A stretch of DNA of 64,000 nucleotides, from contig JAMOLT010000010.1 in assembly GCA_027068915.1 (NCBI GenBank), positions 372,001 through 436,000 on the forward strand, read 5' to 3'. This document shows, in pieces, positions 1-64,000 of this stretch. The notes beneath the pieces are model-generated. The model saw only the letters and a program-made list of their open reading frames with translations. It was not told where the DNA came from and did not search any database. Both the position numbers and the translations under genes were made by a program. How positions within the stretch are numbered: the stretch's first letter is position 1; every line of letters starts with the position of its first letter. Source of the DNA: Sedimenticola sp. (GTDB taxonomy: Bacteria > Pseudomonadota > Gammaproteobacteria > Chromatiales > Chromatiaceae).

Positions 1-1097
1 GTAATCTCGATAAAATCCAGAATAAATCCCAGCAGGAACATCAGCAACATGACCACCGCCACGGCACCCACCACACCACCGGGAAGATCAGTCAACAGCT
101 CGCTGACGCGCTCATCTCCCCCGAAGCCACGAAACACCAGAGAAAACACGGCGGCGCCGATAAAGATCATGAATACCATGCTGGTGACTTTGACCGTGGA
201 TTCCATCACCTCTCGCAATGCCTCCATATTCAGCTCCCGGCGCTGGGCAGCCAGCAGCATGGCACCCACAGCACCCACGGAAGCCGCCTCGGTAGGCGTG
301 GCCAGCCCACCGAGAATAGAGCCCAGCACCGCCACGATCAACGAAAGCGGCGGCAGTAACACCGTAATCACCCGCCACCACAGCGCCTTGTGCCCGGTGG
401 TTTGAATTTCCGCCGGCGGCAAGCGCTGGGGCTGGAAAAAAGCCACCCCCAGCAAATACAGCAGATACATCAGTACCAGCCCCAGGCCGGGAATCACCGC
501 GCCCACAAAAAGATCACCTACGGATACGGTTTCCAGATTCCATATCCCCATTTCCAGTTGCGCCTGTTGATAGGCGGAGGAAAGCACATCACCAAGCAGA
601 ACCAGCACGATGGAAGGAGGAATAATCTGCCCCAGGGTTCCCGACGCGCAGATGGTGCCCGCGGCAATGGCCGGATCATAGTTGCGTTTGAGCATGATCG
701 GCAGGGACAGCAGCCCCATGGTTACCACGGTGGCGCCGACGATGCCGGTGCTGGCCGCCAGCAGCATGCCGACCAGGGTGACAGAGATGCCCAGACCACC
801 ACGCAAGCTGCCAAACAATGCGGCCATGGTATCGAGCAGGCTTTCCGCCACTCTGGAGCGTTCCAGCATGACTCCCATGAACACAAACAGAGGCACTGCG
901 ATCAAGGTCGCATTGGTCATGATTCCATACAACCGATTGGGCAATGCTTGCAGGAAAGCCCCATCAAAAAGACCGGCCCATTCCCCCAGCAGGGCAAAAA
1001 TCAGGGAAACGCCACCCAGGGTAAAGGCCACCGGATAACCCAGCATAAGCACCATGGCCACCACAGCAAAGAGGATAAAAGGCAGCCATTCAGCCAT
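1..1097 (-). CDS. dctM: TRAP transporter large permease DctM (partial, runs off left edge)
   Basis: Reading from the ATG at 1097 leftward there is an open frame of 365 codons that leaves the window, so the C-terminus is missing. The product is a very hydrophobic multi-helix protein starting MAEWLPFILFAVV. It contains a GQIIPPSIVLVLLGD stretch, typical of the DctM subunit that forms the substrate channel of tripartite ATP-independent periplasmic transporters (small organic acids, driven by an ion gradient). Its start overlaps the end of the dctQ-like gene by 8 bp, the usual Q-M arrangement. No periplasmic binding protein (DctP) is seen in the window, so the substrate cannot be guessed. Confidence 0.93.
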   Translation of the reverse strand, partial: MAEWLPFILFAVVAMVLMLGYPVAFTLGGVSLIFALLGEWAGLFDGAFLQALPNRLYGIMTNATLIAVPLFVFMGVMLERSRVAESLLDTMAALFGSLRGGLGISVTLVGMLLAASTGIVGATVVTMGLLSLPIMLKRNYDPAIAAGTICASGTLGQIIPPSIVLVLLGDVLSSAYQQAQLEMGIWNLETVSVGDLFVGAVIPGLGLVLMYLLYLLGVAFFQPQRLPPAEIQTTGHKALWWRVITVLLPPLSLIVAVLGSILGGLATPTEAASVGAVGAMLLAAQRRELNMEALREVMESTVKVTSMVFMIFIGAAVFSLVFRGFGGDERVSELLTDLPGGVVGAVAVVMLLMFLLGFILDFIEI

Positions 1098-1596
1098 GAT
1101 CTTCTCCCCGAAGGATCGCCAGGCTGCGCAGAATCAGCGCCAGCCCCTGCAGCATCAGGCTCAGGGGTAACAGCAATAGCAGGGTCTTGATCAGGAAAAC
1201 CCCCGGCAGGCCACCGGCCTCTCTCGACCCCTCAAACACCTTCCAGGACTCCAGCACATACTCCCAGCTGACCCAAAAGATAAAACCCATCAGGGGGAAC
1301 AGCAGCACCAGGGTGCCCAGCAGATTGACCCAGGCGCGTCCTTTGTCACTAAATTTGCGATAAAAGATATCCACCCGCACATGCCCCTGATACTTGAGGG
1401 TATAGGCAGCCCCCAACATGAATACCAGGGCATGCAGATAGGTGATGGACTCCTGCATGGCGATCCACCCCGTATCCAGCAGATAGCGCAGCAGCACCAC
1501 GGCGAAGGTAATGAGCACCATCAGCAACGTCGCCCAGGAAACGGCGCGCCCGGTGAACTCCGCCAGGGACTCCAGTCTTCGGATCGAGGTTTTCAA
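1090..1596 (-). CDS. dctQ: TRAP transporter small permease DctQ
   Basis: 168 residues with four hydrophobic helices and the short, cytosolic N-terminus usual for the DctQ subunit, which stabilises the large permease in the inner membrane. The frame opens with TTG at 1596 (MKTSIRRLESLAEF); no ATG or GTG gives a better start and no strong Shine-Dalgarno is visible, so the start is uncertain by a few codons. It lies 18 bp downstream of the DUF2782 gene and overlaps dctM by 8 bp, so the three are probably one transcript. Family assignment rests on size, topology and the DctM partner. Confidence 0.88.
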   Translation of the reverse strand: MKTSIRRLESLAEFTGRAVSWATLLMVLITFAVVLLRYLLDTGWIAMQESITYLHALVFMLGAAYTLKYQGHVRVDIFYRKFSDKGRAWVNLLGTLVLLFPLMGFIFWVSWEYVLESWKVFEGSREAGGLPGVFLIKTLLLLLPLSLMLQGLALILRSLAILRGEDHG

Positions 1597-1614
1597 CGCT
1601 TGGAGATCAGGCCG

Positions 1615-1926
1615 CTACCAGCGGAACAACACCCACTGCGGAACAACCACACTGTTTGGGTCATCTTCCTGAGTATCCATCTCCCCGTCTCCATCCAGAT
1701 CCAGCAGATAATAGGGGGCGCCTTTTTGCGGCACGATCTTCACCATATACAAACGCCCGTTGATGCGGTATTCGTGTATGGTTTTCGCATCCTCCTGGCG
1801 AATGGTCACATCCGGCTCCAGGTCTTCCGCATTTTCCTGAACCGGTGGCGGGGAGGAAGGCGGGTCTTGCGCCCAAAGGGGAGCCGTGGGCAAAAGCAGC
1901 ATACTGGCGAGAATCAGTGGTTTCAT
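1615..1926 (-). CDS. DUF2782 family periplasmic protein
   Basis: 103 residues: a signal peptide (MKPLILASMLLLPTAPLWA), a proline-rich linker, then the DUF2782 core with an EYRINGRLYMVKI segment, YYLLDLDGDGE and the terminal VPQWVLFRW. Function is unknown for the family. I chose the ATG at 1926 because it begins a proper signal peptide and is preceded by AGGA at 7 nt spacing. An in-frame ATG at 1962 would add 12 acidic residues before the signal; it also has a GGAG upstream, so it cannot be fully excluded. Confidence 0.85.
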   Translation of the reverse strand: MKPLILASMLLLPTAPLWAQDPPSSPPPVQENAEDLEPDVTIRQEDAKTIHEYRINGRLYMVKIVPQKGAPYYLLDLDGDGEMDTQEDDPNSVVVPQWVLFRW

Positions 1927-1964
1927 GGAAATATCCTGGATATCCTGGAGGGAGAAAGTCATGA

Positions 1965-2684
1965 TTATAACTCCAGAAGAATTTCCAGTTCATCCGCAGA
2001 GGGTTCGAATCCACGCCCGCCATAGTGGTCGAAGATGGCCTGTACGATTTGTTTCGGCTCATCACAGACCTGGATCAGGTCCATGTCCTCGACGCTGATG
2101 GTGCCCGCCTCGCACAGGGTATTGCGAAACCACTCCAGCAGGCCATCCCAGAAATCGCTTTCCACCAGGATAATGGGGATTCTGCGGCTCTTGCCGGTTT
2201 GCACCAGAGTCAGGCATTCTGCCAGCTCGTCCAGGGTGCCAAAGCCCCCGGGGAGCACAACGTAGGCCGCCGCATATTTGATGAACATCACCTTGCGGGC
2301 GAAAAAATGCCGGTACGTCAGGGAAACATCCTGATAGGGGTTTGCGCCCTGCTCATGAGGAAGATGGATATTCAGGCCGATGCTGGGCGATTCACCGGCA
2401 AAAGCCCCCTTGTTGGCCGCTTCCATGATCCCCGGGCCGCCACCGCTGATGACCGAGAACCCGGAATCCGACAGCAGACGGGAAACTTCTTCCGCCTTGG
2501 TATACCAGGGATGATCCTCCGGCGTTCTGGCCGAACCGAAGATGCTTACTGCCGGACGGATACGGCTGAGCCTTTCAAACCCTTCGACAAATTCCGCCAT
2601 GATCTGGAACACGCGCCAGGATTCGCGGCTGAGTTCGGCATTGGTGCCAGGGCTTTTGGGTCGGCTGGAGGAAAAATCATTCAT
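1965..2684 (-). CDS. LOG family protein (TIGR00730-type Rossmann fold hydrolase)
   Basis: 239 residues. Carries the two family motifs: GGGPGIMEAAN near residues 81-91 and PGGFGTLDE near 145-153, which form the nucleotide-monophosphate site and the catalytic Arg/Glu region of LOG-type phosphoribohydrolases (release of a base from a 5'-monophosphate nucleoside). In bacteria the physiological substrate is often unclear, so I do not call it cytokinin-specific. It is divergent from rep with a 75 bp shared promoter region and sits upstream of the DUF2782-dctQM genes. Confidence 0.9.
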   Translation of the reverse strand: MNDFSSSRPKSPGTNAELSRESWRVFQIMAEFVEGFERLSRIRPAVSIFGSARTPEDHPWYTKAEEVSRLLSDSGFSVISGGGPGIMEAANKGAFAGESPSIGLNIHLPHEQGANPYQDVSLTYRHFFARKVMFIKYAAAYVVLPGGFGTLDELAECLTLVQTGKSRRIPIILVESDFWDGLLEWFRNTLCEAGTISVEDMDLIQVCDEPKQIVQAIFDHYGGRGFEPSADELEILLEL

Positions 2685-2759
2685 GGTTTGTCTATCCGGG
2701 TTGGATTAGAATCCTCAACCCCGAACTCTGGTTGCAAATAAAGAACCCAACTATAGGCC

Positions 2760-4763
2760 ATGAACGACCTCAATCCAAGGCAAGGCGAAGCGGCAACCTA
2801 TCTCGATAGCCCGCTGCTGGTGCTCGCCGGCGCGGGTTCGGGAAAAACCCGGGTTATCACCCGCAAGATCGCCCACCTGATCAACCAGGTCGGTATGGCG
2901 CCACACCACATCACCGCCGTGACCTTCACCAACAAGGCCGCCAGGGAAATGAAAGCCAGGGTGGGAGAGCTACTGCGAGGCAGCAACAGCCGCGGGCTGC
3001 GCATATCCACCTTCCACACCCTGGGCCTGAACATACTCAAACACGAACACCAGGCCGCTGGCCTGCGCCCCGGGTTCACCATTCTCGACACTCAGGACAG
3101 CGAACATCTGATCCGCGAAATTCTGCTCAAGGACGAGCCGGACAACGAAGCCATCCGCCTGACGCGCTGGCAAATCTCCCAGTGGAAAAACGACCTGCTC
3201 TCCGCGGAAGCAGCCATGTCCCGTGCGGACAACGCCCTGGAACTGCGCCACGGGCAGATCTACGCCGCCTATCAACGCACCCTCGGCGCCTACAATGCCG
3301 TGGATTTTGATGACCTGATCCAGTGGCCGGTGCAGCTGCTGCAACAAAACCCGGACATCCTCGAGCGTTGGCAACACAAAATCCATTACCTGCTGGTAGA
3401 TGAGTACCAGGATACCAACAGCGCCCAGTACGAGCTGGTGCGCCTGCTGGCGGGAGTTCGCGGCGCATTGACCGTGGTCGGCGACGATGACCAGTCCATC
3501 TACGCCTGGCGTGGCGCCCGCCCGGAAAACCTGGCGAAACTCAAGGAAGATTTTCCCCAGCTCAAGGTCATCAAGCTGGAGCAGAATTACCGCTCCACCG
3601 GCCGCATCCTCAAGGCTGCCAACCAGCTCATCGCCAACAATCCCCATGTATTCGAAAAACGCCTGTGGAGCGAACTGGGGCCGGGAGAGGAAATCCGCAT
3701 CTTTCAGTGCCGCGACGAGGAAAACGAAGCCGAACGGGTGGTATCAGAAATCATCCACCAGAAGGTAATGCACAGGCGCGGCTACGGTGACTACGCCATC
3801 CTCTACCGCGGCAATCATCAGTCGCGTGTCTTCGAGAAACTGCTGCGCCTGCACAATGTGCCCTATTTCATCAGCGGCGGCGGCTCCTTCTTCTCCCGCA
3901 GCGAAATCAAGGACATCATGGCCTACCTGCGCCTGCTGACCAACCCTCGGGACGATGCAGCCTTTCTGCGCGTGGTCAACACCCCCAGGCGGCAGATCGG
4001 CCCCGGCACCCTGGAGCAACTGAGCAGCTATGCCAGCAGCCGAAAGCTCCCCTTGTTCGATGCCATCGACGAAATGGGACTGGCGGAACGGCTCAAACCC
4101 AATGCTCTTGGCCGCTTGCGGGAATTCAGCGGCTGGATCAGCCAACTGTCCCGCCTTGCCCACGAAGGGCACCCGGTAAAAACTGTGCGCCAACTACTGG
4201 AAGACATGGACTATGAAGCCTGGCTGTATCAGACTTCTCCCAATGACAAAGCCGCACAGCGACGTGCGGAAAATGTGGATGAGCTGCTGGACTGGCTGCA
4301 GCGCCTGCATGAGGACGAAATGCGCGGTGAAAGCCTGGCCGAAATGATAAGCCACCTGGCGTTGATGGACATTCTTGAGCGGCAGGACGAAGACAGCGCC
4401 GAAGAAAGGGTCAGCCTCATGACGCTGCACGCGGCCAAGGGGCTGGAATTCCCCTATGTATTCCTGGTGGGCATGGAAGAGGAACTGCTGCCCCATCGCG
4501 CCAGCATCGAAGATGACAACATCGAGGAAGAACGGCGCCTGGCCTATGTAGGCATCACCCGCGCCCGCCGGGTATTGCACATCAGCTTCGCCCGCAAGCG
4601 CCGCAAAGGCGGCGAAGTGGTGGATTGCGAACCCAGCCGCTTCCTCCAGGAACTGCCGAAGGACGACCTGCAATGGGAAGGAGGGGAAAGCAACACATCC
4701 CCGGAAGAAAAGAAGGCCAGGGGGAAATCCCACCTGGCCAACCTCAAGGCAATGCTCGAATAG
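2760..4763 (+). CDS. rep: ATP-dependent DNA helicase Rep
   Basis: 667 residues, SF1A UvrD/Rep family. Visible motifs: Walker A GAGSGKTR at about residues 24-31, Walker B VDEYQDTNSAQYEL at about 215-228, GDDDQSIYAWRGARPENL (motif III region), LMTLHAAKGLEFPYVFLVG (motif V region) and YVGITRARRVLHISFA (motif VI). The length matches Rep (about 670) better than UvrD (about 720), and the C-terminal tail is short. Rep is a 3'-5' helicase that removes proteins ahead of the replisome. Monocistronic; convergent with the cytochrome gene. Confidence 0.95.
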   Translation: MNDLNPRQGEAATYLDSPLLVLAGAGSGKTRVITRKIAHLINQVGMAPHHITAVTFTNKAAREMKARVGELLRGSNSRGLRISTFHTLGLNILKHEHQAAGLRPGFTILDTQDSEHLIREILLKDEPDNEAIRLTRWQISQWKNDLLSAEAAMSRADNALELRHGQIYAAYQRTLGAYNAVDFDDLIQWPVQLLQQNPDILERWQHKIHYLLVDEYQDTNSAQYELVRLLAGVRGALTVVGDDDQSIYAWRGARPENLAKLKEDFPQLKVIKLEQNYRSTGRILKAANQLIANNPHVFEKRLWSELGPGEEIRIFQCRDEENEAERVVSEIIHQKVMHRRGYGDYAILYRGNHQSRVFEKLLRLHNVPYFISGGGSFFSRSEIKDIMAYLRLLTNPRDDAAFLRVVNTPRRQIGPGTLEQLSSYASSRKLPLFDAIDEMGLAERLKPNALGRLREFSGWISQLSRLAHEGHPVKTVRQLLEDMDYEAWLYQTSPNDKAAQRRAENVDELLDWLQRLHEDEMRGESLAEMISHLALMDILERQDEDSAEERVSLMTLHAAKGLEFPYVFLVGMEEELLPHRASIEDDNIEEERRLAYVGITRARRVLHISFARKRRKGGEVVDCEPSRFLQELPKDDLQWEGGESNTSPEEKKARGKSHLANLKAMLE

Positions 4764-4773
4764 CGGCTCGCGA

Positions 4774-4840
4774 AAGCCCTGATCAGGTTTGCACGAAGTG
4801 ATTCGTAATTCAGTGCGCGCTCACGGCCTGATCAGCGCTT
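4774..4840. repeat. Inverted repeat between convergent rep and cytochrome c genes
   Basis: Arms AAGCCCTGATCAGG (4774-4787) and CCTGATCAGCGCTT (4827-4840) pair at 13 of 14 positions; each arm also contains the palindrome CTGATCAG. It sits exactly in the gap between the two convergent stop codons. No T-run follows either side, so a terminator role is only possible, not shown. Confidence 0.5.
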
Positions 4841-4842
4841 CC

Positions 4843-5289
4843 TCATTGCTTGGACAACCACTCAGCAATGGTTTTCAGGTCTTCATCAGATACACCGGCA
4901 ACGATGCCTTTCATCACCATGGACTGACCGTTGCTGCGAGTGCCTGCCTTGATATCCTTCATTTGCGCCAGGGAATACTCGGCGCTCTGGCCAGCAATCT
5001 TCGGGTAGGCATCCATAATCGTGGTCTTTCCATCTGCGCCATGACAGGCTCCACAGCCTTTCGCCGCATACAAAGCCGCGCCAGGATCGGAAGAAGCGGC
5101 TGCCGATGCAGCAGGAGCGGCAGCCGGGGTGGCGGGAGCAGACGCGGCAGCCCCAGGGGCCGCTACTTTCACTTCACCCACAGGTTTAATGCGGGCCGCC
5201 ACATCATCTTCGGCAACGGCAACAGTAGCAAAACCCATGGCTGTAACAACCAGGAGAGATAGAACAGAAGGTTGGAATTTCTTTACCAC
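4843..5289 (-). CDS. Secreted small c-type cytochrome (cytochrome c5-like)
   Basis: 148 residues from the GTG at 5289, chosen because GAGGA lies 7 nt upstream and it starts a clean signal peptide (MVKKFQPSVLSLLVVTAMGFATVAVA). An ATG at 5319 in the same frame would put ten mostly acidic residues in front. After a long Ala/Pro linker comes one CGACH haem-binding site followed by GADGKTT, and a Met in MVMKGIVAGVSDEDL that could be the sixth ligand. This is a single-haem class I cytochrome of the c5/cytochrome-like type, probably a periplasmic electron carrier. The partner is unknown. Confidence 0.88.
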   Translation of the reverse strand: MVKKFQPSVLSLLVVTAMGFATVAVAEDDVAARIKPVGEVKVAAPGAAASAPATPAAAPAASAAASSDPGAALYAAKGCGACHGADGKTTIMDAYPKIAGQSAEYSLAQMKDIKAGTRSNGQSMVMKGIVAGVSDEDLKTIAEWLSKQ

Positions 5290-5594
5290 AATTATTTCCT
5301 CGAATTCGGGGTCAGACATTCACAGGAACGCCTGACAGATTAAGTCATAACTTCCTGAATCATACCACTCATCAGTGATTGAGGAAAAATGTAATCTGGC
5401 CTGTCCGCGAAAAACTACACCTGCTTCCCTGCAATCGCCAGGGCTGACAGGGCTTTCCGGCGCAACGCCCCCAAAAACCAGGCGATGCATCGCATTCAAT
5501 CGCTCAATCATGGGAAAACAGCACGATATGTTGATATAGTAAAAAGCTTATTGTCCACATTTACCGGAATACGCAGATTCGGTGCCAAATTCTC
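5290..5594. other. 305 bp divergent intergenic region
   Basis: Lies between the cytochrome start and the first methionine-rich coiled-coil gene. It contains a TATAGT hexamer at 5535-5540 that could be a -10 box for the rightward genes, but no matching -35 is seen. A 63-codon leftward frame (5320-5511) has no ribosome site or recognisable domain. Nothing else is supported. Confidence 0.4.
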
Positions 5595-6164
5595 ATGACC
5601 ACAAAAAAAGAAGCGAAGCCAGACATTATTTCTGATGAGCAGCTACTCAGAGCAAGCCGCTCGTTCGAGGCCATGATGCTCAGCCAGATTGATATATCCG
5701 CCAAGCTGGCCGATGATCTCAAGTACGCCATTCGCGTCGGCATGGCTGTGCTGGCGCTGATCGCCATTTCCATACTGGTTCTGCTGCTCACTCTGTCTTC
5801 CCAGATCAACCGCATCTCGGACGTGGTTCTGGACATGAACACCAATTTTTCCGCCGTCACCGTGCGCATGGATCAAATGAGCCAATACGTCGATTCCATG
5901 GCGAAACGGGTCGCGCTGCTGCAAACCATGGACAAACAGACCTCTGGTATGCAACAGGAAATCACCAGCATCACCACCAATATGGCGAATATGCAGAAAA
6001 CCATCAGCAGCATGGCCGGCAGAGTCACCAGTGTACGAAAATCCGTGGAAGGCATGTCGATTTCCGTCAGCCGTATGGATAACCAGGTACAGCTCATGGC
6101 GACGGATATGCAACATATGGCCAAGCCCGCACGCAGTATCAATAAAATATTCCCCCTGCCCTGA
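5595..6164 (+). CDS. Single-helix membrane protein with Met/Val heptad coiled coil (1)
   Basis: 189 residues, no recognised family. Residues 1-44 are polar, 47-67 form one strongly hydrophobic helix (AIRVGMAVLALIAISILVLL), and the remainder is a predicted coiled coil. Methionine occurs every seventh residue (112, 119, then 133, 140, then 154, 161, 168, 175), with Ile/Val filling the gaps and the other core register (137 to 165). This resembles the helical hairpins of chemoreceptors but there is no HAMP or signalling tip. The next gene, 10 bp downstream, has the same layout, so the pair looks like a tandem duplication acting as a hetero-oligomer. Confidence 0.75.
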   Translation: MTTKKEAKPDIISDEQLLRASRSFEAMMLSQIDISAKLADDLKYAIRVGMAVLALIAISILVLLLTLSSQINRISDVVLDMNTNFSAVTVRMDQMSQYVDSMAKRVALLQTMDKQTSGMQQEITSITTNMANMQKTISSMAGRVTSVRKSVEGMSISVSRMDNQVQLMATDMQHMAKPARSINKIFPLP

Positions 6165-6174
6165 GAGACAAGCC

Positions 6175-6714
6175 ATGCCACAAAAAGAAAAACGCCTGTT
6201 TGTTGATATGGTGGGACGCCTGAGCTGGGAAACCCAGCTGCACCTGGACGAGCGACGCCATCATTTCCATATCAACAAGATCTTTATCATCATCATTTCT
6301 ATGCTACTGATGATACTGGCGGCAGTGAATGTCTATTACGTTGCGGTTCTCTATGAGGATCTGAACGGCATTGTGGACAGCATGGACTCCATGCACGGCA
6401 ACATGCAAAAAGTATCCAGCAACATGGCGCATATCACGGACAATGTGAAGGAATTCGAGATCCACATGCAGCATATGGACAGTATCGTCGCAAGCACCGG
6501 CACCATGGCCACCATGATGCCCGCCATTTCCGCCAGCATGCAACAAATGGACGAGGACATTGCAGTAATGGACACGGATATGGGTAAAATGGCCAACGGC
6601 ATGCTGCATGTTGACCAGCGCTTCAAGCATATGACCCAGGGGATAAACGTGATGCGCTACCATGTGCGCGAAATCGCCCACCCCATGGGGTCCATGAATC
6701 CCTTCATGCCCTAG
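6175..6714 (+). CDS. Single-helix membrane protein with methionine-rich coiled coil (2)
   Basis: 179 residues from the ATG at 6175; earlier in-frame ATGs lie inside the preceding gene. A His/Arg-rich N-terminus (DERRHHFH) precedes one membrane helix at about residues 35-58, then a methionine-rich coiled coil: 24 of 179 residues are Met, 20 of them after the helix, mostly at 3/4/7 spacing (70, 77, 84; 125, 132, 139; 153, 160). Function unknown. Its TAG stop at 6712-6714 is formed at the end of a palindromic mobile element. Met-rich helices can bind Cu(I) or act as flexible hydrophobic interfaces; neither is demonstrated here. Confidence 0.75.
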   Translation: MPQKEKRLFVDMVGRLSWETQLHLDERRHHFHINKIFIIIISMLLMILAAVNVYYVAVLYEDLNGIVDSMDSMHGNMQKVSSNMAHITDNVKEFEIHMQHMDSIVASTGTMATMMPAISASMQQMDEDIAVMDTDMGKMANGMLHVDQRFKHMTQGINVMRYHVREIAHPMGSMNPFMP

Positions 6715-6774
6715 TGTACTGCGTTGGAAGTAAAGGCTCCCTGAAAGGGCCTTTACTTCCGACGCACTACACCG
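6711..6774. repeat. Short palindromic element at CTAG (copy A)
   Basis: A 64 bp hairpin running from CTAGTGTACTGCGTTGGAAG to CTTCCGACGCACTACACC. It supplies the TAG stop of the gene on its left and, on the minus strand, the last residues and the TAA stop (6753-6755) of the epimerase gene on its right. It shares its ends with the elements at 45577-45615 and 53796-54007. The hairpin may also act as a two-way terminator. Confidence 0.8.
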
Positions 6775-7751
6775 GTAGATCCGTTGCGATACTGGCGAAC
6801 CATTTCCGGCAGGACTTGTTCCAGGGTATAGAGCGGCGAAAACTCCAGATCCCTGACAATTTCCTGCGCATCGAAACATGCAGAACTGCGCAGGCTGTTC
6901 AGCTTTTCCCTGTTCAGCGGCATTTTCCTGCCAGTGGCTTTTTCCAGCACACTGCCGGCACCTGCTCCCAGGTTCAATAACCATTGCGGAATAACCCGGG
7001 AGGAAGGCTCCCTGCCCAGAGTCCTGCAAATCAATTCATAGATCTGTCGGGTGGAATACTGCTGTAAATCCGTAACCGTATAGGTTTTGCTTCTGCTCAC
7101 AGGCGACAGGGCAGCAAGCAGCAAACTCTGCACCACATCATCCACATGCACCAAAGAGCGCTTGTCACCAAAATCCGGCAGTGGCGGCAAGCGCCTTGCA
7201 TCGATGGCCGCCAGCATCTGTGCAATACTGCCCTGCCGGGCAAATCCGTACACGGGAGGCAAGCGCAGAACCGCCGTCTTCATGGCGCCTGCGCCTGTCA
7301 GCACCAACTGTTCAGCCTCGGCCTTGGATTGCGCATAAAGGCTTTTGCTCCCATCCAGCACCCGCGTGGAGCTGGCAAATACCAGAGACGCCACACCTGC
7401 CGCCGACGCCAGGCCCAACAAATTCCTGGTGCCCGTAACGGTAACGGCCTGATGCAGGGGATTGTTTTCCGGCTGCAAATCCGCTGCCAGGGGCGCATAG
7501 CTGGCCAGATGGAACACTGTGGCAACACCATCAAGGGCAGCTTCCAGGCCTTGTGCCTGTGCCAGATCAGCCACACAGCGCTGTGCGCCGACAGGAATAT
7601 CACCATCCCCCCGTCTGCTCATTGCACGAACCGCTACTCCCGCCGCTGCAAGAACTTCCACCAGCCGCCCGCCGATGCGCCCGCTGGCGCCTGTCACCAG
7701 TACCGGATGCGGCGGCAAGGATCGGGCAAGATCGAGCAAGCGCACCTTCAT
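6753..7751 (-). CDS. NAD-dependent epimerase/dehydratase (extended SDR)
   Basis: 332 residues from the ATG at 7751, which overlaps the GT2 stop by ATGA. The Rossmann motif GASGRIGG lies near residues 20-27, followed by DGVATVFHLAS. The active site SxxxYxxxK appears as STRVLDGSKSLYAQSK, with the YAQSK tyrosine and lysine intact. Such enzymes change the configuration or oxidation state of nucleotide sugars (UDP-glucose 4-epimerase relatives); the exact sugar cannot be read. A reading frame continues 61 codons upstream but that part overlaps GT2 coding sequence. The C-terminal residues VVRRK and the stop come from palindromic element A. Confidence 0.9.
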   Translation of the reverse strand: MKVRLLDLARSLPPHPVLVTGASGRIGGRLVEVLAAAGVAVRAMSRRGDGDIPVGAQRCVADLAQAQGLEAALDGVATVFHLASYAPLAADLQPENNPLHQAVTVTGTRNLLGLASAAGVASLVFASSTRVLDGSKSLYAQSKAEAEQLVLTGAGAMKTAVLRLPPVYGFARQGSIAQMLAAIDARRLPPLPDFGDKRSLVHVDDVVQSLLLAALSPVSRSKTYTVTDLQQYSTRQIYELICRTLGREPSSRVIPQWLLNLGAGAGSVLEKATGRKMPLNREKLNSLRSSACFDAQEIVRDLEFSPLYTLEQVLPEMVRQYRNGSTGVVRRK

Positions 7752-8647
7752 GCTCTGCCTGCCAGCTTCCTGATGCCGGAAGCCATCGCCAACAGCAAGA
7801 AACGCGCATAGATACCGGGAATGACCACCACAGCGGCAAACATGCCGCTTTCTGCTGCAAGATATTTGCGGAAATACCGCACCATGCCCCGGTGTTTGTA
7901 CCAGGAAACCCGTATCGGAGTTGCCTTGCTGCAAGCACCCTGGTGATGTATTACCTCCACCTGGGGGACAAACAGGATCTTCCAGTCATAATCCTGAAAA
8001 CGCCGACACCAGTCCAGATCTTCACAATGCATGAAATACTGCTCATCCAGCAAGCCAACTTCTTCCAGCGCAGTGCGCCTTGTCAGCATAAAGGCGCCGG
8101 AAACGGCCTCCACCAACCGAGGCTGGTCAGGCAGTGGCTGCTGATGCAAATCCACCCCTGCCTGATCGCCCTGCGCTCCCGCAGCCTTACGCAAACCGCT
8201 ACCCAGAGTAGGAAGATTGCGGCGGCAACCGCGCTGTTCACTGCCATCCGGATTAAGAATGCGGCAGCCCGCCATTCCCACCCGAGGACAAGAATGCAAA
8301 ACTCCAAGCATTTTTTCCAGGGTGTCCGGTTGCAGAATGCAATCCGGATTGAGCAACAGAAGATAGTCTCCGCTGGCTGCGCGCAGCCCTTGGTTGGCGG
8401 CAACAGCAAACCCCAGATTGTTGGTGTTTTGTATCAGTTGGATCCGGGGATGGGTTGCCTGTGCTTGCGCTGCGCTTCCATCTGCAGATGCATTGTCTAC
8501 CAGGATGACTTCAACAGGGAGGGTGCTGCCCAGAATCCCGGCAAGACTCTCCAGCAACAGTTCGCCACCATTAAAATTGACAACAACCACAGAACACCGG
8601 GGGAGTTTCGCGACGGCAGTATTGTCTGCTGCGTCAGTTTTTTCCAT
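7748..8647 (-). CDS. Glycosyltransferase family 2 (rhamnosyltransferase-like)
   Basis: 299 residues. N-terminal GT-A fold: VVVVNFNGGELLLESL, then VILVDNASADGS, NLGFAVAANQGL, LLLLNPDC as the metal-binding region, and FMHCEDLDWCRRF with the acidic catalytic pair. A C-terminal hydrophobic segment (FAAVVVIPGIYARFLLLAMA) suggests membrane association. The pattern matches the WbbL/RfbF rhamnosyltransferase group, which adds a sugar from dTDP-rhamnose or similar to a lipid-linked glycan at the cytoplasmic face. Overlaps DUF3144 upstream by 14 bp and the epimerase by 4 bp, so the three are co-transcribed. Confidence 0.92.
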   Translation of the reverse strand: MEKTDAADNTAVAKLPRCSVVVVNFNGGELLLESLAGILGSTLPVEVILVDNASADGSAAQAQATHPRIQLIQNTNNLGFAVAANQGLRAASGDYLLLLNPDCILQPDTLEKMLGVLHSCPRVGMAGCRILNPDGSEQRGCRRNLPTLGSGLRKAAGAQGDQAGVDLHQQPLPDQPRLVEAVSGAFMLTRRTALEEVGLLDEQYFMHCEDLDWCRRFQDYDWKILFVPQVEVIHHQGACSKATPIRVSWYKHRGMVRYFRKYLAAESGMFAAVVVIPGIYARFLLLAMASGIRKLAGRA

Positions 8648-8909
8648 CTGGGTTGTACTGGGCCTTTTTCAAACCCTGAAGCAACTCCAGGTTATGCTGG
8701 TAGGCTTTTGCAACCTTGCGAATGCCATCCTCCTTCAGATAGCCTTCATTGCCTGCCGCAAGATAGGTCGCGTAAGTTCCGGAAGCCAGCATGAAGGCTG
8801 CATTTACCAGATCGGTATTGTTGCCTTCATCCTTGAGTCGGTTCGCCACTTCTACAAACTGATCGATCATACCCAGGATCTGTTCATCCCGGCTGGGTGC
8901 ATCTGCCAT
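8634..8909 (-). CDS. DUF3144 domain protein
   Basis: 91 residues, all alpha-helical and soluble, beginning MADAPSRDEQILGMIDQFVEVANRL and containing AAFMLASGTYATYLAAG. This matches the small DUF3144 family found in Gammaproteobacteria; function is unknown. It is the first gene of a three-gene minus-strand unit with the glycosyltransferase and epimerase. The 145 bp nested palindrome at 8956-9100 lies directly upstream, so its promoter must be between 8910 and 8955 or inside the repeat. Confidence 0.85.
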   Translation of the reverse strand: MADAPSRDEQILGMIDQFVEVANRLKDEGNNTDLVNAAFMLASGTYATYLAAGNEGYLKEDGIRKVAKAYQHNLELLQGLKKAQYNPDGKN

Positions 8910-8955
8910 AAAACTGTACCTTGAATAAATAGGGAGCCCTGAATTGGGTTTGGCA

Positions 8956-9100
8956 CGAATGGCGCTTACTTAAGCCAAGGAGCTTGCTGTTTGTCATTCC
9001 GGCGCAGGCCGGAACCCAGAACCCCGGGAACAAGCAGCCGCTCTGGATCGCGGCCTGCGCCGGGATGACCAGAGTTATTGGCTTAAGTAAGCGCCATTCG
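8956..9100. repeat. 145 bp nested palindromic element
   Basis: Perfect 23 bp outer arms: 8956-8978 contains AATGGCGCTTACTTAAGCCA and 9078-9100 is its exact reverse complement. Inside is a second inverted repeat, 8993-9019 against 9043-9069, pairing at 23 of 27 positions (core CCGGCGCAGGCCG). There is no room for a transposase, so it is a non-autonomous, MITE-like element. A degenerate relative of the inner repeat is at 22937-23014. Confidence 0.85.
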
Positions 9101-9138
9101 GGTCTGCTGCCGATTATCCCATATCCTCCGGATGCAGG

Positions 9139-10341
9139 TCAGCGGGAATGACGAATTCTGAGGAACGGGCGCTCCACTATCCAATAGGAAAGTGAAGACA
9201 CCAGCAGCACCGGCACGGCAGCCCAAAGCAAGCCGTTCAGCAACGGCATACCCGGCAACAGCACAGGCAGTTTTGCCAGGTGCAGCCACTTCACCAGTGG
9301 AAAGTGCCACAAATACAAGCTGTAACTGATCAGCCCCAGATACATGGCTGCCCTATTGGCCAGAAAAAAATCCGTTATCGGCGTCCCCAAGGCGACAACC
9401 AGCACCAGTACGGCAACACACAAACCAAAAAGACTGTGCCAGATGAGCAATGACCAATGACCACCCCAGTAGGTAAGCCCTTCCACATTGACTGCCCCGA
9501 TAGGCTGGGCAACATGAATGAACCACGCCAGCAGACCGAGGCCACAAATCCCCATCATCAGCAGCAGATAGCGCCACCGATAGACTCGGGAATGCTGCAT
9601 CCCCTTCTCACGAATCGATGAGTAAACCCATGCTGCCGCCATGCCGGAAACAAACTGCTCCAGCCGTCCAGGCAGCTGATTCAGCCACCATACCTTCTGG
9701 CTCACCGGCAAGTCTTGGAGGAAATATTGAAAAAGGCTGTAGCGATATAGCACCGCCATCAGCAACGCAAGAGCCAGCAACCACATCCAGCGCGCAGGCG
9801 CGACAGCAAAGGCCAGCAAGGGCAGGAGCAGGTAGAAATCAAACTCTACGGGAAGCGTCCAGTACACCGGGTTCAGCTGAGTGGAAGGCTCGCCAAAGAG
9901 ATTATGCACCATCAGCAACTGGGCAAGAATATCTTTGCCCGCAGGAAGACTTGCACCGGTAACCAGCAGGATCAGCAGCAACACGGCAATCTGCACATAG
10001 TAGGCAGGCAGTACCCGTAACAGGCGGCGGCGGAAGTACTCCAGGGTACGAACCGGCGGGCGGTTTCCCAGCCAGGCCTGACAATAGGCAAGGCCCAGAA
10101 CAAAGCCTGAAAGCACAAAGAAAACATCCACCCCTGCCCAACCCGTGCGCACCAGGGGCGTCAGATCCAGATGCAGCCCCCACATATTGAGTTCATAAGC
10201 CGGTCGTCCGGCAAATCCCCACACATGCCAGACCGCCACCCACAAGGCGGCAAGACCGCGCAGGCCGGCAAGGGAATCCAGATAGATGCGGGCACTGATA
10301 CCTTCTTTTTCCAGCCGGAATATGGAATCAGTGGAGGGCAT
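9139..10341 (-). CDS. Acyltransferase family 3 (OafA/YrhL-like)
   Basis: 400 residues, about ten membrane helices. Starts SLAGLRGLAALWVAVWHVWGF, carrying the conserved R-G-L-A and catalytic His of the acyltransferase-3 family. FFVLSGFVLG follows near residue 80 and the C-terminus has YSLYLWHFPLVKW and VERPFLR, both typical. These inner-membrane enzymes transfer acetyl or other acyl groups to sugars of O-antigen, capsule or exopolysaccharide. There is no fused SGNH domain. It lies alone between the nested palindrome and a secreted-protein gene, on the same strand as the surrounding glycan genes. Confidence 0.93.
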   Translation of the reverse strand: MPSTDSIFRLEKEGISARIYLDSLAGLRGLAALWVAVWHVWGFAGRPAYELNMWGLHLDLTPLVRTGWAGVDVFFVLSGFVLGLAYCQAWLGNRPPVRTLEYFRRRLLRVLPAYYVQIAVLLLILLVTGASLPAGKDILAQLLMVHNLFGEPSTQLNPVYWTLPVEFDFYLLLPLLAFAVAPARWMWLLALALLMAVLYRYSLFQYFLQDLPVSQKVWWLNQLPGRLEQFVSGMAAAWVYSSIREKGMQHSRVYRWRYLLLMMGICGLGLLAWFIHVAQPIGAVNVEGLTYWGGHWSLLIWHSLFGLCVAVLVLVVALGTPITDFFLANRAAMYLGLISYSLYLWHFPLVKWLHLAKLPVLLPGMPLLNGLLWAAVPVLLVSSLSYWIVERPFLRIRHSR

Positions 10342-10449
10342 CGGGTTTCAGACACGTGGAAGCGGGATGACCAGATTATCATTCCCGGTCGCTTCTCACA
10401 AATGAAGCAGCGGGGAGCCCCGCCGTCAATCCCGAATAACCGGCGCTGC

Positions 10450-11214
10450 CTACTGCTGGCCGGACGGGTGCACGGAAAATACGCCACCGGCCTGAACCAG
10501 AAACGGCCCCCAGATGCGCACTACAGGCAGCGTCTGGGCACCGCCGTGAACCCGAAACATACTACTGCCATCAATGGTTGCGCCAATGAGATCGACGCCA
10601 TCGTTCGCATGGAAATCTACACTTGCGGGCATATTTACCGCTCCGACAACGGTGTTCGCCGCAACCAGGCGGTTCGGTGCAGGCAATACACAGGTTCCAT
10701 CCACGGTATAGCTGGCCCCGGACAAGCTTACTGTTTCATCCGGGCCTGCTCCCTGAGAAGTACAGTCTGCGGTGGCTGCCGTACCCACATCCGGGTCGAT
10801 CAGATCCGGGATCTTATCTCCGTCACTGTCTCGGAAACAATCCCCCGCAGCAGTGATGACCATGCTTCCTTCTGCATCCATGGTCATGCCTGAAAAGATG
10901 CAGCTATGAGTTGGAGTGGTACCACCGGTCTCCAGGAACTGCAGGCTGCCTGATGCGCCAATCTGCACCACATCACTGCAGGTGCTTCCTTCCAGTTTCA
11001 GCGAGCCATCAACCCCCAACTGGACATCAGATGCACTGCAATCAAACTGGAATCGGTCATCACGCAGAGAGACTGGTATGGAAGCAACTGTTGCAGCCAG
11101 TACCTGTGAACTTGCCGTCGTTCCGGCAGCTCCAGCCACCATCGGTATCGAACCAGCAACGATCAGGAAACAGATTCGTACTGACCGGGAAACATCGCGC
11201 AAGCTTGTGTTCAT
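10450..11214 (-). CDS. Secreted protein with a Ca-binding thrombospondin-3-like motif
   Basis: 254 residues. A signal peptide (SVRICFLIVAGSIPMVAGAAG) is followed by a beta-rich, cysteine-containing region with no family I recognise. DSDGDKIPDLIDPD at about residues 129-142 is a classic thrombospondin type 3 calcium loop. Near the C-terminus the pattern VDFHANDGVDLIGATIDGSS resembles the repetitive strands of bacterial surface and self-anchoring beta-helix modules. Probably exported to the periplasm or surface, possibly via the type II system at 23-34 kb. Monocistronic; the acyltransferase follows 108 bp downstream. Confidence 0.75.
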   Translation of the reverse strand: MNTSLRDVSRSVRICFLIVAGSIPMVAGAAGTTASSQVLAATVASIPVSLRDDRFQFDCSASDVQLGVDGSLKLEGSTCSDVVQIGASGSLQFLETGGTTPTHSCIFSGMTMDAEGSMVITAAGDCFRDSDGDKIPDLIDPDVGTAATADCTSQGAGPDETVSLSGASYTVDGTCVLPAPNRLVAANTVVGAVNMPASVDFHANDGVDLIGATIDGSSMFRVHGGAQTLPVVRIWGPFLVQAGGVFSVHPSGQQ

Positions 11215-11277
11215 ATCTAAAGATCTCTGGTGAAGATTGAAGGTAGCTCTGCTCGGTGAGCCTGACCCCTGCTGTTT

Positions 11278-11434
11278 CCAGTGTATTGCGTCGGTATTAA
11301 CAGGGTCTTAACAGGATGTTGAAAAACGGCTTTTTTTCAACATCCTGTTAAGACCCTTTCCAAGAGGCACCGCACCGCAGGTGACGGCTTCCCGCCACGC
11401 CGATGGTGTCCTTTAATACGTCACACCACACCTG
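11278..11434. repeat. Degenerate CTAG-type palindromic element (copy B)
   Basis: The left end CCAGTGTATTGCGTCGGTAT and right end CCTTTAATACGTCACACC are diverged versions of the ends of the elements at 6711 and 53796. The CTAG flank has decayed to CCAG. The interior holds the long hairpin listed separately. The element fills most of the 285 bp gap between the GT2-GT4 gene and the secreted-protein gene. Confidence 0.6.
11303..11356. terminator. 24 bp perfect hairpin with T-run
   Basis: GGGTCTTAACAGGATGTTGA (start of arm) pairs perfectly over 24 bp with 11333-11356, leaving a six-base loop around CGGC. The stem ends in A5/T5, so it can act as an intrinsic terminator on either strand. On the minus strand it would stop transcripts of the secreted-protein gene's neighbour or protect the GT2-GT4 gene from read-through. 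Confidence 0.6.
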
Positions 11435-11499
11435 GTTTCAGGAAACAGGGCTTTTTCATGAGACTTTTACAACCGGGAAAAGTTGCAATTCCAGAAAGG

Positions 11500-13698
11500 T
11501 TATTTGCGATACAGCTCATGTATCGGCTTTCGGGAAAGCCTGCGCTTGAGTTTTCTCTGCACATTAACCGGCACCAGCCTGGACACAAAACGACCAACCC
11601 GTCCCTGTCTCAGGGCCAGAAGATGCATCAGCAAACGCTCTTTACGGCTCAATCGCCCCTGCCTGCCTTCCGCATTCCTGGATTGAAGCAGCAGCTTGCC
11701 CAGCCAGCTATCATCCATGGCAGGTACTTCTTTTTCCTCAGCTAAATCTGTCTCTGACAGATAGCTGTGACGATAAAATCTTTCTCCTTCACGGGACACA
11801 GGCTGATCCTGCCAAGGTTGCGCATGGGGGCTTTTGTTTTCCAGATAGTCCCGCATTTCCACGAACCACTGCAGCCATTGTTCGGGGGAGCTATCCCATG
11901 ACTCTATCCAGGTCAGGGGACGATTCTGCAGACGCTCGGGAAAAGCACCGATATCCGGCGCCACGATGGGCAGTCCGGTCAGGAGCATTTCACTCAGGGT
12001 ATAGCTGTAGGTTTCCGGCCACTGTGCGGTAAACCATACCAGGTCAGGCTGCAATTCCTGCAAATGCCGGGGCAGATCCGCCTCGCTGTAAGCCCCATGC
12101 TCGATAATGGCTTCTGAAAGAGGCCGATAGGCATACCCCAGCAGATGAAATTCCAGTGGCGCAGATTTTTTGCGCGCCGCCACTGCCACAGCCTCAAGGA
12201 TGTCTGCACCTTTTTCGGGACTTAATGCCCCCAACACCAGCACCCGCAAAGGACGTTCTCCTCGATAAGAATTTTCCACAGCCGGCCAGGGCATGTGCTC
12301 TTCGCTGTCGGGGTGCCAGGCGACCAGATAATTCAGATCAGGATAATAGCGCTGGAACTCCCGCACCACCCAGGCGGAAGGTGCAATCACCCGTTGCGCC
12401 TTTTGCAGCAACTGCCGTTGGTTGTCCTGCCATTCCTCCAGGCTGACGGCCAGGGGATAGGAACTTGATTGGGCATCGAGGTTCGGCGTGTAGCGGCCTT
12501 TTGCATCAGTCTGGCTGGGATGCGCATTGATAAAATAATAGTCATGCAAGGTGACATCAAAAGGCAGCTGCAAGTCACCCGGCACCCCCCACAGGCAGGT
12601 TTCCAGTCCCAGGGTATGGTGAAAATGCAGACGGCTTACCCCAGCCATTCGCAAAAATTCCAGCAGCTGCGGATACATTTGCGGCAGAGAAAAAAACAGG
12701 CCCGGCGCCTCATCGGTCGCGCCAAAGAAAAGCATGGCGCCGCCGCCTTCCACCGGACGGATCACCAGGGTATCCATATCATCCGCCAGCCATGCTGACA
12801 GCTCGCGGATATGTTTTTTGGTGCCACCGCCCAGATGATGGGTGAGATGCAGCACCTTCTTTCGCGGCGAAGTACGCAACATTTCCAGTAGCACCCGGGT
12901 ACGCTGAAGCCGCGCTGGATTCTGCTGGATATGTTTTTCCACCAAAGCATGATAATCAGGATGCAATTGCTGCAGTATTTCCTGAGCATGGGCGATGCGC
13001 TCCGCCTGTTCATCAGAAAAGCTCACGCCACCTTCATGAAAAACAAATACATCGCAGCACAGGACATTACGCCAACCCAGCTTCGCAGCCCGGCGGCAAA
13101 AATCGTTTTCCTCACCATAACCGCGGCCAAAGCGCTCCACATCAAACAGGCCGGTTTCCTGCAGGCACTGGCGACGAATATACTGACAAAAACCCACACC
13201 GGTGGGAATATCCACCACCTCACCGGCATTGACCCGGCGAAACAAGGCATCCAGCGCCGCCACATCCCACTGATCCGGCAGGGCGCTGGACTGACAAAAT
13301 CTCGGGAAGCTGCAGATCGTGGCATTGTTGGAGAAAGGGGTCAGGGTACCAATGCGCTCATCCCCTTCTGCGGCGGCCATCAGCCGATCCAGCCAGTCGT
13401 TGGCGACTTCGGTATCGCTGTTGAGCAACACCACATCGTTATCTTCGCTCAGAGCCATGCCGCGGTTGACCGTAGCGACAAACCCCATATTTTCATCATT
13501 TTCCAGCAGGATCACCTGCTCATGAGCCGAAGCGAACTGCCGCAAGTCTTCGTGTATATCGGGATCAGGCGAGGCATCATTGATGATCACCAGGCGATGG
13601 GGCCTTTTCTGGAGACTGTTTACCACAGATTTCAGGCAACACCGCAACTCTTCCCGCCCCCCATACACAGGAACGATAATATCCACTACCGGTTTCAT
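11500..13698 (-). CDS. Bifunctional glycosyltransferase, GT2 domain fused to GT4-like domain
   Basis: 732 residues. Residues 1-240 are a GT2 domain: VDIIVPVYGGREELRCCLKS, LVIINDASPDPD, VVLLNSDTEV (DxD-type site) and GYGEENDFCRRA. From about 280 a second, GT-B-type domain begins with VLHLTHHLGGGTKKHIREL and contains LRVLVLGALSPEKGADILEA and TYSYTLSEMLLTGLPIVAPDIGAFPERL, the nucleotide-sugar binding half of GT4 enzymes. The protein could therefore add two successive sugars. Its start overlaps the sulfotransferase stop by 4 bp. It carries no membrane helix. Confidence 0.9.
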   Translation of the reverse strand: MKPVVDIIVPVYGGREELRCCLKSVVNSLQKRPHRLVIINDASPDPDIHEDLRQFASAHEQVILLENDENMGFVATVNRGMALSEDNDVVLLNSDTEVANDWLDRLMAAAEGDERIGTLTPFSNNATICSFPRFCQSSALPDQWDVAALDALFRRVNAGEVVDIPTGVGFCQYIRRQCLQETGLFDVERFGRGYGEENDFCRRAAKLGWRNVLCCDVFVFHEGGVSFSDEQAERIAHAQEILQQLHPDYHALVEKHIQQNPARLQRTRVLLEMLRTSPRKKVLHLTHHLGGGTKKHIRELSAWLADDMDTLVIRPVEGGGAMLFFGATDEAPGLFFSLPQMYPQLLEFLRMAGVSRLHFHHTLGLETCLWGVPGDLQLPFDVTLHDYYFINAHPSQTDAKGRYTPNLDAQSSSYPLAVSLEEWQDNQRQLLQKAQRVIAPSAWVVREFQRYYPDLNYLVAWHPDSEEHMPWPAVENSYRGERPLRVLVLGALSPEKGADILEAVAVAARKKSAPLEFHLLGYAYRPLSEAIIEHGAYSEADLPRHLQELQPDLVWFTAQWPETYSYTLSEMLLTGLPIVAPDIGAFPERLQNRPLTWIESWDSSPEQWLQWFVEMRDYLENKSPHAQPWQDQPVSREGERFYRHSYLSETDLAEEKEVPAMDDSWLGKLLLQSRNAEGRQGRLSRKERLLMHLLALRQGRVGRFVSRLVPVNVQRKLKRRLSRKPIHELYRK

Positions 13699-14855
13699 TT
13701 CCTGTCCAGAAAAAACAGTCTGCGCACCAGCTTCACGGCAGGATGACTGCGCAGCGCATTCAGCTCTGTGGTTACCTGCTGCAGCTGATCATCCCGTTCC
13801 TCAACGATAGACCTGGTGTATTCCAGATCCTCAAACAGGCTGCGCAGTTGTGTTTCCCGCTCATCAACCACGGATGCAGCATGCTCCAGCTCAGCTGCCA
13901 ATTCCCCCAATTGCTGATCTTTTTCTGCAACCACCGCCAGGGCCAGCCCATGCTCTTTCCCCAATATCTGCAAATCATTGTTGATGGCAAATATCTGGCG
14001 GGTAGTCTCTTCCAGATCAAGAGCAAGCACAGGGCACTCCTCCAACAGTTTGTCGAAATCCTGCCAGACCTCATCCAGCGCTGCTTCATTCAGCTTTTCC
14101 ATCTGAAGCAGGTGGTAGGCCCGCGTTGTTTGCCTTGTGATCTCTCCACCCACTTCATCAGAATGTGCACGTTGATGGTGCAACCCCGGGTCAATCTCTG
14201 CCGCGACAGCGTCAGCTGCCGATTCTAACGATTGTGGCCAGACAATCCCCAGCAAGCTGCCAGTTCGGGATAACACAGTAGCCCAGTCATCCAGCAAAGC
14301 TGCATAGTCCACGCAGCTGCGTGGCAAATCACGGCTGGTTTTTTCACTATCCCGCGTGTAGCGCAACCACAACAGATTGGCACTGGTGGTGCTCAATGGA
14401 TCGCGGCGACACAGGGATGCCGACACCTCCCAGGGAGCACGGGAGGCTAGAATAGCCACGGGCCTCCACCCCGCCTGGCGTGCCGCTTCTTTCCAGAATG
14501 GCAGGAGCAGGCACAGGCGCGGGTCTTTGACCACCGCCAAAGGTGCATCATCGGCAAACGCCGTTTTCAGGAAAGTGACAGCCTGATTCCTCAACTCGGC
14601 AAACCGATCACCAGACCACCAGTGCTCTGGCAGTGGCCGGAAGTCATACCAGTTTCTCTCCAGCACACCCAGCAAGGCTTCATTGATCGCAATCAGTTCC
14701 TCATGTTCCCAGAAGCCCCGGGCATTGATGTCAGGCTGCGCCTGCAACAGATTTGTGCCCACGTCAGCGCCAAGCAGATTCAACACCCTGGTCAACACCG
14801 AGGTTCCGCTACGGTGCATGCCCAGCACCAGGATCAATGTCCGGCCTTCAGGCAT
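13695..14855 (-). CDS. Sulfotransferase-family protein with C-terminal coiled coil
   Basis: 386 residues. The N-terminus LILVLGMHRSGTSVLTRVLNLLG is the PAPS 5'-phosphosulfate loop (GxHRSGTS) of sulfotransferases; VVKDPRLCLLLPFW matches the 3'-phosphate binding region. Residues from about 280 form a coiled coil with repeating ERDxQLxxL units (EKDQQLGEL, ERETQLRSL, ERDDQLQQV), ending in HPAVKLVRRLFF, a tail seen in several polysaccharide enzymes. It probably sulfates a surface glycan or sets chain length through its coiled coil; this is inference. First gene of a two-gene unit with the GT2-GT4 protein. Confidence 0.85.
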   Translation of the reverse strand: MPEGRTLILVLGMHRSGTSVLTRVLNLLGADVGTNLLQAQPDINARGFWEHEELIAINEALLGVLERNWYDFRPLPEHWWSGDRFAELRNQAVTFLKTAFADDAPLAVVKDPRLCLLLPFWKEAARQAGWRPVAILASRAPWEVSASLCRRDPLSTTSANLLWLRYTRDSEKTSRDLPRSCVDYAALLDDWATVLSRTGSLLGIVWPQSLESAADAVAAEIDPGLHHQRAHSDEVGGEITRQTTRAYHLLQMEKLNEAALDEVWQDFDKLLEECPVLALDLEETTRQIFAINNDLQILGKEHGLALAVVAEKDQQLGELAAELEHAASVVDERETQLRSLFEDLEYTRSIVEERDDQLQQVTTELNALRSHPAVKLVRRLFFLDRK

Positions 14856-14953
14856 GATGGGACAGCTCTCCCACCAGAGCAGAGTTAGTTGGAATCAGGT
14901 AAGCTTTGCACATATATCCGGGATGATACGTGTTTTCTGCAGCCAGATGAATC

Positions 14954-16813
14954 ATGAATGATACAGTGAACTACAACTTTTCTTATAGCTATAACCTTGG
15001 CTCCGCGCCCCAAACACAAAAAGAAGAAGAGCTGATAGCCTTTGATGACTGCCAGGAGTTTCCGCTGCCCGACCAGCGGATACTGATTCGTAGCAAACAC
15101 AGCGGCCAGCAAATCATAGTCACAAACGACGTATTGTACTCTCTGTACCTGTGCCGGGAGTTCAAAACCATGACGGAACATGCGGAACATCTAGGCCGGG
15201 AAATACCTGAATTGAAGGACGAGCAGGAGGATATCCGCCAGGCGCTCACCAGCACTCGGCAGGCCGGCCTGATGCTCTCTGCTCAACACAAGGCAACAAG
15301 CATTAAGCCCGCAGCCATCTCCCACCCTTGTCCGCAAGGCTTGTGCTTCTGCATCCTTAGCTGCGACCGCACAGAATCACTTTCCCGGTTACTGGAAAGC
15401 ATGGCCGCCAGCCACCAGTTTCTTGCGCACAATCTCTATTATGTCGTTGATGATTCCAGGCAGCAGGATAACCGGAACAGCAACCAAAGTGTCTGCAAGG
15501 AATTCTCCATCACTCACGGGGTAGAGCTGCGCTATTTTGGCATTGAAGAGCAAAACAACATTTTGAGGCAGCTCAAAAAACAACTGCCTGAACATGCCCG
15601 GGGCATTGATTTTCTCCTGGGGCGTTACCAGGATAATCCAGCCATCCCCTCCTATGGCCGCACCCGCAACTGGGGGCTGCTGCTGGGCGCTGGACGCAAG
15701 GTGATGCTTATCGACGATGACATATTGTTCCAACGCATTGATCCCCCGGAAAACCATGAGGGAATCACCATTACCTCCAAGCCACGAGGAGCAGAGTTTT
15801 TCTGTTCCGATAGCGAGTGGCGCGCGCTGTACAATACGGAAAACACGGATCCCAGCGCAAATATTTTCAGTGCTGCATTGAGCACAACACTGGCGGAAGC
15901 ACTTTCCCTGGCCGGAACAGAGATACTCCAGCAACGCACCTTGCGCAACCTGCATCCGGCGGATTTTCCCCATGTGAACGCCGATTCCAGGATCTTGCTG
16001 ACCTCCTGTGGCTATGCTGGGGATCCAGGCACCACATCCAACACCTGGATCTATCAGCTGCCAGAAGGCTACCGAAAGCGCCTGCTCGCATCAGAAAAAG
16101 AGTATCGGCACCACATTACCGCACGAAACACCTGGCTGGGCAGCTTTGCCCCGGCGTTTCGGCGCCAGTTTTCCCTGATGTCCCCAATGATGGGTATCGA
16201 CGCCAGCCACCTGACGCCCCCCTTCTTTCCCCTGTATCGAAACGAAGATCTGCTGTTTGGGCAAATGCTGCATTTCCTGCATCCCGATGGCTTGTTTCTG
16301 GATGCCCCCTGGGCCGTACCTCATCTCCCTGCAGAACACAGACAATGGGAAAAAGGCCTGGCACTCGCATCCCAAAATTATAGCCTGCTGGATTTTTCCT
16401 CAGATGCCCTGGCCCTCGACCCGCCATCATTTCTCCCAGATCCTCCAGGCGAGCGCTTACAGGCTTGCAGCAGTTTTTTTTCCAGCCTCGGCAAACTGTC
16501 AGACGAAATGCTGACAGATCAGATCGCCCGGCTAACTCTGGGGCTGCGCACCGCACAAAGCTGCAGAATACAACAAGTGCTGGAAACCAGTGGAGATGCA
16601 CCGGATTTCTGGAAGGACGACCTGCAAGACATTATACAGGCCGGCAGGCAAAGCCTGGCCATGCCATTGCCAACCGGCTTCCGGGGCATGCCGGGCAAGG
16701 AGGACGAGCAAAGAGCCCTGGCGCGCATACTATGGACAAGCTTTGCACAAGGCATCCAGGCCTGGGAGGCCTGTATGGAGATCATGCAAAAATCTCAGAC
16801 AGAAGCCTCATAA
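14954..16813 (+). CDS. PqqD/RRE-like domain fused to GT-A-like glycosyltransferase
   Basis: 619 residues, no close family recognised. Residues about 36-110 (RILIRSKHSGQQIIVTND, then LYSLYLCREFKTMTEHAEHL and a last helix ending AGLML) have the strand-turn-helix layout of PqqD, the RiPP recognition element. From about 130 a GT-A-like domain follows: LCFCILSCDRTESLSRLLESM, YYVVDDSRQ, then VMLIDDDILF at 250-259 as DxD metal site, and FPLYRNEDLLFGQML near the expected acidic base. The last 130 residues are helical. It is the only plus-strand gene of the locus, divergent from the sulfotransferase by 98 bp and overlapping the ABC ATPase gene by 19 bp tail to tail. Confidence 0.7.
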   Translation: MNDTVNYNFSYSYNLGSAPQTQKEEELIAFDDCQEFPLPDQRILIRSKHSGQQIIVTNDVLYSLYLCREFKTMTEHAEHLGREIPELKDEQEDIRQALTSTRQAGLMLSAQHKATSIKPAAISHPCPQGLCFCILSCDRTESLSRLLESMAASHQFLAHNLYYVVDDSRQQDNRNSNQSVCKEFSITHGVELRYFGIEEQNNILRQLKKQLPEHARGIDFLLGRYQDNPAIPSYGRTRNWGLLLGAGRKVMLIDDDILFQRIDPPENHEGITITSKPRGAEFFCSDSEWRALYNTENTDPSANIFSAALSTTLAEALSLAGTEILQQRTLRNLHPADFPHVNADSRILLTSCGYAGDPGTTSNTWIYQLPEGYRKRLLASEKEYRHHITARNTWLGSFAPAFRRQFSLMSPMMGIDASHLTPPFFPLYRNEDLLFGQMLHFLHPDGLFLDAPWAVPHLPAEHRQWEKGLALASQNYSLLDFSSDALALDPPSFLPDPPGERLQACSSFFSSLGKLSDEMLTDQIARLTLGLRTAQSCRIQQVLETSGDAPDFWKDDLQDIIQAGRQSLAMPLPTGFRGMPGKEDEQRALARILWTSFAQGIQAWEACMEIMQKSQTEAS

Positions 16814-17481
16814 GCCGCCAGCACCTCCCCGGCCTCGCCCTGCATACGGGAAACCCCCTGCTCGATCCACACCACGCGGTCACAGAGCTTTGCCATCACC
16901 TGGGTATTGTGCGACACCAGAATGACGCTGCGGTTGGAACGGATTCTGCGCTGAATCTCTTCCGAAGATTTCTTGCGGAAAGCCGCATCACCCACCCCCA
17001 GCACTTCGTCAATAAGCAATACATCCGGATTCGCCTGCATGGCTACGGAGAACCCCAGGCGGGCGCGCATTCCTGCGGAATAGCTGGACACAGGCTCGTC
17101 GATAAACTCTTCCAGCTCGGCAAATGCCACCAGTTCATCCATGTTTTCCTCGATGCGGGATTTTGGCGCACCCAGCAACATCCCGGACAATATTGCATTC
17201 TCCCGCCCGGTGAGCAAGGGGACAAAACCCACCTGCAAGGACAATAAAGAGGCGCTGACGCCGGCATTGCGGATCTGTCCCCGGTCGGGTGCAATGATGC
17301 CGGCAATCACCTTCAGCAAGGTGGTCTTGCCAACGCCGTTGCGACCGATTACCCCCAGGGTTTCACCATGCCCGAGGGAAAGGGAAATGTCCTTCAATGC
17401 CCAATACAGCTCCCCGCTGCGCAAGCTGCGCCCGCGCCGGTACGCGACACCCACATTCTCTAGGGCAAGAACCGGATTCAC
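16795..17481 (-). CDS. ABC-2 polysaccharide exporter ATP-binding protein (Wzt/KpsT type)
   Basis: 228 residues. Walker A GRNGVGKTT, signature YSAGMRARLGFSVAM and Walker B DVLLIDEVLGVGD are present; YSAGM with DEVLAVGD-like Walker B is the hallmark of the polysaccharide/teichoic-acid exporter ATPases. It lacks the C-terminal carbohydrate-binding domain of Wzt proteins that read a terminal cap, so it is closer to KpsT/TagH in build. It powers export of a finished glycan across the inner membrane. Overlaps the permease gene by 4 bp and the plus-strand 619-residue gene by 19 bp. Confidence 0.93.
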   Translation of the reverse strand: MNPVLALENVGVAYRRGRSLRSGELYWALKDISLSLGHGETLGVIGRNGVGKTTLLKVIAGIIAPDRGQIRNAGVSASLLSLQVGFVPLLTGRENAILSGMLLGAPKSRIEENMDELVAFAELEEFIDEPVSSYSAGMRARLGFSVAMQANPDVLLIDEVLGVGDAAFRKKSSEEIQRRIRSNRSVILVSHNTQVMAKLCDRVVWIEQGVSRMQGEAGEVLAAYEASV

Positions 17482-18233
17482 GCCAGCCTCGGATAGAGAC
17501 GATCATAACGATGCAGCAGAAACAGCCCCAACCAACACATGGCAACAGAAAACAGCAGCACCACAATCAAATGGAACATATCCGGCCACTGCCCGAACAG
17601 CAGCACATCCCGCCAGGCATGGATAATATGCACCATGGGATTGAGATCCAGCAACATGCCCAGCCAGCCTTGCAGATTGCTGGTATCGAAAAACACGCCC
17701 GACAGAAAGAACATGAGCATCAGCACATTGTTCATCAGCAATTTGAGATCAGGGTACAAAGGCGTAAGCGCAGCAACGCTGAATGTCACCCCGCATACCA
17801 GCAACAGCTGCGCCACTAACAGCAGGGGAATGGCCAGCCACGACCAGGATCCCACCCCGTAGAACAGCAGAAACAGCAGCAACAATCCCAGCGTTACCAG
17901 AAATTTCACCGTATTCTTGAGAATCACCACCGCCGGGAAAAAAACCTTGGGCAGGTACACCTGGGACATCAGCCCCTTGCCGGCGGTAATGGCATTCAGG
18001 GACATGCGCACGGTGGTATCGAACCATTTCCAGGCCACCAGACCGATAAGCAGCCAGGGTACGAAATGCTCCCCGCCCCGCTGCAAGGCCACGGAAAAAA
18101 TAATATAGAACGCCCCCATGTACAACACCGGCTCCAGCACCCACCATAACATTCCCATATAGCCTCTGGCGGCTTCCACCTTGAGGTCAGCCCTGGCCTT
18201 GTACAAAATCAGCTGCAGATAGTGGGGTGTCAT
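17478..18233 (-). CDS. ABC-2 polysaccharide exporter permease (Wzm/KpsM type)
   Basis: 251 residues with six membrane helices; starts MTPHYLQLILYKARADLKVEAARGYMGMLWWVLEPVLYMG, with the conserved amphipathic N-terminus and WWVLEP motif of ABC-2 glycan permeases. LNPMVHIIHAWRDVLLFGQWP near the C-terminus is also typical. I start at the ATG at 18233 because it overlaps the upstream stop as ATGA; longer frames lie in coding sequence of the neighbouring gene. Forms the membrane channel with the ATPase encoded next. The pair implies a lipid-linked polymer made completely in the cytoplasm before export. Confidence 0.93.
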   Translation of the reverse strand: MTPHYLQLILYKARADLKVEAARGYMGMLWWVLEPVLYMGAFYIIFSVALQRGGEHFVPWLLIGLVAWKWFDTTVRMSLNAITAGKGLMSQVYLPKVFFPAVVILKNTVKFLVTLGLLLLFLLFYGVGSWSWLAIPLLLVAQLLLVCGVTFSVAALTPLYPDLKLLMNNVLMLMFFLSGVFFDTSNLQGWLGMLLDLNPMVHIIHAWRDVLLFGQWPDMFHLIVVLLFSVAMCWLGLFLLHRYDRLYPRLA

Positions 18234-19057
18234 GATGTTTTTCCGATACGAAACAACAATGGCACTTCCAGCACCTTGGGGTGAGAGATGCCATGCTCCC
18301 ACAGCCCATCCTCTCCCCAGCAGTCGCCATGATCGGCACAAATAACCACAGTGGCATCTGCAAACGCATCCAATAACACTTTCAGTTGCCCATCCACCCA
18401 TTCCAGTGCCAATACCTGCCGCCGACGGGATTCAGCAGCATCATTGTCCTTAGCAAAAGGCACACAGGGGTTCTCCTGTGGTGACCAGGGCGCACCTTCA
18501 AAGTAATACGGCACATGGGTTTCACCAATATTCAAAAAAGCAAACACCGGCAGACCCCGGTCATCCAATTGCTGAGAAAGCCACTGTAGTTGCTGGGGCA
18601 GCGTCCAGGTGACACAGGGATCGCCCGGATAGTAAAAATGCTGGAAATCCGCAATGAGATTGCCTGCGGTTTCCGTCTCCGGGTTGAACCAGGCCACTGC
18701 ACCCGTACCAATGGTGCGGTAGCCCTTGCGGCTAAAACCATCAACAATATTTCGCCCTTGCAGCAAAAAGTATTCCTTGCCCTTGCCCGCAATGCCACCT
18801 TGACCCATGCGGAACAATTTGCCGTATTTGGGATTGACCCCGGTGATGCAGGACTGGGCATCTCCGGGAGTAAACCCCATAAACATGGCCATATGGGAAG
18901 AATAGGTAAAATTCCCGGGCGCCTGTGCGCAATAGACGTTTCCAATCCGCCCAAATACAGGCAGATTTGCAGAAACAAAGCTGTCGTAGCGGCAGGAGTC
19001 CAGGGTGATGAACAACACAGATTGCGCGGATTGCCTGGGAAAGCTGGGATTCTGCAT
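18230..19057 (-). CDS. Sulfatase/alkaline-phosphatase superfamily enzyme
   Basis: 275 residues from the ATG at 19057. VLFITLDSCRYDSF gives the first metal-binding aspartate and the nucleophile position; VVICADHGDCWGEDGLWEHG carries the later metal ligands (D-H-G and H). There is no CxPxR formylglycine motif, so it is not a standard sulfatase and may be a phosphodiesterase, phosphoglycerol or phosphoethanolamine transferase relative. No signal peptide or membrane helix is seen, hence probably cytoplasmic. A GTG at 19090 gives a longer version but lies in the T-run of the upstream terminator. Overlaps the exporter permease by 4 bp. Confidence 0.8.
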   Translation of the reverse strand: MQNPSFPRQSAQSVLFITLDSCRYDSFVSANLPVFGRIGNVYCAQAPGNFTYSSHMAMFMGFTPGDAQSCITGVNPKYGKLFRMGQGGIAGKGKEYFLLQGRNIVDGFSRKGYRTIGTGAVAWFNPETETAGNLIADFQHFYYPGDPCVTWTLPQQLQWLSQQLDDRGLPVFAFLNIGETHVPYYFEGAPWSPQENPCVPFAKDNDAAESRRRQVLALEWVDGQLKVLLDAFADATVVICADHGDCWGEDGLWEHGISHPKVLEVPLLFRIGKTS

Positions 19058-19088
19058 AGGCTGCCATCTTACCAGATGTTTCACGGAC

Positions 19089-19124
19089 ACAAAAAAGCCC
19101 GAAGCAACAGAAAGCTTCGGGCTT
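19089..19124 (-). terminator. Intrinsic terminator of the parvulin gene
   Basis: Perfect 11 bp stem AAGCCCGAAGC / GCTTCGGGCTT (19095-19105 with 19114-19124), followed on the minus strand by six T (19091-19096). It lies 18 bp after the stop codon of the peptidylprolyl isomerase gene. Confidence 0.85.
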
Positions 19125-19141
19125 GCCGGGCAGGGAAAGCC

Positions 19142-20035
19142 TCAGGGCGTCAACACAGGCCTATCGGTAAAGGCTTTGAACGCATCCTCATTGACCCTGG
19201 CCTCGGGATCATTCTTTACCTTCAGCCAGTAATCAACCTTGATCTCGTGTGCAACCTTGTTCTTTGCCTTCTGAACCAACGCATCCTTCACTTCGGAAAA
19301 CGGCTTGGTATGTGCAGGTGTATGCTCTTCCAGCAGAATAAGATGATACCCAAAGCGGGTTTTTACCGGCTCACTGATTTCTCCCGGCTTCAACGCCAGC
19401 AGCGCTTCCTCAAAAGGCTGCACCATGCGTCCACGGTTGAACGTGCCCAGAGAACCACCAGCTTTGGCGCTGCCTGTATCCTTGGAGTACTGCTTTGCGG
19501 CTTCCTTGAAATCCAGCTTGCCTTCGACAATCTGTTTGCGCAGAGCATTGGCCCGCTCCAGCACCGACTCGTCTGCTTCATCGGTCTCTGCGCTCAACAA
19601 TATATGGGAGGCCACAAATGATTCCGGCACTTTCAGCCTGTCTTTTTCAGTGATGTACAGCTCTTTGGCGGCGGCTTCATAATTTGCATTGTCCACCAAT
19701 TTTGCCTGCACATCGGCAATTTCCGCTTCCGCCAGAATGTTATTGGTGAACTTCCATATCTGCGCAGCAACTACCGGATCCTTGTCCAGGCCCTTCTTCC
19801 TGGCTCTGGTCGCTGCCACCTTGGCCATGTAGGTGCTGTCCATCACCTCACGTACTTTCTTGGGTTGAACCAGCAGCAGTTTCAGCACATCTTCCGGAGC
19901 AGTCCGTAGCGCCATGCGCAACTCTCCCAAGGTAAGATCCACCTCCGGACCATCAATTAGCACCTGACTATCATCCAGAGAATATGCGGCAACAGGCACT
20001 AGCAACAACAGCAAAATAACAATTTTGTTCATCAT
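19142..20035 (-). CDS. Periplasmic parvulin-type peptidylprolyl isomerase
   Basis: 297 residues with a signal peptide (MMNKIVILLLLLVPVAAYS). A helical N-terminal chaperone region is followed by a parvulin domain starting at about residue 140: VASHILLSAETDEADE, then AAKQYSKDTGSAKAGGSLGTFNRGRMVQPFEEAL and PVKTRFGYHLILLEEH, all standard PpiC/PrsA signatures. It speeds cis-trans proline isomerisation during folding of exported proteins. Related parvulins (EpsD-type) occur in exopolysaccharide/PEP-CTERM loci, and this one sits between glycan genes and secreted-protein genes. Monocistronic, with its own terminator. Confidence 0.92.
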   Translation of the reverse strand: MMNKIVILLLLLVPVAAYSLDDSQVLIDGPEVDLTLGELRMALRTAPEDVLKLLLVQPKKVREVMDSTYMAKVAATRARKKGLDKDPVVAAQIWKFTNNILAEAEIADVQAKLVDNANYEAAAKELYITEKDRLKVPESFVASHILLSAETDEADESVLERANALRKQIVEGKLDFKEAAKQYSKDTGSAKAGGSLGTFNRGRMVQPFEEALLALKPGEISEPVKTRFGYHLILLEEHTPAHTKPFSEVKDALVQKAKNKVAHEIKVDYWLKVKNDPEARVNEDAFKAFTDRPVLTP

Positions 20036-20070
20036 CTCAACCAGTAAACTTAATTTAAAGGAAACTATAC

Positions 20071-20096
20071 AAAAAAAACGGTGGCTTTCGCCACCG
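20071..20096 (-). terminator. Intrinsic terminator of the 295-residue secreted protein gene
   Basis: Stem CGGTGGC / GCCACCG (20079-20085 with 20090-20096) with a GAAA loop on the minus strand, followed by eight T. It lies 31 bp after the stop of the gene at 20128-21015. Confidence 0.85.
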
Positions 20097-20127
20097 CCTC
20101 TTTATCAGTGAATGGTAACTGTGGCGC

Positions 20128-21015
20128 TCAATAGAAAACGCTGTACCTTCCAGATGTTGGGCTGGTAACACGCAGGTAATAGATAACATCCGGCTGCGCA
20201 TGACATTGGTAAGCCACATCAGATGTATTCAGGTACAAGTTTCCTGTTTTTATTGTTTTGGTGCAATCCGGATCAGCAGAATCCCTTACGTAACTTGTGC
20301 TCAGGGAAACCGTCATAGGGCCAGACAAGTAATCAAATATGAGATTTTCAAAGTCGCTTCTATTTTCCGGCTTGATCGTCCACACTTGGGTGGTATTGAA
20401 ATCAATAGGTACGGCATATTGCTCGCCATTCAGGGTAAGATCCAGCTCCCCCCTGCAAATAATGGTAGTGGTTGGCGTGCAGGCGCCACCCGGAGGGGGA
20501 TCCGCCACATCATTCACTGTCACAGCAAATGTCAGGGTAGCAGACTGGCCGGCAGCATCAGAAACGAAGACACCAAATGAGTCCAGAGTGTTGCTGTCAA
20601 CCCGAGCATTGGCGGCAGAATAAGAAACATCGTAAGTCAAATCCGCAGCAACACTGATTGACGCTACAGCGCCTTGCATAGGCGGGTTGTTTGAATCCAG
20701 TTGTATGTTAATCGGTGGCGTAAGCGTCACACCGTCGAGAATGGATTTGGTCAGCGCGGTATAGCTCCCTTCATCAATACTGCCCATGTCAATCTGGGAA
20801 GAAACCAGATTGCCCATCCCGGAACCACAGTCTCCATCCATGCCCACTGTCAACTGGCTGGTGGTGGTGGACATATTAACAAGGTTTCCACTACAGAGCA
20901 CACTCCCATTCCCGTCATTTATTTCTACGGTAACGGCAGCCACTGCAAGTTGCGAAGACAAAACACCAACGCAAAACACGGGAACCGCACTTGCCAAAAA
21001 CAACCTTAAACCCAT
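20128..21015 (-). CDS. Secreted beta-rich protein of unknown function
   Basis: 295 residues. Signal peptide MGLRLFLASAVPVFCVGVLSSQLAVA, then an all-beta mature chain. VSISVAADLTYDVSYSAANARVD and ATLTFAVTVNDVADPPPGG resemble cadherin- or Ig-like strands. Four later cysteines (ACTPTTTIICR, DPDCTKTIKTG, AYQCHAQ) probably form disulfides. No catalytic motif. It has its own terminator and is separated by 189 bp from the next secreted-protein gene. A plausible type II secretion substrate or surface protein, but no direct evidence. Confidence 0.75.
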   Translation of the reverse strand: MGLRLFLASAVPVFCVGVLSSQLAVAAVTVEINDGNGSVLCSGNLVNMSTTTSQLTVGMDGDCGSGMGNLVSSQIDMGSIDEGSYTALTKSILDGVTLTPPINIQLDSNNPPMQGAVASISVAADLTYDVSYSAANARVDSNTLDSFGVFVSDAAGQSATLTFAVTVNDVADPPPGGACTPTTTIICRGELDLTLNGEQYAVPIDFNTTQVWTIKPENRSDFENLIFDYLSGPMTVSLSTSYVRDSADPDCTKTIKTGNLYLNTSDVAYQCHAQPDVIYYLRVTSPTSGRYSVFY

Positions 21016-21133
21016 ACCAGATACCTGACTTAACTATACGTTGAAAAAAAGCGAATGCTTAATGCAAATATTACCACAATAGACTAAGCAGTTTGCGAAT
21101 AGTTCCACATTACCAGCACTTGGCAACAAGAAC

Positions 21134-21162
21134 AAAAAAAGGGTTGCCGAAGCAACCCTTTT
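21134..21162 (-). terminator. Intrinsic terminator of the 480-residue secreted protein gene
   Basis: Nine-pair stem AAGGGTTGC / GCAACCCTT (21139-21147 with 21152-21160), TTCG loop on the minus strand, followed by a run of seven T. Located 43 bp beyond the stop of the 21205-22647 gene; a strong UUCG-type terminator. Confidence 0.85.
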
Positions 21163-21204
21163 CATTTCCCAAGGAAATAATAATCTCAGCGTAAACGCCG
21201 AACC

Positions 21205-22647
21205 TTAGGGACCACTGGTAATGGTAGCAGCATTGAACACGGTAACGCCAGCTGCAGAGCCTGATATCATGCGCTCGTATGCGTGGTTTACGGCCGAACC
21301 GTAAGACGCGCCGACACCAACATTGCTGTTACCCAGAACGGTAGCCTTGAAGCCGATTACCGGCAAACCGGAATAGGTATTGTTGCTACCGGTCAACTGG
21401 TGCCCAACGGAGGCAAAGCCAATCTTGCTCCAACCAGCAACCCCTGGCAAACCGGCAGTAGCAAGCTTGCTTGTGGTATTGGTGGCGCTGAATACATTGG
21501 AATCGTCACCGAACTCGATTACGTTAGCCTCGTAGCACAGGGAAACCCTTGCCTGAGGTGGACGAGGAGAAACGGTAGAACCAGTTGCTTCTTTTTCCGC
21601 TTCTTCACGATCCCAGCTGGTAATGGTGATCTCTTCACAAGCCATGCCATCTTCCAGGCCCGCAGCGCTCGCTCTAAATACGGAGGTAAAGGGCGCAACA
21701 GGAGGCAGGGCAGTCTCATTAGGATCGACATACTTGCTCTTGGTCGGGAAGGTCACGATCCAGGCGGTTTCTGCTTCAGTCGCAGGGTTTGCACTGTACT
21801 CGTTGAGCAAAGAGGAAGCCATGAGAACGGCGGAAACCGCGTCTGTACCACTCATCCAGTTATCTTCGTACACAGTAACGGTGCCGGCAGCAGAGTCGCT
21901 GTTGATAACAACACTGACGGGATCAGCATCCTGCCAATCTGGACGCAGGGTGCCTGGCTCATTATGGGCAGGACGGGACAGGAAGTTCTCCAGTACGGTA
22001 GCAGGAACAGTTACCTGTGTACCGGACTGCACGTTGATGATACCCAGGGTACCGAACAGGCCGCCTTCAGGAGCACGTACTGTGGAATTTGCAGCCATGC
22101 TGCCGTTGATCCACGCCTGACGAATCGCCGCGCAGTTATCGGGAACACCAGCCGCAGTGTGGATGTAATCCTGCAGGCCGTTGTTGTCCAGATCCATGTC
22201 TACGATAGTAGCCATTTCGATAACGGTGAAGTAACCTTCGCGGGTACGCTCGATGCCGGTAGGACCGCCATCGGTGAACAGCAGGTCACGGAAAACTTCA
22301 GGGTTGGTATCCATGGTGGTACAGCTGTTGTCCGGGGTAAACACCTCGGCGCCGCCGTTGGCGGAATCCTGGATCTTGGCGACCCAAACGTCATAGGGAG
22401 ACAGGTATACATGGAAATCAAGAACTTCACGAGTATTGTAAGCTTCGCGGAAACGAACCTTAACGGCTTTACCTTGATTAGTTGTGTTAACGATGGAGAG
22501 CAGAGTCTCTTCGTTACCTTGAACGGTGAAGTAAGGGAAAACCAGCACTTCACCAGTACCATCGGTACTTACGTTGACTGCCTGCGCAGAACCTGCACCA
22601 AGTGCGGCCAGAACTGCTACGGACAGGATTTTCTTTTTCATCTTCAT
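21205..22647 (-). CDS. Large secreted protein, probably abundant
   Basis: 480 residues. Signal peptide MKMKKKILSVAVLAALGAGSAQA, then TGEVLVFPYFTVQGNEETLLSIVNTT, a start seen in a family of uncharacterised gammaproteobacterial secreted proteins. The mature part is beta-rich with paired cysteines (NSCTT, DNCAA, MACEE, SLCYE) and no enzyme motif. Signs of strong expression: AAGGAG 9 nt before the ATG, a long AT-rich leader with an extended -10 promoter at 22780, and a strong terminator. The sequence fits a surface-layer-like or matrix protein exported by the nearby type II system; that is inference. Confidence 0.8.
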   Translation of the reverse strand: MKMKKKILSVAVLAALGAGSAQAVNVSTDGTGEVLVFPYFTVQGNEETLLSIVNTTNQGKAVKVRFREAYNTREVLDFHVYLSPYDVWVAKIQDSANGGAEVFTPDNSCTTMDTNPEVFRDLLFTDGGPTGIERTREGYFTVIEMATIVDMDLDNNGLQDYIHTAAGVPDNCAAIRQAWINGSMAANSTVRAPEGGLFGTLGIINVQSGTQVTVPATVLENFLSRPAHNEPGTLRPDWQDADPVSVVINSDSAAGTVTVYEDNWMSGTDAVSAVLMASSLLNEYSANPATEAETAWIVTFPTKSKYVDPNETALPPVAPFTSVFRASAAGLEDGMACEEITITSWDREEAEKEATGSTVSPRPPQARVSLCYEANVIEFGDDSNVFSATNTTSKLATAGLPGVAGWSKIGFASVGHQLTGSNNTYSGLPVIGFKATVLGNSNVGVGASYGSAVNHAYERMISGSAAGVTVFNAATITSGP

Positions 22648-22779
22648 TTAATGAAACTCCTTAAATTTAATTGAAAGCTATTCAACTATAGATCTATAGG
22701 TGACTAAGCAATTAGCATTTTTTGCACCCAGCCGCCACCAGACTTGATGCAGCTAAACGGAACATACCACACGAAAAAC

Positions 22780-22785
22780 AGTATA
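22780..22785 (-). promoter_or_regulatory. Probable -10 box (TATACT) of the secreted-protein gene
   Basis: On the minus strand TATACT is preceded by TTTGC, giving an extended -10 (TGC just before the hexamer). The predicted start near 22773 would give a leader of about 125 nt. No good -35 is visible, which fits an extended -10 promoter. Confidence 0.45.
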
Positions 22786-22936
22786 GCAAACATTTTTGAA
22801 AACTTTTGTTATTCATGCGACGTGTGATTATTTTACAACAAACACGGTCTGTCACACAACAAAAACATCTTCACCCGCACAAGCATCCGGTGGTTTCCAG
22901 GGGTGTTTCGCGGATCAATTCAAGGCAAGGCGAGCA

Positions 22937-23014
22937 CACCGGGCACGACCGGAATCCAGGATCCCGGGAGGAAAAATCTGTCGTCCTGGATCCCGGCCTG
23001 CGCCGGGATGACCA
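22937..23014. repeat. Degenerate GC-rich dispersed palindrome
   Basis: ATCCAGGA at 22954-22961 pairs with TCCTGGAT at 22984-22991, and the right part CCCGGCCTGCGCCGGGATGA repeats the inner arm of the 8956-9100 element almost exactly. The left arm has diverged. It is the same repeat family without the 23 bp outer arms, although CGCCATTCAGGTCTGG just to the right recalls the other copy's right border. Confidence 0.65.
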
Positions 23015-23041
23015 TGGCCTATTCGCCATTCAGGTCTGGAC

Positions 23042-23521
23042 TCAATTAGGCGAAACCCACCAGTTGCCATCCGACAGGATCCATTTTTCCTGAAAGCGGG
23101 AAGTCATTTCCTGGCCACGCATCTGTGCGATATCCCCCACATAGAGATAGCCAAGGAGGATGCTGACCTTGCAAAGCTCTTCTTCACATTCCACTTTCTC
23201 TACATTGGCGGATTTGCGTATGATCGCCCCTCCTTTCATGCGGTTGGCATACACCTCGAACGGTTTGAGCGAGCGCGTGGCCGGCGAAAAAAAGCCATAG
23301 GCCTTTTTCCAATCCATGGCAATGAGCGCGTCCATATGCTCCTGGGCTCGTTGCTTTACGACTTCTTCTTTTGAGAGCTGTGTCACATCTGCAACACCAT
23401 CTTGCATATTTGCAACTTTGCCATCATTTTCACTACAACCCGTAACAATCACCACTAGCGCCAACGTCACCATAAGCGCTGTCATTCGCCGGAATTTACA
23501 GAATAACCCATACTTTCTCAT
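23042..23521 (-). CDS. Hypothetical lipoprotein downstream of gspD
   Basis: 159 residues. An N-terminal hydrophobic segment ends in a lipobox, VIVTGCS, so the mature protein should start with a lipidated cysteine. The rest (HMDALIAMDWKKAYGFFSPATRSL, then KWILSDGNWWVSPN) has the helix-strand pattern of small NTF2-like or DUF4878-like domains. Start ATG overlaps the gspD stop as ATGA, so it is translated with the secretion operon. It could help target or stabilise the secretin (a pilotin-like job), but its fold does not look like known pilotins. Confidence 0.75.
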   Translation of the reverse strand: MRKYGLFCKFRRMTALMVTLALVVIVTGCSENDGKVANMQDGVADVTQLSKEEVVKQRAQEHMDALIAMDWKKAYGFFSPATRSLKPFEVYANRMKGGAIIRKSANVEKVECEEELCKVSILLGYLYVGDIAQMRGQEMTSRFQEKWILSDGNWWVSPN

Positions 23522-25812
23522 GGTTGATCAACCTCTTTCGCCCGATCCTGATTTTCCACCGATGTGCCATATACCCGCTCGCCGCCATGGGCCCGGATCA
23601 CACCGGCTTCTTCAAGAAATTCCTGCTTCAAACCCTGCATGCGGGTGCGGAAATCACGGGTAATGTCCAAGGCGTCGTTGGCACTGGTAATCACCCTGGG
23701 GGTGAGAACAATGACCAGTTCCACCCGCTCGTTACCTGTTTCCGTAGAACCAAACAGCGCGCCAAATATCGGAATTTTATAGATAAAAGGCACTCCGCCC
23801 TCTGCATTGGTGCGCTTGTCCCTGATCAATCCGCCAAGCACCACGGTCTGGCCGCTCTGCACCGCCACGGTGCTGTTGATCTCACGGGTCTGAATGGTGG
23901 GCTGATTGGTCTGGATTTCCGTATCCGCCACGGCGCTCACTTCCTGGGTGACTTCCATGGTCACCAGGCCACCGGGATTTACCCTGGGCTTTACGGTGAG
24001 AATAATGCCGGTCTGGCGGTACTGCACGGTTTGGATGATATTGCCGGCATCGGTGGACTGGCTTTGGCTGAGGGTGGGCACTTCATCGCCCACGCGGATC
24101 TTGGCTTCGTGATTGTCCAGCACCATCACCGAAGGCGCAGACAATACATTGACCAGGGAATCGTTGGCAAAGGCATTGAGCACTGCCTTGACCGCCCCGG
24201 TGCTGTCGATGAGAGACCAGTTGAAGCCATTAAGCAAATTGCTGATCCCGTCGATCTTGGTGCCGGACGACGTTCCACCGACACCGCCGACACTCTGCTT
24301 GCCGCTGCCTACGCCGCCATCAAAGAACCAGGAAATGCCGTATTTCAGCTTGTCCTTAAGCAACACTTCCACGATGGTTGCTTCGATATGCACCTGCAAG
24401 GGCACGATGTCCAGCTGCTCCAGGGTGCTCAGCACTTTCTTGTAGTCTCTGGCAGACGCCAGAATCAACAGGGTATTGTGGTTTTCATCCGCGACCACGC
24501 GGATTTCGCCTTCGAGGGCGCTGGTGTTGCCACTGCCAGCGGAAACGCTCTTCTTGGCGGTGGCAGGCGGTTTTTTTGCCTTGGCCACGGTGCTTTTCTT
24601 ATCCTTCGACGCTACCGTGGTGCTTTTCAGCCCGGGCGCGACACTTGCGGATTTGGTCTTTTTGCTGGCGCTCTTACCAGTAAAGAGTTCGTTCAGCAGG
24701 CCAGCCAGGTCTTCCGCCTTGCCGTTGCGCACCCGGTAGACGAACAGGCGCTGTTCATCACCAGACTGGGTCATGGCATCAAAGCGTTTGATCCATTTCC
24801 CTACTTCTTTCAGGTATTCTTTTTGTGGCGTAACCACCAGAAAACCATTGGCGCTTTCGATGGGTGTAATGCGCACCAGGCCACCCAGAGCTTTGCCGGC
24901 ATCGCCGCCCAGCACAGCGTCCAGATCTTTCTGCACGTCTTCCACGCTGCCGTTTTCCAGCACGAAGAAGCCCACAGACAAGCCTTTCATCCAGTTCACA
25001 TCAAAGGTGTCGATCACTGCCAGCATTTGTTGCAAATCACGGGCATTACCGGACAGGATCAGCAGGTTGCGCTTGGGATCCACCCTTACGATACTGTTGT
25101 CCCGCACCAGGGGCTTGAGGATTTCGTTCATTTCCTCGGCGCTGATATTTTTCAGGGGGCGAATCTGCAAGCTGTGGCCGAAAGGCAGCGGAGTTGTCGA
25201 GTCCGCCAGTTGCGGCGTCATCAGTCCCTTGTGCGCCTTGGTCACAGGAAGTACATGATAGACGCCGTCCTGCTTTACCAGGGTTGCATTGTTCATGCGC
25301 AACAGGGTTTCCAGCAGAGGAAGAAGATCCTTGCGGGAGACCGGCGCGCCGGTTTGCATGCTTACGCCGCCACGCACCCCGGGATCGACAATGTAGCCAA
25401 GCTGCAGGGTATCGCCCAGGATCACCTTCACCACTTCACGAATATCGGTGTTCTCAAAATTCAGGGTGATGTCTCGCTTGTTGCTGAACACGGGCGCCTT
25501 GGTGGCGACTTTTGGGGCAGCAGGCTTGCCAATCAGTTTTCCGCTACCCGTAACCTGCCAATCCTGTGCAATGGGCAAAACAGCTCCGTCTTCCCGGGGA
25601 GTGACTGCAGCAATGCTTTTTGCCAGATCGGTTCCCTGTTTGGCTTCCAGCGCGCCACTGGCGGTGTTTACCGGAACGGGAGGGAGCGCGGCAGATTCCT
25701 GCTGCTGCGCTTTCACGAAAGGAAACGACTGACAGGCACCGAGGGAAAGCGCTGCCAGCATGAGCAACAGCCCTCGGCCAATACGGTGATGGATGGACAC
25801 GGTGTTATTCAA
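23518..25812 (-). CDS. gspD: Type II secretion system secretin GspD
   Basis: 764 residues. Begins at TTG 25812, supported by AAGGA 8 nt upstream. The signal ends with a lipobox (LSLGACQS), so this secretin is probably a lipoprotein. After a low-complexity linker come N0 (ITLNFENTDIREVVKVILGD), N1-N3 ring domains with VIRVDP-like repeats, and the C-terminal beta-barrel with VPTLSQSQSTDAGNIIQTVQYRQTGIILTVKPRV and VVLGGLIRDKR. An unusual Lys/Ser/Ala-rich insert at about residues 395-430 lies between ring domains. It forms the outer-membrane pore. Near the end of a long operon. Confidence 0.95.
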   Translation of the reverse strand: MNNTVSIHHRIGRGLLLMLAALSLGACQSFPFVKAQQQESAALPPVPVNTASGALEAKQGTDLAKSIAAVTPREDGAVLPIAQDWQVTGSGKLIGKPAAPKVATKAPVFSNKRDITLNFENTDIREVVKVILGDTLQLGYIVDPGVRGGVSMQTGAPVSRKDLLPLLETLLRMNNATLVKQDGVYHVLPVTKAHKGLMTPQLADSTTPLPFGHSLQIRPLKNISAEEMNEILKPLVRDNSIVRVDPKRNLLILSGNARDLQQMLAVIDTFDVNWMKGLSVGFFVLENGSVEDVQKDLDAVLGGDAGKALGGLVRITPIESANGFLVVTPQKEYLKEVGKWIKRFDAMTQSGDEQRLFVYRVRNGKAEDLAGLLNELFTGKSASKKTKSASVAPGLKSTTVASKDKKSTVAKAKKPPATAKKSVSAGSGNTSALEGEIRVVADENHNTLLILASARDYKKVLSTLEQLDIVPLQVHIEATIVEVLLKDKLKYGISWFFDGGVGSGKQSVGGVGGTSSGTKIDGISNLLNGFNWSLIDSTGAVKAVLNAFANDSLVNVLSAPSVMVLDNHEAKIRVGDEVPTLSQSQSTDAGNIIQTVQYRQTGIILTVKPRVNPGGLVTMEVTQEVSAVADTEIQTNQPTIQTREINSTVAVQSGQTVVLGGLIRDKRTNAEGGVPFIYKIPIFGALFGSTETGNERVELVIVLTPRVITSANDALDITRDFRTRMQGLKQEFLEEAGVIRAHGGERVYGTSVENQDRAKEVDQP

Positions 25813-25934
25813 TCTACATTTCCTTATTTAATAAGCGCGGGATAGTAGCACATACCACTCCGTGCTGAAACACAGCGGCCTGGCCCGCATTTCTCACCGG
25901 GGTTCGGGATTTCCGGCCCGGTGAGAAATGCCGG

Positions 25935-26528
25935 CTAGGGTTTGGGGATAGCAGGCTTGGGTGCAGCTTTGCCCGCATTATTGTTTTTCTTTGCAACTCG
26001 CGGCTTGGGCACAGGTTTGACCGGCACTACCGGCCTGTAGTTCCGCAGCAGCAGCTCCTCGGTTTCGCTGCCATTGCTCAGCACCAGCCGATCGGCATCG
26101 ATGCGGGTTACTTTCCAGCCATCCACTTCTTCGCCGACACGTACCCGCCGGGAGCCTTTTTGCCTACCCCCCTTTACCAAAGCATATTTCTGCTTGCCAA
26201 TGATGATGATCGCGCTCAACTGCATCCGCGGCTTTCCCACCTTGCGCGTCGGCTTGATTGGCGATTTCTTGCCTGGCGGTGCGGGCACATAGGGTGGTGG
26301 CGGGCGGCGCTTGTTGAAAAACAGCGGGCGTTCGGCAATCGGCTGATAGACTGCTTGCGGCGGGAAGCCGGAAACCCTGTCCATACTGTCCAGCAAGGTC
26401 TTGATCTCATCCCCCTTTTGCTCTTGCACCGCATTCGCTGCGACTTTCGGGATCTGCGGCGGAAAGTACCAGCGCCAGGCAAGAAAACCAAGTAGCAATA
26501 CGGCTATTGTCAGCCACAGCTTCTTCAT
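25935..26528 (-). CDS. GspC/GspP-like inner-membrane protein of the type II system
   Basis: 197 residues: one N-terminal membrane helix (LWLTIAVLLLGFLAWRWYF), a proline-rich spacer with RPLFFNKRRPPPP, then a small beta domain MQLSAIIIIGKQKYALVKG and RRVRVGEEVDGWKVTRIDADRLVL that matches the HR/PilP-type fold of GspC. The tail is rich in Lys/Pro/Ala. There is no PDZ domain. GspC-type proteins link the inner-membrane platform to the secretin, and its place directly before gspD fits that. Overlaps gspM by 4 bp. Confidence 0.75.
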   Translation of the reverse strand: MKKLWLTIAVLLLGFLAWRWYFPPQIPKVAANAVQEQKGDEIKTLLDSMDRVSGFPPQAVYQPIAERPLFFNKRRPPPPYVPAPPGKKSPIKPTRKVGKPRMQLSAIIIIGKQKYALVKGGRQKGSRRVRVGEEVDGWKVTRIDADRLVLSNGSETEELLLRNYRPVVPVKPVPKPRVAKKNNNAGKAAPKPAIPKP

Positions 26529-27106
26529 TTTCCTCCCCCCGGGAGATACCCCACCAGGCCGAAGCTCACATCCAGCTCATAGCCTTCTACGCGATTCTGG
26601 CGCCGTCCCTTGACCGTGCGGCGACTGCGTATGGAGATATTCTGCACCATGATGATGGGCAGCTGCCCTTCCAGTTCGTGCAAAACCTTGGCCAGGGCCT
26701 CCACATCTCCTTTCATGCGCACTTTGATCTCGATTTCCTGAGTGTCGCCGTCCTTGTCCGCATCAAGCTTTTGGGTGCTGATCAGCTTTCCCCCTGCCCC
26801 GGTAATGATTTTCTTTACCCGGTTCTGCAGCTCTGCCGCCGCCAGCTCCGGGTTTGCTGCAGCGATAAAATAGTTACGTTTGCGCAAATCCTGACGCAGC
26901 GCCTTGAGACGCTTTTCCAGCAGGGGACGGCTGTCGAGAAGGCGCTGATAACGCTCGATATGATCCACTGACTGGCTGGCGGCAGCATCATAAAACTGCA
27001 TCTTGGACCACCAAGGCAGAAAAATCATGGCCAGAACAAACGCCACAGCCAGGAACAGGGCACCCAGCAACAATACGCATTTCCCATTATCAGTTCGCAG
27101 GTTCAT
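26525..27106 (-). CDS. gspM: Type II secretion system protein GspM
   Basis: 193 residues: one membrane helix near the N-terminus (VLLLGALFLAVAFVLAMIFLPWW), a helical stretch YQRLLDSRPLLEKRLKALRQDLRKR, then a ferredoxin-like domain with EIEIKVRMKGDVEALAKVLHELEGQLPIIMVQNISIRS. This is the GspM/PilO layout; the protein binds GspL in the inner-membrane platform. Stop and start codons overlap with both neighbours (TAATG upstream, ATGA downstream). Confidence 0.85.
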   Translation of the reverse strand: MNLRTDNGKCVLLLGALFLAVAFVLAMIFLPWWSKMQFYDAAASQSVDHIERYQRLLDSRPLLEKRLKALRQDLRKRNYFIAAANPELAAAELQNRVKKIITGAGGKLISTQKLDADKDGDTQEIEIKVRMKGDVEALAKVLHELEGQLPIIMVQNISIRSRRTVKGRRQNRVEGYELDVSFGLVGYLPGGGK

Positions 27107-28440
27107 TATCCACTAGCCCCCGACACCATGCGTTGCGGCGGCATGGCGGACGGACTGGGCCGGGGAGCAGCCCGCTCCATGTCCGTCCCATATTCAACTA
27201 CCGGCATGGGCGCCGGAGCTGGCGGTTGCGCTGGTGCCGGAACAGGCGCGTTTCCGGTGCTGGCTGGTTCAACGGCAGGCATAGATGGAGCGACTTTGCC
27301 CTCTTTCACTTGCCCTGCAGGTGGCGCTCCCGTTGTTGGCGCGGGCGCGGGCGTTGCCGCCGCTCCCTGTTCCCCGGCGGACGCTGTAGCGACGCCGGTC
27401 AGATCACGGGGAAACGGCATATTGATATTGGCAGCAAGGTTGAATACTTCCTTGCCGCGCTGCTGGGTAACCGGCGAAAGAAAATGTGGATTATCGAAAG
27501 CAGGAGAATTCTGCAGCAAGCCGATCAACGAAGACGCGGAGCTGGATGTGCCGTTGATGGTCAGGGTCTTGCCCTTTACTTCCATGCGTTGCAGTGAGGT
27601 GTCGTCCGGCAGCAAGTTGGTCAACACTTGCAACACATCCAGCACTGGCGGGAAGGTCTGCCATTGATCACGAATCACTTCCAGAGCCTTGATCTCTTCG
27701 TCCGCCCGCTCACGCAATTCCATGACCTTACCCGCCTTGCCACGCAGTGCCGCCTCTCTGGATTGCAGGGAAATTGCTATTTCGCGCTTCTGCCACAAGG
27801 GCAGCGCCATTGCAGTGGCCAGTAGCACAACCACCAGGGCTGCCGGCGCCATACGCTGGGCCAGGCGCTTTAGGTTCAGCCTGGGACGCAACGCTGGCGG
27901 CAGCAGGTTTGCATCATCCCACAGACCAGCAGCGCTGAGGCTGTCTACCGCTATACCCGCCGAACGCAACACACCCAGCCAGTCGTCCACTCGCTTGCGC
28001 GGCACCAGCGCCACTTCCACCGGAAGCATGTCTGCGCCTTCCCTGCGGGCATTGAGGTGGAAGTCGAAATACACCTGCTCAGCGGAAAAGGGAGTGAAGC
28101 GATCCAGTTCGAAACTGATTACCTGGCGCAGATTTTCCCGGGCTGCCGCAGGCAAGGCAATGGTGCGACTCAGCAACCAGTCAACAGGAAGCAAGACAGC
28201 AAGAGGATGTTCATGAGACTTGAGCAGGGCGGAAACGGCAGGATCGACAACTGTACTGCCCAGAAGGACTTCGCCCAGTTTCTTGCCATCCCGGTACAGC
28301 TCGGCGCGTTCCCCCCGTATTTCCAGGATGTAGGGCGTAACGCCGGAAGCAACACGTTCGGCCAGCGCTCCAGGCAGACAGGCCAGCAAACGCTGCCGCC
28401 AGAAGCGAAGCCTGGCCAGACTGGAAAAATTCATGTCCAT
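27106..28440 (-). CDS. gspL: Type II secretion system protein GspL (PilM/PilN-like fusion)
   Basis: 444 residues. The first 190 residues (LGEVLLGSTVVDPAVSALL, VLLPVDWLLSRTIALPAAARENLRQVISFELDRFTPF) form the actin-like cytoplasmic domain of GspL/PilM. A membrane helix (ALVVVLLATAMALPLW) follows and then a PilN-like periplasmic domain with LLPDDTSLQRMEVKGKTLTINGTSSSASSLIGLL. About 90 C-terminal residues are Pro/Ala-rich, longer than usual. GspL anchors the GspE ATPase to the membrane. Confidence 0.87.
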   Translation of the reverse strand: MDMNFSSLARLRFWRQRLLACLPGALAERVASGVTPYILEIRGERAELYRDGKKLGEVLLGSTVVDPAVSALLKSHEHPLAVLLPVDWLLSRTIALPAAARENLRQVISFELDRFTPFSAEQVYFDFHLNARREGADMLPVEVALVPRKRVDDWLGVLRSAGIAVDSLSAAGLWDDANLLPPALRPRLNLKRLAQRMAPAALVVVLLATAMALPLWQKREIAISLQSREAALRGKAGKVMELRERADEEIKALEVIRDQWQTFPPVLDVLQVLTNLLPDDTSLQRMEVKGKTLTINGTSSSASSLIGLLQNSPAFDNPHFLSPVTQQRGKEVFNLAANINMPFPRDLTGVATASAGEQGAAATPAPAPTTGAPPAGQVKEGKVAPSMPAVEPASTGNAPVPAPAQPPAPAPMPVVEYGTDMERAAPRPSPSAMPPQRMVSGASG

Positions 28441-28442
28441 CT

Positions 28443-29375
28443 TCAGCCTTCTTCCTGCTGGAGCGCTACCCGCCCCAGAGACTGAAGTTTGCCGAATTTT
28501 TTCTGTAACAACATATAACCTTTGCGTGTCTTGGATTCGATGCCAACAACCATTTCTCCCTGGGACTTTCCTCCGCCAGAGAGATCCACTTCGGCAACCA
28601 GCCGAAAGCGTGTGCCTTTGCCCACCTTCAAAAAGGCGCCGCCAAATGCCGGAGCGGGAACCGGCAGCCCTTGCTCCAGTGCCTGCTGGCGCTCAAGCAG
28701 ATATTGGTCGACCTGCACCGGCGTTACACCGGGTATGGCCAGCAACACCGCTCTGGAGGCAAATGCGGGATTGACTGTACGTTGCCGCGCATCCACGGTC
28801 AATGCCCCGGCCAGCTTTTTGTATAACTGAGGAGTGATTCCTGCGACCTGCTGCAACTCTTCGATAGACAGAAACACCCCGTCACGAGCGCCGATGGGAC
28901 GCCCCAGGGCACGATAGTCCCGATCCTCTGCGCCCTGGGCGTGGGTGGCGTTATCAGGATCACGCCAGTCCAGGATCGCATCCCGCACCGCCATTGCCTG
29001 CTCCTCTTCCAGCCCGAAAGACTCCAGCAGGCTTTGCAGCATCTGCGCATTCACCTGATTGAGATCGATGCGCGCATTTTCCGGCATGGCGCCGATCCAG
29101 ATGGTCTTGCCGGCGAATGTCCAGGGGTGCAAACGCCCGTCCACCGGCCAGGGATTGTCCTCAGGGGAACGGGCGCGCCTTTCCAGCATCAGCATCATGA
29201 AATTCAACCCGGCGCTGACCAGCGCCCTTCCCTCACGCTCCTGGCGAATGTTGCTGGTCATGGCAACCCCGGTGCGCTGTACCATGGACATGGAGCCGGC
29301 GATCACGCTGAGCAATACGATTACCCACAATACCAGCACCAGGGCGATTCCCTTTTGTCGTACCGACCTCATCAT
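28443..29375 (-). CDS. gspK: Type II secretion minor pseudopilin GspK
   Basis: 310 residues from the ATG at 29375, two bases after the gspJ stop. The prepilin site is MMRSVRQKG / IALVLVLWVIVLLSVIAGSM with the hydrophobic helix typical of GspK, which lacks Glu at +5. The large globular insertion with RIDLNQVNAQMLQSLLESFG and the helix-hairpin-helix-like VDQYLLERQQAL fits the family. GspK caps the pseudopilus tip with GspI and GspJ. An ATG at 29414 would add 13 residues overlapping gspJ. Confidence 0.9.
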   Translation of the reverse strand: MMRSVRQKGIALVLVLWVIVLLSVIAGSMSMVQRTGVAMTSNIRQEREGRALVSAGLNFMMLMLERRARSPEDNPWPVDGRLHPWTFAGKTIWIGAMPENARIDLNQVNAQMLQSLLESFGLEEEQAMAVRDAILDWRDPDNATHAQGAEDRDYRALGRPIGARDGVFLSIEELQQVAGITPQLYKKLAGALTVDARQRTVNPAFASRAVLLAIPGVTPVQVDQYLLERQQALEQGLPVPAPAFGGAFLKVGKGTRFRLVAEVDLSGGGKSQGEMVVGIESKTRKGYMLLQKKFGKLQSLGRVALQQEEG

Positions 29376-29377
29376 AA

Positions 29378-30073
29378 TCAGTACCCCGGAAGCTCGAAGG
29401 TCATTTCCGGCCATGCACCTTTTTGATCCTCGATCTGCATGCGCACCAGCATGGGCAGAAAGGGGTGATCATCCCAGCCATCCGTCCAACTGGCAAAATC
29501 ATCTCCCTTGTTCTCCACGCCGTAATAGGAAAAGCTCAGGCTCCTGATTTCATCGACAAGCACGGATTCACTGTACCAGGCGCGCAGCTCCGGCTTTTCC
29601 TTCTCACCCCGGAACACCGCCGCTCCCGATAGGGGGCGCCATTGCGGCAGTCCGGCATCACCGGAGAGCACTTCGGGATGGTACAGCCAGCGGCGCAAGA
29701 CCAGCTGTTTTTTGCCGTCCCGCAGCCCTTGTTGCAGGCGAATGATGTACAGCCCGCCACTGCCCAGATGGGCAGGCATGGGGCTGACGAACTCCACAGC
29801 CCGGGTATTGCCCTTGAAGAAAAAAACATTGCCGCCTTCCGATTCCACATGGCTGTTCAAGGCTCTGGCCTGGCGGAACCGGTCGGACAGATACTGCCAC
29901 ACCATGCTGATGCTGGTATCCCGCTCCAGCCGCGTCTCGCTCGCATCCCAGGCCTTTCCGGCAAAACGCAACGCACCGAACAGCAACAGCATCATCAGGC
30001 CGATGAGCGCCAGGGAAATGATCATTTCCAGCAGGGTAAAGCCTCGCATATGGCATTTTTCGACTGCACGCAT
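29378..30073 (-). CDS. gspJ: Type II secretion minor pseudopilin GspJ
   Basis: 231 residues. Prepilin cleavage motif MRG / FTLLEMIISLALIGLMMLLLFG with the conserved Glu at +5. The start at 30073 overlaps the gspI stop as TAATG; an internal ATG (30049) would give a shorter leader of three residues and is also possible. The soluble part (FVSPMPAHLGSGGLYIIRLQQ, VLVDEIRSLSFSYYGVENKG) matches GspJ. Part of the pseudopilus tip complex. Confidence 0.9.
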   Translation of the reverse strand: MRAVEKCHMRGFTLLEMIISLALIGLMMLLLFGALRFAGKAWDASETRLERDTSISMVWQYLSDRFRQARALNSHVESEGGNVFFFKGNTRAVEFVSPMPAHLGSGGLYIIRLQQGLRDGKKQLVLRRWLYHPEVLSGDAGLPQWRPLSGAAVFRGEKEKPELRAWYSESVLVDEIRSLSFSYYGVENKGDDFASWTDGWDDHPFLPMLVRMQIEDQKGAWPEMTFELPGY

Positions 30074-30447
30074 TATTTGTCGCTCAAGCGCAAGGTATCG
30101 AGAACATAGCTGCGATGGCGTCCGCCATCTCCCCAGCTCACTTTTACATGCACCCGATAGGGCTTGAAGCTTCGGGGAAGATCTTCCAGTTCTTCGTAGG
30201 ACAGCACATCCACCTTCCAGCGAAAGCCATTTTCCTCGCCCTGCTCGCTGCCCTGGCGCAGGGGTACCTGATCAGCCACTTCCGCCAGCTTGGATTCGGC
30301 AACGATCATGGCGCTGGTGTATTCACCGGCCACGGACAGATTGCGCAGGCTGCCGCCAAAGGCCTGATACAAGGCGCCAAGAGACATGGCCAGGATAGCG
30401 AAGGCCACCAGCACTTCCAACAGGGAGAAGCCCCGTTGATGCCGCAT
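30073..30447 (-). CDS. gspI: Type II secretion minor pseudopilin GspI
   Basis: 124 residues, with the leader MRHQRG / FSLLEVLVAFAILAMSLGALYQAFG, a canonical GspI N-terminus with the Leu-Glu at +4/+5. SAMIVAESKLAEVADQVPL and ENGFRWKVDVLSYEELEDLP follow the family pattern. GspI nucleates the minor pseudopilin complex. Shares overlapping start/stop codons with gspH and gspJ. Confidence 0.9.
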   Translation of the reverse strand: MRHQRGFSLLEVLVAFAILAMSLGALYQAFGGSLRNLSVAGEYTSAMIVAESKLAEVADQVPLRQGSEQGEENGFRWKVDVLSYEELEDLPRSFKPYRVHVKVSWGDGGRHRSYVLDTLRLSDK

Positions 30448-30899
30448 CAGCTTTCCGGCTCCACATCCAGAATGCGCACCTTGCCGGTCAGCCAGTCCAC
30501 ATCGATGCCGAAAGCGCGCTCACCATAGCTCAGGGTGATGCGCCCGCCAGTAGAACCGCCATCGGGGAAAAAGCGGATCGCACCAATGCTTTCCCCACGG
30601 GTTTCGCTTTCTGCTGTGAGCAATTCGATCTTCAGCTTTTCAGAAATGGAATAATTCTTCTTTCTGCCTGTAACCTGAAAGCTGTGTTTCTCGACGTTCA
30701 GGGTCAAGGTGGACTCTTCCCGGGCGGTGAGCGCATGGTTGCGGGCAAAGCGCAGCCCGGCAGCCAGCTCCCGGGAAGCAGATTTGAGTTGAGTGCCGGG
30801 CAGGGCGCTGGAAATCATCGGCGGCACCAAGGTCATCAATATGGCCATCAGCGCCATGACCACGATTAGCTCCAGCAGGGTAAAACCCCTGACCCGCAC
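30447..30899 (-). CDS. gspH: Type II secretion minor pseudopilin GspH
   Basis: 150 residues if started at the GTG at 30899, giving the leader MRVRG / FTLLELIVVMALMAILMTLVPPMI. This start lies 4 bp after the gspG stop. The frame extends further upstream to 31067, but those codons overlap gspG and would bury the prepilin site, so they are not used. Later motifs: RELAAGLRFARNHALTAREESTLTL and IRFFPDGGSTGGRITL, typical of GspH/FimT. Confidence 0.88.
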   Translation of the reverse strand: MRVRGFTLLELIVVMALMAILMTLVPPMISSALPGTQLKSASRELAAGLRFARNHALTAREESTLTLNVEKHSFQVTGRKKNYSISEKLKIELLTAESETRGESIGAIRFFPDGGSTGGRITLSYGERAFGIDVDWLTGKVRILDVEPES

Positions 30900-30903
30900 T
30901 ACA

Positions 30904-31305
30904 CTATTGCCAGCTGGTGATGTCCTTGCTCTCACCCTCACCGCCGGGGCTGCCATCAGCGCCATAGGAAACGATATCGAAATCACCATGCTCGCCGGGG
31001 AAGCGGTATTGATAGAGGTTTCCCCAAGGATCCTTGGGCAGCTTATCCAGCACCGGCTTGCCGCCATTGGCGCCTTTGGTCAGCTCTTCCAGGGACTGGG
31101 GATAACGCCCGGCGTCCAGCCGGTACAAATCCAGTGCACCCTTGAGGCTGCCAATCTGGGCCACCGCCGCGTCATGTTTTCCCTTGCCGAACTGATCCAT
31201 AACCCTGGGCCCGACCAGACCGGCGAGCATGGCAAGAATCGCCAGCACCACAAGCAGTTCAAGCAGGGTAAAACCTGCGTTACCGCGATACTTTTTGATT
31301 TTCAT
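30904..31305 (-). CDS. gspG: Type II secretion major pseudopilin GspG
   Basis: 133 residues from the ATG at 31305 (GGAG 11 nt upstream). Leader MKIKKYRGNAG / FTLLELLVVLAILAMLAGLVGPRVMDQFGKGKHDAA is diagnostic for GspG. The C-terminal part KLPKDPWGNLYQYRFPGEHGDFDIVSYGADGSPGGEGESKDITSW carries the conserved calcium loop. It polymerises to form the pseudopilus that pushes substrates through GspD. Confidence 0.96.
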   Translation of the reverse strand: MKIKKYRGNAGFTLLELLVVLAILAMLAGLVGPRVMDQFGKGKHDAAVAQIGSLKGALDLYRLDAGRYPQSLEELTKGANGGKPVLDKLPKDPWGNLYQYRFPGEHGDFDIVSYGADGSPGGEGESKDITSWQ

Positions 31306-31393
31306 ACTACTTTTTTCTCCATTCAATATTCTGTACCTGAACTGAACCCGCAAACTCAGGCTCTGCGACATCACAGCACAGGCGGAACACCTG

Positions 31394-32602
31394 CTACATA
31401 GCCAGGTCATTGGCGCCAAGGATGGCCAGCATGATGGACACGATGATGCCGGCGACGATCAGCCCCAAGCCGACGATCAGCGCCGGCTCGAGAAGGGTCA
31501 GCAGGCGCTTTACGCTGGTACGCACTTCTCCGTCGAAAACATCCGCCACCTTGTTGAGCATGGGTTCCAGATCACCGGACTCCTCACCGACTTTGATCAT
31601 CTGCAGCGCCAGAGGGGGAAGTATACCTTTTTCAATCAAGGGGTCGGCCAGTCCTTTGCCGCGTTTGAGACTGTCCGCCGCTTCTGCAATGGTTTCGGCA
31701 ACCACTGTGTTGTTTATGACATCTTTCACCAGATTTAGTGCCGCCAGCAACGGCAGGCCATTGTGCAGCAGGGTGGCGAGGGTGCGGGTGAAACGCGCCG
31801 TCTCTACCTTGGCGATGAGATCACCCAGCAGCGGCCAGCCCAGCAGGCGTTTGTCCCAGCGCCTTTTCACCTCCGGCCGGGCAAAATGCCTGCTGGCAAA
31901 GGCGGTGCCGAGAAAAATTCCCGAGAGAATCGCCCACCAATAGTTGGTCAGGGCATTGCCGATGTTCACCACGATCTGCGTGGGCAGGGGCAAGGCCTTG
32001 CCCATGTCGGCGAACATCTGGCTAAATTGCGGCACCACACCCACCAGCAAACCGATCACGGACAATCCCGCCACTGTGAGCAATATGGTGGGATACACCA
32101 GGGCGGAGCGCACACTTTCCCGCAGATCCTGGGAGCGTTCGAGATAGTCGGTAAGGCGCTGCAACACGCTGTGCAGCACGCCGCCCGCTTCTCCCGCCTT
32201 CACCATGCTGATGTACAAGGGGGAGAAGGTCTTGCCCTGGGCTTCCAGGGCGGAAGACAGGGTATCACCGCCCTGCACTTTCTCGCGGATGCTTTCCATG
32301 GCACGCACCAGGGCTTCGTCTTCGGACAATTCAGCCAGGATCTGCAGGGCACGATCCAGGGTCATGCCCGCTTCCAAAAGGGTCGCAAGCTCTCGGGTGA
32401 AATGCAGAATCTGCTCCTGGCTCACCTTGGGCCTGCTGCGCTTGAACAGCCCCTTGAGCCCACTACCCGCACGGCTGGTGCGAATGGGCATGAGTCCGTC
32501 CTGCTGCAACTGGCGTACCAGCGCGGCTTCATCTGCGGCTTCCAGCTCCCCCTCCTCCACTTCTCCGTTGGCGCGAACTGCTTTGTAACTGAACAAAGGC
32601 AT
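31394..32602 (-). CDS. gspF: Type II secretion inner-membrane platform protein GspF
   Basis: 402 residues, three membrane helices and two copies of the T2SSF domain: QILHFTRELATLLEAGMTLDRALQIL and the repeat RFTRTLATLLHNGLPLLAALNLV. GEAGGVLHSVLQRLTDYLERSQDLRESVRSALVYP and GEESGDLEPMLNKVADVFDGEV are the matching second motifs. GspF transmits GspE motion to the pseudopilus base. Overlaps gspE by 1 bp (start and stop share ATGA); 88 bp separate it from gspG. Confidence 0.95.
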   Translation of the reverse strand: MPLFSYKAVRANGEVEEGELEAADEAALVRQLQQDGLMPIRTSRAGSGLKGLFKRSRPKVSQEQILHFTRELATLLEAGMTLDRALQILAELSEDEALVRAMESIREKVQGGDTLSSALEAQGKTFSPLYISMVKAGEAGGVLHSVLQRLTDYLERSQDLRESVRSALVYPTILLTVAGLSVIGLLVGVVPQFSQMFADMGKALPLPTQIVVNIGNALTNYWWAILSGIFLGTAFASRHFARPEVKRRWDKRLLGWPLLGDLIAKVETARFTRTLATLLHNGLPLLAALNLVKDVINNTVVAETIAEAADSLKRGKGLADPLIEKGILPPLALQMIKVGEESGDLEPMLNKVADVFDGEVRTSVKRLLTLLEPALIVGLGLIVAGIIVSIMLAILGANDLAM

Positions 32603-34335
32603 CAGTCTTCCGCCACCCTGGCGACTTCTTCCAGGGTAGTCAGGCCGGTGACAGATTTTCGCAGACCATCGCGCCGCAGGGTATCCATGCCATCGTCGAT
32701 GGCCGCCCGCTGGATTTCCCCGGCATTGGCATGGCGCATGACCAGGCGTCGAATCTCATCGTTCATCACCAATGCTTCCGTCAGGGAAAGACGGCCGAAA
32801 TAACCGCTGCCGCCGCACTCCTCACAGCCAGATGGGTGGTACAGGGTGACGGCCTCGCCATCTGCGCTGAATTCGTCCAGACCCAGTTCGTCCACCAGCT
32901 CCGGCAGAGGCTCATATGCCTCCTTGCAGTGCTGGCACAGCCGCCGCACCAGACGCTGGGCGAGAATGCCATTGATGGTAGAGGTAATCAGATAGTCATC
33001 CACCCCCATGTCCAGCAGCCGGGTGATGCCACCTGCCGCGTCATTGGTATGCAGGGTAGACAGCACCAGGTGGCCGGTGAGGGCGGATTGCACGGCGATG
33101 CGGGCGGTTTCCAGATCCCGCATCTCCCCCACCATGATGATGTCCGGATCCTGGCGCACGATGGAGCGCAGGGCGCTGGAAAAGGTGAGGTCGATCTGTG
33201 GTTTGACCTGGATCTGGTTGATGCCCGCCACCTGATATTCCACCGGGTCTTCCACGGTGATGATCTTCTTTTCCGCTGTGTTGAGGCGGCTCAGGGCGGT
33301 GTACAAGGTGGTGGATTTACCGCTACCCGTGGGGCCGGTGACCAGCACGATGCCATGGGGCATGTCGAGGATATGCTTGAAGCGCTTCAGCGGCTCACCA
33401 TCGAAACCCAGCGCACCAAAATCGAATTTCACACTTTCCTTGTCCAGCAGGCGGATGACCACGCTCTCACCAAACATGGTGGGCACGGTGGACACCCGCA
33501 AATCCAGCTCCTTACCCTGCACCCGCAGGCTGATACGCCCGTCCTGGGGCAGGCGGCGCTCGGCAATATTGAGCTTGGCCATGAGCTTGATCCGGGAAAT
33601 AATGGCAGCGGTGGAATGGGCCGGGGGCGCCTCGCTTTCGGAGAGTACGCCATCGATACGGTAGCGCACCTTGAGCTGTCCCTCGAACGGCTCGACGTGA
33701 ATATCCGAGGCCCGGGATTCCACCGCCCGCTGCACGATGAGGTTCACCAGGCGGATCACCGGGGCTTCGCTGGCCAGGTCTTTGAGGGTTTCCACATCGG
33801 CCTCGCCTTCGTCGCCTTCACCCAGGCCATCGAGGATTTCCCCCATGGCGGAGCGGCCAGCGCCGTAGAGCTTTTCGATGGCGTTATCGATATCGGTGGG
33901 CAGGGCGACCACGGGCTGCACTTCATGGCCGCTGGCGGCTTCCATGGCGCTGCGGGCAAATTCATCACCGGGATCGGCCATGGCCAGATACAGGCGCTCA
34001 TCCTCCAGATACAGAGGCAGCACCCGGGATTCCTTGAGGAAACGCTGGGATACGGCATCCTCCAGCAAGGCAACATCGGGAAAGGCTTCGGTATCGATGA
34101 TTTCCAGGCCCAGCTCCTGAGCAAAGGCCTGAGCCAGATCCCGCTCGGAAACCAGCCCCAGCTTGTGCACCATATGCCATACGGAAAAACCGCTTTCCGC
34201 CGCCAGCCGCGCTGCGCGCGCATAGTCCTGGGTGGACAGCTTGCCCGACGTTTCGAGCAGGGCTGCCAGGCGGCCATCGCTGCCCACAGCGGTCAGATCT
34301 TCTTCAAGGGTGGTTTCTGCTCGTTCTGTATTCAT
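32602..34335 (-). CDS. gspE: Type II secretion ATPase GspE
   Basis: 577 residues from the ATG at 34335 (AGGA 6 nt upstream). N-terminal GspE_N domain, then the ATPase: GPTGSGKSTTLYTAL (Walker A), VEDPVEY (Asp box), DPDIIMVGEMRDLETA (Walker B) and LSTLHTNDAAGGITRLLDMG (His box). The C-terminal zinc module has LCQHC and GCEECGGSG, i.e. four cysteines as in GspE. The gene starts inside the end of the upstream sugar-dehydratase gene (32 bp overlap), so the two are on one transcript. Powers pseudopilus assembly. Confidence 0.96.
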   Translation of the reverse strand: MNTERAETTLEEDLTAVGSDGRLAALLETSGKLSTQDYARAARLAAESGFSVWHMVHKLGLVSERDLAQAFAQELGLEIIDTEAFPDVALLEDAVSQRFLKESRVLPLYLEDERLYLAMADPGDEFARSAMEAASGHEVQPVVALPTDIDNAIEKLYGAGRSAMGEILDGLGEGDEGEADVETLKDLASEAPVIRLVNLIVQRAVESRASDIHVEPFEGQLKVRYRIDGVLSESEAPPAHSTAAIISRIKLMAKLNIAERRLPQDGRISLRVQGKELDLRVSTVPTMFGESVVIRLLDKESVKFDFGALGFDGEPLKRFKHILDMPHGIVLVTGPTGSGKSTTLYTALSRLNTAEKKIITVEDPVEYQVAGINQIQVKPQIDLTFSSALRSIVRQDPDIIMVGEMRDLETARIAVQSALTGHLVLSTLHTNDAAGGITRLLDMGVDDYLITSTINGILAQRLVRRLCQHCKEAYEPLPELVDELGLDEFSADGEAVTLYHPSGCEECGGSGYFGRLSLTEALVMNDEIRRLVMRHANAGEIQRAAIDDGMDTLRRDGLRKSVTGLTTLEEVARVAED

Positions 34336-36229
34336 CTGTTGTCCTGTAAGCCGAATCCACAGATTCCGGCTGTAAGGCGCACTCCCGTCCGCCGCCATGA
34401 TCCGCCCTTTCCGGCACCAGCCGGGTCAGCAAATCACTGAGTTTCCTGCAATCATATTCGCCGCAGGCGATTTCGGCATCTTCCATTGCCTGGGCAAGCT
34501 CTTCCCAGGGCATGGGGCGATAACGCGCCTGCAGTATCTTCTCATGCGCCGTGGCCTGCAGGGGCTCCTGTTCATGAAAGAGCTCCTCGTAGAGTTTTTC
34601 TCCCGGGCGCAATCCGATATATTCTATCGCAATATCCTCTCCGGGTTTTTTCCCGGACAGGCGAATCAGCTGTTCCGCCAGATACTGGATGCGCACGGGC
34701 TGCCCCATGTCCAGGACGAAGATCTCCCCGCCCTCGCCCAGCACACTGGCCTGCATGATCAGCTGGCAGGCTTCGCGGGTGGTCATGAAGTAGCGCTCCA
34801 TATCCGCATGGGTCACGGTTACCGGGCCACCTTTTTCAATCTGCTCCTTGAACAGGGGAACCACGCTACCCGTGGAGCCGAGCACATTGCCAAAGCGCAC
34901 GGTGATGAAGTTGGTGGAAGAGCGGTCATTGAGGTTCTGGCAATAAATTTCGGCAGCACGCTTGCTCGCCCCCATCACGTTCGCCGGATTGACCGCCTTG
35001 TCCGTGGAAATCAGCACGAATTCCTCCGCACCGCTCGCATTCGCGGCCAGGGCTACATTGCGTGTTCCAAGCACATTGTTGCGCATGGCTTCACGAATCT
35101 GCTGCTCCAGCAGGGGCACATGCTTGTATGCCGCGGCATGAAACACCACTTGGGGCCGGTAGTGGTCGAAAATGCGCTCGACCACCTTCCTCTCGGTAAT
35201 GTCCCCCAGATGGGGAAAGATCGCCAAATCAGGAAAGCTGTGGCGCAACTCCCGTTCCATGCAAAATAGATTGAACTCACTGTTTTCCACCAAAATCAGG
35301 CTTTTCAGCGACAGGTTCGCAAGCTGGCGGCACAGTTCCGAGCCAATGGAGCCACCGGCCCCGGTAATCAGCACCGAGCGCCCGGACAGATCCTCCCTGA
35401 TCGCCCGCCAGTCCAGCGCCACCGGATCACGCCCCAGCAGGTCTTCGATCAGCACTTCACGCAGCTGATCCACCCGCACATTGCCGGACATAAGCTCTTT
35501 CAGGGGCGGCACGGTGCGAAACGGCAGGCCGGTTTCTTCCACATGGGCGATGATGCGCTGCATCTGGGATTTGTCCGCAGAAGGCACTGCCAACATGATC
35601 AGATCCGCCGCCAGCTTGCGGGCGATGCGCGGCAGTTTTTCACAGCTGCCCATGACCCGCACACCATGGATCTCCCGACCCCGCTTGTTGGCATCATCAT
35701 CAACAAAGGCCAGGGGCAGATAAGCACGCTGAGGATCGCGCAACAGATCCCGCACCAGCATCTCCCCGGCACTGCCCGCACCCACCACCAGCACCCGCTG
35801 GGCGCTCTTGCTGCGTGTGCCCTGGTCCTTGATAAAGCGATACACCATGCGCGGCACACTGAGAAAGATCATCAGCAAAATACCGTATAACACCGGCACC
35901 GAGCGTGGCACGCCGGTAAAATCCCGAAACAGCCACAACAGCAGCGTCGCCAGCACCAGTCCGGTCAATACAGCCTTGCCAATGCGAATCATGTCCGGCA
36001 GGGAGGCGAAACGCCACACCCCCCGATACAGACCGAACAGCCAGAACACCAGAACCTGCACCGGAACCAGCACAAACAAGCTGGCCAACGCCTGCTGCCA
36101 GAACCAGTCAGGCACGGCTTCCAGATTGAAGCGCAGGATATAGGCTCCCAGCCAGGCCAGCGGAATCATCAGCAGGTCATGGAGAAACGCCATGCCCCGG
36201 TTGAGCAGCCTGTCTGCCAGCTTTCTCAT
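34304..36229 (-). CDS. Nucleoside-diphosphate-sugar epimerase/dehydratase (CapD/WbpM/PglF type)
   Basis: 641 residues. About 120 N-terminal residues contain four membrane helices (LHDLLMIPLAWLGAYILRF), then a CoA-binding-like Rossmann domain (VLVVGAGSAGEMLVRDLL), then the SDR catalytic domain: ITGAGGSIGSELCRQLANL, VFHAAAYKHVPLLE and LISTDKAVNPANVMGASKRAAE. The usual catalytic tyrosine position reads Met, as in the short WbpM/CapD group. These enzymes make UDP-4-keto-6-deoxy sugars such as QuiNAc/FucNAc precursors for surface glycans. Overlaps the transferase gene by 1 codon step (ATGA) and gspE by 32 bp. Confidence 0.92.
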   Translation of the reverse strand: MRKLADRLLNRGMAFLHDLLMIPLAWLGAYILRFNLEAVPDWFWQQALASLFVLVPVQVLVFWLFGLYRGVWRFASLPDMIRIGKAVLTGLVLATLLLWLFRDFTGVPRSVPVLYGILLMIFLSVPRMVYRFIKDQGTRSKSAQRVLVVGAGSAGEMLVRDLLRDPQRAYLPLAFVDDDANKRGREIHGVRVMGSCEKLPRIARKLAADLIMLAVPSADKSQMQRIIAHVEETGLPFRTVPPLKELMSGNVRVDQLREVLIEDLLGRDPVALDWRAIREDLSGRSVLITGAGGSIGSELCRQLANLSLKSLILVENSEFNLFCMERELRHSFPDLAIFPHLGDITERKVVERIFDHYRPQVVFHAAAYKHVPLLEQQIREAMRNNVLGTRNVALAANASGAEEFVLISTDKAVNPANVMGASKRAAEIYCQNLNDRSSTNFITVRFGNVLGSTGSVVPLFKEQIEKGGPVTVTHADMERYFMTTREACQLIMQASVLGEGGEIFVLDMGQPVRIQYLAEQLIRLSGKKPGEDIAIEYIGLRPGEKLYEELFHEQEPLQATAHEKILQARYRPMPWEELAQAMEDAEIACGEYDCRKLSDLLTRLVPERADHGGGRECALQPESVDSAYRTTDEYRTSRNHP

Positions 36230-37260
36230 CAGTTTCGTTGTTCTCGCAGGCTAACCAGCAAAATTATGACCCCATATACCACACACCAGAACAGCATGAT
36301 TGCCCATTGGACAAGCGTATTTTGATTCAGTGCCATGATGGAGGCTCCGCCAGCAGCCAGCATCAGCACATAGGACCAGAGCACGGTACGACGGTGGGAC
36401 CAGCCCATTTGCACCAGGCGCTGATACAGATGCTCCCGGTGCGCCTGCCAGATTTTTCGGCCCGCCAGCAGTCGCCGCAACAATGTGTAACTGGCGTCCG
36501 CAATAAAGGGAGAAAAGATCAATACGGCAATCCATAACGGAAACAGGCCTTCCCGGTCCGCCCACAGGGAAAACGCGGCAGCAAGAAAGCCCAGCACCGG
36601 CGACCCCGCATCTCCCATGAAGAGCCGCGCCGGGGGGAAGTTAAACAGCCAAAACCCCGCACTGGCCGCCGCCACAATCAGGGACGCCAGCATAAAGCCT
36701 TCATCCCCGCCCCGCCAGCCCAGCCAGGCCATGATCGTAAAACCGATCACCGCCATGCCGCCGGCGAAACCATCCATGCCGTCCATGAAATTATACAAAT
36801 TGGTCATCCACAGCACATAAAGCAGCATCGCCACCACAGCTGCACCACCCGGCAGAGGGATGTCCATTCCGGGCAACTGCAAATTCCGGGGCAGCAGATC
36901 CGCCGCCAGCAAGACAAGGGCGGCCAGCAACTGCACCAACAGGCGGATCAGGGGAGAAAGATCCCGCCGGTCATCAATGCCGCCAATCACTGCCAGTAGC
37001 ACCACAGCCGTGAACAACCAGGCCAGCCCCCCACTCCAGGACAGCTCACCAACGGCCACAGCCACCGCCCAGGCCAGCAGTATGGCGGTGACGATGGCCA
37101 CCCCGCCACTGCGCGGCGTGGCCTGCTGATGCAGGGAACGCTCTCCCGGATGATCCAGCACATGAAACCGGGAAGCAGGTGACAGAAAACGCCAGCACAA
37201 ACCACCCGATACAACGAGGGCCAGCAACACCAACACCCAGTTACTTACGCTCGGCAACAA
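36229..37260 (-). CDS. Polyprenyl-phosphate sugar-1-phosphate transferase (WecA/WbpL-like, GT4 of MraY family)
   Basis: About 343 residues, ten or so membrane helices. FHVLDHPGERSLHQQATPRSGGVAI is the conserved first loop, TNLYNFMDGMDGFAGGMAVIGF the DGxDG catalytic motif, and PPARLFMGDAGSPVLGFLAA the third; HREHLYQRLVQMGWSHRRTVL is the C-terminal loop. It primes lipid-linked glycan synthesis on undecaprenyl phosphate. Start is uncertain: TTG at 37260 has GGAG at 6 nt spacing; TTG at 37272 in frame adds four residues. First gene of the operon that continues into the dehydratase and gspE. Confidence 0.92.
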   Translation of the reverse strand: MLPSVSNWVLVLLALVVSGGLCWRFLSPASRFHVLDHPGERSLHQQATPRSGGVAIVTAILLAWAVAVAVGELSWSGGLAWLFTAVVLLAVIGGIDDRRDLSPLIRLLVQLLAALVLLAADLLPRNLQLPGMDIPLPGGAAVVAMLLYVLWMTNLYNFMDGMDGFAGGMAVIGFTIMAWLGWRGGDEGFMLASLIVAAASAGFWLFNFPPARLFMGDAGSPVLGFLAAAFSLWADREGLFPLWIAVLIFSPFIADASYTLLRRLLAGRKIWQAHREHLYQRLVQMGWSHRRTVLWSYVLMLAAGGASIMALNQNTLVQWAIMLFWCVVYGVIILLVSLREQRN

Positions 37261-37290
37261 AAAAATCTCCAATAAGAATCAGCATCTTAC

Positions 37291-37328
37291 CAGAAAAAAA
37301 GCCGCCGGAAGCGGCGGCTTTTTTTCTG
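37291..37328 (-). terminator. Terminator of amt, perfect 17 bp palindrome
   Basis: CAGAAAAAAAGCCGCCG pairs perfectly with CGGCGGCTTTTTTTCTG around a GAAG loop. The GC core with A7/T7 flanks works in both directions; on the minus strand it ends the amt transcript 21 bp beyond the stop, just before the polysaccharide/secretion operon starts. Confidence 0.9.
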
Positions 37329-37348
37329 GATGGAACCCCCCGAGCCGG

Positions 37349-38650
37349 TCAATGGATATCGTAACCACGCTCCTCATGCAAAACGATATCCAGCCCTTCC
37401 TGCTCCTGATCCGCATTCACCCGCAGCCCTCCCATGGCCAATGCAACCACTTTCAGGATGCCCCAGGTCATGATCACAGTAAACACCACGGTGGCTGCCA
37501 CGCCAACAAACTGCACCCATAGCTGACCACCCATGCTGCTGATGCCATCGGCAAAGCCGTAGCCGCTGAACACGCCCAAGCTGGTGGCGGAGAAAACTCC
37601 GACCAGCAGCGTTCCCAGTATACCGCCGACCCCATGCACGGGGAAAACATCCAGGGAGTCGTCGATCTTCAGCACCCGCTTGAGGTACATAGTGGCGGCA
37701 AAACAGACACTGCCCGCCAACAGGCCGATGATCAAGGCTCCGCCGGGACCGACAAAACCCGATGCCGGGGTAATAGTGCCCAAACCAGCCACCATACCCG
37801 TTACCGCGCCCAAGGCGCTGGGCTTGCCAAAGCGCTTCCACTCGATTGCCATCCAGGTCATGGCGCCGGTGGCCGCAGAGATATGCGTAACCAGCATCGC
37901 CATGGCCGCATCCCCGTTAGCCGCCAGGGCGCTGCCGCCATTGAAGCCGAACCAGCCGACCCAGAGCATGCAGGCTCCGGTGACCGTCATGGTCATGTTG
38001 TGGGGGGTGAAAGGCGTGGTGGGAAAGCCCCGTCTCGGCCCCATGACCAGCGCAGTAACCAGCGCGGCCACGCCAGCGGTAATATGCACCACCGTACCAC
38101 CGGCAAAGTCCAACAGCCCCATTTGCCCCAGCCAGCCGCCGCCCCAAACCCAGTGGGTGATGGGCACATACACCAGCATCAACCACATGGCGCTGAACAA
38201 CAGCATGGCAGAAAACTTCATCCGCTCGGCAAAGCCGCCCACCACCAGGGCGGGGGTGATAATGGCAAAGGTCATCTGAAACAACATGAACAGCGATTCC
38301 GGAATGTCCCCGGAAAGGCTTTCCCGCCCGACGTCAGCCATCAGCACCTTGCTGAAATCACCGATAAAGGCATTGCCCTCACCAAATGCCAGGCTGTAAC
38401 CGGCAATCAACCACAGGATGGAACTGATGCCGGCAATGGCGAAACACTGCATGAGCACCGACAGCACGTTCTTGCTGCGCACCAGTCCGCCATAAAACAG
38501 CGCCAGCCCCGGCAAGGTCATGAACAACACCAGCGCCGTCGAAGTAAGTATCCAGGCCGTATTGCCCGCATTCAACGTAGCTTCTTCCGCCCACGCGGCG
38601 CCCGCGACCAGCAACAACAAGCCCGCCATAAAAAACTGTCCGATTCTCAT
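37349..38650 (-). CDS. amt: Ammonium transporter Amt
   Basis: 433 residues. I start at the ATG at 38650 behind a GGGGGG ribosome site, giving a signal peptide MRIGQFFMAGLLLLVAGAAWA as in E. coli AmtB. Conserved features: FMTLPGLALFYGGLVRSKN, WVWGGGWLGQMGLLDFAGGTVVHITAGVAALV (first pore His), and DDSLDVFPVHGVGGILGTLLVG (second pore His). Eleven helices expected. It takes up ammonium/ammonia across the inner membrane. No glnK is adjacent, unlike most amt genes; nitrogen regulation must act in trans. Confidence 0.96.
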   Translation of the reverse strand: MRIGQFFMAGLLLLVAGAAWAEEATLNAGNTAWILTSTALVLFMTLPGLALFYGGLVRSKNVLSVLMQCFAIAGISSILWLIAGYSLAFGEGNAFIGDFSKVLMADVGRESLSGDIPESLFMLFQMTFAIITPALVVGGFAERMKFSAMLLFSAMWLMLVYVPITHWVWGGGWLGQMGLLDFAGGTVVHITAGVAALVTALVMGPRRGFPTTPFTPHNMTMTVTGACMLWVGWFGFNGGSALAANGDAAMAMLVTHISAATGAMTWMAIEWKRFGKPSALGAVTGMVAGLGTITPASGFVGPGGALIIGLLAGSVCFAATMYLKRVLKIDDSLDVFPVHGVGGILGTLLVGVFSATSLGVFSGYGFADGISSMGGQLWVQFVGVAATVVFTVIMTWGILKVVALAMGGLRVNADQEQEGLDIVLHEERGYDIH

Positions 38651-38692
38651 AACAACCCCCCCAAGCAAAAAAACAACCTTGCAATGATACAC
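38651..38692. promoter_or_regulatory. amt leader region
   Basis: Short stretch between the upstream hairpin and the amt start. It contains a strong G-run ribosome site at 38656-38662 (minus strand TTGGGGGGGTTGTTATG) and a TATCAT hexamer at 38683-38688 that could be a weak -10. No nitrogen-regulator site is recognisable. Confidence 0.3.
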
Positions 38693-38723
38693 AAAAAAAA
38701 GCCGGTGTACCTGAGTACACCGG
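38693..38723 (-). terminator. Intrinsic terminator-like hairpin 43 bp upstream of amt
   Basis: Nine-pair perfect stem CCGGTGTAC / GTACACCGG (38702-38710 with 38715-38723) and eight T on the minus strand. Pointing toward amt, it either ends a minus-strand transcript coming through the repeat array or works as a leader attenuator for amt. Confidence 0.8.
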
Positions 38724-38827
38724 TTCAAATATTACCAAAGGGAGTAAATGTAATGATTCGAAAATCTGTGGGCAGTTCATGACCCACAACCCTATGACCC
38801 CCCCTCCCAAGAAAAGTTGCAAAGTTT

Positions 38828-39180
38828 TTGCACAGGGATGTGCTTATGTCGCGGGAGGCCAGGGATGGCCGGAGCGACGCTTGCACAGGGATGTGCTTAT
38901 GCCACGAAGGCCAGGGATGGCCGGAGCGACGCTTGCACAGGGATGTGCTTATGCCACGAAGGCCAGGGATGGCCGAGAGTGGCGCTTGCACAGAAAAGTG
39001 CTTATGTCACGAAGGCCAGGGATGGCCGAGAGTGGCGCTTGCACAGGAAAGTGCTTATGTCACGAAGGCCAGGGATGGCCGAGAGTGGCTCTTGCACAGG
39101 AAAGTGCTTATGTCACGAAGGCCAGGGATGGCCGGAGCGACGCTTGCACAGGAACGCGTTCATGCCGCAAAAGCCAGAAG
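38828..39180. repeat. Tandem repeat array, six and a half units of 52-53 bp
   Basis: Units begin TTGCACAGGGATGTGCTTATG or the variant TTGCACAGGAAAGTGC and start at 38828, 38881, 38933, 38986, 39039, 39092 and 39144 (last partial). Each unit contains two small hairpins: GCACA-GGGA-TGTGC (variants keep GCAC/GTGC) and GGCCA-GGGA-TGGCC. Because 52/53 is not a multiple of three, all three plus frames stay open for 129-164 codons; these frames have no ribosome sites and are not annotated as genes. There are no unique spacers, so it is not a CRISPR array. Confidence 0.9.
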
Positions 39181-39221
39181 TAGCATTTACACTAGAACCC
39201 AAGTAGCAAAAAGCAGACAAG

Positions 39222-39270
39222 AAACAAAAATGCCCGCAGGTAACAGCGGTCGCTATTGCCTGCAGGCATT
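39222..39270 (-). terminator. Terminator of the tRNA-Gly/tRNA-Met transcript
   Basis: AATGCCCGCAGG (39229-39240) pairs with CCTGCAGGCATT (39259-39270) with one mismatch, plus an inner AGCG/CGCT stem; on the minus strand the hairpin is followed by TTTTTGTTTC. It lies just beyond the CCA end of tRNA-Met. Confidence 0.75.
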
Positions 39271-39278
39271 TATATGCA

Positions 39279-39355
39279 TGGTAGCTAGGGGCAGATTCGA
39301 ACTGCCGACCCCAGCATTATGAGTGCTGTGCTCTAACCAACTGAGCTACCTAGCC
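39279..39355 (-). tRNA. tRNA-Met (anticodon CAT, elongator type)
   Basis: 77 nt on the minus strand starting GGCTAGGTAGCTCAGTTGG, with anticodon loop CTCATAA, T-loop GTTCGAATC and an encoded CCA end. Acceptor stem GGCTAGG pairs with CCTAGCT-type 3' side. The sequence is close to E. coli elongator tRNA-Met (metT) and lacks the unpaired first base of initiator tRNA. Confidence 0.93.
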
Positions 39356-39410
39356 ATAGGAAAATCAGGGCGGCAAAGATACTAGGCGCACCACCGATTG
39401 TCAATAAAAA

Positions 39411-39484
39411 TGGAGCGGGTAGCGGGAGTCGAACCCGCCTCACCAGCTTGGGAAGCTGGGGTAATACCGATATACGATACCCGC
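39411..39484 (-). tRNA. tRNA-Gly (anticodon CCC)
   Basis: 74 nt on the minus strand starting GCGGGTATCGTATATCGG and ending TACCCGCTCCA. Anticodon stem CCAGC/GCTGG encloses the loop TTCCCAA, so the anticodon is CCC. T-arm GGGTTCGACTCCC is canonical and CCA is encoded. It is the first tRNA of a two-tRNA unit with tRNA-Met 55 bp downstream. Confidence 0.92.
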
Positions 39485-39502
39485 ACTTCAGGTGCCCTGA
39501 TG

Positions 39503-39508
39503 ATTATA
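39503..39508 (-). promoter_or_regulatory. -10 box (TATAAT) for the tRNA unit
   Basis: A perfect TATAAT on the minus strand ends 18 bp before the first base of tRNA-Gly. The -35 region would fall inside the last codons of the acyl-CoA synthetase gene; no good match is seen there. Confidence 0.55.
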
Positions 39509-39516
39509 CTCGCAAC

Positions 39517-41352
39517 TCAGTTGGTTGGCCCGCCGGAATACATGGATTCGACTTCTTCGGCAAAATGCTCCAGCACCTTGGGTCGCTTGACCTTCAGCGT
39601 TGGTGTTATCAGGCCGTCTTCTATGGTCCAGGGCTGCAGCATAAGCCGCAGCTGGCGGATTTTTGCAAAGCCGGGAAAATCCGACAAGGCGGCCTTGATG
39701 CGTTTGAGCACATCGGCATGCAGCTTCTTGTGCTCCAGGCTGGCGGCATCATCCGCGCTCAGGCCATGTTCCTGGGCCAGAGCCGACCAGTTCTCTTCGT
39801 TCAGTACGACCAATGCAGTAAGATAGGGCCTGCCCTCGCCAACCACCATCACCTGCTCGATGCAGGGATCCAGGGCAATGGCCAACTCCATGTCCGCCGG
39901 GGGAATTTTTTCCCCGTTGGAAAGCACCATAATATCCTTGAGGCGGCCGGTAATGAAGATATGCCCGTCTTCGATCTTGGCCTGGTCTCCCGTATGCAGC
40001 CAGCCGTCGGGATCGATCATCTCTGTGGTGGCCTTGTGGTTGTTCCAGTATCCCAGCATCACCCCGGGGCCGCGCACCAGCAGCTCGTCCTGCTCACCAA
40101 TTTTTACTTCTGTGCCACGAATGGTTACGCCGACGCTGGCGGGAATGTTGTCTTCCAGGGGATTTACGCTGATTACCGGGCTGGTTTCGGTAAGTCCATA
40201 ACCCTGAACGATGGGAATGCCCAGGCCGATGAAGACTTTGGCGATATCCGGTGACAGAGGAGCCCCCCCGCTCACCGCTGCCCGCAGGCGTCCACCGAGT
40301 TTGGCAACCACGTTGCTGGCAACCAGCTTGTTGAGGATCGGCCACAGCAGAAGTTTCGGAGACCAGCCGACACGCCCCTGCTGATACTCAAACCTGCGCC
40401 AGCCTACATCCACTGCAAGCTGGAACAGTGTGCGGGCAATAGCTGGCTTCTTTTTCAGCTGATCCTTGATCTTGCCATATACGCGCTCAAAGATTCGGGG
40501 AACGGCAATCAACACTGTTGGACGAATCTGCACCAGATCATCCCCCAGTTGCGCCACCGAGCGCGCATAGGCCACACAGGAACCCGCCATGATGGGCAGA
40601 TAATATCCCGCCGTGCGTTCCAGGGTATGGGAAAGGGGCAGGAAGGAAAGAAACAGGTCTTCTTCGTAGCAGTCCAGCAGGGTGACGCCGCCATGAGCGA
40701 CAGACAGCATGTTGTGATGGCTGAGCATCACACCCTTCGACCTTCCCGTGGTGCCGGAGGTATATACGATGGAAGCCAGGGCGTGGGGGTCGGCGTGTTT
40801 TCGCACCAACATTTCCCCACCATCTTCGGCAAGCCATTGTGCAGCCAGCCGGATACGCTCGTCATTGCGGCTGAACTTGCCCGCTTCAGTACCGCCATCG
40901 AGCAAAACCACCCGCTGCAGCCGCCCCTCCCCTTCTTCTGGCAGGGTCGGCACCAGGCGCTTCCAGCGACCGGCATCCTGCACCAGCAGGACTTTTACTC
41001 CCGATTCCTCCAGAATATAGGCGATATTGTCCGGGCGATCATCGGTGTACAGTGGCACTGTCACCAGCCCCAGGCTCAGCGCCGCCTGATCCCACATCAC
41101 CCATTCAGGGCAGTTGCGCAATAGAATCGCCACCCGATCTCCCGGACCCAGTGCCTCCCTGCCCAGCGCCTGTTGCCAGCGAGCAATCTGGCGGGCCATT
41201 TCCGCCCAGGTATAGCTGTGCCACTCCCCACTTTCACGGTCATGGTACTGGTAGGCCAGGCCATCCGGCGAACGGTGCAAGCGGCGGGCAAAAACACCAT
41301 CCAGCGTTACCGCCTCTTCGGTTGTTATCAGATTTTCATGGAATTTTTGCAT
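39517..41352 (-). CDS. AMP-dependent long-chain acyl-CoA synthetase
   Basis: 611 residues. ANL superfamily motifs: ASIVYTSGTTGRSKGVMLSH (phosphate loop A3), GYGLTETSPVISVN (A5), DGWLHTGDQAKIEDGHIFITGRLKDIMVLSNGEKIPP (A7-A10 with the adenylate-forming lysine region). RAAVSGGAPLSPDIAKVFIGLGI is typical of the FadD15/FAA1 branch. It activates fatty acids to acyl-CoA through acyl-AMP. Starts at the ATG at 41352, divergent from thiS. Confidence 0.93.
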   Translation of the reverse strand: MQKFHENLITTEEAVTLDGVFARRLHRSPDGLAYQYHDRESGEWHSYTWAEMARQIARWQQALGREALGPGDRVAILLRNCPEWVMWDQAALSLGLVTVPLYTDDRPDNIAYILEESGVKVLLVQDAGRWKRLVPTLPEEGEGRLQRVVLLDGGTEAGKFSRNDERIRLAAQWLAEDGGEMLVRKHADPHALASIVYTSGTTGRSKGVMLSHHNMLSVAHGGVTLLDCYEEDLFLSFLPLSHTLERTAGYYLPIMAGSCVAYARSVAQLGDDLVQIRPTVLIAVPRIFERVYGKIKDQLKKKPAIARTLFQLAVDVGWRRFEYQQGRVGWSPKLLLWPILNKLVASNVVAKLGGRLRAAVSGGAPLSPDIAKVFIGLGIPIVQGYGLTETSPVISVNPLEDNIPASVGVTIRGTEVKIGEQDELLVRGPGVMLGYWNNHKATTEMIDPDGWLHTGDQAKIEDGHIFITGRLKDIMVLSNGEKIPPADMELAIALDPCIEQVMVVGEGRPYLTALVVLNEENWSALAQEHGLSADDAASLEHKKLHADVLKRIKAALSDFPGFAKIRQLRLMLQPWTIEDGLITPTLKVKRPKVLEHFAEEVESMYSGGPTN

Positions 41353-41435
41353 GCAACAGCTTCCCCCAAAGCGGTATGAACTACTGATTTTAGTGTAAAA
41401 TCGCCTCAGTTATAACCCACATCTTGAATCCATCC

Positions 41436-41636
41436 ATGAATATTCTGGTAAATGGCGAGAGAACCAGCGCCGAAGACAAAATGACGCTGGGTGCTTTAAT
41501 CGAGAGCATGGCACTCGAGGGAACACGCTATGCAGTAGAGGTCAATGAAGAGCTGATTCCACGCAGCCAGCATGCCTGTCACCAGTTACAGGAAGGTGAT
41601 GCGGTGGAAATCGTACAGGCCATTGGCGGCGGCTGA
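41436..41636 (+). CDS. thiS: Sulfur carrier protein ThiS
   Basis: 66 residues, ubiquitin-like fold: [25 protein letters not shown], ending in the essential VQAIGGG, whose terminal Gly-Gly is adenylated and thiocarboxylated. It donates sulfur for the thiazole ring of thiamine. I start at the ATG at 41436; a TTG at 41424 would add four residues. Directly upstream of thiG by 59 bp. No TPP riboswitch is seen in the 83 bp upstream. Confidence 0.95.
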
Positions 41637-41695
41637 ACTTTGCGCAGCATTTCAGGTTAAAATCCCCACCTACATTTTCCTGGAGCAGCAAATCA

Positions 41696-42484
41696 ATGTC
41701 AGACAACAAAGATACCTTCCGCGTCGCCGGGCGCGAATATTCCTCCCGCCTGCTGGTGGGAACAGGGAAGTACAGGGACATGGACGAAACCCGCGCCGCC
41801 ATCGAGGCATCGGGTGCGCAAATCATCACCATCGCCGTGCGCCGCACCAACATCGGGCAGCATGCCGATGAGCCGAATATTCTGGATGTGCTGCCACCGG
41901 ACAGGTTCACCATCCTGCCCAATACCGCCGGCTGCTACGATCAGAAGACTGCGGTGCGCACCTGCCGTTTGGCCAGGGAACTGCTGGATGGTCACAATCT
42001 GGTCAAACTGGAAGTGCTGGGGGATGAAAAAACCCTGTTCCCCGACGTCATAGCCACGCTCAAGGCCGCTGAAGAACTGATCAGGGATGGTTTCGACGTC
42101 ATGGTCTATACCAACGACGACCCCATTGTCGCCCGGGAGCTCGAAGCCATGGGCTGTGTCGCCGTCATGCCCCTGGCCGCCCCTATTGGCTCCGGCCTTG
42201 GTGTACGCAACCCCCTGAACATCCGCACCATCGTGGAAAACGCCAACGTACCTATCCTGGTGGATGCCGGCGTAGGCACAGCTTCCGATGCCGCCGTGGC
42301 CATGGAGCTGGGCTGCGATGGCGTGTTGATGAATACCGCCATCGCCGCAGCACAGAACCCCGTGCTTATGGCCTCCGCCATGAAAAAGGCGATACAGGCA
42401 GGACGTGAAGCTTTCCTGGCCGGGCGCATGCCGGCAAAACGCTTCGCTTCCGCCTCCTCCCCTGTGGAAGGCCTGTTTTTCTAG
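41696..42484 (+). CDS. thiG: Thiazole synthase ThiG
   Basis: 262 residues, TIM barrel. [36 protein letters not shown] at the start, [15 protein letters not shown] with the Schiff-base lysine, and [24 protein letters not shown] plus [33 protein letters not shown] for phosphate binding. It joins deoxyxylulose phosphate, dehydroglycine and the ThiS thiocarboxylate into the thiazole moiety. Followed with no gap by trmB (TAG then GTG). Confidence 0.96.
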
Positions 42485-43186
42485 GTGGACGAAGCCAGCC
42501 CCAAGCACCCCCCGATCCGCAGCTTCGTGCTGCGTACCGGACGCCTGACACCGGGGCAGGAAAAGGCCTTCAGACAGCAGTGGCCGATTTATGGCGTGGA
42601 ATTTGCCCCCGCACGAGCATTGGATTTTTCACAACTGTTTGGCAACAGCAATCCGGTGTGGCTGGAAATCGGCTTTGGTGACGGAGAGTCCCTGGTGACC
42701 ATGGCAAAGACTTTTCCCCGGCGTAATTTTCTGGGCATTGAGGTGCATACGCCGGGCGTGGGGCATTTGCTGCTGAAGCTGGCACAAGAGGATATCGGCA
42801 ATGTGCGCATCATGAACGCCGACGCCATGGAAATATTGCAACAGGTCATCCCCCCGGCATCACTGCAGGGCGTACAGCTGTTTTTTCCTGATCCATGGCA
42901 CAAGAAAAAACACCACAAGCGGCGCATCGTTCGACCGCATTTCGTGGAGTTGATGGCAAGGCTGCTGCAGCTCGGGGGCATATTCCATGCAGCGACGGAC
43001 TGGGAAGACTACGCCCGGCACATCATGCGGCACTTTTCAGCGCGCACTGATCTGTTCGAGAACCTGGGTGGCTCTGGCAGATACATGCCCCAGCCGGAAA
43101 CACGCCCCGTGACCAAGTTCGAGCGCCGGGGAAAACGCCTGGGACACGGGGTATGGGATCTGATGTTCGAGCGGACATCATTCTGA
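42485..43186 (+). CDS. trmB: tRNA (guanine-N7)-methyltransferase TrmB
   Basis: 233 residues starting at the GTG that immediately follows the thiG stop. SAM site [36 protein letters not shown], then [18 protein letters not shown], the diagnostic TrmB motif, and [29 protein letters not shown] at the C-terminus. It methylates G46 of tRNA variable loops. Translationally coupled to thiG, a common pairing in Gammaproteobacteria. Confidence 0.96.
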
Positions 43187-43209
43187 AACAGCCGGGCCGG
43201 GCATTATCC

Positions 43210-43836
43210 ATGCACAGCAACAAGCCCTACACGCTGGTGACGCTGGCGCTGGCAACTGACTTCATCCAGCCAACCGATCTGCACCTGCCCCCCGGCAGCT
43301 GCCTGGGCCTGCATGGCAATTCTGGTTCAGGAAAAACCCTGCTGCTGCGCGCCATTGCCGATCTGGACATCAATACCGGAGAAGTGCTGCTGGAAAGCAT
43401 CCCCCGCAGTCGTTTCACCGGCCCCCAGTGGCGACACAAGGTGGGCCTGCTGCCTGCAGAAAGCCAGTGGTGGGGGGATAGCGTTGGTGAACATGCCCTG
43501 CACTGGTCATCAGAATTACTGTCTGCCCTGGGCTTCCCCGAAGATGTACTGGACTGGCAGACCGGACGCCTGTCCAGTGGCGAGAAACAGCGCCTGGCGC
43601 TGGTGCGCATGCTGGCCAACCAGCCACGGGTATTGCTCCTGGATGAGCCTACGGCCAACCTGGACGACAGCAACACCACAACCGTGGAACAAATCATTCA
43701 TGGCTATCTGCAACAGCACCAGGCTGCGGCAATCTGGGTCAGCCATGACCCGGCCCAGCTGGGCCGGGTCGCTGGCAACCGGGCGGTCATGACCCAGGGG
43801 AGGTTCACCATGGAGGGCAGCGGGACATGGAGCTGA
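43210..43836 (+). CDS. fetA: ABC transporter ATP-binding protein FetA-like
   Basis: 208 residues from the ATG at 43210. Walker A LHGNSGSGKTLLLRAIADLD, signature TGRLSSGEKQRLALVRML, Walker B PRVLLLDEPTANLDD and switch His in WVSHDPAQL. Size and the FetB partner (overlap 10 bp) identify the YbbL/FetA family, an exporter implicated in iron homeostasis and oxidative-stress resistance. An ATG at 43153 would overlap trmB by 34 bp; there is no strong ribosome site for either. Confidence 0.85.
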   Translation: MHSNKPYTLVTLALATDFIQPTDLHLPPGSCLGLHGNSGSGKTLLLRAIADLDINTGEVLLESIPRSRFTGPQWRHKVGLLPAESQWWGDSVGEHALHWSSELLSALGFPEDVLDWQTGRLSSGEKQRLALVRMLANQPRVLLLDEPTANLDDSNTTTVEQIIHGYLQQHQAAAIWVSHDPAQLGRVAGNRAVMTQGRFTMEGSGTWS

Positions 43837-44630
43837 TACGCCTTTCCGCCTGGGATCTGGGCATCGCCGCCACCCTGGTCTGCCTGCTGGCGGGATTGTC
43901 CTGGGCACTGCATCTGGGCATCGGACGCCAGCTGCTAATCGCCACCGTCCGCAGTACCGTGCAGTTGCTGATTCTGGGCATGATCCTGAAAACCCTGTTC
44001 GCCCAGACCAACCTGTGGCTGATTGCCCTGATGACCCTGGTGATGCTTGCCGTGGCAGGTTATGAGGTCATGGCCCGCCAGCAACGCCGCTTTCGGGGCA
44101 GTTGGGGCTATGGACTGGGAACCCTGTCCATGTTTCTATCGTCTTTCCTGATTACCCTGCTGGCGCTGACGGTGGTGATTCAGGTCGACCCCTGGTATCA
44201 GCCCCAGTATCTAATTCCCCTGCTCGGCATGCTGCTGGGCAACACCATGTCCGGCATCGCCATCGCCCTGGACAACCTTACCCGCAGCACCTGGGAGCAA
44301 CGCCAGCGTATCGAGGCAAGGCTGATGCTGGGCCATGAATGGACGCAGGCCATATCAAATATACGCCGCGATGCTTTACGATCCGGAATGATTCCCATCA
44401 TCAATGCCATGACCACCGCCGGTATCGTCAGCTTGCCGGGGATGATGACCGGCCAGATTCTCGGCGGCAGTCCGCCCATGGAGGCGGCCAAGTATCAGCT
44501 CATGATTCTGTTCATGATCGCGGCCGGCTCCGGGCTGGGCAGCCTGACGGCAATCTGGGCGGGCAGCAGGCGTCTCTTCGACGAGCGTCAGCGGCTGCGC
44601 CTGGATCGGCTGTCAGCAAGCCAAAAATGA
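43827..44630 (+). CDS. fetB: ABC transporter permease FetB-like (YbbM)
   Basis: 267 residues with about seven membrane helices. RSTVQLLILGMILKTLF, the loop with GNTMSGIAIALDNLTRS and SLPGMMTGQILGGSPPMEAAKYQLMILFMIAAGSGLG are hallmarks of the UPF0014/FetB family. It forms an exporter with the ATPase encoded just upstream. The pair is known in E. coli for iron export; the actual substrate here is inferred only from family membership. Confidence 0.92.
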   Translation: MELIRLSAWDLGIAATLVCLLAGLSWALHLGIGRQLLIATVRSTVQLLILGMILKTLFAQTNLWLIALMTLVMLAVAGYEVMARQQRRFRGSWGYGLGTLSMFLSSFLITLLALTVVIQVDPWYQPQYLIPLLGMLLGNTMSGIAIALDNLTRSTWEQRQRIEARLMLGHEWTQAISNIRRDALRSGMIPIINAMTTAGIVSLPGMMTGQILGGSPPMEAAKYQLMILFMIAAGSGLGSLTAIWAGSRRLFDERQRLRLDRLSASQK

Positions 44631-44637
44631 CTGCGGA

Positions 44638-44886
44638 TCAAAACGAGCCTGGAGGAAGATCACCGTCCTGCTGGCGCTGCCGCTCACGCCACAGCTTGAT
44701 TCCCAGCAACACCACAGGAGTGCTGTGCATCAACAGATCGAAGATATCCAGAGGTTTGACCAGCTCTCCCGCCATCAGCATCTTGATTTTCTCCCAGACA
44801 TGAGGCTCCGGCGTGAACGGCATCAGACCAAAAAAGGCCGAAGCCAGCACCAGAAAACCCAGCGGTATTTCATCGATCCATTTCAT
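44638..44886 (-). CDS. Small two-helix membrane protein, conserved hypothetical
   Basis: 82 residues from the ATG at 44886. Two hydrophobic helices (IPLGFLVLASAFFGLMPF and LDIFDLLMHSTPVVLLGIKLW) flank EPHVWEKIKMLMAGELVKPLD. Proteins like this are common in Proteobacteria and often carry the vague label 'RND transporter', but 82 residues cannot be a transporter by itself. The longer frame to 45018 has no credible start. Convergent with fetB (7 bp gap) and divergent from the DUF3301 gene. Confidence 0.7.
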   Translation of the reverse strand: MKWIDEIPLGFLVLASAFFGLMPFTPEPHVWEKIKMLMAGELVKPLDIFDLLMHSTPVVLLGIKLWRERQRQQDGDLPPGSF

Positions 44887-45046
44887 GTGCAGGTTTCCAG
44901 AGTCGGTTGTTGATAAAGCACTGCATTTTGTTTGTGGAAGCAGGAGCAAATAATAACACCCGTACCGGGTAAGCAATCGCAAATCTGTTAAGATCGCCGG
45001 TACAAGTCTGCAATCCATCTTTATCTGATACGGAGCAATTCATCCC

Positions 45047-45445
45047 GTGGCCTCCACCCTGGCAGCAATCATTATTCTGGGCCTGATCGTCATCTTCTGG
45101 CTAGAAGCCGCTCGCGCCCGCGAATTGGCCGTTGGCATCAGCCGTGCAGCTTGCGAAAAAGAAAGGTACCAGTTTCTGGATGGTGGCGTCTATCTACAGC
45201 GCTTTGCCCTGCGCTGGACTTCCGCTGGCTTGCGCTTCCGGCGCATGTACCGGTTTGACTACAGTGTTGACGGAACCTTGCGCCAGTCAGGCTATGTTCT
45301 GCTGTTGGGAAGCCAGCTGGAAGCCGTCCATATTCAGGGCAGACACACCATCGAGCAGGAAAACATCCAGGTGGAAGAGGAAGAGTATCCGGAAAAGACA
45401 GAACCAAAAGCCGCCGAAGTTATTCCCTTCCCCAAAAAACGGTAG
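45047..45445 (+). CDS. DUF3301 family membrane protein
   Basis: 132 residues from a GTG start. One N-terminal helix (LAAIIILGLIVIFWLEAARARELAV), then a small domain QFLDGGVYLQRFALRWTSAGLRFRRMYRFDYSVDG that defines DUF3301. The tail is acidic and then Lys-rich. Function unknown. Usually a single gene in gammaproteobacteria; here it is divergent from the two-helix protein and followed by a gap containing an end of the CTAG element family. Confidence 0.82.
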   Translation: MASTLAAIIILGLIVIFWLEAARARELAVGISRAACEKERYQFLDGGVYLQRFALRWTSAGLRFRRMYRFDYSVDGTLRQSGYVLLLGSQLEAVHIQGRHTIEQENIQVEEEEYPEKTEPKAAEVIPFPKKR

Positions 45446-45576
45446 TGATGCCAACGAGGAGCCTGTCGTCGGATTTAACGCTATTTGGCTGCAAATCACT
45501 GGATGACGATTAACTCAACCTATCCTGATCGTCAAATAGCCCTGCCCTTCCTGTGCGAGTACGCCTTGCATCTGGC

Positions 45577-45615
45577 CGCACTGAAAGGGCCTTTAATTCC
45601 GACGCAGTACACTAG
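45577..45615. repeat. Single end of the CTAG palindromic element (copy C)
   Basis: GAAAGGGCCTTTAATTCCGA then CGCAGTACACTAG; reverse-complemented it matches the left end of the 53796-54007 element over about 39 bases. The opposite end is absent, so this is a fragment or a variant with another interior. Its CTAG supplies the TAG stop of sspB. Confidence 0.8.
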
Positions 45616-46013
45616 TTTTTGACCACCTTGAGGCTGGGGCGCCCACCACCGGATGGAGGCGTATCCTCCGGCTCATTGTCTTCCGGCGGTGTACCTTCAT
45701 CTTCTTCCGGAAACAACATACCTTGGCCGTTTTCCTTGGAATAGATACCCAGCACAGCAGTTACCGGCAACAATACATTCATGGGCGAGCCGGAAAACCG
45801 GGCGCCAAACGATATATAGTCATTTCCCAGCTCCAGGTCACGCACCGCACTGGCGCTGACATTGAGCACAATACGACCATCTTCAACAAACTGGCGCGGA
45901 ATCTCCACGCCTTGTGCATCTGCATTAACCAGCAAATGGGGCGTCATGCCATTGTCGCTGACCCACTGCCAGATGGCACGAATCAGATAGGGGCGATTGG
46001 AAGTCATGGACAT
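45612..46013 (-). CDS. sspB: ClpXP adaptor SspB
   Basis: 133 residues: NRPYLIRAIWQWVSDNGMTPHLLVNADAQGVEIPRQFVEDGRIVLNVS, then FGARFSGSPMNVLLPVTAVLGIYSKENGQGMLFPEED, and a flexible acidic linker ending in RPSLKVVKN, the ClpX-binding XB-like tail. SspB brings ssrA-tagged and other substrates to ClpXP. Lies 9 bp after sspA. The stop codon TAG is formed by the end of a palindromic element, so the insertion preserved the C-terminal tail that ClpX needs. Confidence 0.95.
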   Translation of the reverse strand: MSMTSNRPYLIRAIWQWVSDNGMTPHLLVNADAQGVEIPRQFVEDGRIVLNVSASAVRDLELGNDYISFGARFSGSPMNVLLPVTAVLGIYSKENGQGMLFPEEDEGTPPEDNEPEDTPPSGGGRPSLKVVKN

Positions 46014-46022
46014 GAAACAACC

Positions 46023-46646
46023 TCAGAGGCGCATTTCCCTTTCTGCTTCGGTGAGACTTTTGGCAAAGGCATCACGTTTGAACAGGCGTGCAGCATAGGC
46101 GTTGTAAATATTGGATGCGTTGCCTTCAAGCTCAATACCCAAATGCGGCAGACGCCACAATAACGGTGCGATGCTTGCATCCACTACGGAAAACTCATCG
46201 CTCATGAAGAAGGGCTTCGCGGCCAGTATGGGAGCACTTGCCGTGAGGCTCTCCCTCAGCTCCTTGCGCGCCTTGGCAGCCAGCTTGCCGCCAGCAAGTA
46301 TGGTGTCCACACGTCCATACCAGTCCTTTTCCACGCGATAGATATACATGCGGAATGTGGCCCGGGAGACCGGATCCACCGGCAGCAATGGCGGATGTGG
46401 ATAACGCTCATCCAGATACTCAAGAATAATGCGGGAATCAAATAGCACCAGCTCTCTATCCACCAGGGTCGGCGCCGTACCATAGGGATTGAGGTCCATC
46501 ACGTCCTCGGGAAGATTGAGAGGATCCACATCCATGATGTCCACGGTTACATGCTTCTCCGCCAACACCAGACGCACACGGTGGCTATGCAAATCTGCGG
46601 GGTCGGAGAAAAGGGTCATGATTGATCTTCTTGTTGCCACTGGCAC
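46023..46646 (-). CDS. sspA: Stringent starvation protein A
   Basis: 207 residues, glutathione-S-transferase fold: TLFSDPADLHSHRVRLVLAEKHVTVDIMDVDPLNLPEDVMDLNPYGTAPTLVDRELVLFDSRIILEYLDERYPHPPLLP, the strongly conserved N-domain of SspA. It binds RNA polymerase and acts in stationary phase. I use the GTG at 46646 because the resulting PVATRRSIM matches the E. coli N-terminus (AVAANKRSVM); an ATG at 46619 would remove nine residues. Operon with sspB. Confidence 0.95.
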   Translation of the reverse strand: MPVATRRSIMTLFSDPADLHSHRVRLVLAEKHVTVDIMDVDPLNLPEDVMDLNPYGTAPTLVDRELVLFDSRIILEYLDERYPHPPLLPVDPVSRATFRMYIYRVEKDWYGRVDTILAGGKLAAKARKELRESLTASAPILAAKPFFMSDEFSVVDASIAPLLWRLPHLGIELEGNASNIYNAYAARLFKRDAFAKSLTEAEREMRL

Positions 46647-46736
46647 CTACCTAAGTTTTGATTTACGGCTGAATCGGCTTCAGGGGATTGGCCAATAGAG
46701 GAGGTCGGGGCTTTCTCCGCTATGGATAATACAGAT

Positions 46737-46778
46737 ACCGAAAAGGCGCACAGTATAGCAGACTGTGCGCCTTTCGGG
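46737..46778 (-). terminator. Terminator of petABC
   Basis: Perfect 13 bp stem AAAGGCGCACAGT / ACTGTGCGCCTTT (46742-46754 with 46762-46774), followed by four T on the minus strand. It lies 29 bp beyond the petC stop and before sspA. Confidence 0.75.
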
Positions 46779-46802
46779 CTGTACATCACCTCATTTCAGG
46801 AA

Positions 46803-47534
46803 TCAATGCACGTCTTTCCAGAACTCCTTCTTGAGCATGATGGCTACGACAAAGAACACCAGCAGGAACAACATCACCCAGATACCAAGGCGCTGACGCT
46901 CCAGCTTGTTGGGTTCTGCCACATGGGTCATGAAGGCACTCAGATCGCGAGCCATCTGGTCATATTCCTCCACGGACATGCGTCCGGGCTTGGCCAGCTT
47001 GAGCGCGGCGACATGTTTGTTGCCATGTGCATCGGTCTCAATGGTCGCTTCCTGCACGCCCTGCAGCTCCATCAACACATGAGGCATGCCCACGTTGGGG
47101 AACACCACATTGTTGACACCAAAAGGACGGCTTTCGTCTGCATAGAAACCCTTAAGATAGGTGTAAATCCAGTCTGCGCCGCCTTTTCTCAGCCTGGCGG
47201 TGAGGGTCAGATCGGGAGGGGCAGTACCAAACCATTCGGCAGCATCAAGGGCGGGCATACTGGTCTTCATCTGCTCGCCAATCTTGTGACCGCCGAAGAT
47301 CAGGTTATTCTCGATTTGCTCTTTGCTCAGACCGAAGTCCTGCATGCGCTCGTAGCGGAAATACTGCAGGGAATGACAGCCCTGGCAGTAGTTTACGAAA
47401 TACTTCGCGCCCCGTTGCAGGGATGCATGATCTGTCAGGTCGATATCCGCAGACTCCAGTGCAACATTGCCACCGGCGGCAAAGCCGGTCAGCGGCAGCA
47501 AGGCCAGGGAAAGGATTGCAATCAACTTTTTCAT
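46803..47534 (-). CDS. petC: Cytochrome c1 of the bc1 complex
   Basis: 243 residues from the ATG at 47534, with AGGG 7 nt upstream and a signal peptide MKKLIAILSLALLPLTGFA. Haem site YCQGCHSLQYFRYERM, a conserved RPFGVNNVVFPNVGMPHVLME with the axial Met, and a C-terminal anchor LGIWVMLFLLVFFVVAIMLKKEFWKDV. It passes electrons from the Rieske centre to soluble cytochromes. Overlaps petB by 4 bp. Confidence 0.96.
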   Translation of the reverse strand: MKKLIAILSLALLPLTGFAAGGNVALESADIDLTDHASLQRGAKYFVNYCQGCHSLQYFRYERMQDFGLSKEQIENNLIFGGHKIGEQMKTSMPALDAAEWFGTAPPDLTLTARLRKGGADWIYTYLKGFYADESRPFGVNNVVFPNVGMPHVLMELQGVQEATIETDAHGNKHVAALKLAKPGRMSVEEYDQMARDLSAFMTHVAEPNKLERQRLGIWVMLFLLVFFVVAIMLKKEFWKDVH

Positions 47535-48760
47535 TTGGTCACCCTCTCTGGTACTGGTTTGGTCTTGTCCATCTTGCTGTAGATAGGCATCGCCAGGAAG
47601 AAAACGAAGTACAGTATGGTACAAATCTGCGACATCAGGGTTCCCATGGGCGTAGGCGCCAACATGCCAAGATAACCCAGGGTGATAAACACCACCACGA
47701 ACATGGCAATCATACCCTTGAAGATGGGGCCCTTATAGCGAATGGACTTCACCGGGCTCTTGTCCAGCCACGGCAGGAAGAACAACACCACAATGGCGGC
47801 ACCCATGGCGATGACACCCCAGACCTGGGTGCCGGCAAAGCTCGGCACCGCACGCAAAATCGCATAGAAGGGGGTGAAATACCACACCGGCGCAATATGC
47901 GCGGGCGTCTTCAGCGGGTTTGCCGGCTCAAAGTTCGGCGGTTCCAGGAAGTAGCCTCCCATTTCCGGCATGAAAAACACCACGGCCAGGAACAGGATCA
48001 GGAAGCCGATCACACCGGCAATGTCCTTCACGCTGTAATACGGATGAAAGGGAATGCCGTCAGCAGGTGCGGTATCGCTCCATTTGTTGCCCTTGGGCCC
48101 TTTCTTGATCTCGATGCCGTCAGGATTGTTGGAGCCAACCTTGTGCAGCGCCACGATGTGTACGAACACCAGGGCAGCCAGAATAAACGGCAGCAGGAAG
48201 TGCAAGGCGAAGAATCGGTTCAGGGTAGCGTCGGAGATGACGAAATCACCACGAATCCAGATGGACAGATCCTCACCGATCACGGGAATCGCAGCAAACA
48301 GGTTAATGATAACCTGGGCGCCCCAGTAGGACATCTGTCCCCAGGGAAGCAGATAGCCCATAAAAGCAGTCGCCATCATCGCAACATAGATGATCATGCC
48401 GATGATCCACAGCAGCTCCCGCGGCTTGCGATAGGAACCATACATCAGCCCGCGGAACATGTGCAGATAGATCACCACGAAAAACGCCGAAGCACCCGTG
48501 GAATGCAGGTAGCGGATCAGCCAGCCCCAGTTCACATCCCGCATGATGTATTCGACGGAGGCAAAGGCCAGGGTTGCATCCGGCTTGTAGGACATAGCCA
48601 GCCAGATACCGGTAACGATCTGATTCACCAGCACCAACATCGCCAGAGAACCAAAGAAGTACCAGAAATTGAAGTTCTTGGGCGCGTAGTATTGCGCCAG
48701 ATGCTCGTTCCACACTTTGGTCGCAGGGAAGCGCTCATCAATCCAGGTCATGAAACTCAT
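47531..48760 (-). CDS. petB: Cytochrome b of the bc1 complex
   Basis: 409 residues, eight membrane helices. His ligands in RYLHSTGASAFFVVIYLHMFRGLMYGS and RFFALHFLLPFILAALVFVHIVALHK; quinol-oxidation loop with PEMGGYFLEPPNFEPANPLKTPAHIAPVWYFTPFYAILRAVP, including the conserved PE-W-Y segment (here EP and WYF). LPWGQMSYWGAQVIINLFAAIPVIG is the Qo motif. Full-length, b and c-terminal parts fused as in bacteria. Overlaps both neighbours by 4 bp. Confidence 0.97.
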   Translation of the reverse strand: MSFMTWIDERFPATKVWNEHLAQYYAPKNFNFWYFFGSLAMLVLVNQIVTGIWLAMSYKPDATLAFASVEYIMRDVNWGWLIRYLHSTGASAFFVVIYLHMFRGLMYGSYRKPRELLWIIGMIIYVAMMATAFMGYLLPWGQMSYWGAQVIINLFAAIPVIGEDLSIWIRGDFVISDATLNRFFALHFLLPFILAALVFVHIVALHKVGSNNPDGIEIKKGPKGNKWSDTAPADGIPFHPYYSVKDIAGVIGFLILFLAVVFFMPEMGGYFLEPPNFEPANPLKTPAHIAPVWYFTPFYAILRAVPSFAGTQVWGVIAMGAAIVVLFFLPWLDKSPVKSIRYKGPIFKGMIAMFVVVFITLGYLGMLAPTPMGTLMSQICTILYFVFFLAMPIYSKMDKTKPVPERVTK

Positions 48761-49353
48761 GCTGCACCTCCATCGTCTTCACCGATGATCACTACCGTAT
48801 CAGACAGGTATTTGTGTATTGGTATCACCAGATTCGTGGGGGCAGGCAGCCCCTGGAACACACGGGCGGACAGGTCAAAACGTGACCCGTGACAGACGCA
48901 GAAGAAACCGCCTTTCCAGTCTTCGCCAAGATCTGCCGGTCCAATTTCAGGCCGGTAGGAAGGTGAGCAGCCCAGATGGGTGCAGATACCTACGGCAATC
49001 AGGTATTCCGGCTTGATAGAGCGGTGGTAATTCTTGCAGTATTCAGGTTGCTGGGGAACTTCAGAATCCGGATCAGCCAGATGTGCGGTCTCCTCCTTGA
49101 GGACCTTTAGGGTCTCTTCGGTACGGCGCACCACCCAACACACCTTGCCCCGCCATTTGGCGGTCATCATCGCCCCCGGCTCAAGCTTACTGATGTCAAC
49201 GGTTTCCGGAGCGCCCAGGGCTTTGGCCCGGGCACTGGGTTGCCAGTAACTGAGAAAAGGGACGAGAGCAAAGCCCGCGCCTACCGCGCCGAGTCCAGCA
49301 GTTGCTGTAATCAGCATGCGGCGTTTTTTTAGATCCACGCCTTGTGAGCTCAT
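48757..49353 (-). CDS. petA: Rieske iron-sulfur protein of the bc1 complex
   Basis: 198 residues. N-terminal KKRRMLITATAGLGAVGAGFALVPFL contains a Tat-like RR and a single membrane anchor. The 2Fe-2S ligands are in ICTHLGCSPSY and FCVCHGSRFDLS (C-T-H and C-x-C-H). It takes the first electron from quinol. First gene of petABC; the promoter must lie in the 166 bp before the Nif3-like gene's end at 49520. Confidence 0.97.
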   Translation of the reverse strand: MSSQGVDLKKRRMLITATAGLGAVGAGFALVPFLSYWQPSARAKALGAPETVDISKLEPGAMMTAKWRGKVCWVVRRTEETLKVLKEETAHLADPDSEVPQQPEYCKNYHRSIKPEYLIAVGICTHLGCSPSYRPEIGPADLGEDWKGGFFCVCHGSRFDLSARVFQGLPAPTNLVIPIHKYLSDTVVIIGEDDGGAA

Positions 49354-49519
49354 GGATGGAATACCCCCAGTAGCAATTAAAAATTCGGGTTCGGGGCCAG
49401 GTAAAATGCCCCCCAGCTTTCAGGATAAACCAGCTTTTATATCCTGAAGATAACGGAGGATTTTCACCTAATCAGGCCATTTGGTCAAGATCGGTTCACA
49501 GCAAATTTTACCGTCCCGG

Positions 49520-50266
49520 CTAAACCGGATTAAAAACATCGATAAACTGGTGTTTTATATCGAATTTGTTTTCCAGTTCCACTCCCAGAGCCTGGACGCC
49601 ATAGCGTTCGGTTGCATGATGACCCGCTGCAATAAAGTGAATCCCCCGTTCGGCAGCGATATGAAAACTGCTTTCTGACGCCTCGCCGGTAAGATAAGCA
49701 TCGAACCCCAGGTCCGCCGCTTTTGCCACCCATGCCTGGGCGCCGCCGGTGCACCAGGCCAGGCGACGCACGCCATGCTCCCCACCCGGCAACAGCAGCG
49801 GTTCACGCCCGGTGCACCTTTGGATTCGCACCAGCAAGGCGTCCACAGCCAGTTCGGCGGGAAACGCCCCTTCCCACAACAGTTCTTCGCCTACCGGCCT
49901 GGAACCAGCACAACCCAGCAATGCCCCCAGGCGTGCGTTGTTGCCCAGTTCTTCATGGGCATCCAGGGGCAAATGGTAGGCCGCCAGGCTCATATTTGAT
50001 GCATACAGCGCCCGGACGCGCCGTCCCTTCATGCCTGCCAGCGGAGCAGCTTCATTCTTCCAGAAATATCCGTGATGCACCAGCAGCAGATCCGCCTTCA
50101 TTTCCGCAGCCGCTTCGATAAGCGCCAGACTGGCTGTCACCCCGGTAGCAATGCGCTCGATCTTCTGCGATGCCTCCACCTGCAAACCATTGGGGCAGTA
50201 GTCTTCAAAACGGTCGATAGCAAGGCGCGCATCACAATAGTCGATTATTTCGTGCAGTGCTGTCAT
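49520..50266 (-). CDS. Nif3-like dinuclear metal centre protein (YbgI family)
   Basis: 248 residues. Starts LHEIIDYCDARLAIDRFEDYCPNGLQVEASQKIERIATGVTASLALIEAA; metal ligands are in LLLVHHGYFWKNE (His-His) and HFIAAGHHATERYGVQALG (His, Glu). It is annotated in databases as GTP cyclohydrolase 1 type 2 or metal-binding hexamer, but the physiological role is not settled. Divergent from the DegS-type protease by 45 bp, a gammaproteobacterial arrangement. Confidence 0.92.
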   Translation of the reverse strand: MTALHEIIDYCDARLAIDRFEDYCPNGLQVEASQKIERIATGVTASLALIEAAAEMKADLLLVHHGYFWKNEAAPLAGMKGRRVRALYASNMSLAAYHLPLDAHEELGNNARLGALLGCAGSRPVGEELLWEGAFPAELAVDALLVRIQRCTGREPLLLPGGEHGVRRLAWCTGGAQAWVAKAADLGFDAYLTGEASESSFHIAAERGIHFIAAGHHATERYGVQALGVELENKFDIKHQFIDVFNPV

Positions 50267-50311
50267 GGCATTGTCCGCGGAGGAAAAAGCACATGGTAGA
50301 ATGTTGCCGTC

Positions 50312-51434
<1,123 letters not shown>

Positions 51435-51445
<11 letters not shown>

Positions 51446-52079
51446 CCATCTTCACATGCAAAGCCCCGCGTACCCACACAAACGAGAAATCGCCCTTTGG
51501 CTGGGCATCTACACCCTGGTATTGCTGTGGTCCGCCATCGCTCCCAAGGACAGGTTCATCTGGTTTCTGGAAGTGACCCCTGCACTCATCGGGCTGGTCG
51601 TCCTCGCCGCCACCTACCGCATTTTTCCCTTCACCCGCCTTACCTATTGGCTGATCCTCGCCCATTGCATCATTCTCATGGTGGGAGGGCACTATACTTA
51701 TGCAGAAGTCCCGCTATTCGACTGGATCAGGGAAACTTTTGGCCAGCAGCGCAACAATTATGACAAGGTCGGGCATCTGGCCCAGGGGTTCATTCCCGCC
51801 GCCATTGCCCGGGAACTGCTGTTGCGGCTGGAGGTCATTCGGGGAAAGGCCTGGCTGAATTTCCTGGTGATCTGCTTTGTGCTGGCCCTGAGCGCGTTTT
51901 ATGAGATGATCGAGTGGTGGGTGGCCGTGGCCAATGGCGATGATGCGGTGGAGTTTCTCGCCACCCAGGGTTATGTGTGGGATACGCAATCGGATATGTT
52001 CATGGCGCTGATCGGCGGTGTCGCAGCTCTCATTATTATTGCCCCCTGGCAGGACAGGCAGCTTTCGGATCACTCCTGA
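51435..52079 (+). CDS. DUF2238 (YjdF-like) membrane protein
   Basis: 214 residues, six membrane helices: LWLGIYTLVLLWSAIAPKDRFIWFLEVTPALIGLVVL, then HCIILMVGGHYTYAEVPLFDWI, NNYDKVGHLAQGFIPA and YEMIEWWVAVANGDDAVEFLATQGYVWDTQSDMFMALIGG, all conserved in DUF2238/YjdF. Function unknown. The start is uncertain: ATG 51435 overlaps the protease gene, ATG 51456 would shorten it by seven residues. Its end overlaps the convergent gene at 52070 by 10 bp. Confidence 0.88.
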
Positions 52080-52591
52080 TGCCAGTCCTCCGGGCCGGCG
52101 CAGGCCAGCAACTTCGGCGTCTGGCCGTCCTCCCCCTTCAGCAGAAACAGCACCGACCCCGGCTTTCTCCCTCCACCCACAAGACTATCCAGGCAGCCGA
52201 CCGGCAACAGTAGCATCTGATTGCCCCGACCCAGCCGGGAGATTCGCTCCGGCAGAGCGGAATCACAGGTTTTCAGCCAGGGAAGAACCTGTGGTGGCTG
52301 GCCGAACGCCCCTTTCGTGTCCGGTTCGGCGGCGAGCAGGCTATAGTCCCCGGGCAACACCCTTGCCAAACCCGCTGCTACAGGCTCTCCATCATCGGCA
52401 GACGACATCAATGCGATGATCCGTCCCTTCTGCCAATAGCGCTGCAACTGATTCCTGGTTACCGGCTCCGAGATACTGTTTCGGCATACGCCATCCTGGT
52501 TCTGGTAGAAATACCAGCCAGTGAAAACCAGCATCAGCAGCAACAGAACAATACTGGTCCAGTACAGCAGGGGAAAGCGTCCCTTAGCCAT
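52070..52591 (-). CDS. Hypothetical single-helix membrane protein downstream of hisC
   Basis: 173 residues from the ATG at 52591, which overlaps the hisC stop by 8 bp. One membrane helix (LYWTSIVLLLLMLVFTGWYFY) is followed by a domain of unknown type with VLPGDYSLLAAEPDTKGAFG and GNQMLLLPVGCLDSLVGGGRKPGSVLFLLKGEDGQTPKLLACAG. It has three cysteines in the soluble part. Not recognised. It is translated with hisC and may be an unrelated passenger of the operon. The longer upstream frame lies inside hisC. Confidence 0.65.
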   Translation of the reverse strand: MAKGRFPLLYWTSIVLLLLMLVFTGWYFYQNQDGVCRNSISEPVTRNQLQRYWQKGRIIALMSSADDGEPVAAGLARVLPGDYSLLAAEPDTKGAFGQPPQVLPWLKTCDSALPERISRLGRGNQMLLLPVGCLDSLVGGGRKPGSVLFLLKGEDGQTPKLLACAGPEDWHQE

Positions 52592-53672
52592 GAAAGCTCC
52601 CCACCAGTTCCAGCAACCGGTCGTTCTCATCCGGCTTGCCCACGGTAAAACGCAGGCAATCATCCAGCAGCGGATGGCTGCCATGAAGCTTCTTCACCAG
52701 TACACCATTTTTCAGCAAGTGGTCGAACAGCGCCAGGGCCCGGCCAGGGGCGGTGCGCACCAGCAGAAAATTGGCCTGGGATGGCCAGATATGGATGCCA
52801 TCGATTCCTTCCAGGGCAGTGAACAGCCGCTCCCGTTCCTGGCGGATATTCGCCGTCTGTTCATCCAGCACATCATGGTGCTCCATGGCGAAGCGGGCAG
52901 TTTCCTGGGTCAGCACATTGATGTTGTATGGCATGCGCAGCTTGTCGATCTGCTCCAGCCAGGCGGGCGGCCCGGCCAGCATCCCCAGACGCAGGCCCGC
53001 CAGGCCCAACTTGGAAACCGTGCGCATCACCAGCAGGTTGTCATGCTGACCAAGGTGGGACATGAAGCTGGCTTCGGCAAAGGGGGCATAGGCTTCATCC
53101 ACCACCACCAGCCCGGGTGCGGCTTCCAGCACTGCAAGAATATCTTCTTCGGCAAACTGGTTGCCCGTGGGGTTGTTGGGACAGGCGAGAAATATCAGCG
53201 CAGGGGCAGTTTCTTCAACAGCCTTACGCAGGGCGGGCATATCCAGCGAGAAATCATCGGCATTCAGGGGGACGCCCGTGTAATTCATGCCGCACCAGAT
53301 AGCGATCATGTGGTACATGGAGAACCCCGGCTCTACCGACAAGATGCCCCGTCCCGGCCCGCTCACGGCCATGGCCAGCATCTGGATGATTTCATCCGAG
53401 CCATTACCCAGCAGCACCGCCATATCATCCGGCACCTCCATGGCCTGTCGCAATTGCCCGGCCAATGCACCCGCCTGCGGGTCAGGATAGCGGTTCACAT
53501 CTACCTTATGCAGCACAGACAGCCATTCCTGGCGCAGGTCTTCGGGCCAGGTCCAGGGGTTTTCCATGGCATCAAGCTTGATCAGGCCTGATGCATCCGC
53601 CACATGATAGGCTGTCAGGGCCTGTATCTCCGGACGAACCCAATCTCTTATTAACCCGGCATCAATATACAT
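52584..53672 (-). CDS. hisC: Histidinol-phosphate aminotransferase HisC
   Basis: 362 residues from the ATG at 53672 (a TTG at 53681 is in frame). Class I/II PLP fold: MAVLLGNGSDEIIQML, PNNPTGNQF, VVDEAYAPFAEASF and VMRTVSKLGLAGLRLGMLAG, where the lysine after SVS/TVS holds PLP. C-terminal NRLLEL-type end. Catalyses imidazole-acetol phosphate to histidinol phosphate. It is separated from hisD by the 212 bp palindromic element, which may make its transcription partly independent. Confidence 0.94.
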   Translation of the reverse strand: MYIDAGLIRDWVRPEIQALTAYHVADASGLIKLDAMENPWTWPEDLRQEWLSVLHKVDVNRYPDPQAGALAGQLRQAMEVPDDMAVLLGNGSDEIIQMLAMAVSGPGRGILSVEPGFSMYHMIAIWCGMNYTGVPLNADDFSLDMPALRKAVEETAPALIFLACPNNPTGNQFAEEDILAVLEAAPGLVVVDEAYAPFAEASFMSHLGQHDNLLVMRTVSKLGLAGLRLGMLAGPPAWLEQIDKLRMPYNINVLTQETARFAMEHHDVLDEQTANIRQERERLFTALEGIDGIHIWPSQANFLLVRTAPGRALALFDHLLKNGVLVKKLHGSHPLLDDCLRFTVGKPDENDRLLELVGSFHG

Positions 53673-53795
53673 CGTGTTCAACGCTTCAGGACTGCGTTAG
53701 TAATGCTTGCTGTAGAAATGCTGCAGCGGCGCATCGCTGCCTTGCCGTGAACCGGCACGCGACGGCTGAATACGGTGTATGTTGATGCCGGGTTA

Positions 53796-54007
53796 CTAGT
53801 GTACTGCGTCGGAATTAAAGGCCCTTTCAGTGCGTCACAACGCCGCAGATGGCCGCATTGTGACTCACCCGAAGGGAGCTCCCCCAAAAGTGCCAGGACG
53901 GTGTTGGGGCGCTTGCCAAGGGAGCAACCATTGCCTGCGCACCCCGCCTTGTCCTGGCGCTTTTGGGGAACGCTGAAAGATCCTTTAATTCCGACGCAGT
54001 ACACTAG
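53796..54007. repeat. Full-length 212 bp palindromic element at CTAG (copy D)
   Basis: Begins CTAGTGTACTGCGTCGGAAT and ends with the reverse complement ATTCCGACGCAGTACACTAG, outer arms about 26 bp. It contains two further nested hairpins, GTCACAA/TTGTGAC and CCCCAAAAGTGCCAGGAC/GTCCTGGCGCTTTTGGGG (53882-53899 with 53952-53969 approximately). No reading frame fits a transposase. It lies between hisD and hisC and supplies the TAG stop of hisD. Insertion at CTAG with TA duplication is the known preference of IS630/Tc1-mariner-type transposases. Confidence 0.88.
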
Positions 54008-55311
54008 CTGTTCGGTTTGAGACGATACTCGGCGGAGCGGGCATGGGCCGTCAGACCTTCACCCCTTGCCAGTATGGAAGCCGTGCGGCCCAGGGTGTCT
54101 GCACCGTCCCCGGACGCCATGATCAGGCTGGTGCGCTTCTGGAAGTCGTAGACGCCCAGGGGCGAGCTGAAGCGCGCCGTACGCGAGGTAGGCAGCACAT
54201 GATTGGGGCCAGCGCAGTAATCCCCAAGGGGTTCTGATGTGTAACGCCCCATGAAAATGGCGCCGGCATGGCGAATCTTGCGCGCATACTCCCGGGGGTC
54301 GTCCATGGACAGCTCCAGGTGTTCTGGGGCGATGTGATTGGCAATCTCCGCAGCTTCATTCAGATCTGTAACCCGGATCAGGGCGCCCCTGTCCTTGAGG
54401 GCAGCGGCAATGATGTCCCGGCGTTCCATGCCCGGCAACAGCTCATCAATAGCCGCTGCCACTCTCTCGATGAAGCCGGCATCCGGACACAACAGGATGG
54501 ATTGCGCATCCTCATCATGTTCCGCCTGGGAAAACAGATCCATGGCCACCCACCGGGGATCGGTGCGGCCGTCGCAGATGATGAGTATCTCCGACGGCCC
54601 CGCCACCATGTCGATGCCCACCTGGCCAAACACGGCGCGTTTGGCCGTGGCCACATAGATATTGCCCGGCCCTACCACCTTGTCCACCGGGGGTATGGTT
54701 TCCGTGCCATACGCCAGGGCAGCAACTGCCTGGGCGCCACCGATGGCGAACACCCGGCTCACTCCGGACACACAGGCTGCAGCAAACACCAGTTCATTGA
54801 CTTCACCACCGGGGGTGGGCACCACCATGATCAACTCCGCCACACCGGCCACTTTGGCGGGAATCGCATTCATGAGCACAGAAGACGGATAGGCGGCCTT
54901 GCCGCCAGGCACATACAGCCCCACCCGATCCAGTGGCGTCACCTGCTGCCCCAACAAACTGCCGTCTGCTTCCTCGTATTCCCAGGCGCCTATCTTTTGC
55001 CGCTCGGCATAGCTGCGGATGCGCGCTGCCGCATGCTCCAAGGCCTGCTGCTGCTCTGCAGGAACGGCATTCCATGCCTGCTCCAGGCGATCGTGGGGAA
55101 TTTCCAGGTCAGCCGCTGTGGCAGCCTGCCAACCATCGAAACGATTGGTGAATTCCAGCAAGGCGGCATCGCCTTCGCTGCGAATCCGGGCAATGATGTG
55201 ATTTACCGTATCATTGACCGCTGTGTCAGAAACGCTGTCCCAGGCCAGCAACGCATCGAGCCGCTCCCGGAAATCAGCTGCCCCTGTATCGAGCATGCAT
55301 ATCTCAGCCAT
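54004..55311 (-). CDS. hisD: Histidinol dehydrogenase HisD
   Basis: 435 residues from the ATG at 55311, overlapping hisG by 8 bp. [27 protein letters not shown]-type loop (here [19 protein letters not shown]), [50 protein letters not shown] (zinc ligands Gln/His) and [15 protein letters not shown] are all present, then [13 protein letters not shown]. Two-step NAD oxidation of histidinol to histidine. The frame extends upstream to 55356 inside hisG without a suitable start. TAG stop from element D. Confidence 0.96.
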
Positions 55312-55942
55312 CAACCGCCTCCGAAAGTGCTTCCACCAGCGCAATGATGGTTTCATGTTTCATTTTCCAGCTGGCCTTGTTCACCACCAGGCGAGAACTG
55401 ATGTCCATGACAAACTCCAGGGGCACCAGGCCGTTGGCTTTGAGGGTATTGCCGCTCTCTACCAGATCCACGATGAGATCGGACAGGCCCACCAGGGGCG
55501 CCAGTTCCATGGAGCCGTAGAGCTTGATGATCTCCACCTGCTGTCCCTTGGCGGCAAAATGCCGCTTGGCCGCCTTGACGTACTTGGTGGCGATGCGCAG
55601 GCGCTGCCCGTCCAGGCTGGCGTCGGGGTGGCCGGCAACCATGAGCCGGCATTTGGCGATCTGCAAATCGAGGGGCTCATACAGCCCTTCACCACCGTGC
55701 TCCACCAAGGTGTCTTTGCCGGTCACCCCCAGATCCGCCGCACCCCATTGCACGTAGGTGGGCACATCCGTGGCGCGAATCAGCACTACCTTCAGCGCAT
55801 CAATATTGGTGTCCAGGATCAGCTTGCGGCTGGTATCCGGATTATCACGCAATTCGATTCCGATCTCCGCCAGCAATGGCAAGGTGTCCTTGAGTATGCG
55901 CCCCTTGGGCAGGGCAATGGTTATGGGTGATTTAAATTCCAT
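55304..55942 (-). CDS. hisG: ATP phosphoribosyltransferase HisG, short form
   Basis: 212 residues from the ATG at 55942. [50 protein letters not shown] and [18 protein letters not shown] are conserved. The regulatory C-terminal ACT-like domain of the long form is absent, so this is the short HisG_S, which needs the HisZ subunit for activity; hisZ is not in this window. Catalyses the first step of histidine synthesis. Begins 12 bp downstream of murA. Confidence 0.95.
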
Positions 55943-55953
55943 TGGTTCCACTC

Positions 55954-57213
<1,260 letters not shown>

Positions 57214-57356
57214 TCATCATGGCCTGGCTTTCCGAAACAGCCTGTCATGATAATAAACTTTCATGATCGGCGCTATGGAATCCGATCGCCAAAGATCCGC
57301 GATTGATCATGGATGCAGAGGGCGAGATATGAGTTCACGACTTGATCAGGGATTCC

Positions 57357-57623
57357 CTATGCACCCAGAAGTTTCTGTACATTGCTGACCCTGGCCAGGG
57401 CTTGCAAATCCTTGGGTATATGCTCGTAGTTCAGTTTGCAGCCCACATTCTGCGCCTCGTCCAGCCCCTGCAGCAGCAGGGCCAACGCCGCGCTGCTGGC
57501 GCTTTCCACCTCGGCCAGGGATATGGTCAGCTGTTGGTTGCTGCGAATCTGGGCCGCCATTTCTTCCCACAGGTCAGGCACCGTGGACAAATCAAGCGCC
57601 CCCTTCAGATCCCATCTGGACAT
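57357..57623 (-). CDS. mlaB: MlaB, STAS-domain subunit of the phospholipid transporter
   Basis: 88 residues from the ATG at 57623, 4 bp after mlaC. SRWDLKGALDLSTVPDLWEEMAAQIRSNQQLTISLAEVESASSAALALLLQGLDEAQ is a minimal STAS fold with Ser residues at the position of the conserved Thr. MlaB binds MlaF and is needed for stability of the MlaFEDB complex. The longer frame to 57683 lies in mlaC. Confidence 0.88.
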   Translation of the reverse strand: MSRWDLKGALDLSTVPDLWEEMAAQIRSNQQLTISLAEVESASSAALALLLQGLDEAQNVGCKLNYEHIPKDLQALARVSNVQKLLGA

Positions 57624-57627
57624 GGGA

Positions 57628-58239
57628 TCATGCACCCCGCAGTTTTTGATTGTGCTTCTGCAGGGTGGAAATGAGGCCATCAATACCGCCTTTTTTTACC
57701 TCTGCGGAAAAATTGCCCCGGTAGTTGGACACCAGGCTCACGCCATCCACCACCACATCGTAGATTTTCCAATCACCATTGTCTTGGCGGTAAAGCCGGT
57801 AGTTGATGGGAACCGGAGGAGCACCACCATCGTGAACGCGGGTGGAAACGGTTACCCGCTTGTCCCCCGGCTTTCCACGAAAGGGCAGATATTCGACTTC
57901 TTGATCCGAATAGTTGAGCAGGGTGGTCGCATAGGTTCGCACCAGCAACTCCTGAAACTCATGAGCCAGCTTCTCTTTTTGCTCCTCGGTCGCCTTGCGC
58001 CAGTATTTTCCCAGTGCACCACGGCTCATGAGGCGAAAATCAAAATGCGGCAATACTTTTTTATACACCAAGGCGTAGATACCACTGCTGTCTTTTTCAA
58101 GCTCAGCCTTGCGGGCACGCACCTGCTCCAGCACATAATCTGCGGTAGAGCGAATCAACTCTACCGGTTGCGGATCTGACGCCTGCACCCCGCCGCCGAC
58201 AAGCAACAACAAACCTGCAACGAATCCTTTCAGCATCAT
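57628..58239 (-). CDS. mlaC: MlaC, periplasmic phospholipid shuttle
   Basis: 203 residues with signal peptide MMLKGFVAGLLLLVGGGVQA. YVLEQVRARKAELEKDSSGIYALVYKKVLPHFDFRLMSRGALGKYWRKATEEQKEKLAHEFQELLVRTYATTLLNY is the conserved MlaC helical part, and GDWKIYDVVVDGVSLVSNYRGNFSAEVKKGGIDGLISTLQKHN the beta part. It carries phospholipids between the outer-membrane MlaA complex and MlaD. Position between mlaD and mlaB is the standard order. Confidence 0.95.
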   Translation of the reverse strand: MMLKGFVAGLLLLVGGGVQASDPQPVELIRSTADYVLEQVRARKAELEKDSSGIYALVYKKVLPHFDFRLMSRGALGKYWRKATEEQKEKLAHEFQELLVRTYATTLLNYSDQEVEYLPFRGKPGDKRVTVSTRVHDGGAPPVPINYRLYRQDNGDWKIYDVVVDGVSLVSNYRGNFSAEVKKGGIDGLISTLQKHNQKLRGA

Positions 58240-58241
58240 TT

Positions 58242-58709
58242 TTATTCTCCTTCCTGCGCCTTGCTGAAGATAAACTGACCGATGATATCTTCAAGCACCA
58301 AAGCGGACTGGGTTATTTCAATTTCACTGCCGTTCTTCAGCACAACATCGCTGCCACCGGGATCGAGGCCGATGTACTGCTCGCCCAGCAGCCCTGCGGT
58401 GAGAATCTTGGCATAGGTATCGTCGGGGATTTGGTCATAATTTGCGTAAATATTCATTCCCACCACCCCTTGAAAACGCTCCTTGTCGAAACCGATCTCA
58501 ACAACACGGCCAATCTCGACCCCCGCCATGGTTACCGGCGCTTTTGCCTTGAGGCTGCCTATATTGTCAAATCGCGCCGTAACACGGTAGCTGTCACCGG
58601 TGTTTATCGTGCCCAGGTTACTGACCTTCATTGCCAGAAAGAAAAGCGCCAGCAGGCCGATGGCCATGAACACTCCCACTAAGACTTCTGTTTGTTTCGC
58701 AAGTTTCAT
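58242..58709 (-). CDS. mlaD: MlaD, MCE-domain substrate-binding protein
   Basis: 155 residues. One N-terminal helix (EVLVGVFMAIGLLALFFLAMKV) and the MCE domain: YRVTARFDNIGSLKAKAPVTMAGVEIGRVVEIGFD and AKILTAGLLGEQYIGLDPGGSD. It forms the hexameric ring on the MlaE permease through which lipids pass. The domain ends shortly after the MCE core, as in E. coli. Two bases separate it from mlaC. Confidence 0.95.
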   Translation of the reverse strand: MKLAKQTEVLVGVFMAIGLLALFFLAMKVSNLGTINTGDSYRVTARFDNIGSLKAKAPVTMAGVEIGRVVEIGFDKERFQGVVGMNIYANYDQIPDDTYAKILTAGLLGEQYIGLDPGGSDVVLKNGSEIEITQSALVLEDIIGQFIFSKAQEGE

Positions 58710-58719
58710 TATTTGATCC

Positions 58720-59496
58720 CTAGTCGAACATAAGCGCCGTCAAGGCAAAGTCCAGTGCCAGCACCGCCAGGGAGGAATGCACCACGGTACGGGTGGTGGC
58801 GCCGCTGACGCCGGCAGAAGTCGGCACACTGTTGTAGCCTTGAAATATCGCGATCCAGACGCAGGCAAAGCCAAATACCAAACTCTTTATGACACCATTC
58901 ATCAAGTCTTCGTTCCAATCAATCCTCGCCTGCATCTGCCCCCACCAGGCCCCATCGTCCACGCCCAGCAGGCCCACTCCCACAAACCACCCTCCCAGCA
59001 CTCCCAGGGCGCTGAACAATGCCGCCAGCAGTGGCATGGAGATAAAACCGGCCAGAAAGCGCGGCGTCAGTATTCGCCGCACCGGATTCACTGCCATCAT
59101 CTCCAGGCCGGACAGTTGCTCGGTTGCCTTCATCAGGCCGATCTCCGCCGTCAGTGCCGACCCCGCCCGGCCGGCAAACAACAAGGCAGTGACCACCGGC
59201 CCGAGTTCCCGCACCAAAGAAGCGGCCACCATCACGCCCAAGGTGGCTTCCGCAGCAAATTGGGAAAGTATGTAATATCCCTGCAATGCCAACACCATGC
59301 CTACAAACAGCCCGGATACCGCAATAATCAGCACCGTCAGCACACCGACAGAGAACAGCTGCTCCACCAGCAGGCGCGGGCGGCGCAGCACTTCCCCCAT
59401 GCTCGCAAGCACCTGCAGCAACAGCAGGCTGGCCCGCCCCAGATGGCGCACGGAATCGATGCCGAAACGTCCCAGCCTTGCAAATGCCTCGGTCAT
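58720..59496 (-). CDS. mlaE: MlaE, permease of the phospholipid transporter
   Basis: 258 residues, five membrane helices. [94 protein letters not shown] is the diagnostic MlaE block with the RELGPV and [10 protein letters not shown] motifs. It forms the inner-membrane channel. Start overlaps mlaF stop by 4 bp, ten bases separate it from mlaD. Confidence 0.96.
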
Positions 59497-60386
59497 GCCT
59501 GCTCTCCAAACAAATCCTTTTGCAGTGGCGGTGCGGGGAAATGAAAAGGCACGGGGCCATCAGGAAGTCCGTGCATAAACTGGCGCGTCCATTCCGAGCC
59601 GGATTCCCACAATGAACCAGGGGCGCCCGACTCCACCACCCGGCCATCGGAAATCACATACAGCAGATCGGCGATGGCGCTGGTTTCCTTCACGTCATGG
59701 GAAACCACGATGCTGGTCAGCCCTGCGGCATCGTTGAGCTGGCGAATCAGCTTCACCAACACGCCCATGGAAATAGGGTCCTGCCCGGTAAAGGGCTCAT
59801 CGTACATGATCATCATGGGATCCAGGGCAATCGCCCGGGCCAGCGCCACCCGCCTCGCCATACCGCCGGACAATTCCGCAGGCATTAAATCCCTTGCGCC
59901 ACGCAATCCAACCGCTTCAAGCTTCAGCAACACCAGCTTACGCAACATTGCATCGTTCAGGCGGGTATGTTCACGCAGGGGGAAGGCGACATTCTCGAAC
60001 ACGTTCAGGTCCGTCAGCAGAGCCCCGCTCTGAAATAACATACCCATGCGCATCCGCAGACGGTATAGCTCCTTCATCTTCAGCTGGTGTACATCCAGCC
60101 CATCCACTTCCACCGTACCCTGGTCGGGGCGCAGCTGGCCACCAATCAGCTTTAGCAAGGTGGTTTTACCCGTGCCGGACGGCCCCATGATAGCCGTAAT
60201 CCGGCCCCGGGGGATCTCGATATTCAGGCCGGAAAAAATCTTCCGCTCACCGCGACTGAAGTGCAGATCGTGAATACGCACCAAAGGAACCGCCTCATAC
60301 CCGGGTTCGTCTTTCTTTACCCCGGCAGAAAGCTGCACAGCCTGTTGCTGCGATGCTTTCCCGGATTTGGACTCTCTACGGGACAT
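59493..60386 (-). CDS. mlaF: MlaF, ATPase of the phospholipid transporter
   Basis: 297 residues. Walker [18 protein letters not shown], signature [44 protein letters not shown] with Walker B, and switch His in VVSHDVKET. The N-terminus is about 30 residues longer than in E. coli MlaF (Ser/Lys/Gln-rich) and may be unstructured; the ATG at 60386 has GAGAG just before it, and no better internal start is visible. The C-terminal extension wraps the neighbouring subunit in this family. First gene of mlaFEDCB. Confidence 0.93.
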
Positions 60387-60702
60387 GGACTCTCAAAGGC
60401 GCACACAAAAGAAATTCATTGTCCGCACCCGATCACCCGTGGTCAAGGGAAATCACAGCATCGCCGTACGGGATGGCATGCTTTGCCGGAATATACCGGG
60501 AACAGGCAAGGACATGGCCGGCGTCCCACCCCTCGCAAGCCCAAAGCCAGAAAAAACACCGTGACAATGCCCTTTTCCACAGCAGGCACCACAAATGGGC
60601 CATCGACAAGGGAAGGGGATTAACAGGTGCGCAGCCATGTTTAATGGCCATAAGTCCTTGAAAAGGGCGGAAAGACAAAATCACACTTTTGTCTTTCGGA
60701 TA
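60387..60702. other. Gap upstream of mlaF, no supported gene
   Basis: About 316 bp. A rightward frame of 65 codons (60367-60564) starts inside mlaF and has no domain or good ribosome site. An 11 bp perfect hairpin GAAAGACAAAA/TTTTGTCTTTC lies at 60670-60697 and may be a terminator half or a leader structure. The mla promoter is expected here, but I see no clear boxes. Confidence 0.4.
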
Positions 60703-60735
60703 CAAAACAACCCCGGCGCACCGAGGCTGTTTTTT
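60703..60735 (-). terminator. Terminator of the peptidase-G2-like protein gene
   Basis: Ten-pair stem ACAACCCCGG / CCGAGGCTGT (60707-60716 with 60721-60730, two G-T pairs) with loop CGCA, then TTTTGT on the minus strand. It starts 26 bp beyond the stop of the gene at 60761. Confidence 0.7.
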
Positions 60736-60760
60736 CTGTGGGACTTAAGATCGCTTCAGC

Positions 60761-62239
60761 TCATTCGGCAGAAGTCTTCACCACCATGTTAGCGGACTGA
60801 ATGTAGGACACCTTCCTGGCCAGTGTTTCCATCCGGGAAGCCAGACGATCCAGTTTCGCCATTTTGCTGGACAACTGCTGCTCCAGGCTGGCGATACGCT
60901 GATCCTGCTTGCGCATATAGGCATAGGCATCACTGGCGCCCAGACCCACGGCAACATTGATCAGTTTCACGCCTTGCTCATCGGAAGATTCCCAGGCGCG
61001 CCCTACAGCAAGCCGGTAATCTTCGGGAGTCATCCGCTCCACGGATACAGCCACGCCAATCCCATCATTGCGCCCGGATGCGACAATGTAATCCCCGGCC
61101 TTTACCACCCCGGAAACCTTGACGGGCACCTGCCCCATCATGGCGACCAGGGCATATTGATCGCGTTTTTTCACACCGGGATCATTGCCGCTAAACGCCG
61201 GCGCGGTGGAAATGACCTGCACATGATCGGCCTTGTCCAGATTACGGCTCACCTTGCCGGCGGCAAGGCCCACAATATCACCGGCTTCAATTTTTTCTCC
61301 GGTATTCAGTCGCGGAATCCACTCGGCGAAATCGGCCGAACTGGTGTTGTAGGTAACGCCGGTGGCGCTTCCCTGAATAGATCCCACCGCCCTATCTTCC
61401 AGTCCACCACTTCCGTCATCCTGATTGTGGAAAAAAGTAATAAAATTGTCCGCGGAGCCCAAGCCTAAATCTTTTGGCATTGCCAATGCCAACACATGCG
61501 TATCGAGTGTACTGTTGTTCTCAACAATTACTATATGATTGTCACGATTGTCCGCCCCCCCTGGCGTATAGAATCCGCTGATTGCACCCGTTGCAAACAA
61601 TGCCACCCCACCACCATTGCCTGCTGCATCACCCTCGGGGGAAGTATTATCGGCATAAACACCATAGCCGCTTGCCTGGTTCGTCGTGCCCATTACACCA
61701 TAGTTGAGAAATGCCCCCACTTTGTTTGCACTGCCGTATACGCCAATAGCACCAAAACCATCACGCGCAAGATACCCGGCAATATCACCATCAGCGGCCC
61801 TGCCATAAACTGCCGTATTCCCCCCGAATAATCCGCTAGAGGAATAGTTCAGCAGCGCCTCTACATCGGAACCATTGTTGAAGCTTCCGCCGGCACGAGT
61901 AGTGGAGCTGAAAACCCCACCCGTAGAAGCAATGATTGACGAACCAACCACCTCAAACTTGGCGGGGGAGGTAGCCAGCAGCGCCTGTTGCTCTGCGCTA
62001 CGCTCATCCGGCGCTCCCGTTGCCAGCGCATCAGGATGGCTCTCCAGAACCGACTGAATTTCCGCGGGCGTCAGTGCCAATCCCGCACGATTCGCCATCT
62101 CCTGCAGCGCCCTCACATCGGCATTACGCGCTTGCATCTCCATGCTTCTCACCGAAGCCTGGGCGGTTTCCGCCTCTGTATCAATCGGATCAGCAACAGC
62201 TGCGGTTGCCGCAGCCATGGCAATTGCCAAGGTAGACAA
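60761..62239 (-). CDS. Secreted protein with peptidase-G2/tail-fibre-like C-terminal domain
   Basis: 492 residues from TTG 62239. A signal-like stretch (STLAIAMAAATAAVADP) is followed by a Gly/Asn/Ser-rich beta region with repeats such as GGNTAVYGRAADGDIAGYLARDGFGAIGVYG. From about 305, SSADFAEWIPRLNTGEKIEAGDIVGLAAGKVSRNL, VQVISTAPAFSGNDP and KAGDYIVASGRNDGIGVAVSVE match the peptidase-G2-type self-processing domain of phage tail proteins and secreted bacterial relatives; it ends in a coiled coil (DQRIASLEQQLSSKMAKLDRLASRMETL). The likely original start is upstream at 62302, but an in-frame TGA interrupts it. Confidence 0.75.
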   Translation of the reverse strand: MSTLAIAMAAATAAVADPIDTEAETAQASVRSMEMQARNADVRALQEMANRAGLALTPAEIQSVLESHPDALATGAPDERSAEQQALLATSPAKFEVVGSSIIASTGGVFSSTTRAGGSFNNGSDVEALLNYSSSGLFGGNTAVYGRAADGDIAGYLARDGFGAIGVYGSANKVGAFLNYGVMGTTNQASGYGVYADNTSPEGDAAGNGGGVALFATGAISGFYTPGGADNRDNHIVIVENNSTLDTHVLALAMPKDLGLGSADNFITFFHNQDDGSGGLEDRAVGSIQGSATGVTYNTSSADFAEWIPRLNTGEKIEAGDIVGLAAGKVSRNLDKADHVQVISTAPAFSGNDPGVKKRDQYALVAMMGQVPVKVSGVVKAGDYIVASGRNDGIGVAVSVERMTPEDYRLAVGRAWESSDEQGVKLINVAVGLGASDAYAYMRKQDQRIASLEQQLSSKMAKLDRLASRMETLARKVSYIQSANMVVKTSAE

Positions 62240-62302
62240 TGCAAACCCTTTTAGAAAAAAATCACCATTGGCATGTCATTTTTCCGTAATCCTGTCAAAC
62301 AT
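62240..62302 (-). other. In-frame 5' extension broken by TGA
   Basis: On the minus strand GAGGAG (62310-62315) lies 7 nt before ATG 62302. The reading frame MFDRITEK, then TGA at 62276-62278, then HANGDFFLKGFA joins the annotated gene without frame change and restores a full signal peptide. Either a nonsense mutation or an 8-codon leader peptide. Confidence 0.55.
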
Positions 62303-62598
62303 TTGTTTTCTCCTCATACACCGTGGTTAACACCAAATCACTCCTAGAGCTTTATGCCTTCACCTTGCCTGTCCAGGAGCAATAGAGTGTAGACTACCCG
62401 TGCGGAGTTACCTGACTATTCCAGGAATCCTCTCAAGGTCATGATTAATCAAGGCAAATGCAACAAGGGGCATATATGCTTCGCCCCGCGATGCAAGGAA
62501 AGGTTTGTTTGCACAACATGGGGGCCTAAATTTGAGAAAGGGAAAGTGTATATTGCAGATAGAAAAAGCCACTCCTCATGACTACCGGAGGAAGTAGC
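62303..62598. other. AT-rich gap, no supported gene
   Basis: 296 bp that is clearly more AT-rich than its surroundings. It contains the ribosome site of the leftward secreted-protein gene. A plus-strand frame ending in EKATPHDYRRK at 62592-62594, just before the XRE remnant, could be the tail of a decayed toxin gene, but its N-terminus is interrupted and it matches no family I know. Confidence 0.35.
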
Positions 62599-62828
62599 AT
62601 GGAAAATGATGGCAAAGCAGAAAACTGGCAGAGATTTCTGTTGGGGAATCATTAAGAGTTAGTCAAAATCAACTGGCTGAGTTGACTCATATTTCTCAAT
62701 CCACTCTACCAGCTATAGAAGATGACGGAATCCAACCTGGGGCAGAAAGAGCAAAACTATTTGCAAGAGTGCTGCAACGCCATCCAGTAGTTTTGGTATT
62801 TCCAAGCTGGGACATGCAGCATGAATAG
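62599..62828 (+). pseudogene. Frameshifted XRE-family (HigA-like antitoxin) regulator
   Basis: GGAGG precedes ATG 62599 by 7 nt. The frame MENDGKAE runs to an AAAA run near 62630, after which the +2 frame continues KLAEISVGESLRVSQNQLAE, LTHISQSTLPAIEDDGIQPG, AERAKLFARVLQRHPVVLVF, PSWDMQHE to TAG 62826-62828. Together these make a complete 76-residue helix-turn-helix protein of the HigA-type antitoxin group. One extra A in the run would restore it. So it is a recently broken gene or a sequencing error at a homopolymer. No intact toxin gene is adjacent. Confidence 0.75.
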
Positions 62829-62855
62829 CGGCGTAAGCCTAATCGAGTAGCCTGA

Positions 62856-64000
62856 TTAAGCGTCCGCAAGTTTTTTGCGCAGCAGCTCATTGACCTGTTT
62901 GGGGTTGGCCTTGCCCTGGCTTTTTTTCATGACTTGTCCAACAAAGAAGCCGAGCATTTTCGGCTGTTTGTCCGGGGCGGCATTGCGGAAGTTTTCTACC
63001 TGGGCCGGGTTGCCGCTGATGACTTCATCGACGATGGCCTCGATGGCGCCGGCATCGGTGATCTGTTTCAGCCCTTTCGCTTCGATGATGGCATCGGCGG
63101 AATCTTCGCTTTCCCACATGGTTTCAAACACCTGCTTGGCGATTTTGCCGGAGATGGTGTTATCGGCGATCCGTTTCACCAGACCACTGAAACGCCGGGC
63201 GGAAACCGGGCTTTGGGGCAGATCCAGCCCGGCCTTGTTTAGCGCGCCGGCCAGTTCCACCATTACCCAGTTGGCAGAGAGCTTTGCATCACCCGCTTCC
63301 GCAACGACGGTTTCGTAGTAGTCCGCCTGCTCCCGGGTGGCGGTGAGCACATCGGCGTCGTAGGCGGACAGGCCGTATTGTTCCTCGAAGCGGGCGCGCC
63401 GGGCGGCGGGCAGCTCGGGCATTTCCTGGACGGTCTCGGCGATGAAATCTTCTTCGATGATCAGCGGCAACAGATCCGGGTCTGGAAAATAACGGTAGTC
63501 GTTGGCTTCTTCTTTGGAACGCATGGAGCGGGTTTCGTCCCTGGCGGCGTCATACAGACGGGTTTCCTGCACCACCCTGCCCCCGGCCTCGAGGATGTCG
63601 ATCTGCCGCTCCACCTCGAAGTTGATGGCTTTTTCCAGGAAGCGGAAGGAGTTGATGTTTTTCAGCTCGGCCCGGGTGCCCAGCTCTTTTTGCCCTACGG
63701 GGCGTACCGAGACATTGGCATCCACGCGGAAAGAACCTTCCTGCATATTGCCATCGCAAATCCCCAGATAGACGACGATCTGGTGGATTTTCTTCGCATA
63801 GGCCAAAGCTTCTTTTGCCGAGCTCATATCAGGCTCGGAGACGATTTCCAGCAGGGGCGTGCCGGCGCGATTCAGGTCGATACCGGTCATACCGTGGAAG
63901 TCTTCATGCAGGGATTTTCCGGCATCTTCTTCCAGATGGGCGCGGGTCACGCCGATGCGCTTGTTGTCGCCGTTTTCCAGGGTGATATCCACATGTCCCG
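62856..64000 (-). CDS. gatB: Asp-tRNA(Asn)/Glu-tRNA(Gln) amidotransferase subunit GatB (partial, N-terminus beyond right edge)
   Basis: At least 381 codons; the frame is still open at the right edge. [52 protein letters not shown] is the conserved GatB core, [46 protein letters not shown] follows, and the YqeY/GatB C-terminal domain ends [28 protein letters not shown]. It converts misacylated Glu-tRNA(Gln) or Asp-tRNA(Asn) together with GatA and GatC. About 95 N-terminal residues are missing from view. Confidence 0.95.

Follow-up and report, generated by a model that had tools for sequence, protein, structure and literature searches.

In this study, we analyzed a window of 64,000 nucleotides (the whole stretch of DNA under consideration) from the 2.83 Mb genome of a sulfur-oxidizing gammaproteobacterium, in which two adjacent genes, A and B, encode one-pass membrane proteins with methionine-rich helices. 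Together with a third group, C, they form a family that is firmly tied to sulfur-globule genes through C. The link to sulfur globules is strong for C, and from it we infer one for A-B: since the C gene lies beside globule-coat genes and A-B are sister to C, the pair probably has a part in handling stored sulfur droplets, not in copper sensing.

In sulfur bacteria and animal symbionts, sulfur globules constitute a major store. A family of putative membrane-anchored rods genetically tied to coat proteins offers concrete genes for the study of globule placement, globule size and attachment to the membrane. In addition, A/B/C would be a natural coiled coil with Met, instead of Leu, as the conserved core residue at many positions.

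Architecture of Proteins A and B

Both open reading frames, each with the single membrane helix proposed in the initial annotation, were recovered where that annotation had placed them. They are separated by 10 bp on the forward strand and comprise the following features:

5595-6164, + strand: gene A, one-pass membrane protein of 189 residues with a Met-rich helix
5736-5798, + strand: membrane helix of A, residues 48-68, the best 21-residue hydropathy window
5802-6119, + strand: Met heptad helix of A, residues 70-175, with strict Met at 81, 92, 102, 119, 161, 168 and 175
6120-6161, + strand: C-terminal tip of A, residues 176-189, AKPARSINKIFPLP, conserved, with R180 and P187 invariant in alignment A4
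6175-6714, + strand: gene B, one-pass membrane protein of 179 residues with a Met-rich helix
6280-6342, + strand: membrane helix of B, residues 36-56, from hydropathy
6358-6696, + strand: Met heptad helix of B, residues 62-174, with strict Met at 70, 73, 84, 101, 122, 136, 160 and 171
6670-6711, + strand: C-terminal tip of B, residues 166-179, EIAHPMGSMNPFMP, conserved and of the same kind as the tip of protein C, RPMSFMNAFMPW

The start of B was taken as the ATG at 6175, near which the aligned orthologues begin; the mechanical reading frame from the GTG at 6031 overlaps A. Each protein has a short N-terminus (about 47 residues ahead of the membrane helix in A and about 35 in B), one membrane helix and then about 120 residues. 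An excess of Lys and Arg on the N-terminal side of this helix was present in all 71 A members and in 61 of the 71 B members; of the other ten, eight had equal counts and two the opposite bias. These counts favor an N-in/C-out topology for both proteins. AlphaFold2 models built on 47-row alignments predicted one continuous helix in each case, spanning residues 14-185 of A (mean pLDDT 84.3) and 3-174 of B (mean pLDDT 83.7), with a pTM of about 0.3 for both. Alignments A4 and A5 each included 46 of 50 loci plus the window protein, four apparent near-duplicates being omitted from each.

Two minor features flank the pair. A small c-type cytochrome (Pfam PF00034) is encoded on the - strand at 4843-5319, divergent from A, and is a candidate for a conserved neighbor of the pair in the window's genus. 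Between the end of B and a convergent epimerase-like gene, positions 6714-6772 hold a 24-nt inverted repeat, 92% complementary with an 11-nt loop, which is possibly a terminator shared by both genes.

Methionine Pattern and Its Conservation

Methionine makes up 18 of 189 residues in A (9.5%) and 24 of 179 in B (13.4%, agreeing with the 13% first reported), and its share rises to 11.7% in the part of A that starts at residue 70 and to 16.9% in the part of B that starts at residue 62. All 13 positions that had been quoted as heptad core positions are indeed Met, and the residue recurs with a 3.5-residue period in the extra-membrane parts of both proteins, with 14 Met among the 120 residues of A (R=0.853) and 20 among the 118 of B (R=0.750). 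Neither value was attained in 20,000 random placements. The same-register positions A126, A147, B118 and B146 are Ile or Val, not Met.

The suggestion that such cores are unlike Leu-dominated coiled coils held across the family. Over the last 115 residues, Met outnumbered Leu in 207 of the 209 members, the exceptions being one of the 71 A and one of the 67 C members, while all 71 B members showed the excess. The same was true of 39 of 1,329 neighboring open reading frames, a background that holds some spurious antisense frames. In this region, the median Met content was 12.2% (A), 13.9% (B) and 13.0% (C), against a median Leu content of 4.3%, 3.5% and 5.2%, respectively. Met in the place of Leu is thus a trait of the whole A/B/C family. 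Cysteine occurred in the last 120 residues of only 1 of the 209 members.

Whether Met is conserved or drifts in homologues had been posed as the decisive point, and the answer differed among columns. We compared 58 A and 55 B sequences, out of 72 distinct ones in each case, requiring both a score and a length of at least 150. Among the quoted positions, A119, A161, A168, A175 and B160 were Met in 91-98% of sequences and A133 and B153 in 81-82%, whereas A112, A140, A154, B125, B132 and B139 were often Ile or Leu. In A, the drifting columns counted 20 Met and 33 Ile (A112), 15 and 39 (A140) and 17 and 39 (A154); in B, they counted 16 Met and 36 Ile (B132) and 33 Met and 17 Leu (B139). The strict columns, with Met in at least 90% of sequences, also included A81, A92, A102, B70, B73, B84, B101, B122, B136 and B171, which had not been named before. 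B70, B73, B84, B101 and B122 were Met in all 55 sequences, while identity to the window protein dropped to about 40%. Met columns of A were more conserved than its Ile/Leu/Val columns (p=0.002); those of B were not significantly so (p=0.18). With about half of the Met columns strict and the rest drifting to Ile or Leu, Met has a special place in roughly half of the core and serves for packing in the remainder, so not every Met is needed.

Pairing and Kinship of A, B and C

Gene A lies directly upstream of B in the same orientation in all 50 named loci of a collection searched with the B profile. This strict tandem favors a heteromer, as the initial annotation had supposed. The closest named relatives of B came from metagenome-assembled genomes called Sedimenticola sp. 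and from chemosynthetic symbionts. Strong matches to A and B side by side were present in 16 of 54 other genomes in the relatives sample, 11 of them from the window's genus. A search of plasmids with B gave no match.

The same profile searches found the third group, C, whose gene in the window's genome lies at G000:C10:95520-96038. Profile comparison with hhalign gave E=4.5e-16 for B-C, 1.1e-10 for A-B and 1e-6 for A-C, the last over 58 columns, and on these alignments the three are paralogues. In a FastTree tree, the strong members fell into one clean group per protein, with support of 0.999 for A, 0.997 for B and 0.839 for C; these groups took in 58 of 71 A, 55 of 71 B and 48 of 67 C members, and weaker members fell elsewhere. 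B and C have in common a C-terminal tip of the kind RPM-x2-MN-x-FMP, and both A and B display the family traits of one membrane helix, a Met-dominated heptad helix and a Pro-containing C-terminal tip.

C proteins of another class (L250-L253, L255-L257, L259) carry an N-terminal C-x2-C motif, e.g., ECGDCS, probably cytoplasmic, which was absent from the gammaproteobacterial C sequences among those listed.

Co-occurrence of C With Sulfur Globule Genes

Matches to the sulfur globule protein model (SGP) and to dsrA were sought in 370 gammaproteobacterial genomes; C was present in 83, SGP in 56 and dsrA over the cut-off in 123, the dsrA model TIGR02064 taking oxidative and reductive types together. 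C occurred in 55 of 56 genomes with SGP, the exception being G073, vs. 28 of 314 without it. Among dsrA-positive genomes, C was found in 47 of 48 with SGP and in 23 of 75 without, so sulfur oxidation alone explains C less well. Genomes with neither SGP nor dsrA had C in 5 of 239 cases, and these 5 belong to the 28 of 370 genomes that carry C with no SGP match. The Fisher values for these associations count genomes as independent, though they are related. At the family level, all 26 families with SGP have C, and nine more have C with no SGP match. C and SGP go together within families f97 (one of four members, among those listed) and f111 (two of four), and some members of f52, f110, f136 and f139 have C and lack SGP. 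Of the 55 genomes having both, at least 10 had an SGP gene no farther than 6 kb from C, one or two C places being considered per genome.

A second sample of 199 genomes of the phylum contained C in 29 genomes outside Gammaproteobacteria, of which 4 had an SGP match (one weak) and 25 had none. In G407, G410 and G413, members of another class, possibly Magnetococcia, SGP and C share a strand, with SGP upstream at a distance of less than 2 kb. Outside Gammaproteobacteria, SGP matches in genomes lacking C were seen in G578 (over the cut-off) and G556 (below it). When nine Gly/Asn-rich proteins of the other class were compared with the SGP model, two reached its score, one matched weakly and six gave no match, which suggests that the Pfam SGP model may miss relatives.

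The C Locus

Neighbors within 9 kb were surveyed in 35 C-type loci, cluster counts being approximate. An RND pump was encoded near C in about 19 of the 35, a ParA/MinD-type ATPase in about 14, a TPR-like membrane protein in about 13, a LolA-like protein in about 12, a dynamin-like GTPase in about 10 and a DUF302 protein in about 9, and an HlyD-type adaptor also appeared in several loci. The LolA-like protein had no Pfam match and takes its name from a reading of the sequence; the TPR matches of the one TPR-like protein tested were below cut-off. Secreted proteins of low complexity, with abundant Gly, Tyr, Asn or Pro, were also encoded in many C loci. Of five Trp/Gly/Asn/Tyr-rich proteins from C loci compared with PF17228 (Sulphur globule protein), four reached the score, although two of these lay precisely on the cut-off, and the fifth fell below. 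In the window's genome, a ParA-like protein is encoded between RND and C, and in L250 (G407) and L259 (G413) the order is SGP, ParA, C, with a LolA-like gene in both and an RND pump in L259. Neighboring frames came from a greedy six-frame caller, which kept some antisense frames (e.g., cluster c20, opposite the ParA-like gene), hid some real genes and recovered no C in 11 of 43 C loci.

A recurrent arrangement was seen in L078, L079, L080, L202, L207, L209, L214, L217, L223, L230, L250 and L259, comprising an RND pump, Gly/Tyr/Asn/Pro-rich secreted proteins (some of them SGP), a LolA-like protein, a ParA-like ATPase, DUF302, C and sometimes the dynamin-like GTPase. SUP05 genomes are described as lacking dynamin (PMC6509183), so sulfur storers probably do not all have this GTPase. 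Among the literature matches listed, which cover few subscription journals, none dealt with the C locus or with Met coiled coils at globules.

Distribution and Neighbors of A-B

Strong B matches (E <2e-32) were restricted to 9 of the 370 gammaproteobacterial genomes; all nine carry C and dsrA, and eight carry SGP. As A-B are paralogues of C and occur among these genomes only with dsrA and C, nearly always with SGP as well, periplasmic sulfur storage is the best reading of their distribution. No SGP gene lay within 100 kb of A-B among the SGP matches listed for the eight genomes with strong B and SGP. The window's genome carries SGP, dsrA, soxA and C, its SoxA being encoded elsewhere on the A-B contig.

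In tubeworm symbionts, A-B follow genes for SoxX, SoxA, a SoxAX-binding-like protein and a rhodanese, an order found in five loci among those listed; L096, L098 and L101 were read gene by gene. Neighbor identities were tested in L098, where SoxX (TIGR04485), SoxA (TIGR04484) and the rhodanese (Pfam PF00581) scored over cut-off and the SoxAX-binding-like protein below. Outside the sox case, the neighbors of A-B were variable in the loci listed.

A PqiA-like membrane protein is encoded directly ahead of A-B in one lineage (L065, L119, L124, L126 and L127; cluster c29). L065, in which the gene lies at 7550-8422 and matches Pfam PF04403, and L126 were read gene by gene, and L119, L124 and L127 were named from their B matches. 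Remote A/B-like pairs in L068 (G031) and L069 (G022) adjoin membrane proteins with a weak Cache-domain match.

Proposed Role and Alternative Explanations

We regard it as an evenly balanced proposition that A and B together make up a periplasmic coiled-coil rod, anchored in the inner membrane, which serves the storage of sulfur in globules. Each of the two subunits would begin with a short cytoplasmic segment, followed by a single membrane helix and a continuous helix of about 115 residues, for which 0.15 nm per residue gives a length of about 17 nm. This long helix would have a core of Met plus Ile/Val, not Leu, and end in the conserved Pro-containing tip. A-B rods may assemble side by side and project from the inner membrane into the periplasm, where their Met faces or tips would touch the coat of the globule or the surface of the sulfur, and this contact could tether, space or shape the globule compartment. 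The pair would share the role of C, form a heteromer and tether globules. We hypothesize that the Met face touches sulfur or the coat; the idea has appeal in view of the scarcity of Cys in the family, in a setting where thiols would be open to attack by polysulfides. A broader and more speculative idea, which we advance tentatively, is that the recurrent C locus encodes an undescribed machine that builds and positions sulfur globules in two classes of one phylum, with A-B as its lineage-specific accessory rods and the invariant Met as a sulfur-compatible face adhering to polymeric sulfur or the coat.

Other explanations were weighed against the same data. The proteins might belong to a general envelope scaffold of sulfur oxidizers, as a coiled-coil spacer or a partner of an RND pump or of Sox, in which Met merely packs well in a Cys-poor, sulfide-exposed periplasm and the rods take no direct part in globules. 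The RND pump in about 19 of 35 C loci, the five listed loci in which A-B adjoin soxXA, the drifting Met columns and the presence of C in 23 of 75 dsrA-positive genomes that lack SGP all accord with such a scaffold, which we nevertheless consider unlikely, because C goes with SGP among dsrA-positive genomes (47/48 vs. 23/75) and divergent Sgp proteins missed by the model could explain part of those 23. A signaling or sensory pair, anchored in the membrane as the partner of a Cache-domain protein that reads periplasmic conditions, would fit the Cache-domain-like neighbors in G022 and G031; since these pairs are remote (75-80 bits), their dCache_1 scores fall below cut-off and no Cache-like neighbor was seen beside the strong A-B pairs read, this explanation is improbable.

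The initial annotation had suggested a redox- or copper-sensing zipper. For such a methionine zipper, with silver added as a possible ligand, we found no support beyond composition, and it now seems very improbable. The composition itself would suit such a sensor, for Met is high and His stands next to Met in B (mean of 5.3 His in the last 120 residues). Against it, A members have fewer His (3.4), the strict Met columns sit on the heptad core, no copper gene was recognized in the neighborhoods read, and the C group tracks SGP genes. Five RND pumps, four beside C and one beside a remote B-like gene, were closer in score to models of the multidrug type than to that of CusA/CzcA, with every score below cut-off.

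Comparison With Known Systems

The family resembles the Sgp proteins (SgpA/SgpB/SgpC, PF17228) of extracytoplasmic sulfur storage in occurring in the same genomes and, for C, in the same locus. Sgp proteins, however, form a secreted Gly/Tyr/Asn-rich coat, whereas A, B and C are membrane-anchored helical rods by prediction and have no SGP match; PF17228 was absent from the best 25 of 49 Pfam matches of A and from all 23 of B. Four globule coat proteins are named in PMC10386293. SgpD (Alvin_2515, UniProt D3RP35) of Allochromatium vinosum is described there as located at globules, dispensable and possibly coiled-coil; it is said to have a Pro-rich repeat and a signal peptide that is cleaved off, and its gene adjoins one for a hydrophobic/amphiphilic exporter (PMC10386293). 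A and B contain 4 and 5 Pro, respectively, no P-x2-P array and about 47 and 35 residues before the membrane helix, and judged by its published description SgpD would not belong to the A/B/C family.

Neither A nor B had a Pfam/NCBIfam match over cut-off, among the best 25 of 49 matches for A and all 23 Pfam matches for B. DUF948 (PF06103) and methyl-accepting chemotaxis proteins (PF00015) are likewise one-pass proteins with long helices and gave weak profile matches. Membership of DUF948 was rejected (A 22.5 and B 17.8 bits vs. a gathering cut-off of 37.2), as was that of the chemoreceptors (B 11.4 bits vs. 34.6; absent from the best 25 of 49 matches for A), whose chemotaxis signaling part A and B lack. 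Solved structures matching the B alignment were generic coiled coils only, such as designed bundles, chemoreceptors and trimeric adhesins. The M domain of SRP54/Ffh is also Met-rich, its Met providing a flexible surface for varied nonpolar ligands; its likeness to A/B is one of analogy only, the M domain being globular and cytoplasmic.

Follow-up and report, generated by a model that had tools for sequence, protein, structure and literature searches.

RRE-GT, a fusion of an RRE domain and a GT75-like catalytic unit that appears tied to a type II secretion surface-protein system

What does an enzyme act on when it carries an RRE, the domain that serves RiPP enzymes as a leader-peptide clamp, in front of a sugar-handling unit? 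The question is raised by a gene of the deep-sea bacterium Sedimenticola sp., which lies in the window analyzed here (the whole stretch of 64,000 nucleotides) and is referred to as RRE-GT. The features of its product are as follows.

14954..16813, + strand: RRE-GT75-like fusion protein of 619 aa, an uninterrupted ORF with an ATG start
14972..14998, + strand: YNFSYSYNL (residues 7-15), a conserved motif of the disordered N-terminal tail (pLDDT ~31-33)
15035..15301, + strand: predicted RRE domain, a PqqD-like winged helix formed by residues 28-116 (AlphaFold2, Foldseek, VIA-align)
15326..16807, + strand: predicted GT75-like catalytic unit (GT-A, core, and C-terminal helices), residues 125-618 (AlphaFold2, VIA-align)
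15713..15721, + strand: DDD metal motif, residues 254-256, with D254 and D256 invariant in a 21-member alignment
16238..16249, + strand: RNED motif, residues 429-432, putatively corresponding to MtdL R257/D260 by motif alignment, with D432 as putative base
16322..16324, + strand: invariant H457, putatively corresponding to the MtdL metal ligand H287 by motif alignment

The 619-residue frame, which had been proposed in an earlier note on this DNA, is a real gene, because homologues are present both in the genus and in distant relatives. Within the genus, homologues of 45-94% identity, either full-length or split over two contigs, are found in nine other genomes, and full-length relatives of 20-34% identity are spread across the Gammaproteobacteria, with the family limit at ~20% identity. 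By its named relatives, the window is placed close to Thiolapillus/Sedimenticola. One carrier, Pseudohaliea rubra DSM 19751 (locus L056), is cultured. No homologue was found in the phage and plasmid collections searched. The RRE and the catalytic unit are conserved to an equal degree (0.54 and 0.56). The protein has no match in Pfam (E <= 0.1), NCBIfam, or the PDB sequences, and RRE-GT is therefore unnamed by any sequence family.

RRE-GT stands alone on the plus strand between 6753 and 33999, as the earlier note had stated for the locus, and the Wzm/Wzt exporter and the coiled-coil sulfotransferase that were described as its neighbors are indeed found beside it. The surrounding genes are listed below.

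11500..13698, - strand: GT2-GT4 two-domain glycosyltransferase, a partner gene retained in the loci of distant homologues
13695..14855, - strand: sulfotransferase-like protein with a C-terminal coiled coil, the divergent partner gene, likewise retained in distant homologue loci
16795..17481, - strand: Wzt-type ABC ATPase
17478..18401, - strand: Wzm-type ABC permease, whose true start is probably further in
18230-19090: sulfatase/alkaline-phosphatase-like gene between Wzm and PpiC (PF00884, E 1.2e-07)
19142..20035, - strand: PpiC-type peptidyl-prolyl isomerase, which belongs to the surface-protein module
20128..21015, - strand: P0003, a second secreted protein
21205..22647, - strand: P0002, a secreted surface protein that is unassigned in Pfam and is a candidate for the partner or acceptor
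23042-23521: small protein of the type II secretion/P0002/PpiC module
23518..33999, - strand: type II secretion genes GspD, M, L, K, J, I, H, F, and E, recognized or syntenic

The N-terminal domain had been read as following the PqqD/RRE layout over residues 36-110; the fold is borne out, while its boundaries lie nearer 28-116. In the AlphaFold2 model of the whole protein (17 sequences, pLDDT 89.5), the domain is built from strands at 28-57, helices at 58-103, and a strand at 107-109, and it reaches a pLDDT of 93 when residues 28-116 are folded alone. Folding it alone is what makes the RRE visible, as the catalytic domain fills the match list and masks it in structure searches with the whole model. 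VIA-align then matches the RRE to TigE (Z 10.1, 90 aligned), MibB (9.2), MccB (8.5), and NisB (8.1), followed in lower rows by PbtF (Z 7.2) and PqqD (Z 5.0). A Foldseek search against the PDB is led by TigE, TruD, ThcOx, MadB, and TbiB1, with E-values > 0.01 and probabilities of 0.98-1.00. The top fourteen rows of the structure comparison are all RiPP-enzyme chains and thus, unlike one single RRE row, do not represent a chance match. The computed winged helix matches the RREs of RiPP enzymes (TigE, MibB, MccB, NisB, PbtF, TbiB1, PqqD) over the whole domain, and the N-terminal domain of RRE-GT is very likely to have an RRE fold. PKMT and MINA53, which lie outside the RiPP enzymes, also appear as RRE-like rows in the VIA-align list; the fold alone is therefore no proof of leader or peptide binding. 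A discrete 97-aa PqqD-family protein (L122, G000:C61:80370-80570, E 7e-11) is encoded elsewhere in the same genome.

Fusions of an RRE with a glycosyltransferase have been found by genome mining before, in the RRE-Finder work of 2020 (PMC7470986) and its update of 2025 (PMC12710340), and the available text of both papers proposes them as candidate RiPP enzymes and gives them no function. By this precedent, and by its RRE fold, RRE-GT could be a tailoring enzyme with a short ribosomal precursor as its glycosylation substrate. The locus argues against such a role. The short precursor that the earlier note had raised is absent from the intergenic gaps, which at 51-491 bp offer little space and in which no RiPP precursor-like small ORF was found, and no RiPP enzymes are present among the neighbors examined. 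The sole well-conserved small ORF of the locus (8634-8909, 91 aa, beside a GT2 gene) is unlike a RiPP precursor; it is 75-100% identical across the genus and is perhaps a DUF3144 protein. RRE-GT also differs from the RiPP-enzyme RREs in lacking a match to the Pfam PqqD family (PF05402, E <= 0.1), in its GT75-like fusion partner, and in its surface-polysaccharide/type II secretion locus. The chance that RRE-GT serves RiPP biosynthesis is accordingly judged to be very slight.

The second domain had been described as a GT-A-like glycosyltransferase. Its GT-A landmarks and DDD254-256 are confirmed, but it is not an ordinary GT2/GT-A enzyme and instead resembles GT75 over residues 125-612. In VIA-align, the whole model matches the GDP-fucopyranose mutase MtdL (Z 23.2, 307 aligned) and the rice UDP-arabinopyranose mutase OsUAM2 (Z 22.1, 317 aligned), and the next family is reached with K4CP at Z 14.9. 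A plain GT2 reading is rejected, as the GT75 structures stand ~8 Z units above that next family. The match includes the core and the C-terminal helices, which were described as unique by the authors of the MtdL structure (PMC9937993). On these computed models, a GT75-like (UAM/MtdL) fold of residues 125-612 is held with high confidence, and structure prediction and fold comparison are in keeping with the nucleotide-sugar pocket that had been expected. The mined fusions are labeled glycosyltransferases and, in 2025, PF00535 (GT2) in the available text of those papers, while the present catalytic unit is GT75-like and unrecognized by Pfam; it is by these descriptions that they are set apart.

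In GT75 enzymes, DDD109-111 and H287 (MtdL numbering) bind the metal and D260 is the probable base, while R159 is the self-glycosylated nucleophile that is assisted by D195, both of which are required for the mutase activity of MtdL (PMC9937993). RRE-GT was compared with a GT75 alignment built from AtRGP1 (its sequence confirmed by a match to 8cid), OsUAM2, and haloarchaeal and alphaproteobacterial plasmid genes, whose motifs are RG[YL]P, PDxDA, SQN, and RxDD. Profile-profile alignment is weak (E 0.015) and limited to the DDD region, and the catalytic residue map therefore rests on aligned motifs and not on superposition. Among 21 diverse members, D254, D256, E431, D432, and H457 are invariant, and R429 is present in 19. 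The metal, phosphate, and base positions (DDD254-256, R429, D432, H457) thus appear to be kept. The self-glycosylated arginine seems to be lost: position 352, which is placed opposite R159 by the motifs, is occupied by C/N/T/L/F/A, and no Asp is conserved opposite D195 in the same 21-member motif alignment. Independently of the GT75 alignment, no Arg between DDD and RxED is conserved in more than 81% of the 21 members.

RRE-GT thus shares with MtdL and the plant mutases (RGP, CAZy GT75) the fold and the motif-aligned DDD, RxxD, and His. It differs from them in its longer core, its fused RRE, the absence of a conserved autoglycosylated Arg (R159 in MtdL, R158 in OsUAM1) or Asp195, and the absence of a match to the Pfam RGP profile (PF03214), for which searches of its own genome and of 299 genomes from the phylum were also negative. 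These relations bear on whether RRE-GT is itself an NDP-sugar pyranose-furanose mutase whose furanose products would be used as donors by the glycan genes, the RRE acting as an adaptor. The nearest structural relatives are mutases, and the metal and base positions are kept. However, the two residues that MtdL needs are without conserved counterparts, and by motif alignment MtdL D87 faces the invariant Gly235 and Q229 faces a hydrophobic residue. Arginine-adduct mutase chemistry is unlikely in an enzyme that has no conserved core arginine, transfer to an outside acceptor being more likely, and a mutase role is considered highly improbable.

A lead to the acceptor comes from the genomes in which the gene occurs. 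RRE-GT and P0002 are found together in 13 of 141 related genomes (3.1 expected) and, counted by genus, in 7 (1.4 expected). Kinship inflates the p-value at the genome level, which makes the genus-level and class-wide tests safer. In an even sample of the class, P0002 is present in four of six strong RRE-GT carriers compared to 14 of 369 genomes (p 2e-5; p 3e-4 when the own genome is left out). Five of eight further carriers, reached via named loci, also have P0002, on a different contig from RRE-GT. The link is not obligatory, since P0002 occurs without a clear RRE-GT in G029, G076, G100, and G110; RRE-GT occurs without P0002 in G230, G096, G732, G736, and G737, several of which are possibly incomplete. 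Distant P0002 loci contain GspD and other type II secretion genes, the small protein, and PpiC, and mostly also a glycosyltransferase, a sulfotransferase, or Wzm/Wzt. From this computed co-occurrence, a link of RRE-GT to the P0002/type II secretion system is well supported and probable. The fusion is conserved and widespread, and it is tied to a secreted surface protein by co-occurrence; the GT75-like partner of the RRE and the tie to this system appear to be new. The module at 19142-33999 of the window, in which glycan genes usually accompany the type II secretion genes, the small protein, P0002, and PpiC, is found again in many Gammaproteobacteria (L104-L113).

Since its relatives occur alongside a secretion system and an exported surface protein, the enzyme probably decorates that protein or the sugar coat that accompanies it. 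Our preferred reading, which is tentative and falls somewhat short of an even chance, is that RRE-GT is an RRE-docked GT75-like glycosyltransferase that serves the type II secretion surface-protein system and has a protein as acceptor. The enzyme would be a metal-dependent, probably inverting nucleotide-sugar glycosyltransferase with a GT75-like fold and an N-terminal RRE. The system it serves would comprise a type II secretion machine of its own, a P0002-family surface protein, the PpiC foldase, and a glycan that is exported by an ABC transporter and probably sulfated. Within the cytoplasm, the RRE would most likely grip a β-strand segment of a system protein, and the GT75-like domain, its internal arginine acceptor lost, would hand the sugar to an external acceptor. 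We infer this direction of transfer as well as its cytoplasmic timing, and the likeliest acceptor would be the P0002-type surface protein or its companion.

The O-antigen-type genes in the same loci mean that the acceptor may instead be a glycan. RRE-GT would then be a glycosyltransferase of an exported O-antigen- or capsule-like glycan, and its RRE would dock on a protein of the polysaccharide machinery such as the coiled-coil sulfotransferase or Wzt, much as the earlier note had considered in its alternative reading. This is possible, if doubtful. Wzm/Wzt adjoin RRE-GT, and the sulfotransferase and GT2-GT4 genes, which are divergent from it in the genus, persist in the distant loci L049 and L051; in L057, the GT2-GT4 gene also adjoins it. 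Against this, six loci (L050, L052, L054, L055, L056, L058) have no recognized glycan gene near RRE-GT among the neighbors scanned, and several of these genomes contain glycan genes elsewhere. A known counterpart in gene layout is the A-layer/wbsalmo locus of Aeromonas salmonicida, which, in the available text of its description, likewise combines Wzm/Wzt and glycosyltransferases with type II secretion genes, a ~49-kDa secreted surface protein, and a protein with a sulfotransferase domain, and in which that text names no RRE-GT (PMC4483657). The comparison concerns the layout. The glycosyltransferase genes of the Aeromonas locus make O-antigen according to the same text, which speaks for a glycan acceptor. 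The joint occurrence of type II secretion genes, a secreted protein, and an ABC O-antigen exporter in one locus is found here and is kept in distant loci.

A protein acceptor, as preferred above, can be put in a stricter form, namely RRE-guided protein glycosylation outside RiPP biosynthesis. In this form, a protein delivered by the RRE would replace the enzyme’s own arginine acceptor, and the surface protein of the type II secretion system would be glycosylated before export; it is regarded as rather unlikely. If it were true, the targets of RRE-guided modification would include exported proteins of full size, and a fold so far associated with mutases would serve a transferase. A relative in G096 (L059 4444-8328, 1294 aa) has no RRE and instead carries a PP-binding carrier domain in front of the GT75-like unit, which is consistent with a front module whose role is to present the acceptor. 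The N-terminal part of this relative is presumably an FkbH-like HAD part.

The ligand of the RRE might also be sought within the enzyme. The tail motif YNFSYSYNL is conserved on par with the folded domains (0.57 compared to 0.36 for the linker), and its S10 is present in all 16 tails aligned. It shows an alternating β-strand pattern, akin to the β-strand ligands of RREs. No second copy was found in the own genome, and the best score among the neighboring proteins (17.0, in a minus-strand ORF, L063/L049) is unconvincing compared to 15.5 for shuffles. The sole known ligand candidate with this motif is therefore the enzyme itself, and the tail could be bound by the RRE of the same chain or of another subunit, where it would act as a regulatory plug or as a primer that the enzyme glycosylates itself. 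On the other hand, AlphaFold2 places the tail with low confidence, and it is missing from many distant members (L014-L018); a self-ligand is thus thought improbable.

Further relatives extend the family at its edges. A second family (L031-L039, L096, L097, L114-L118) consists mostly of ~560-690-aa proteins that match the family model over residues 111-243 only and that have no Pfam assignment among the members scanned. Both families are carried by the hosts G007 and G014. At L066 (2502-6231), two members of the RRE-GT family are arranged in tandem, one of which bears an N-terminal CPCGSGKRFKHCHG (SEC-C-like) motif.
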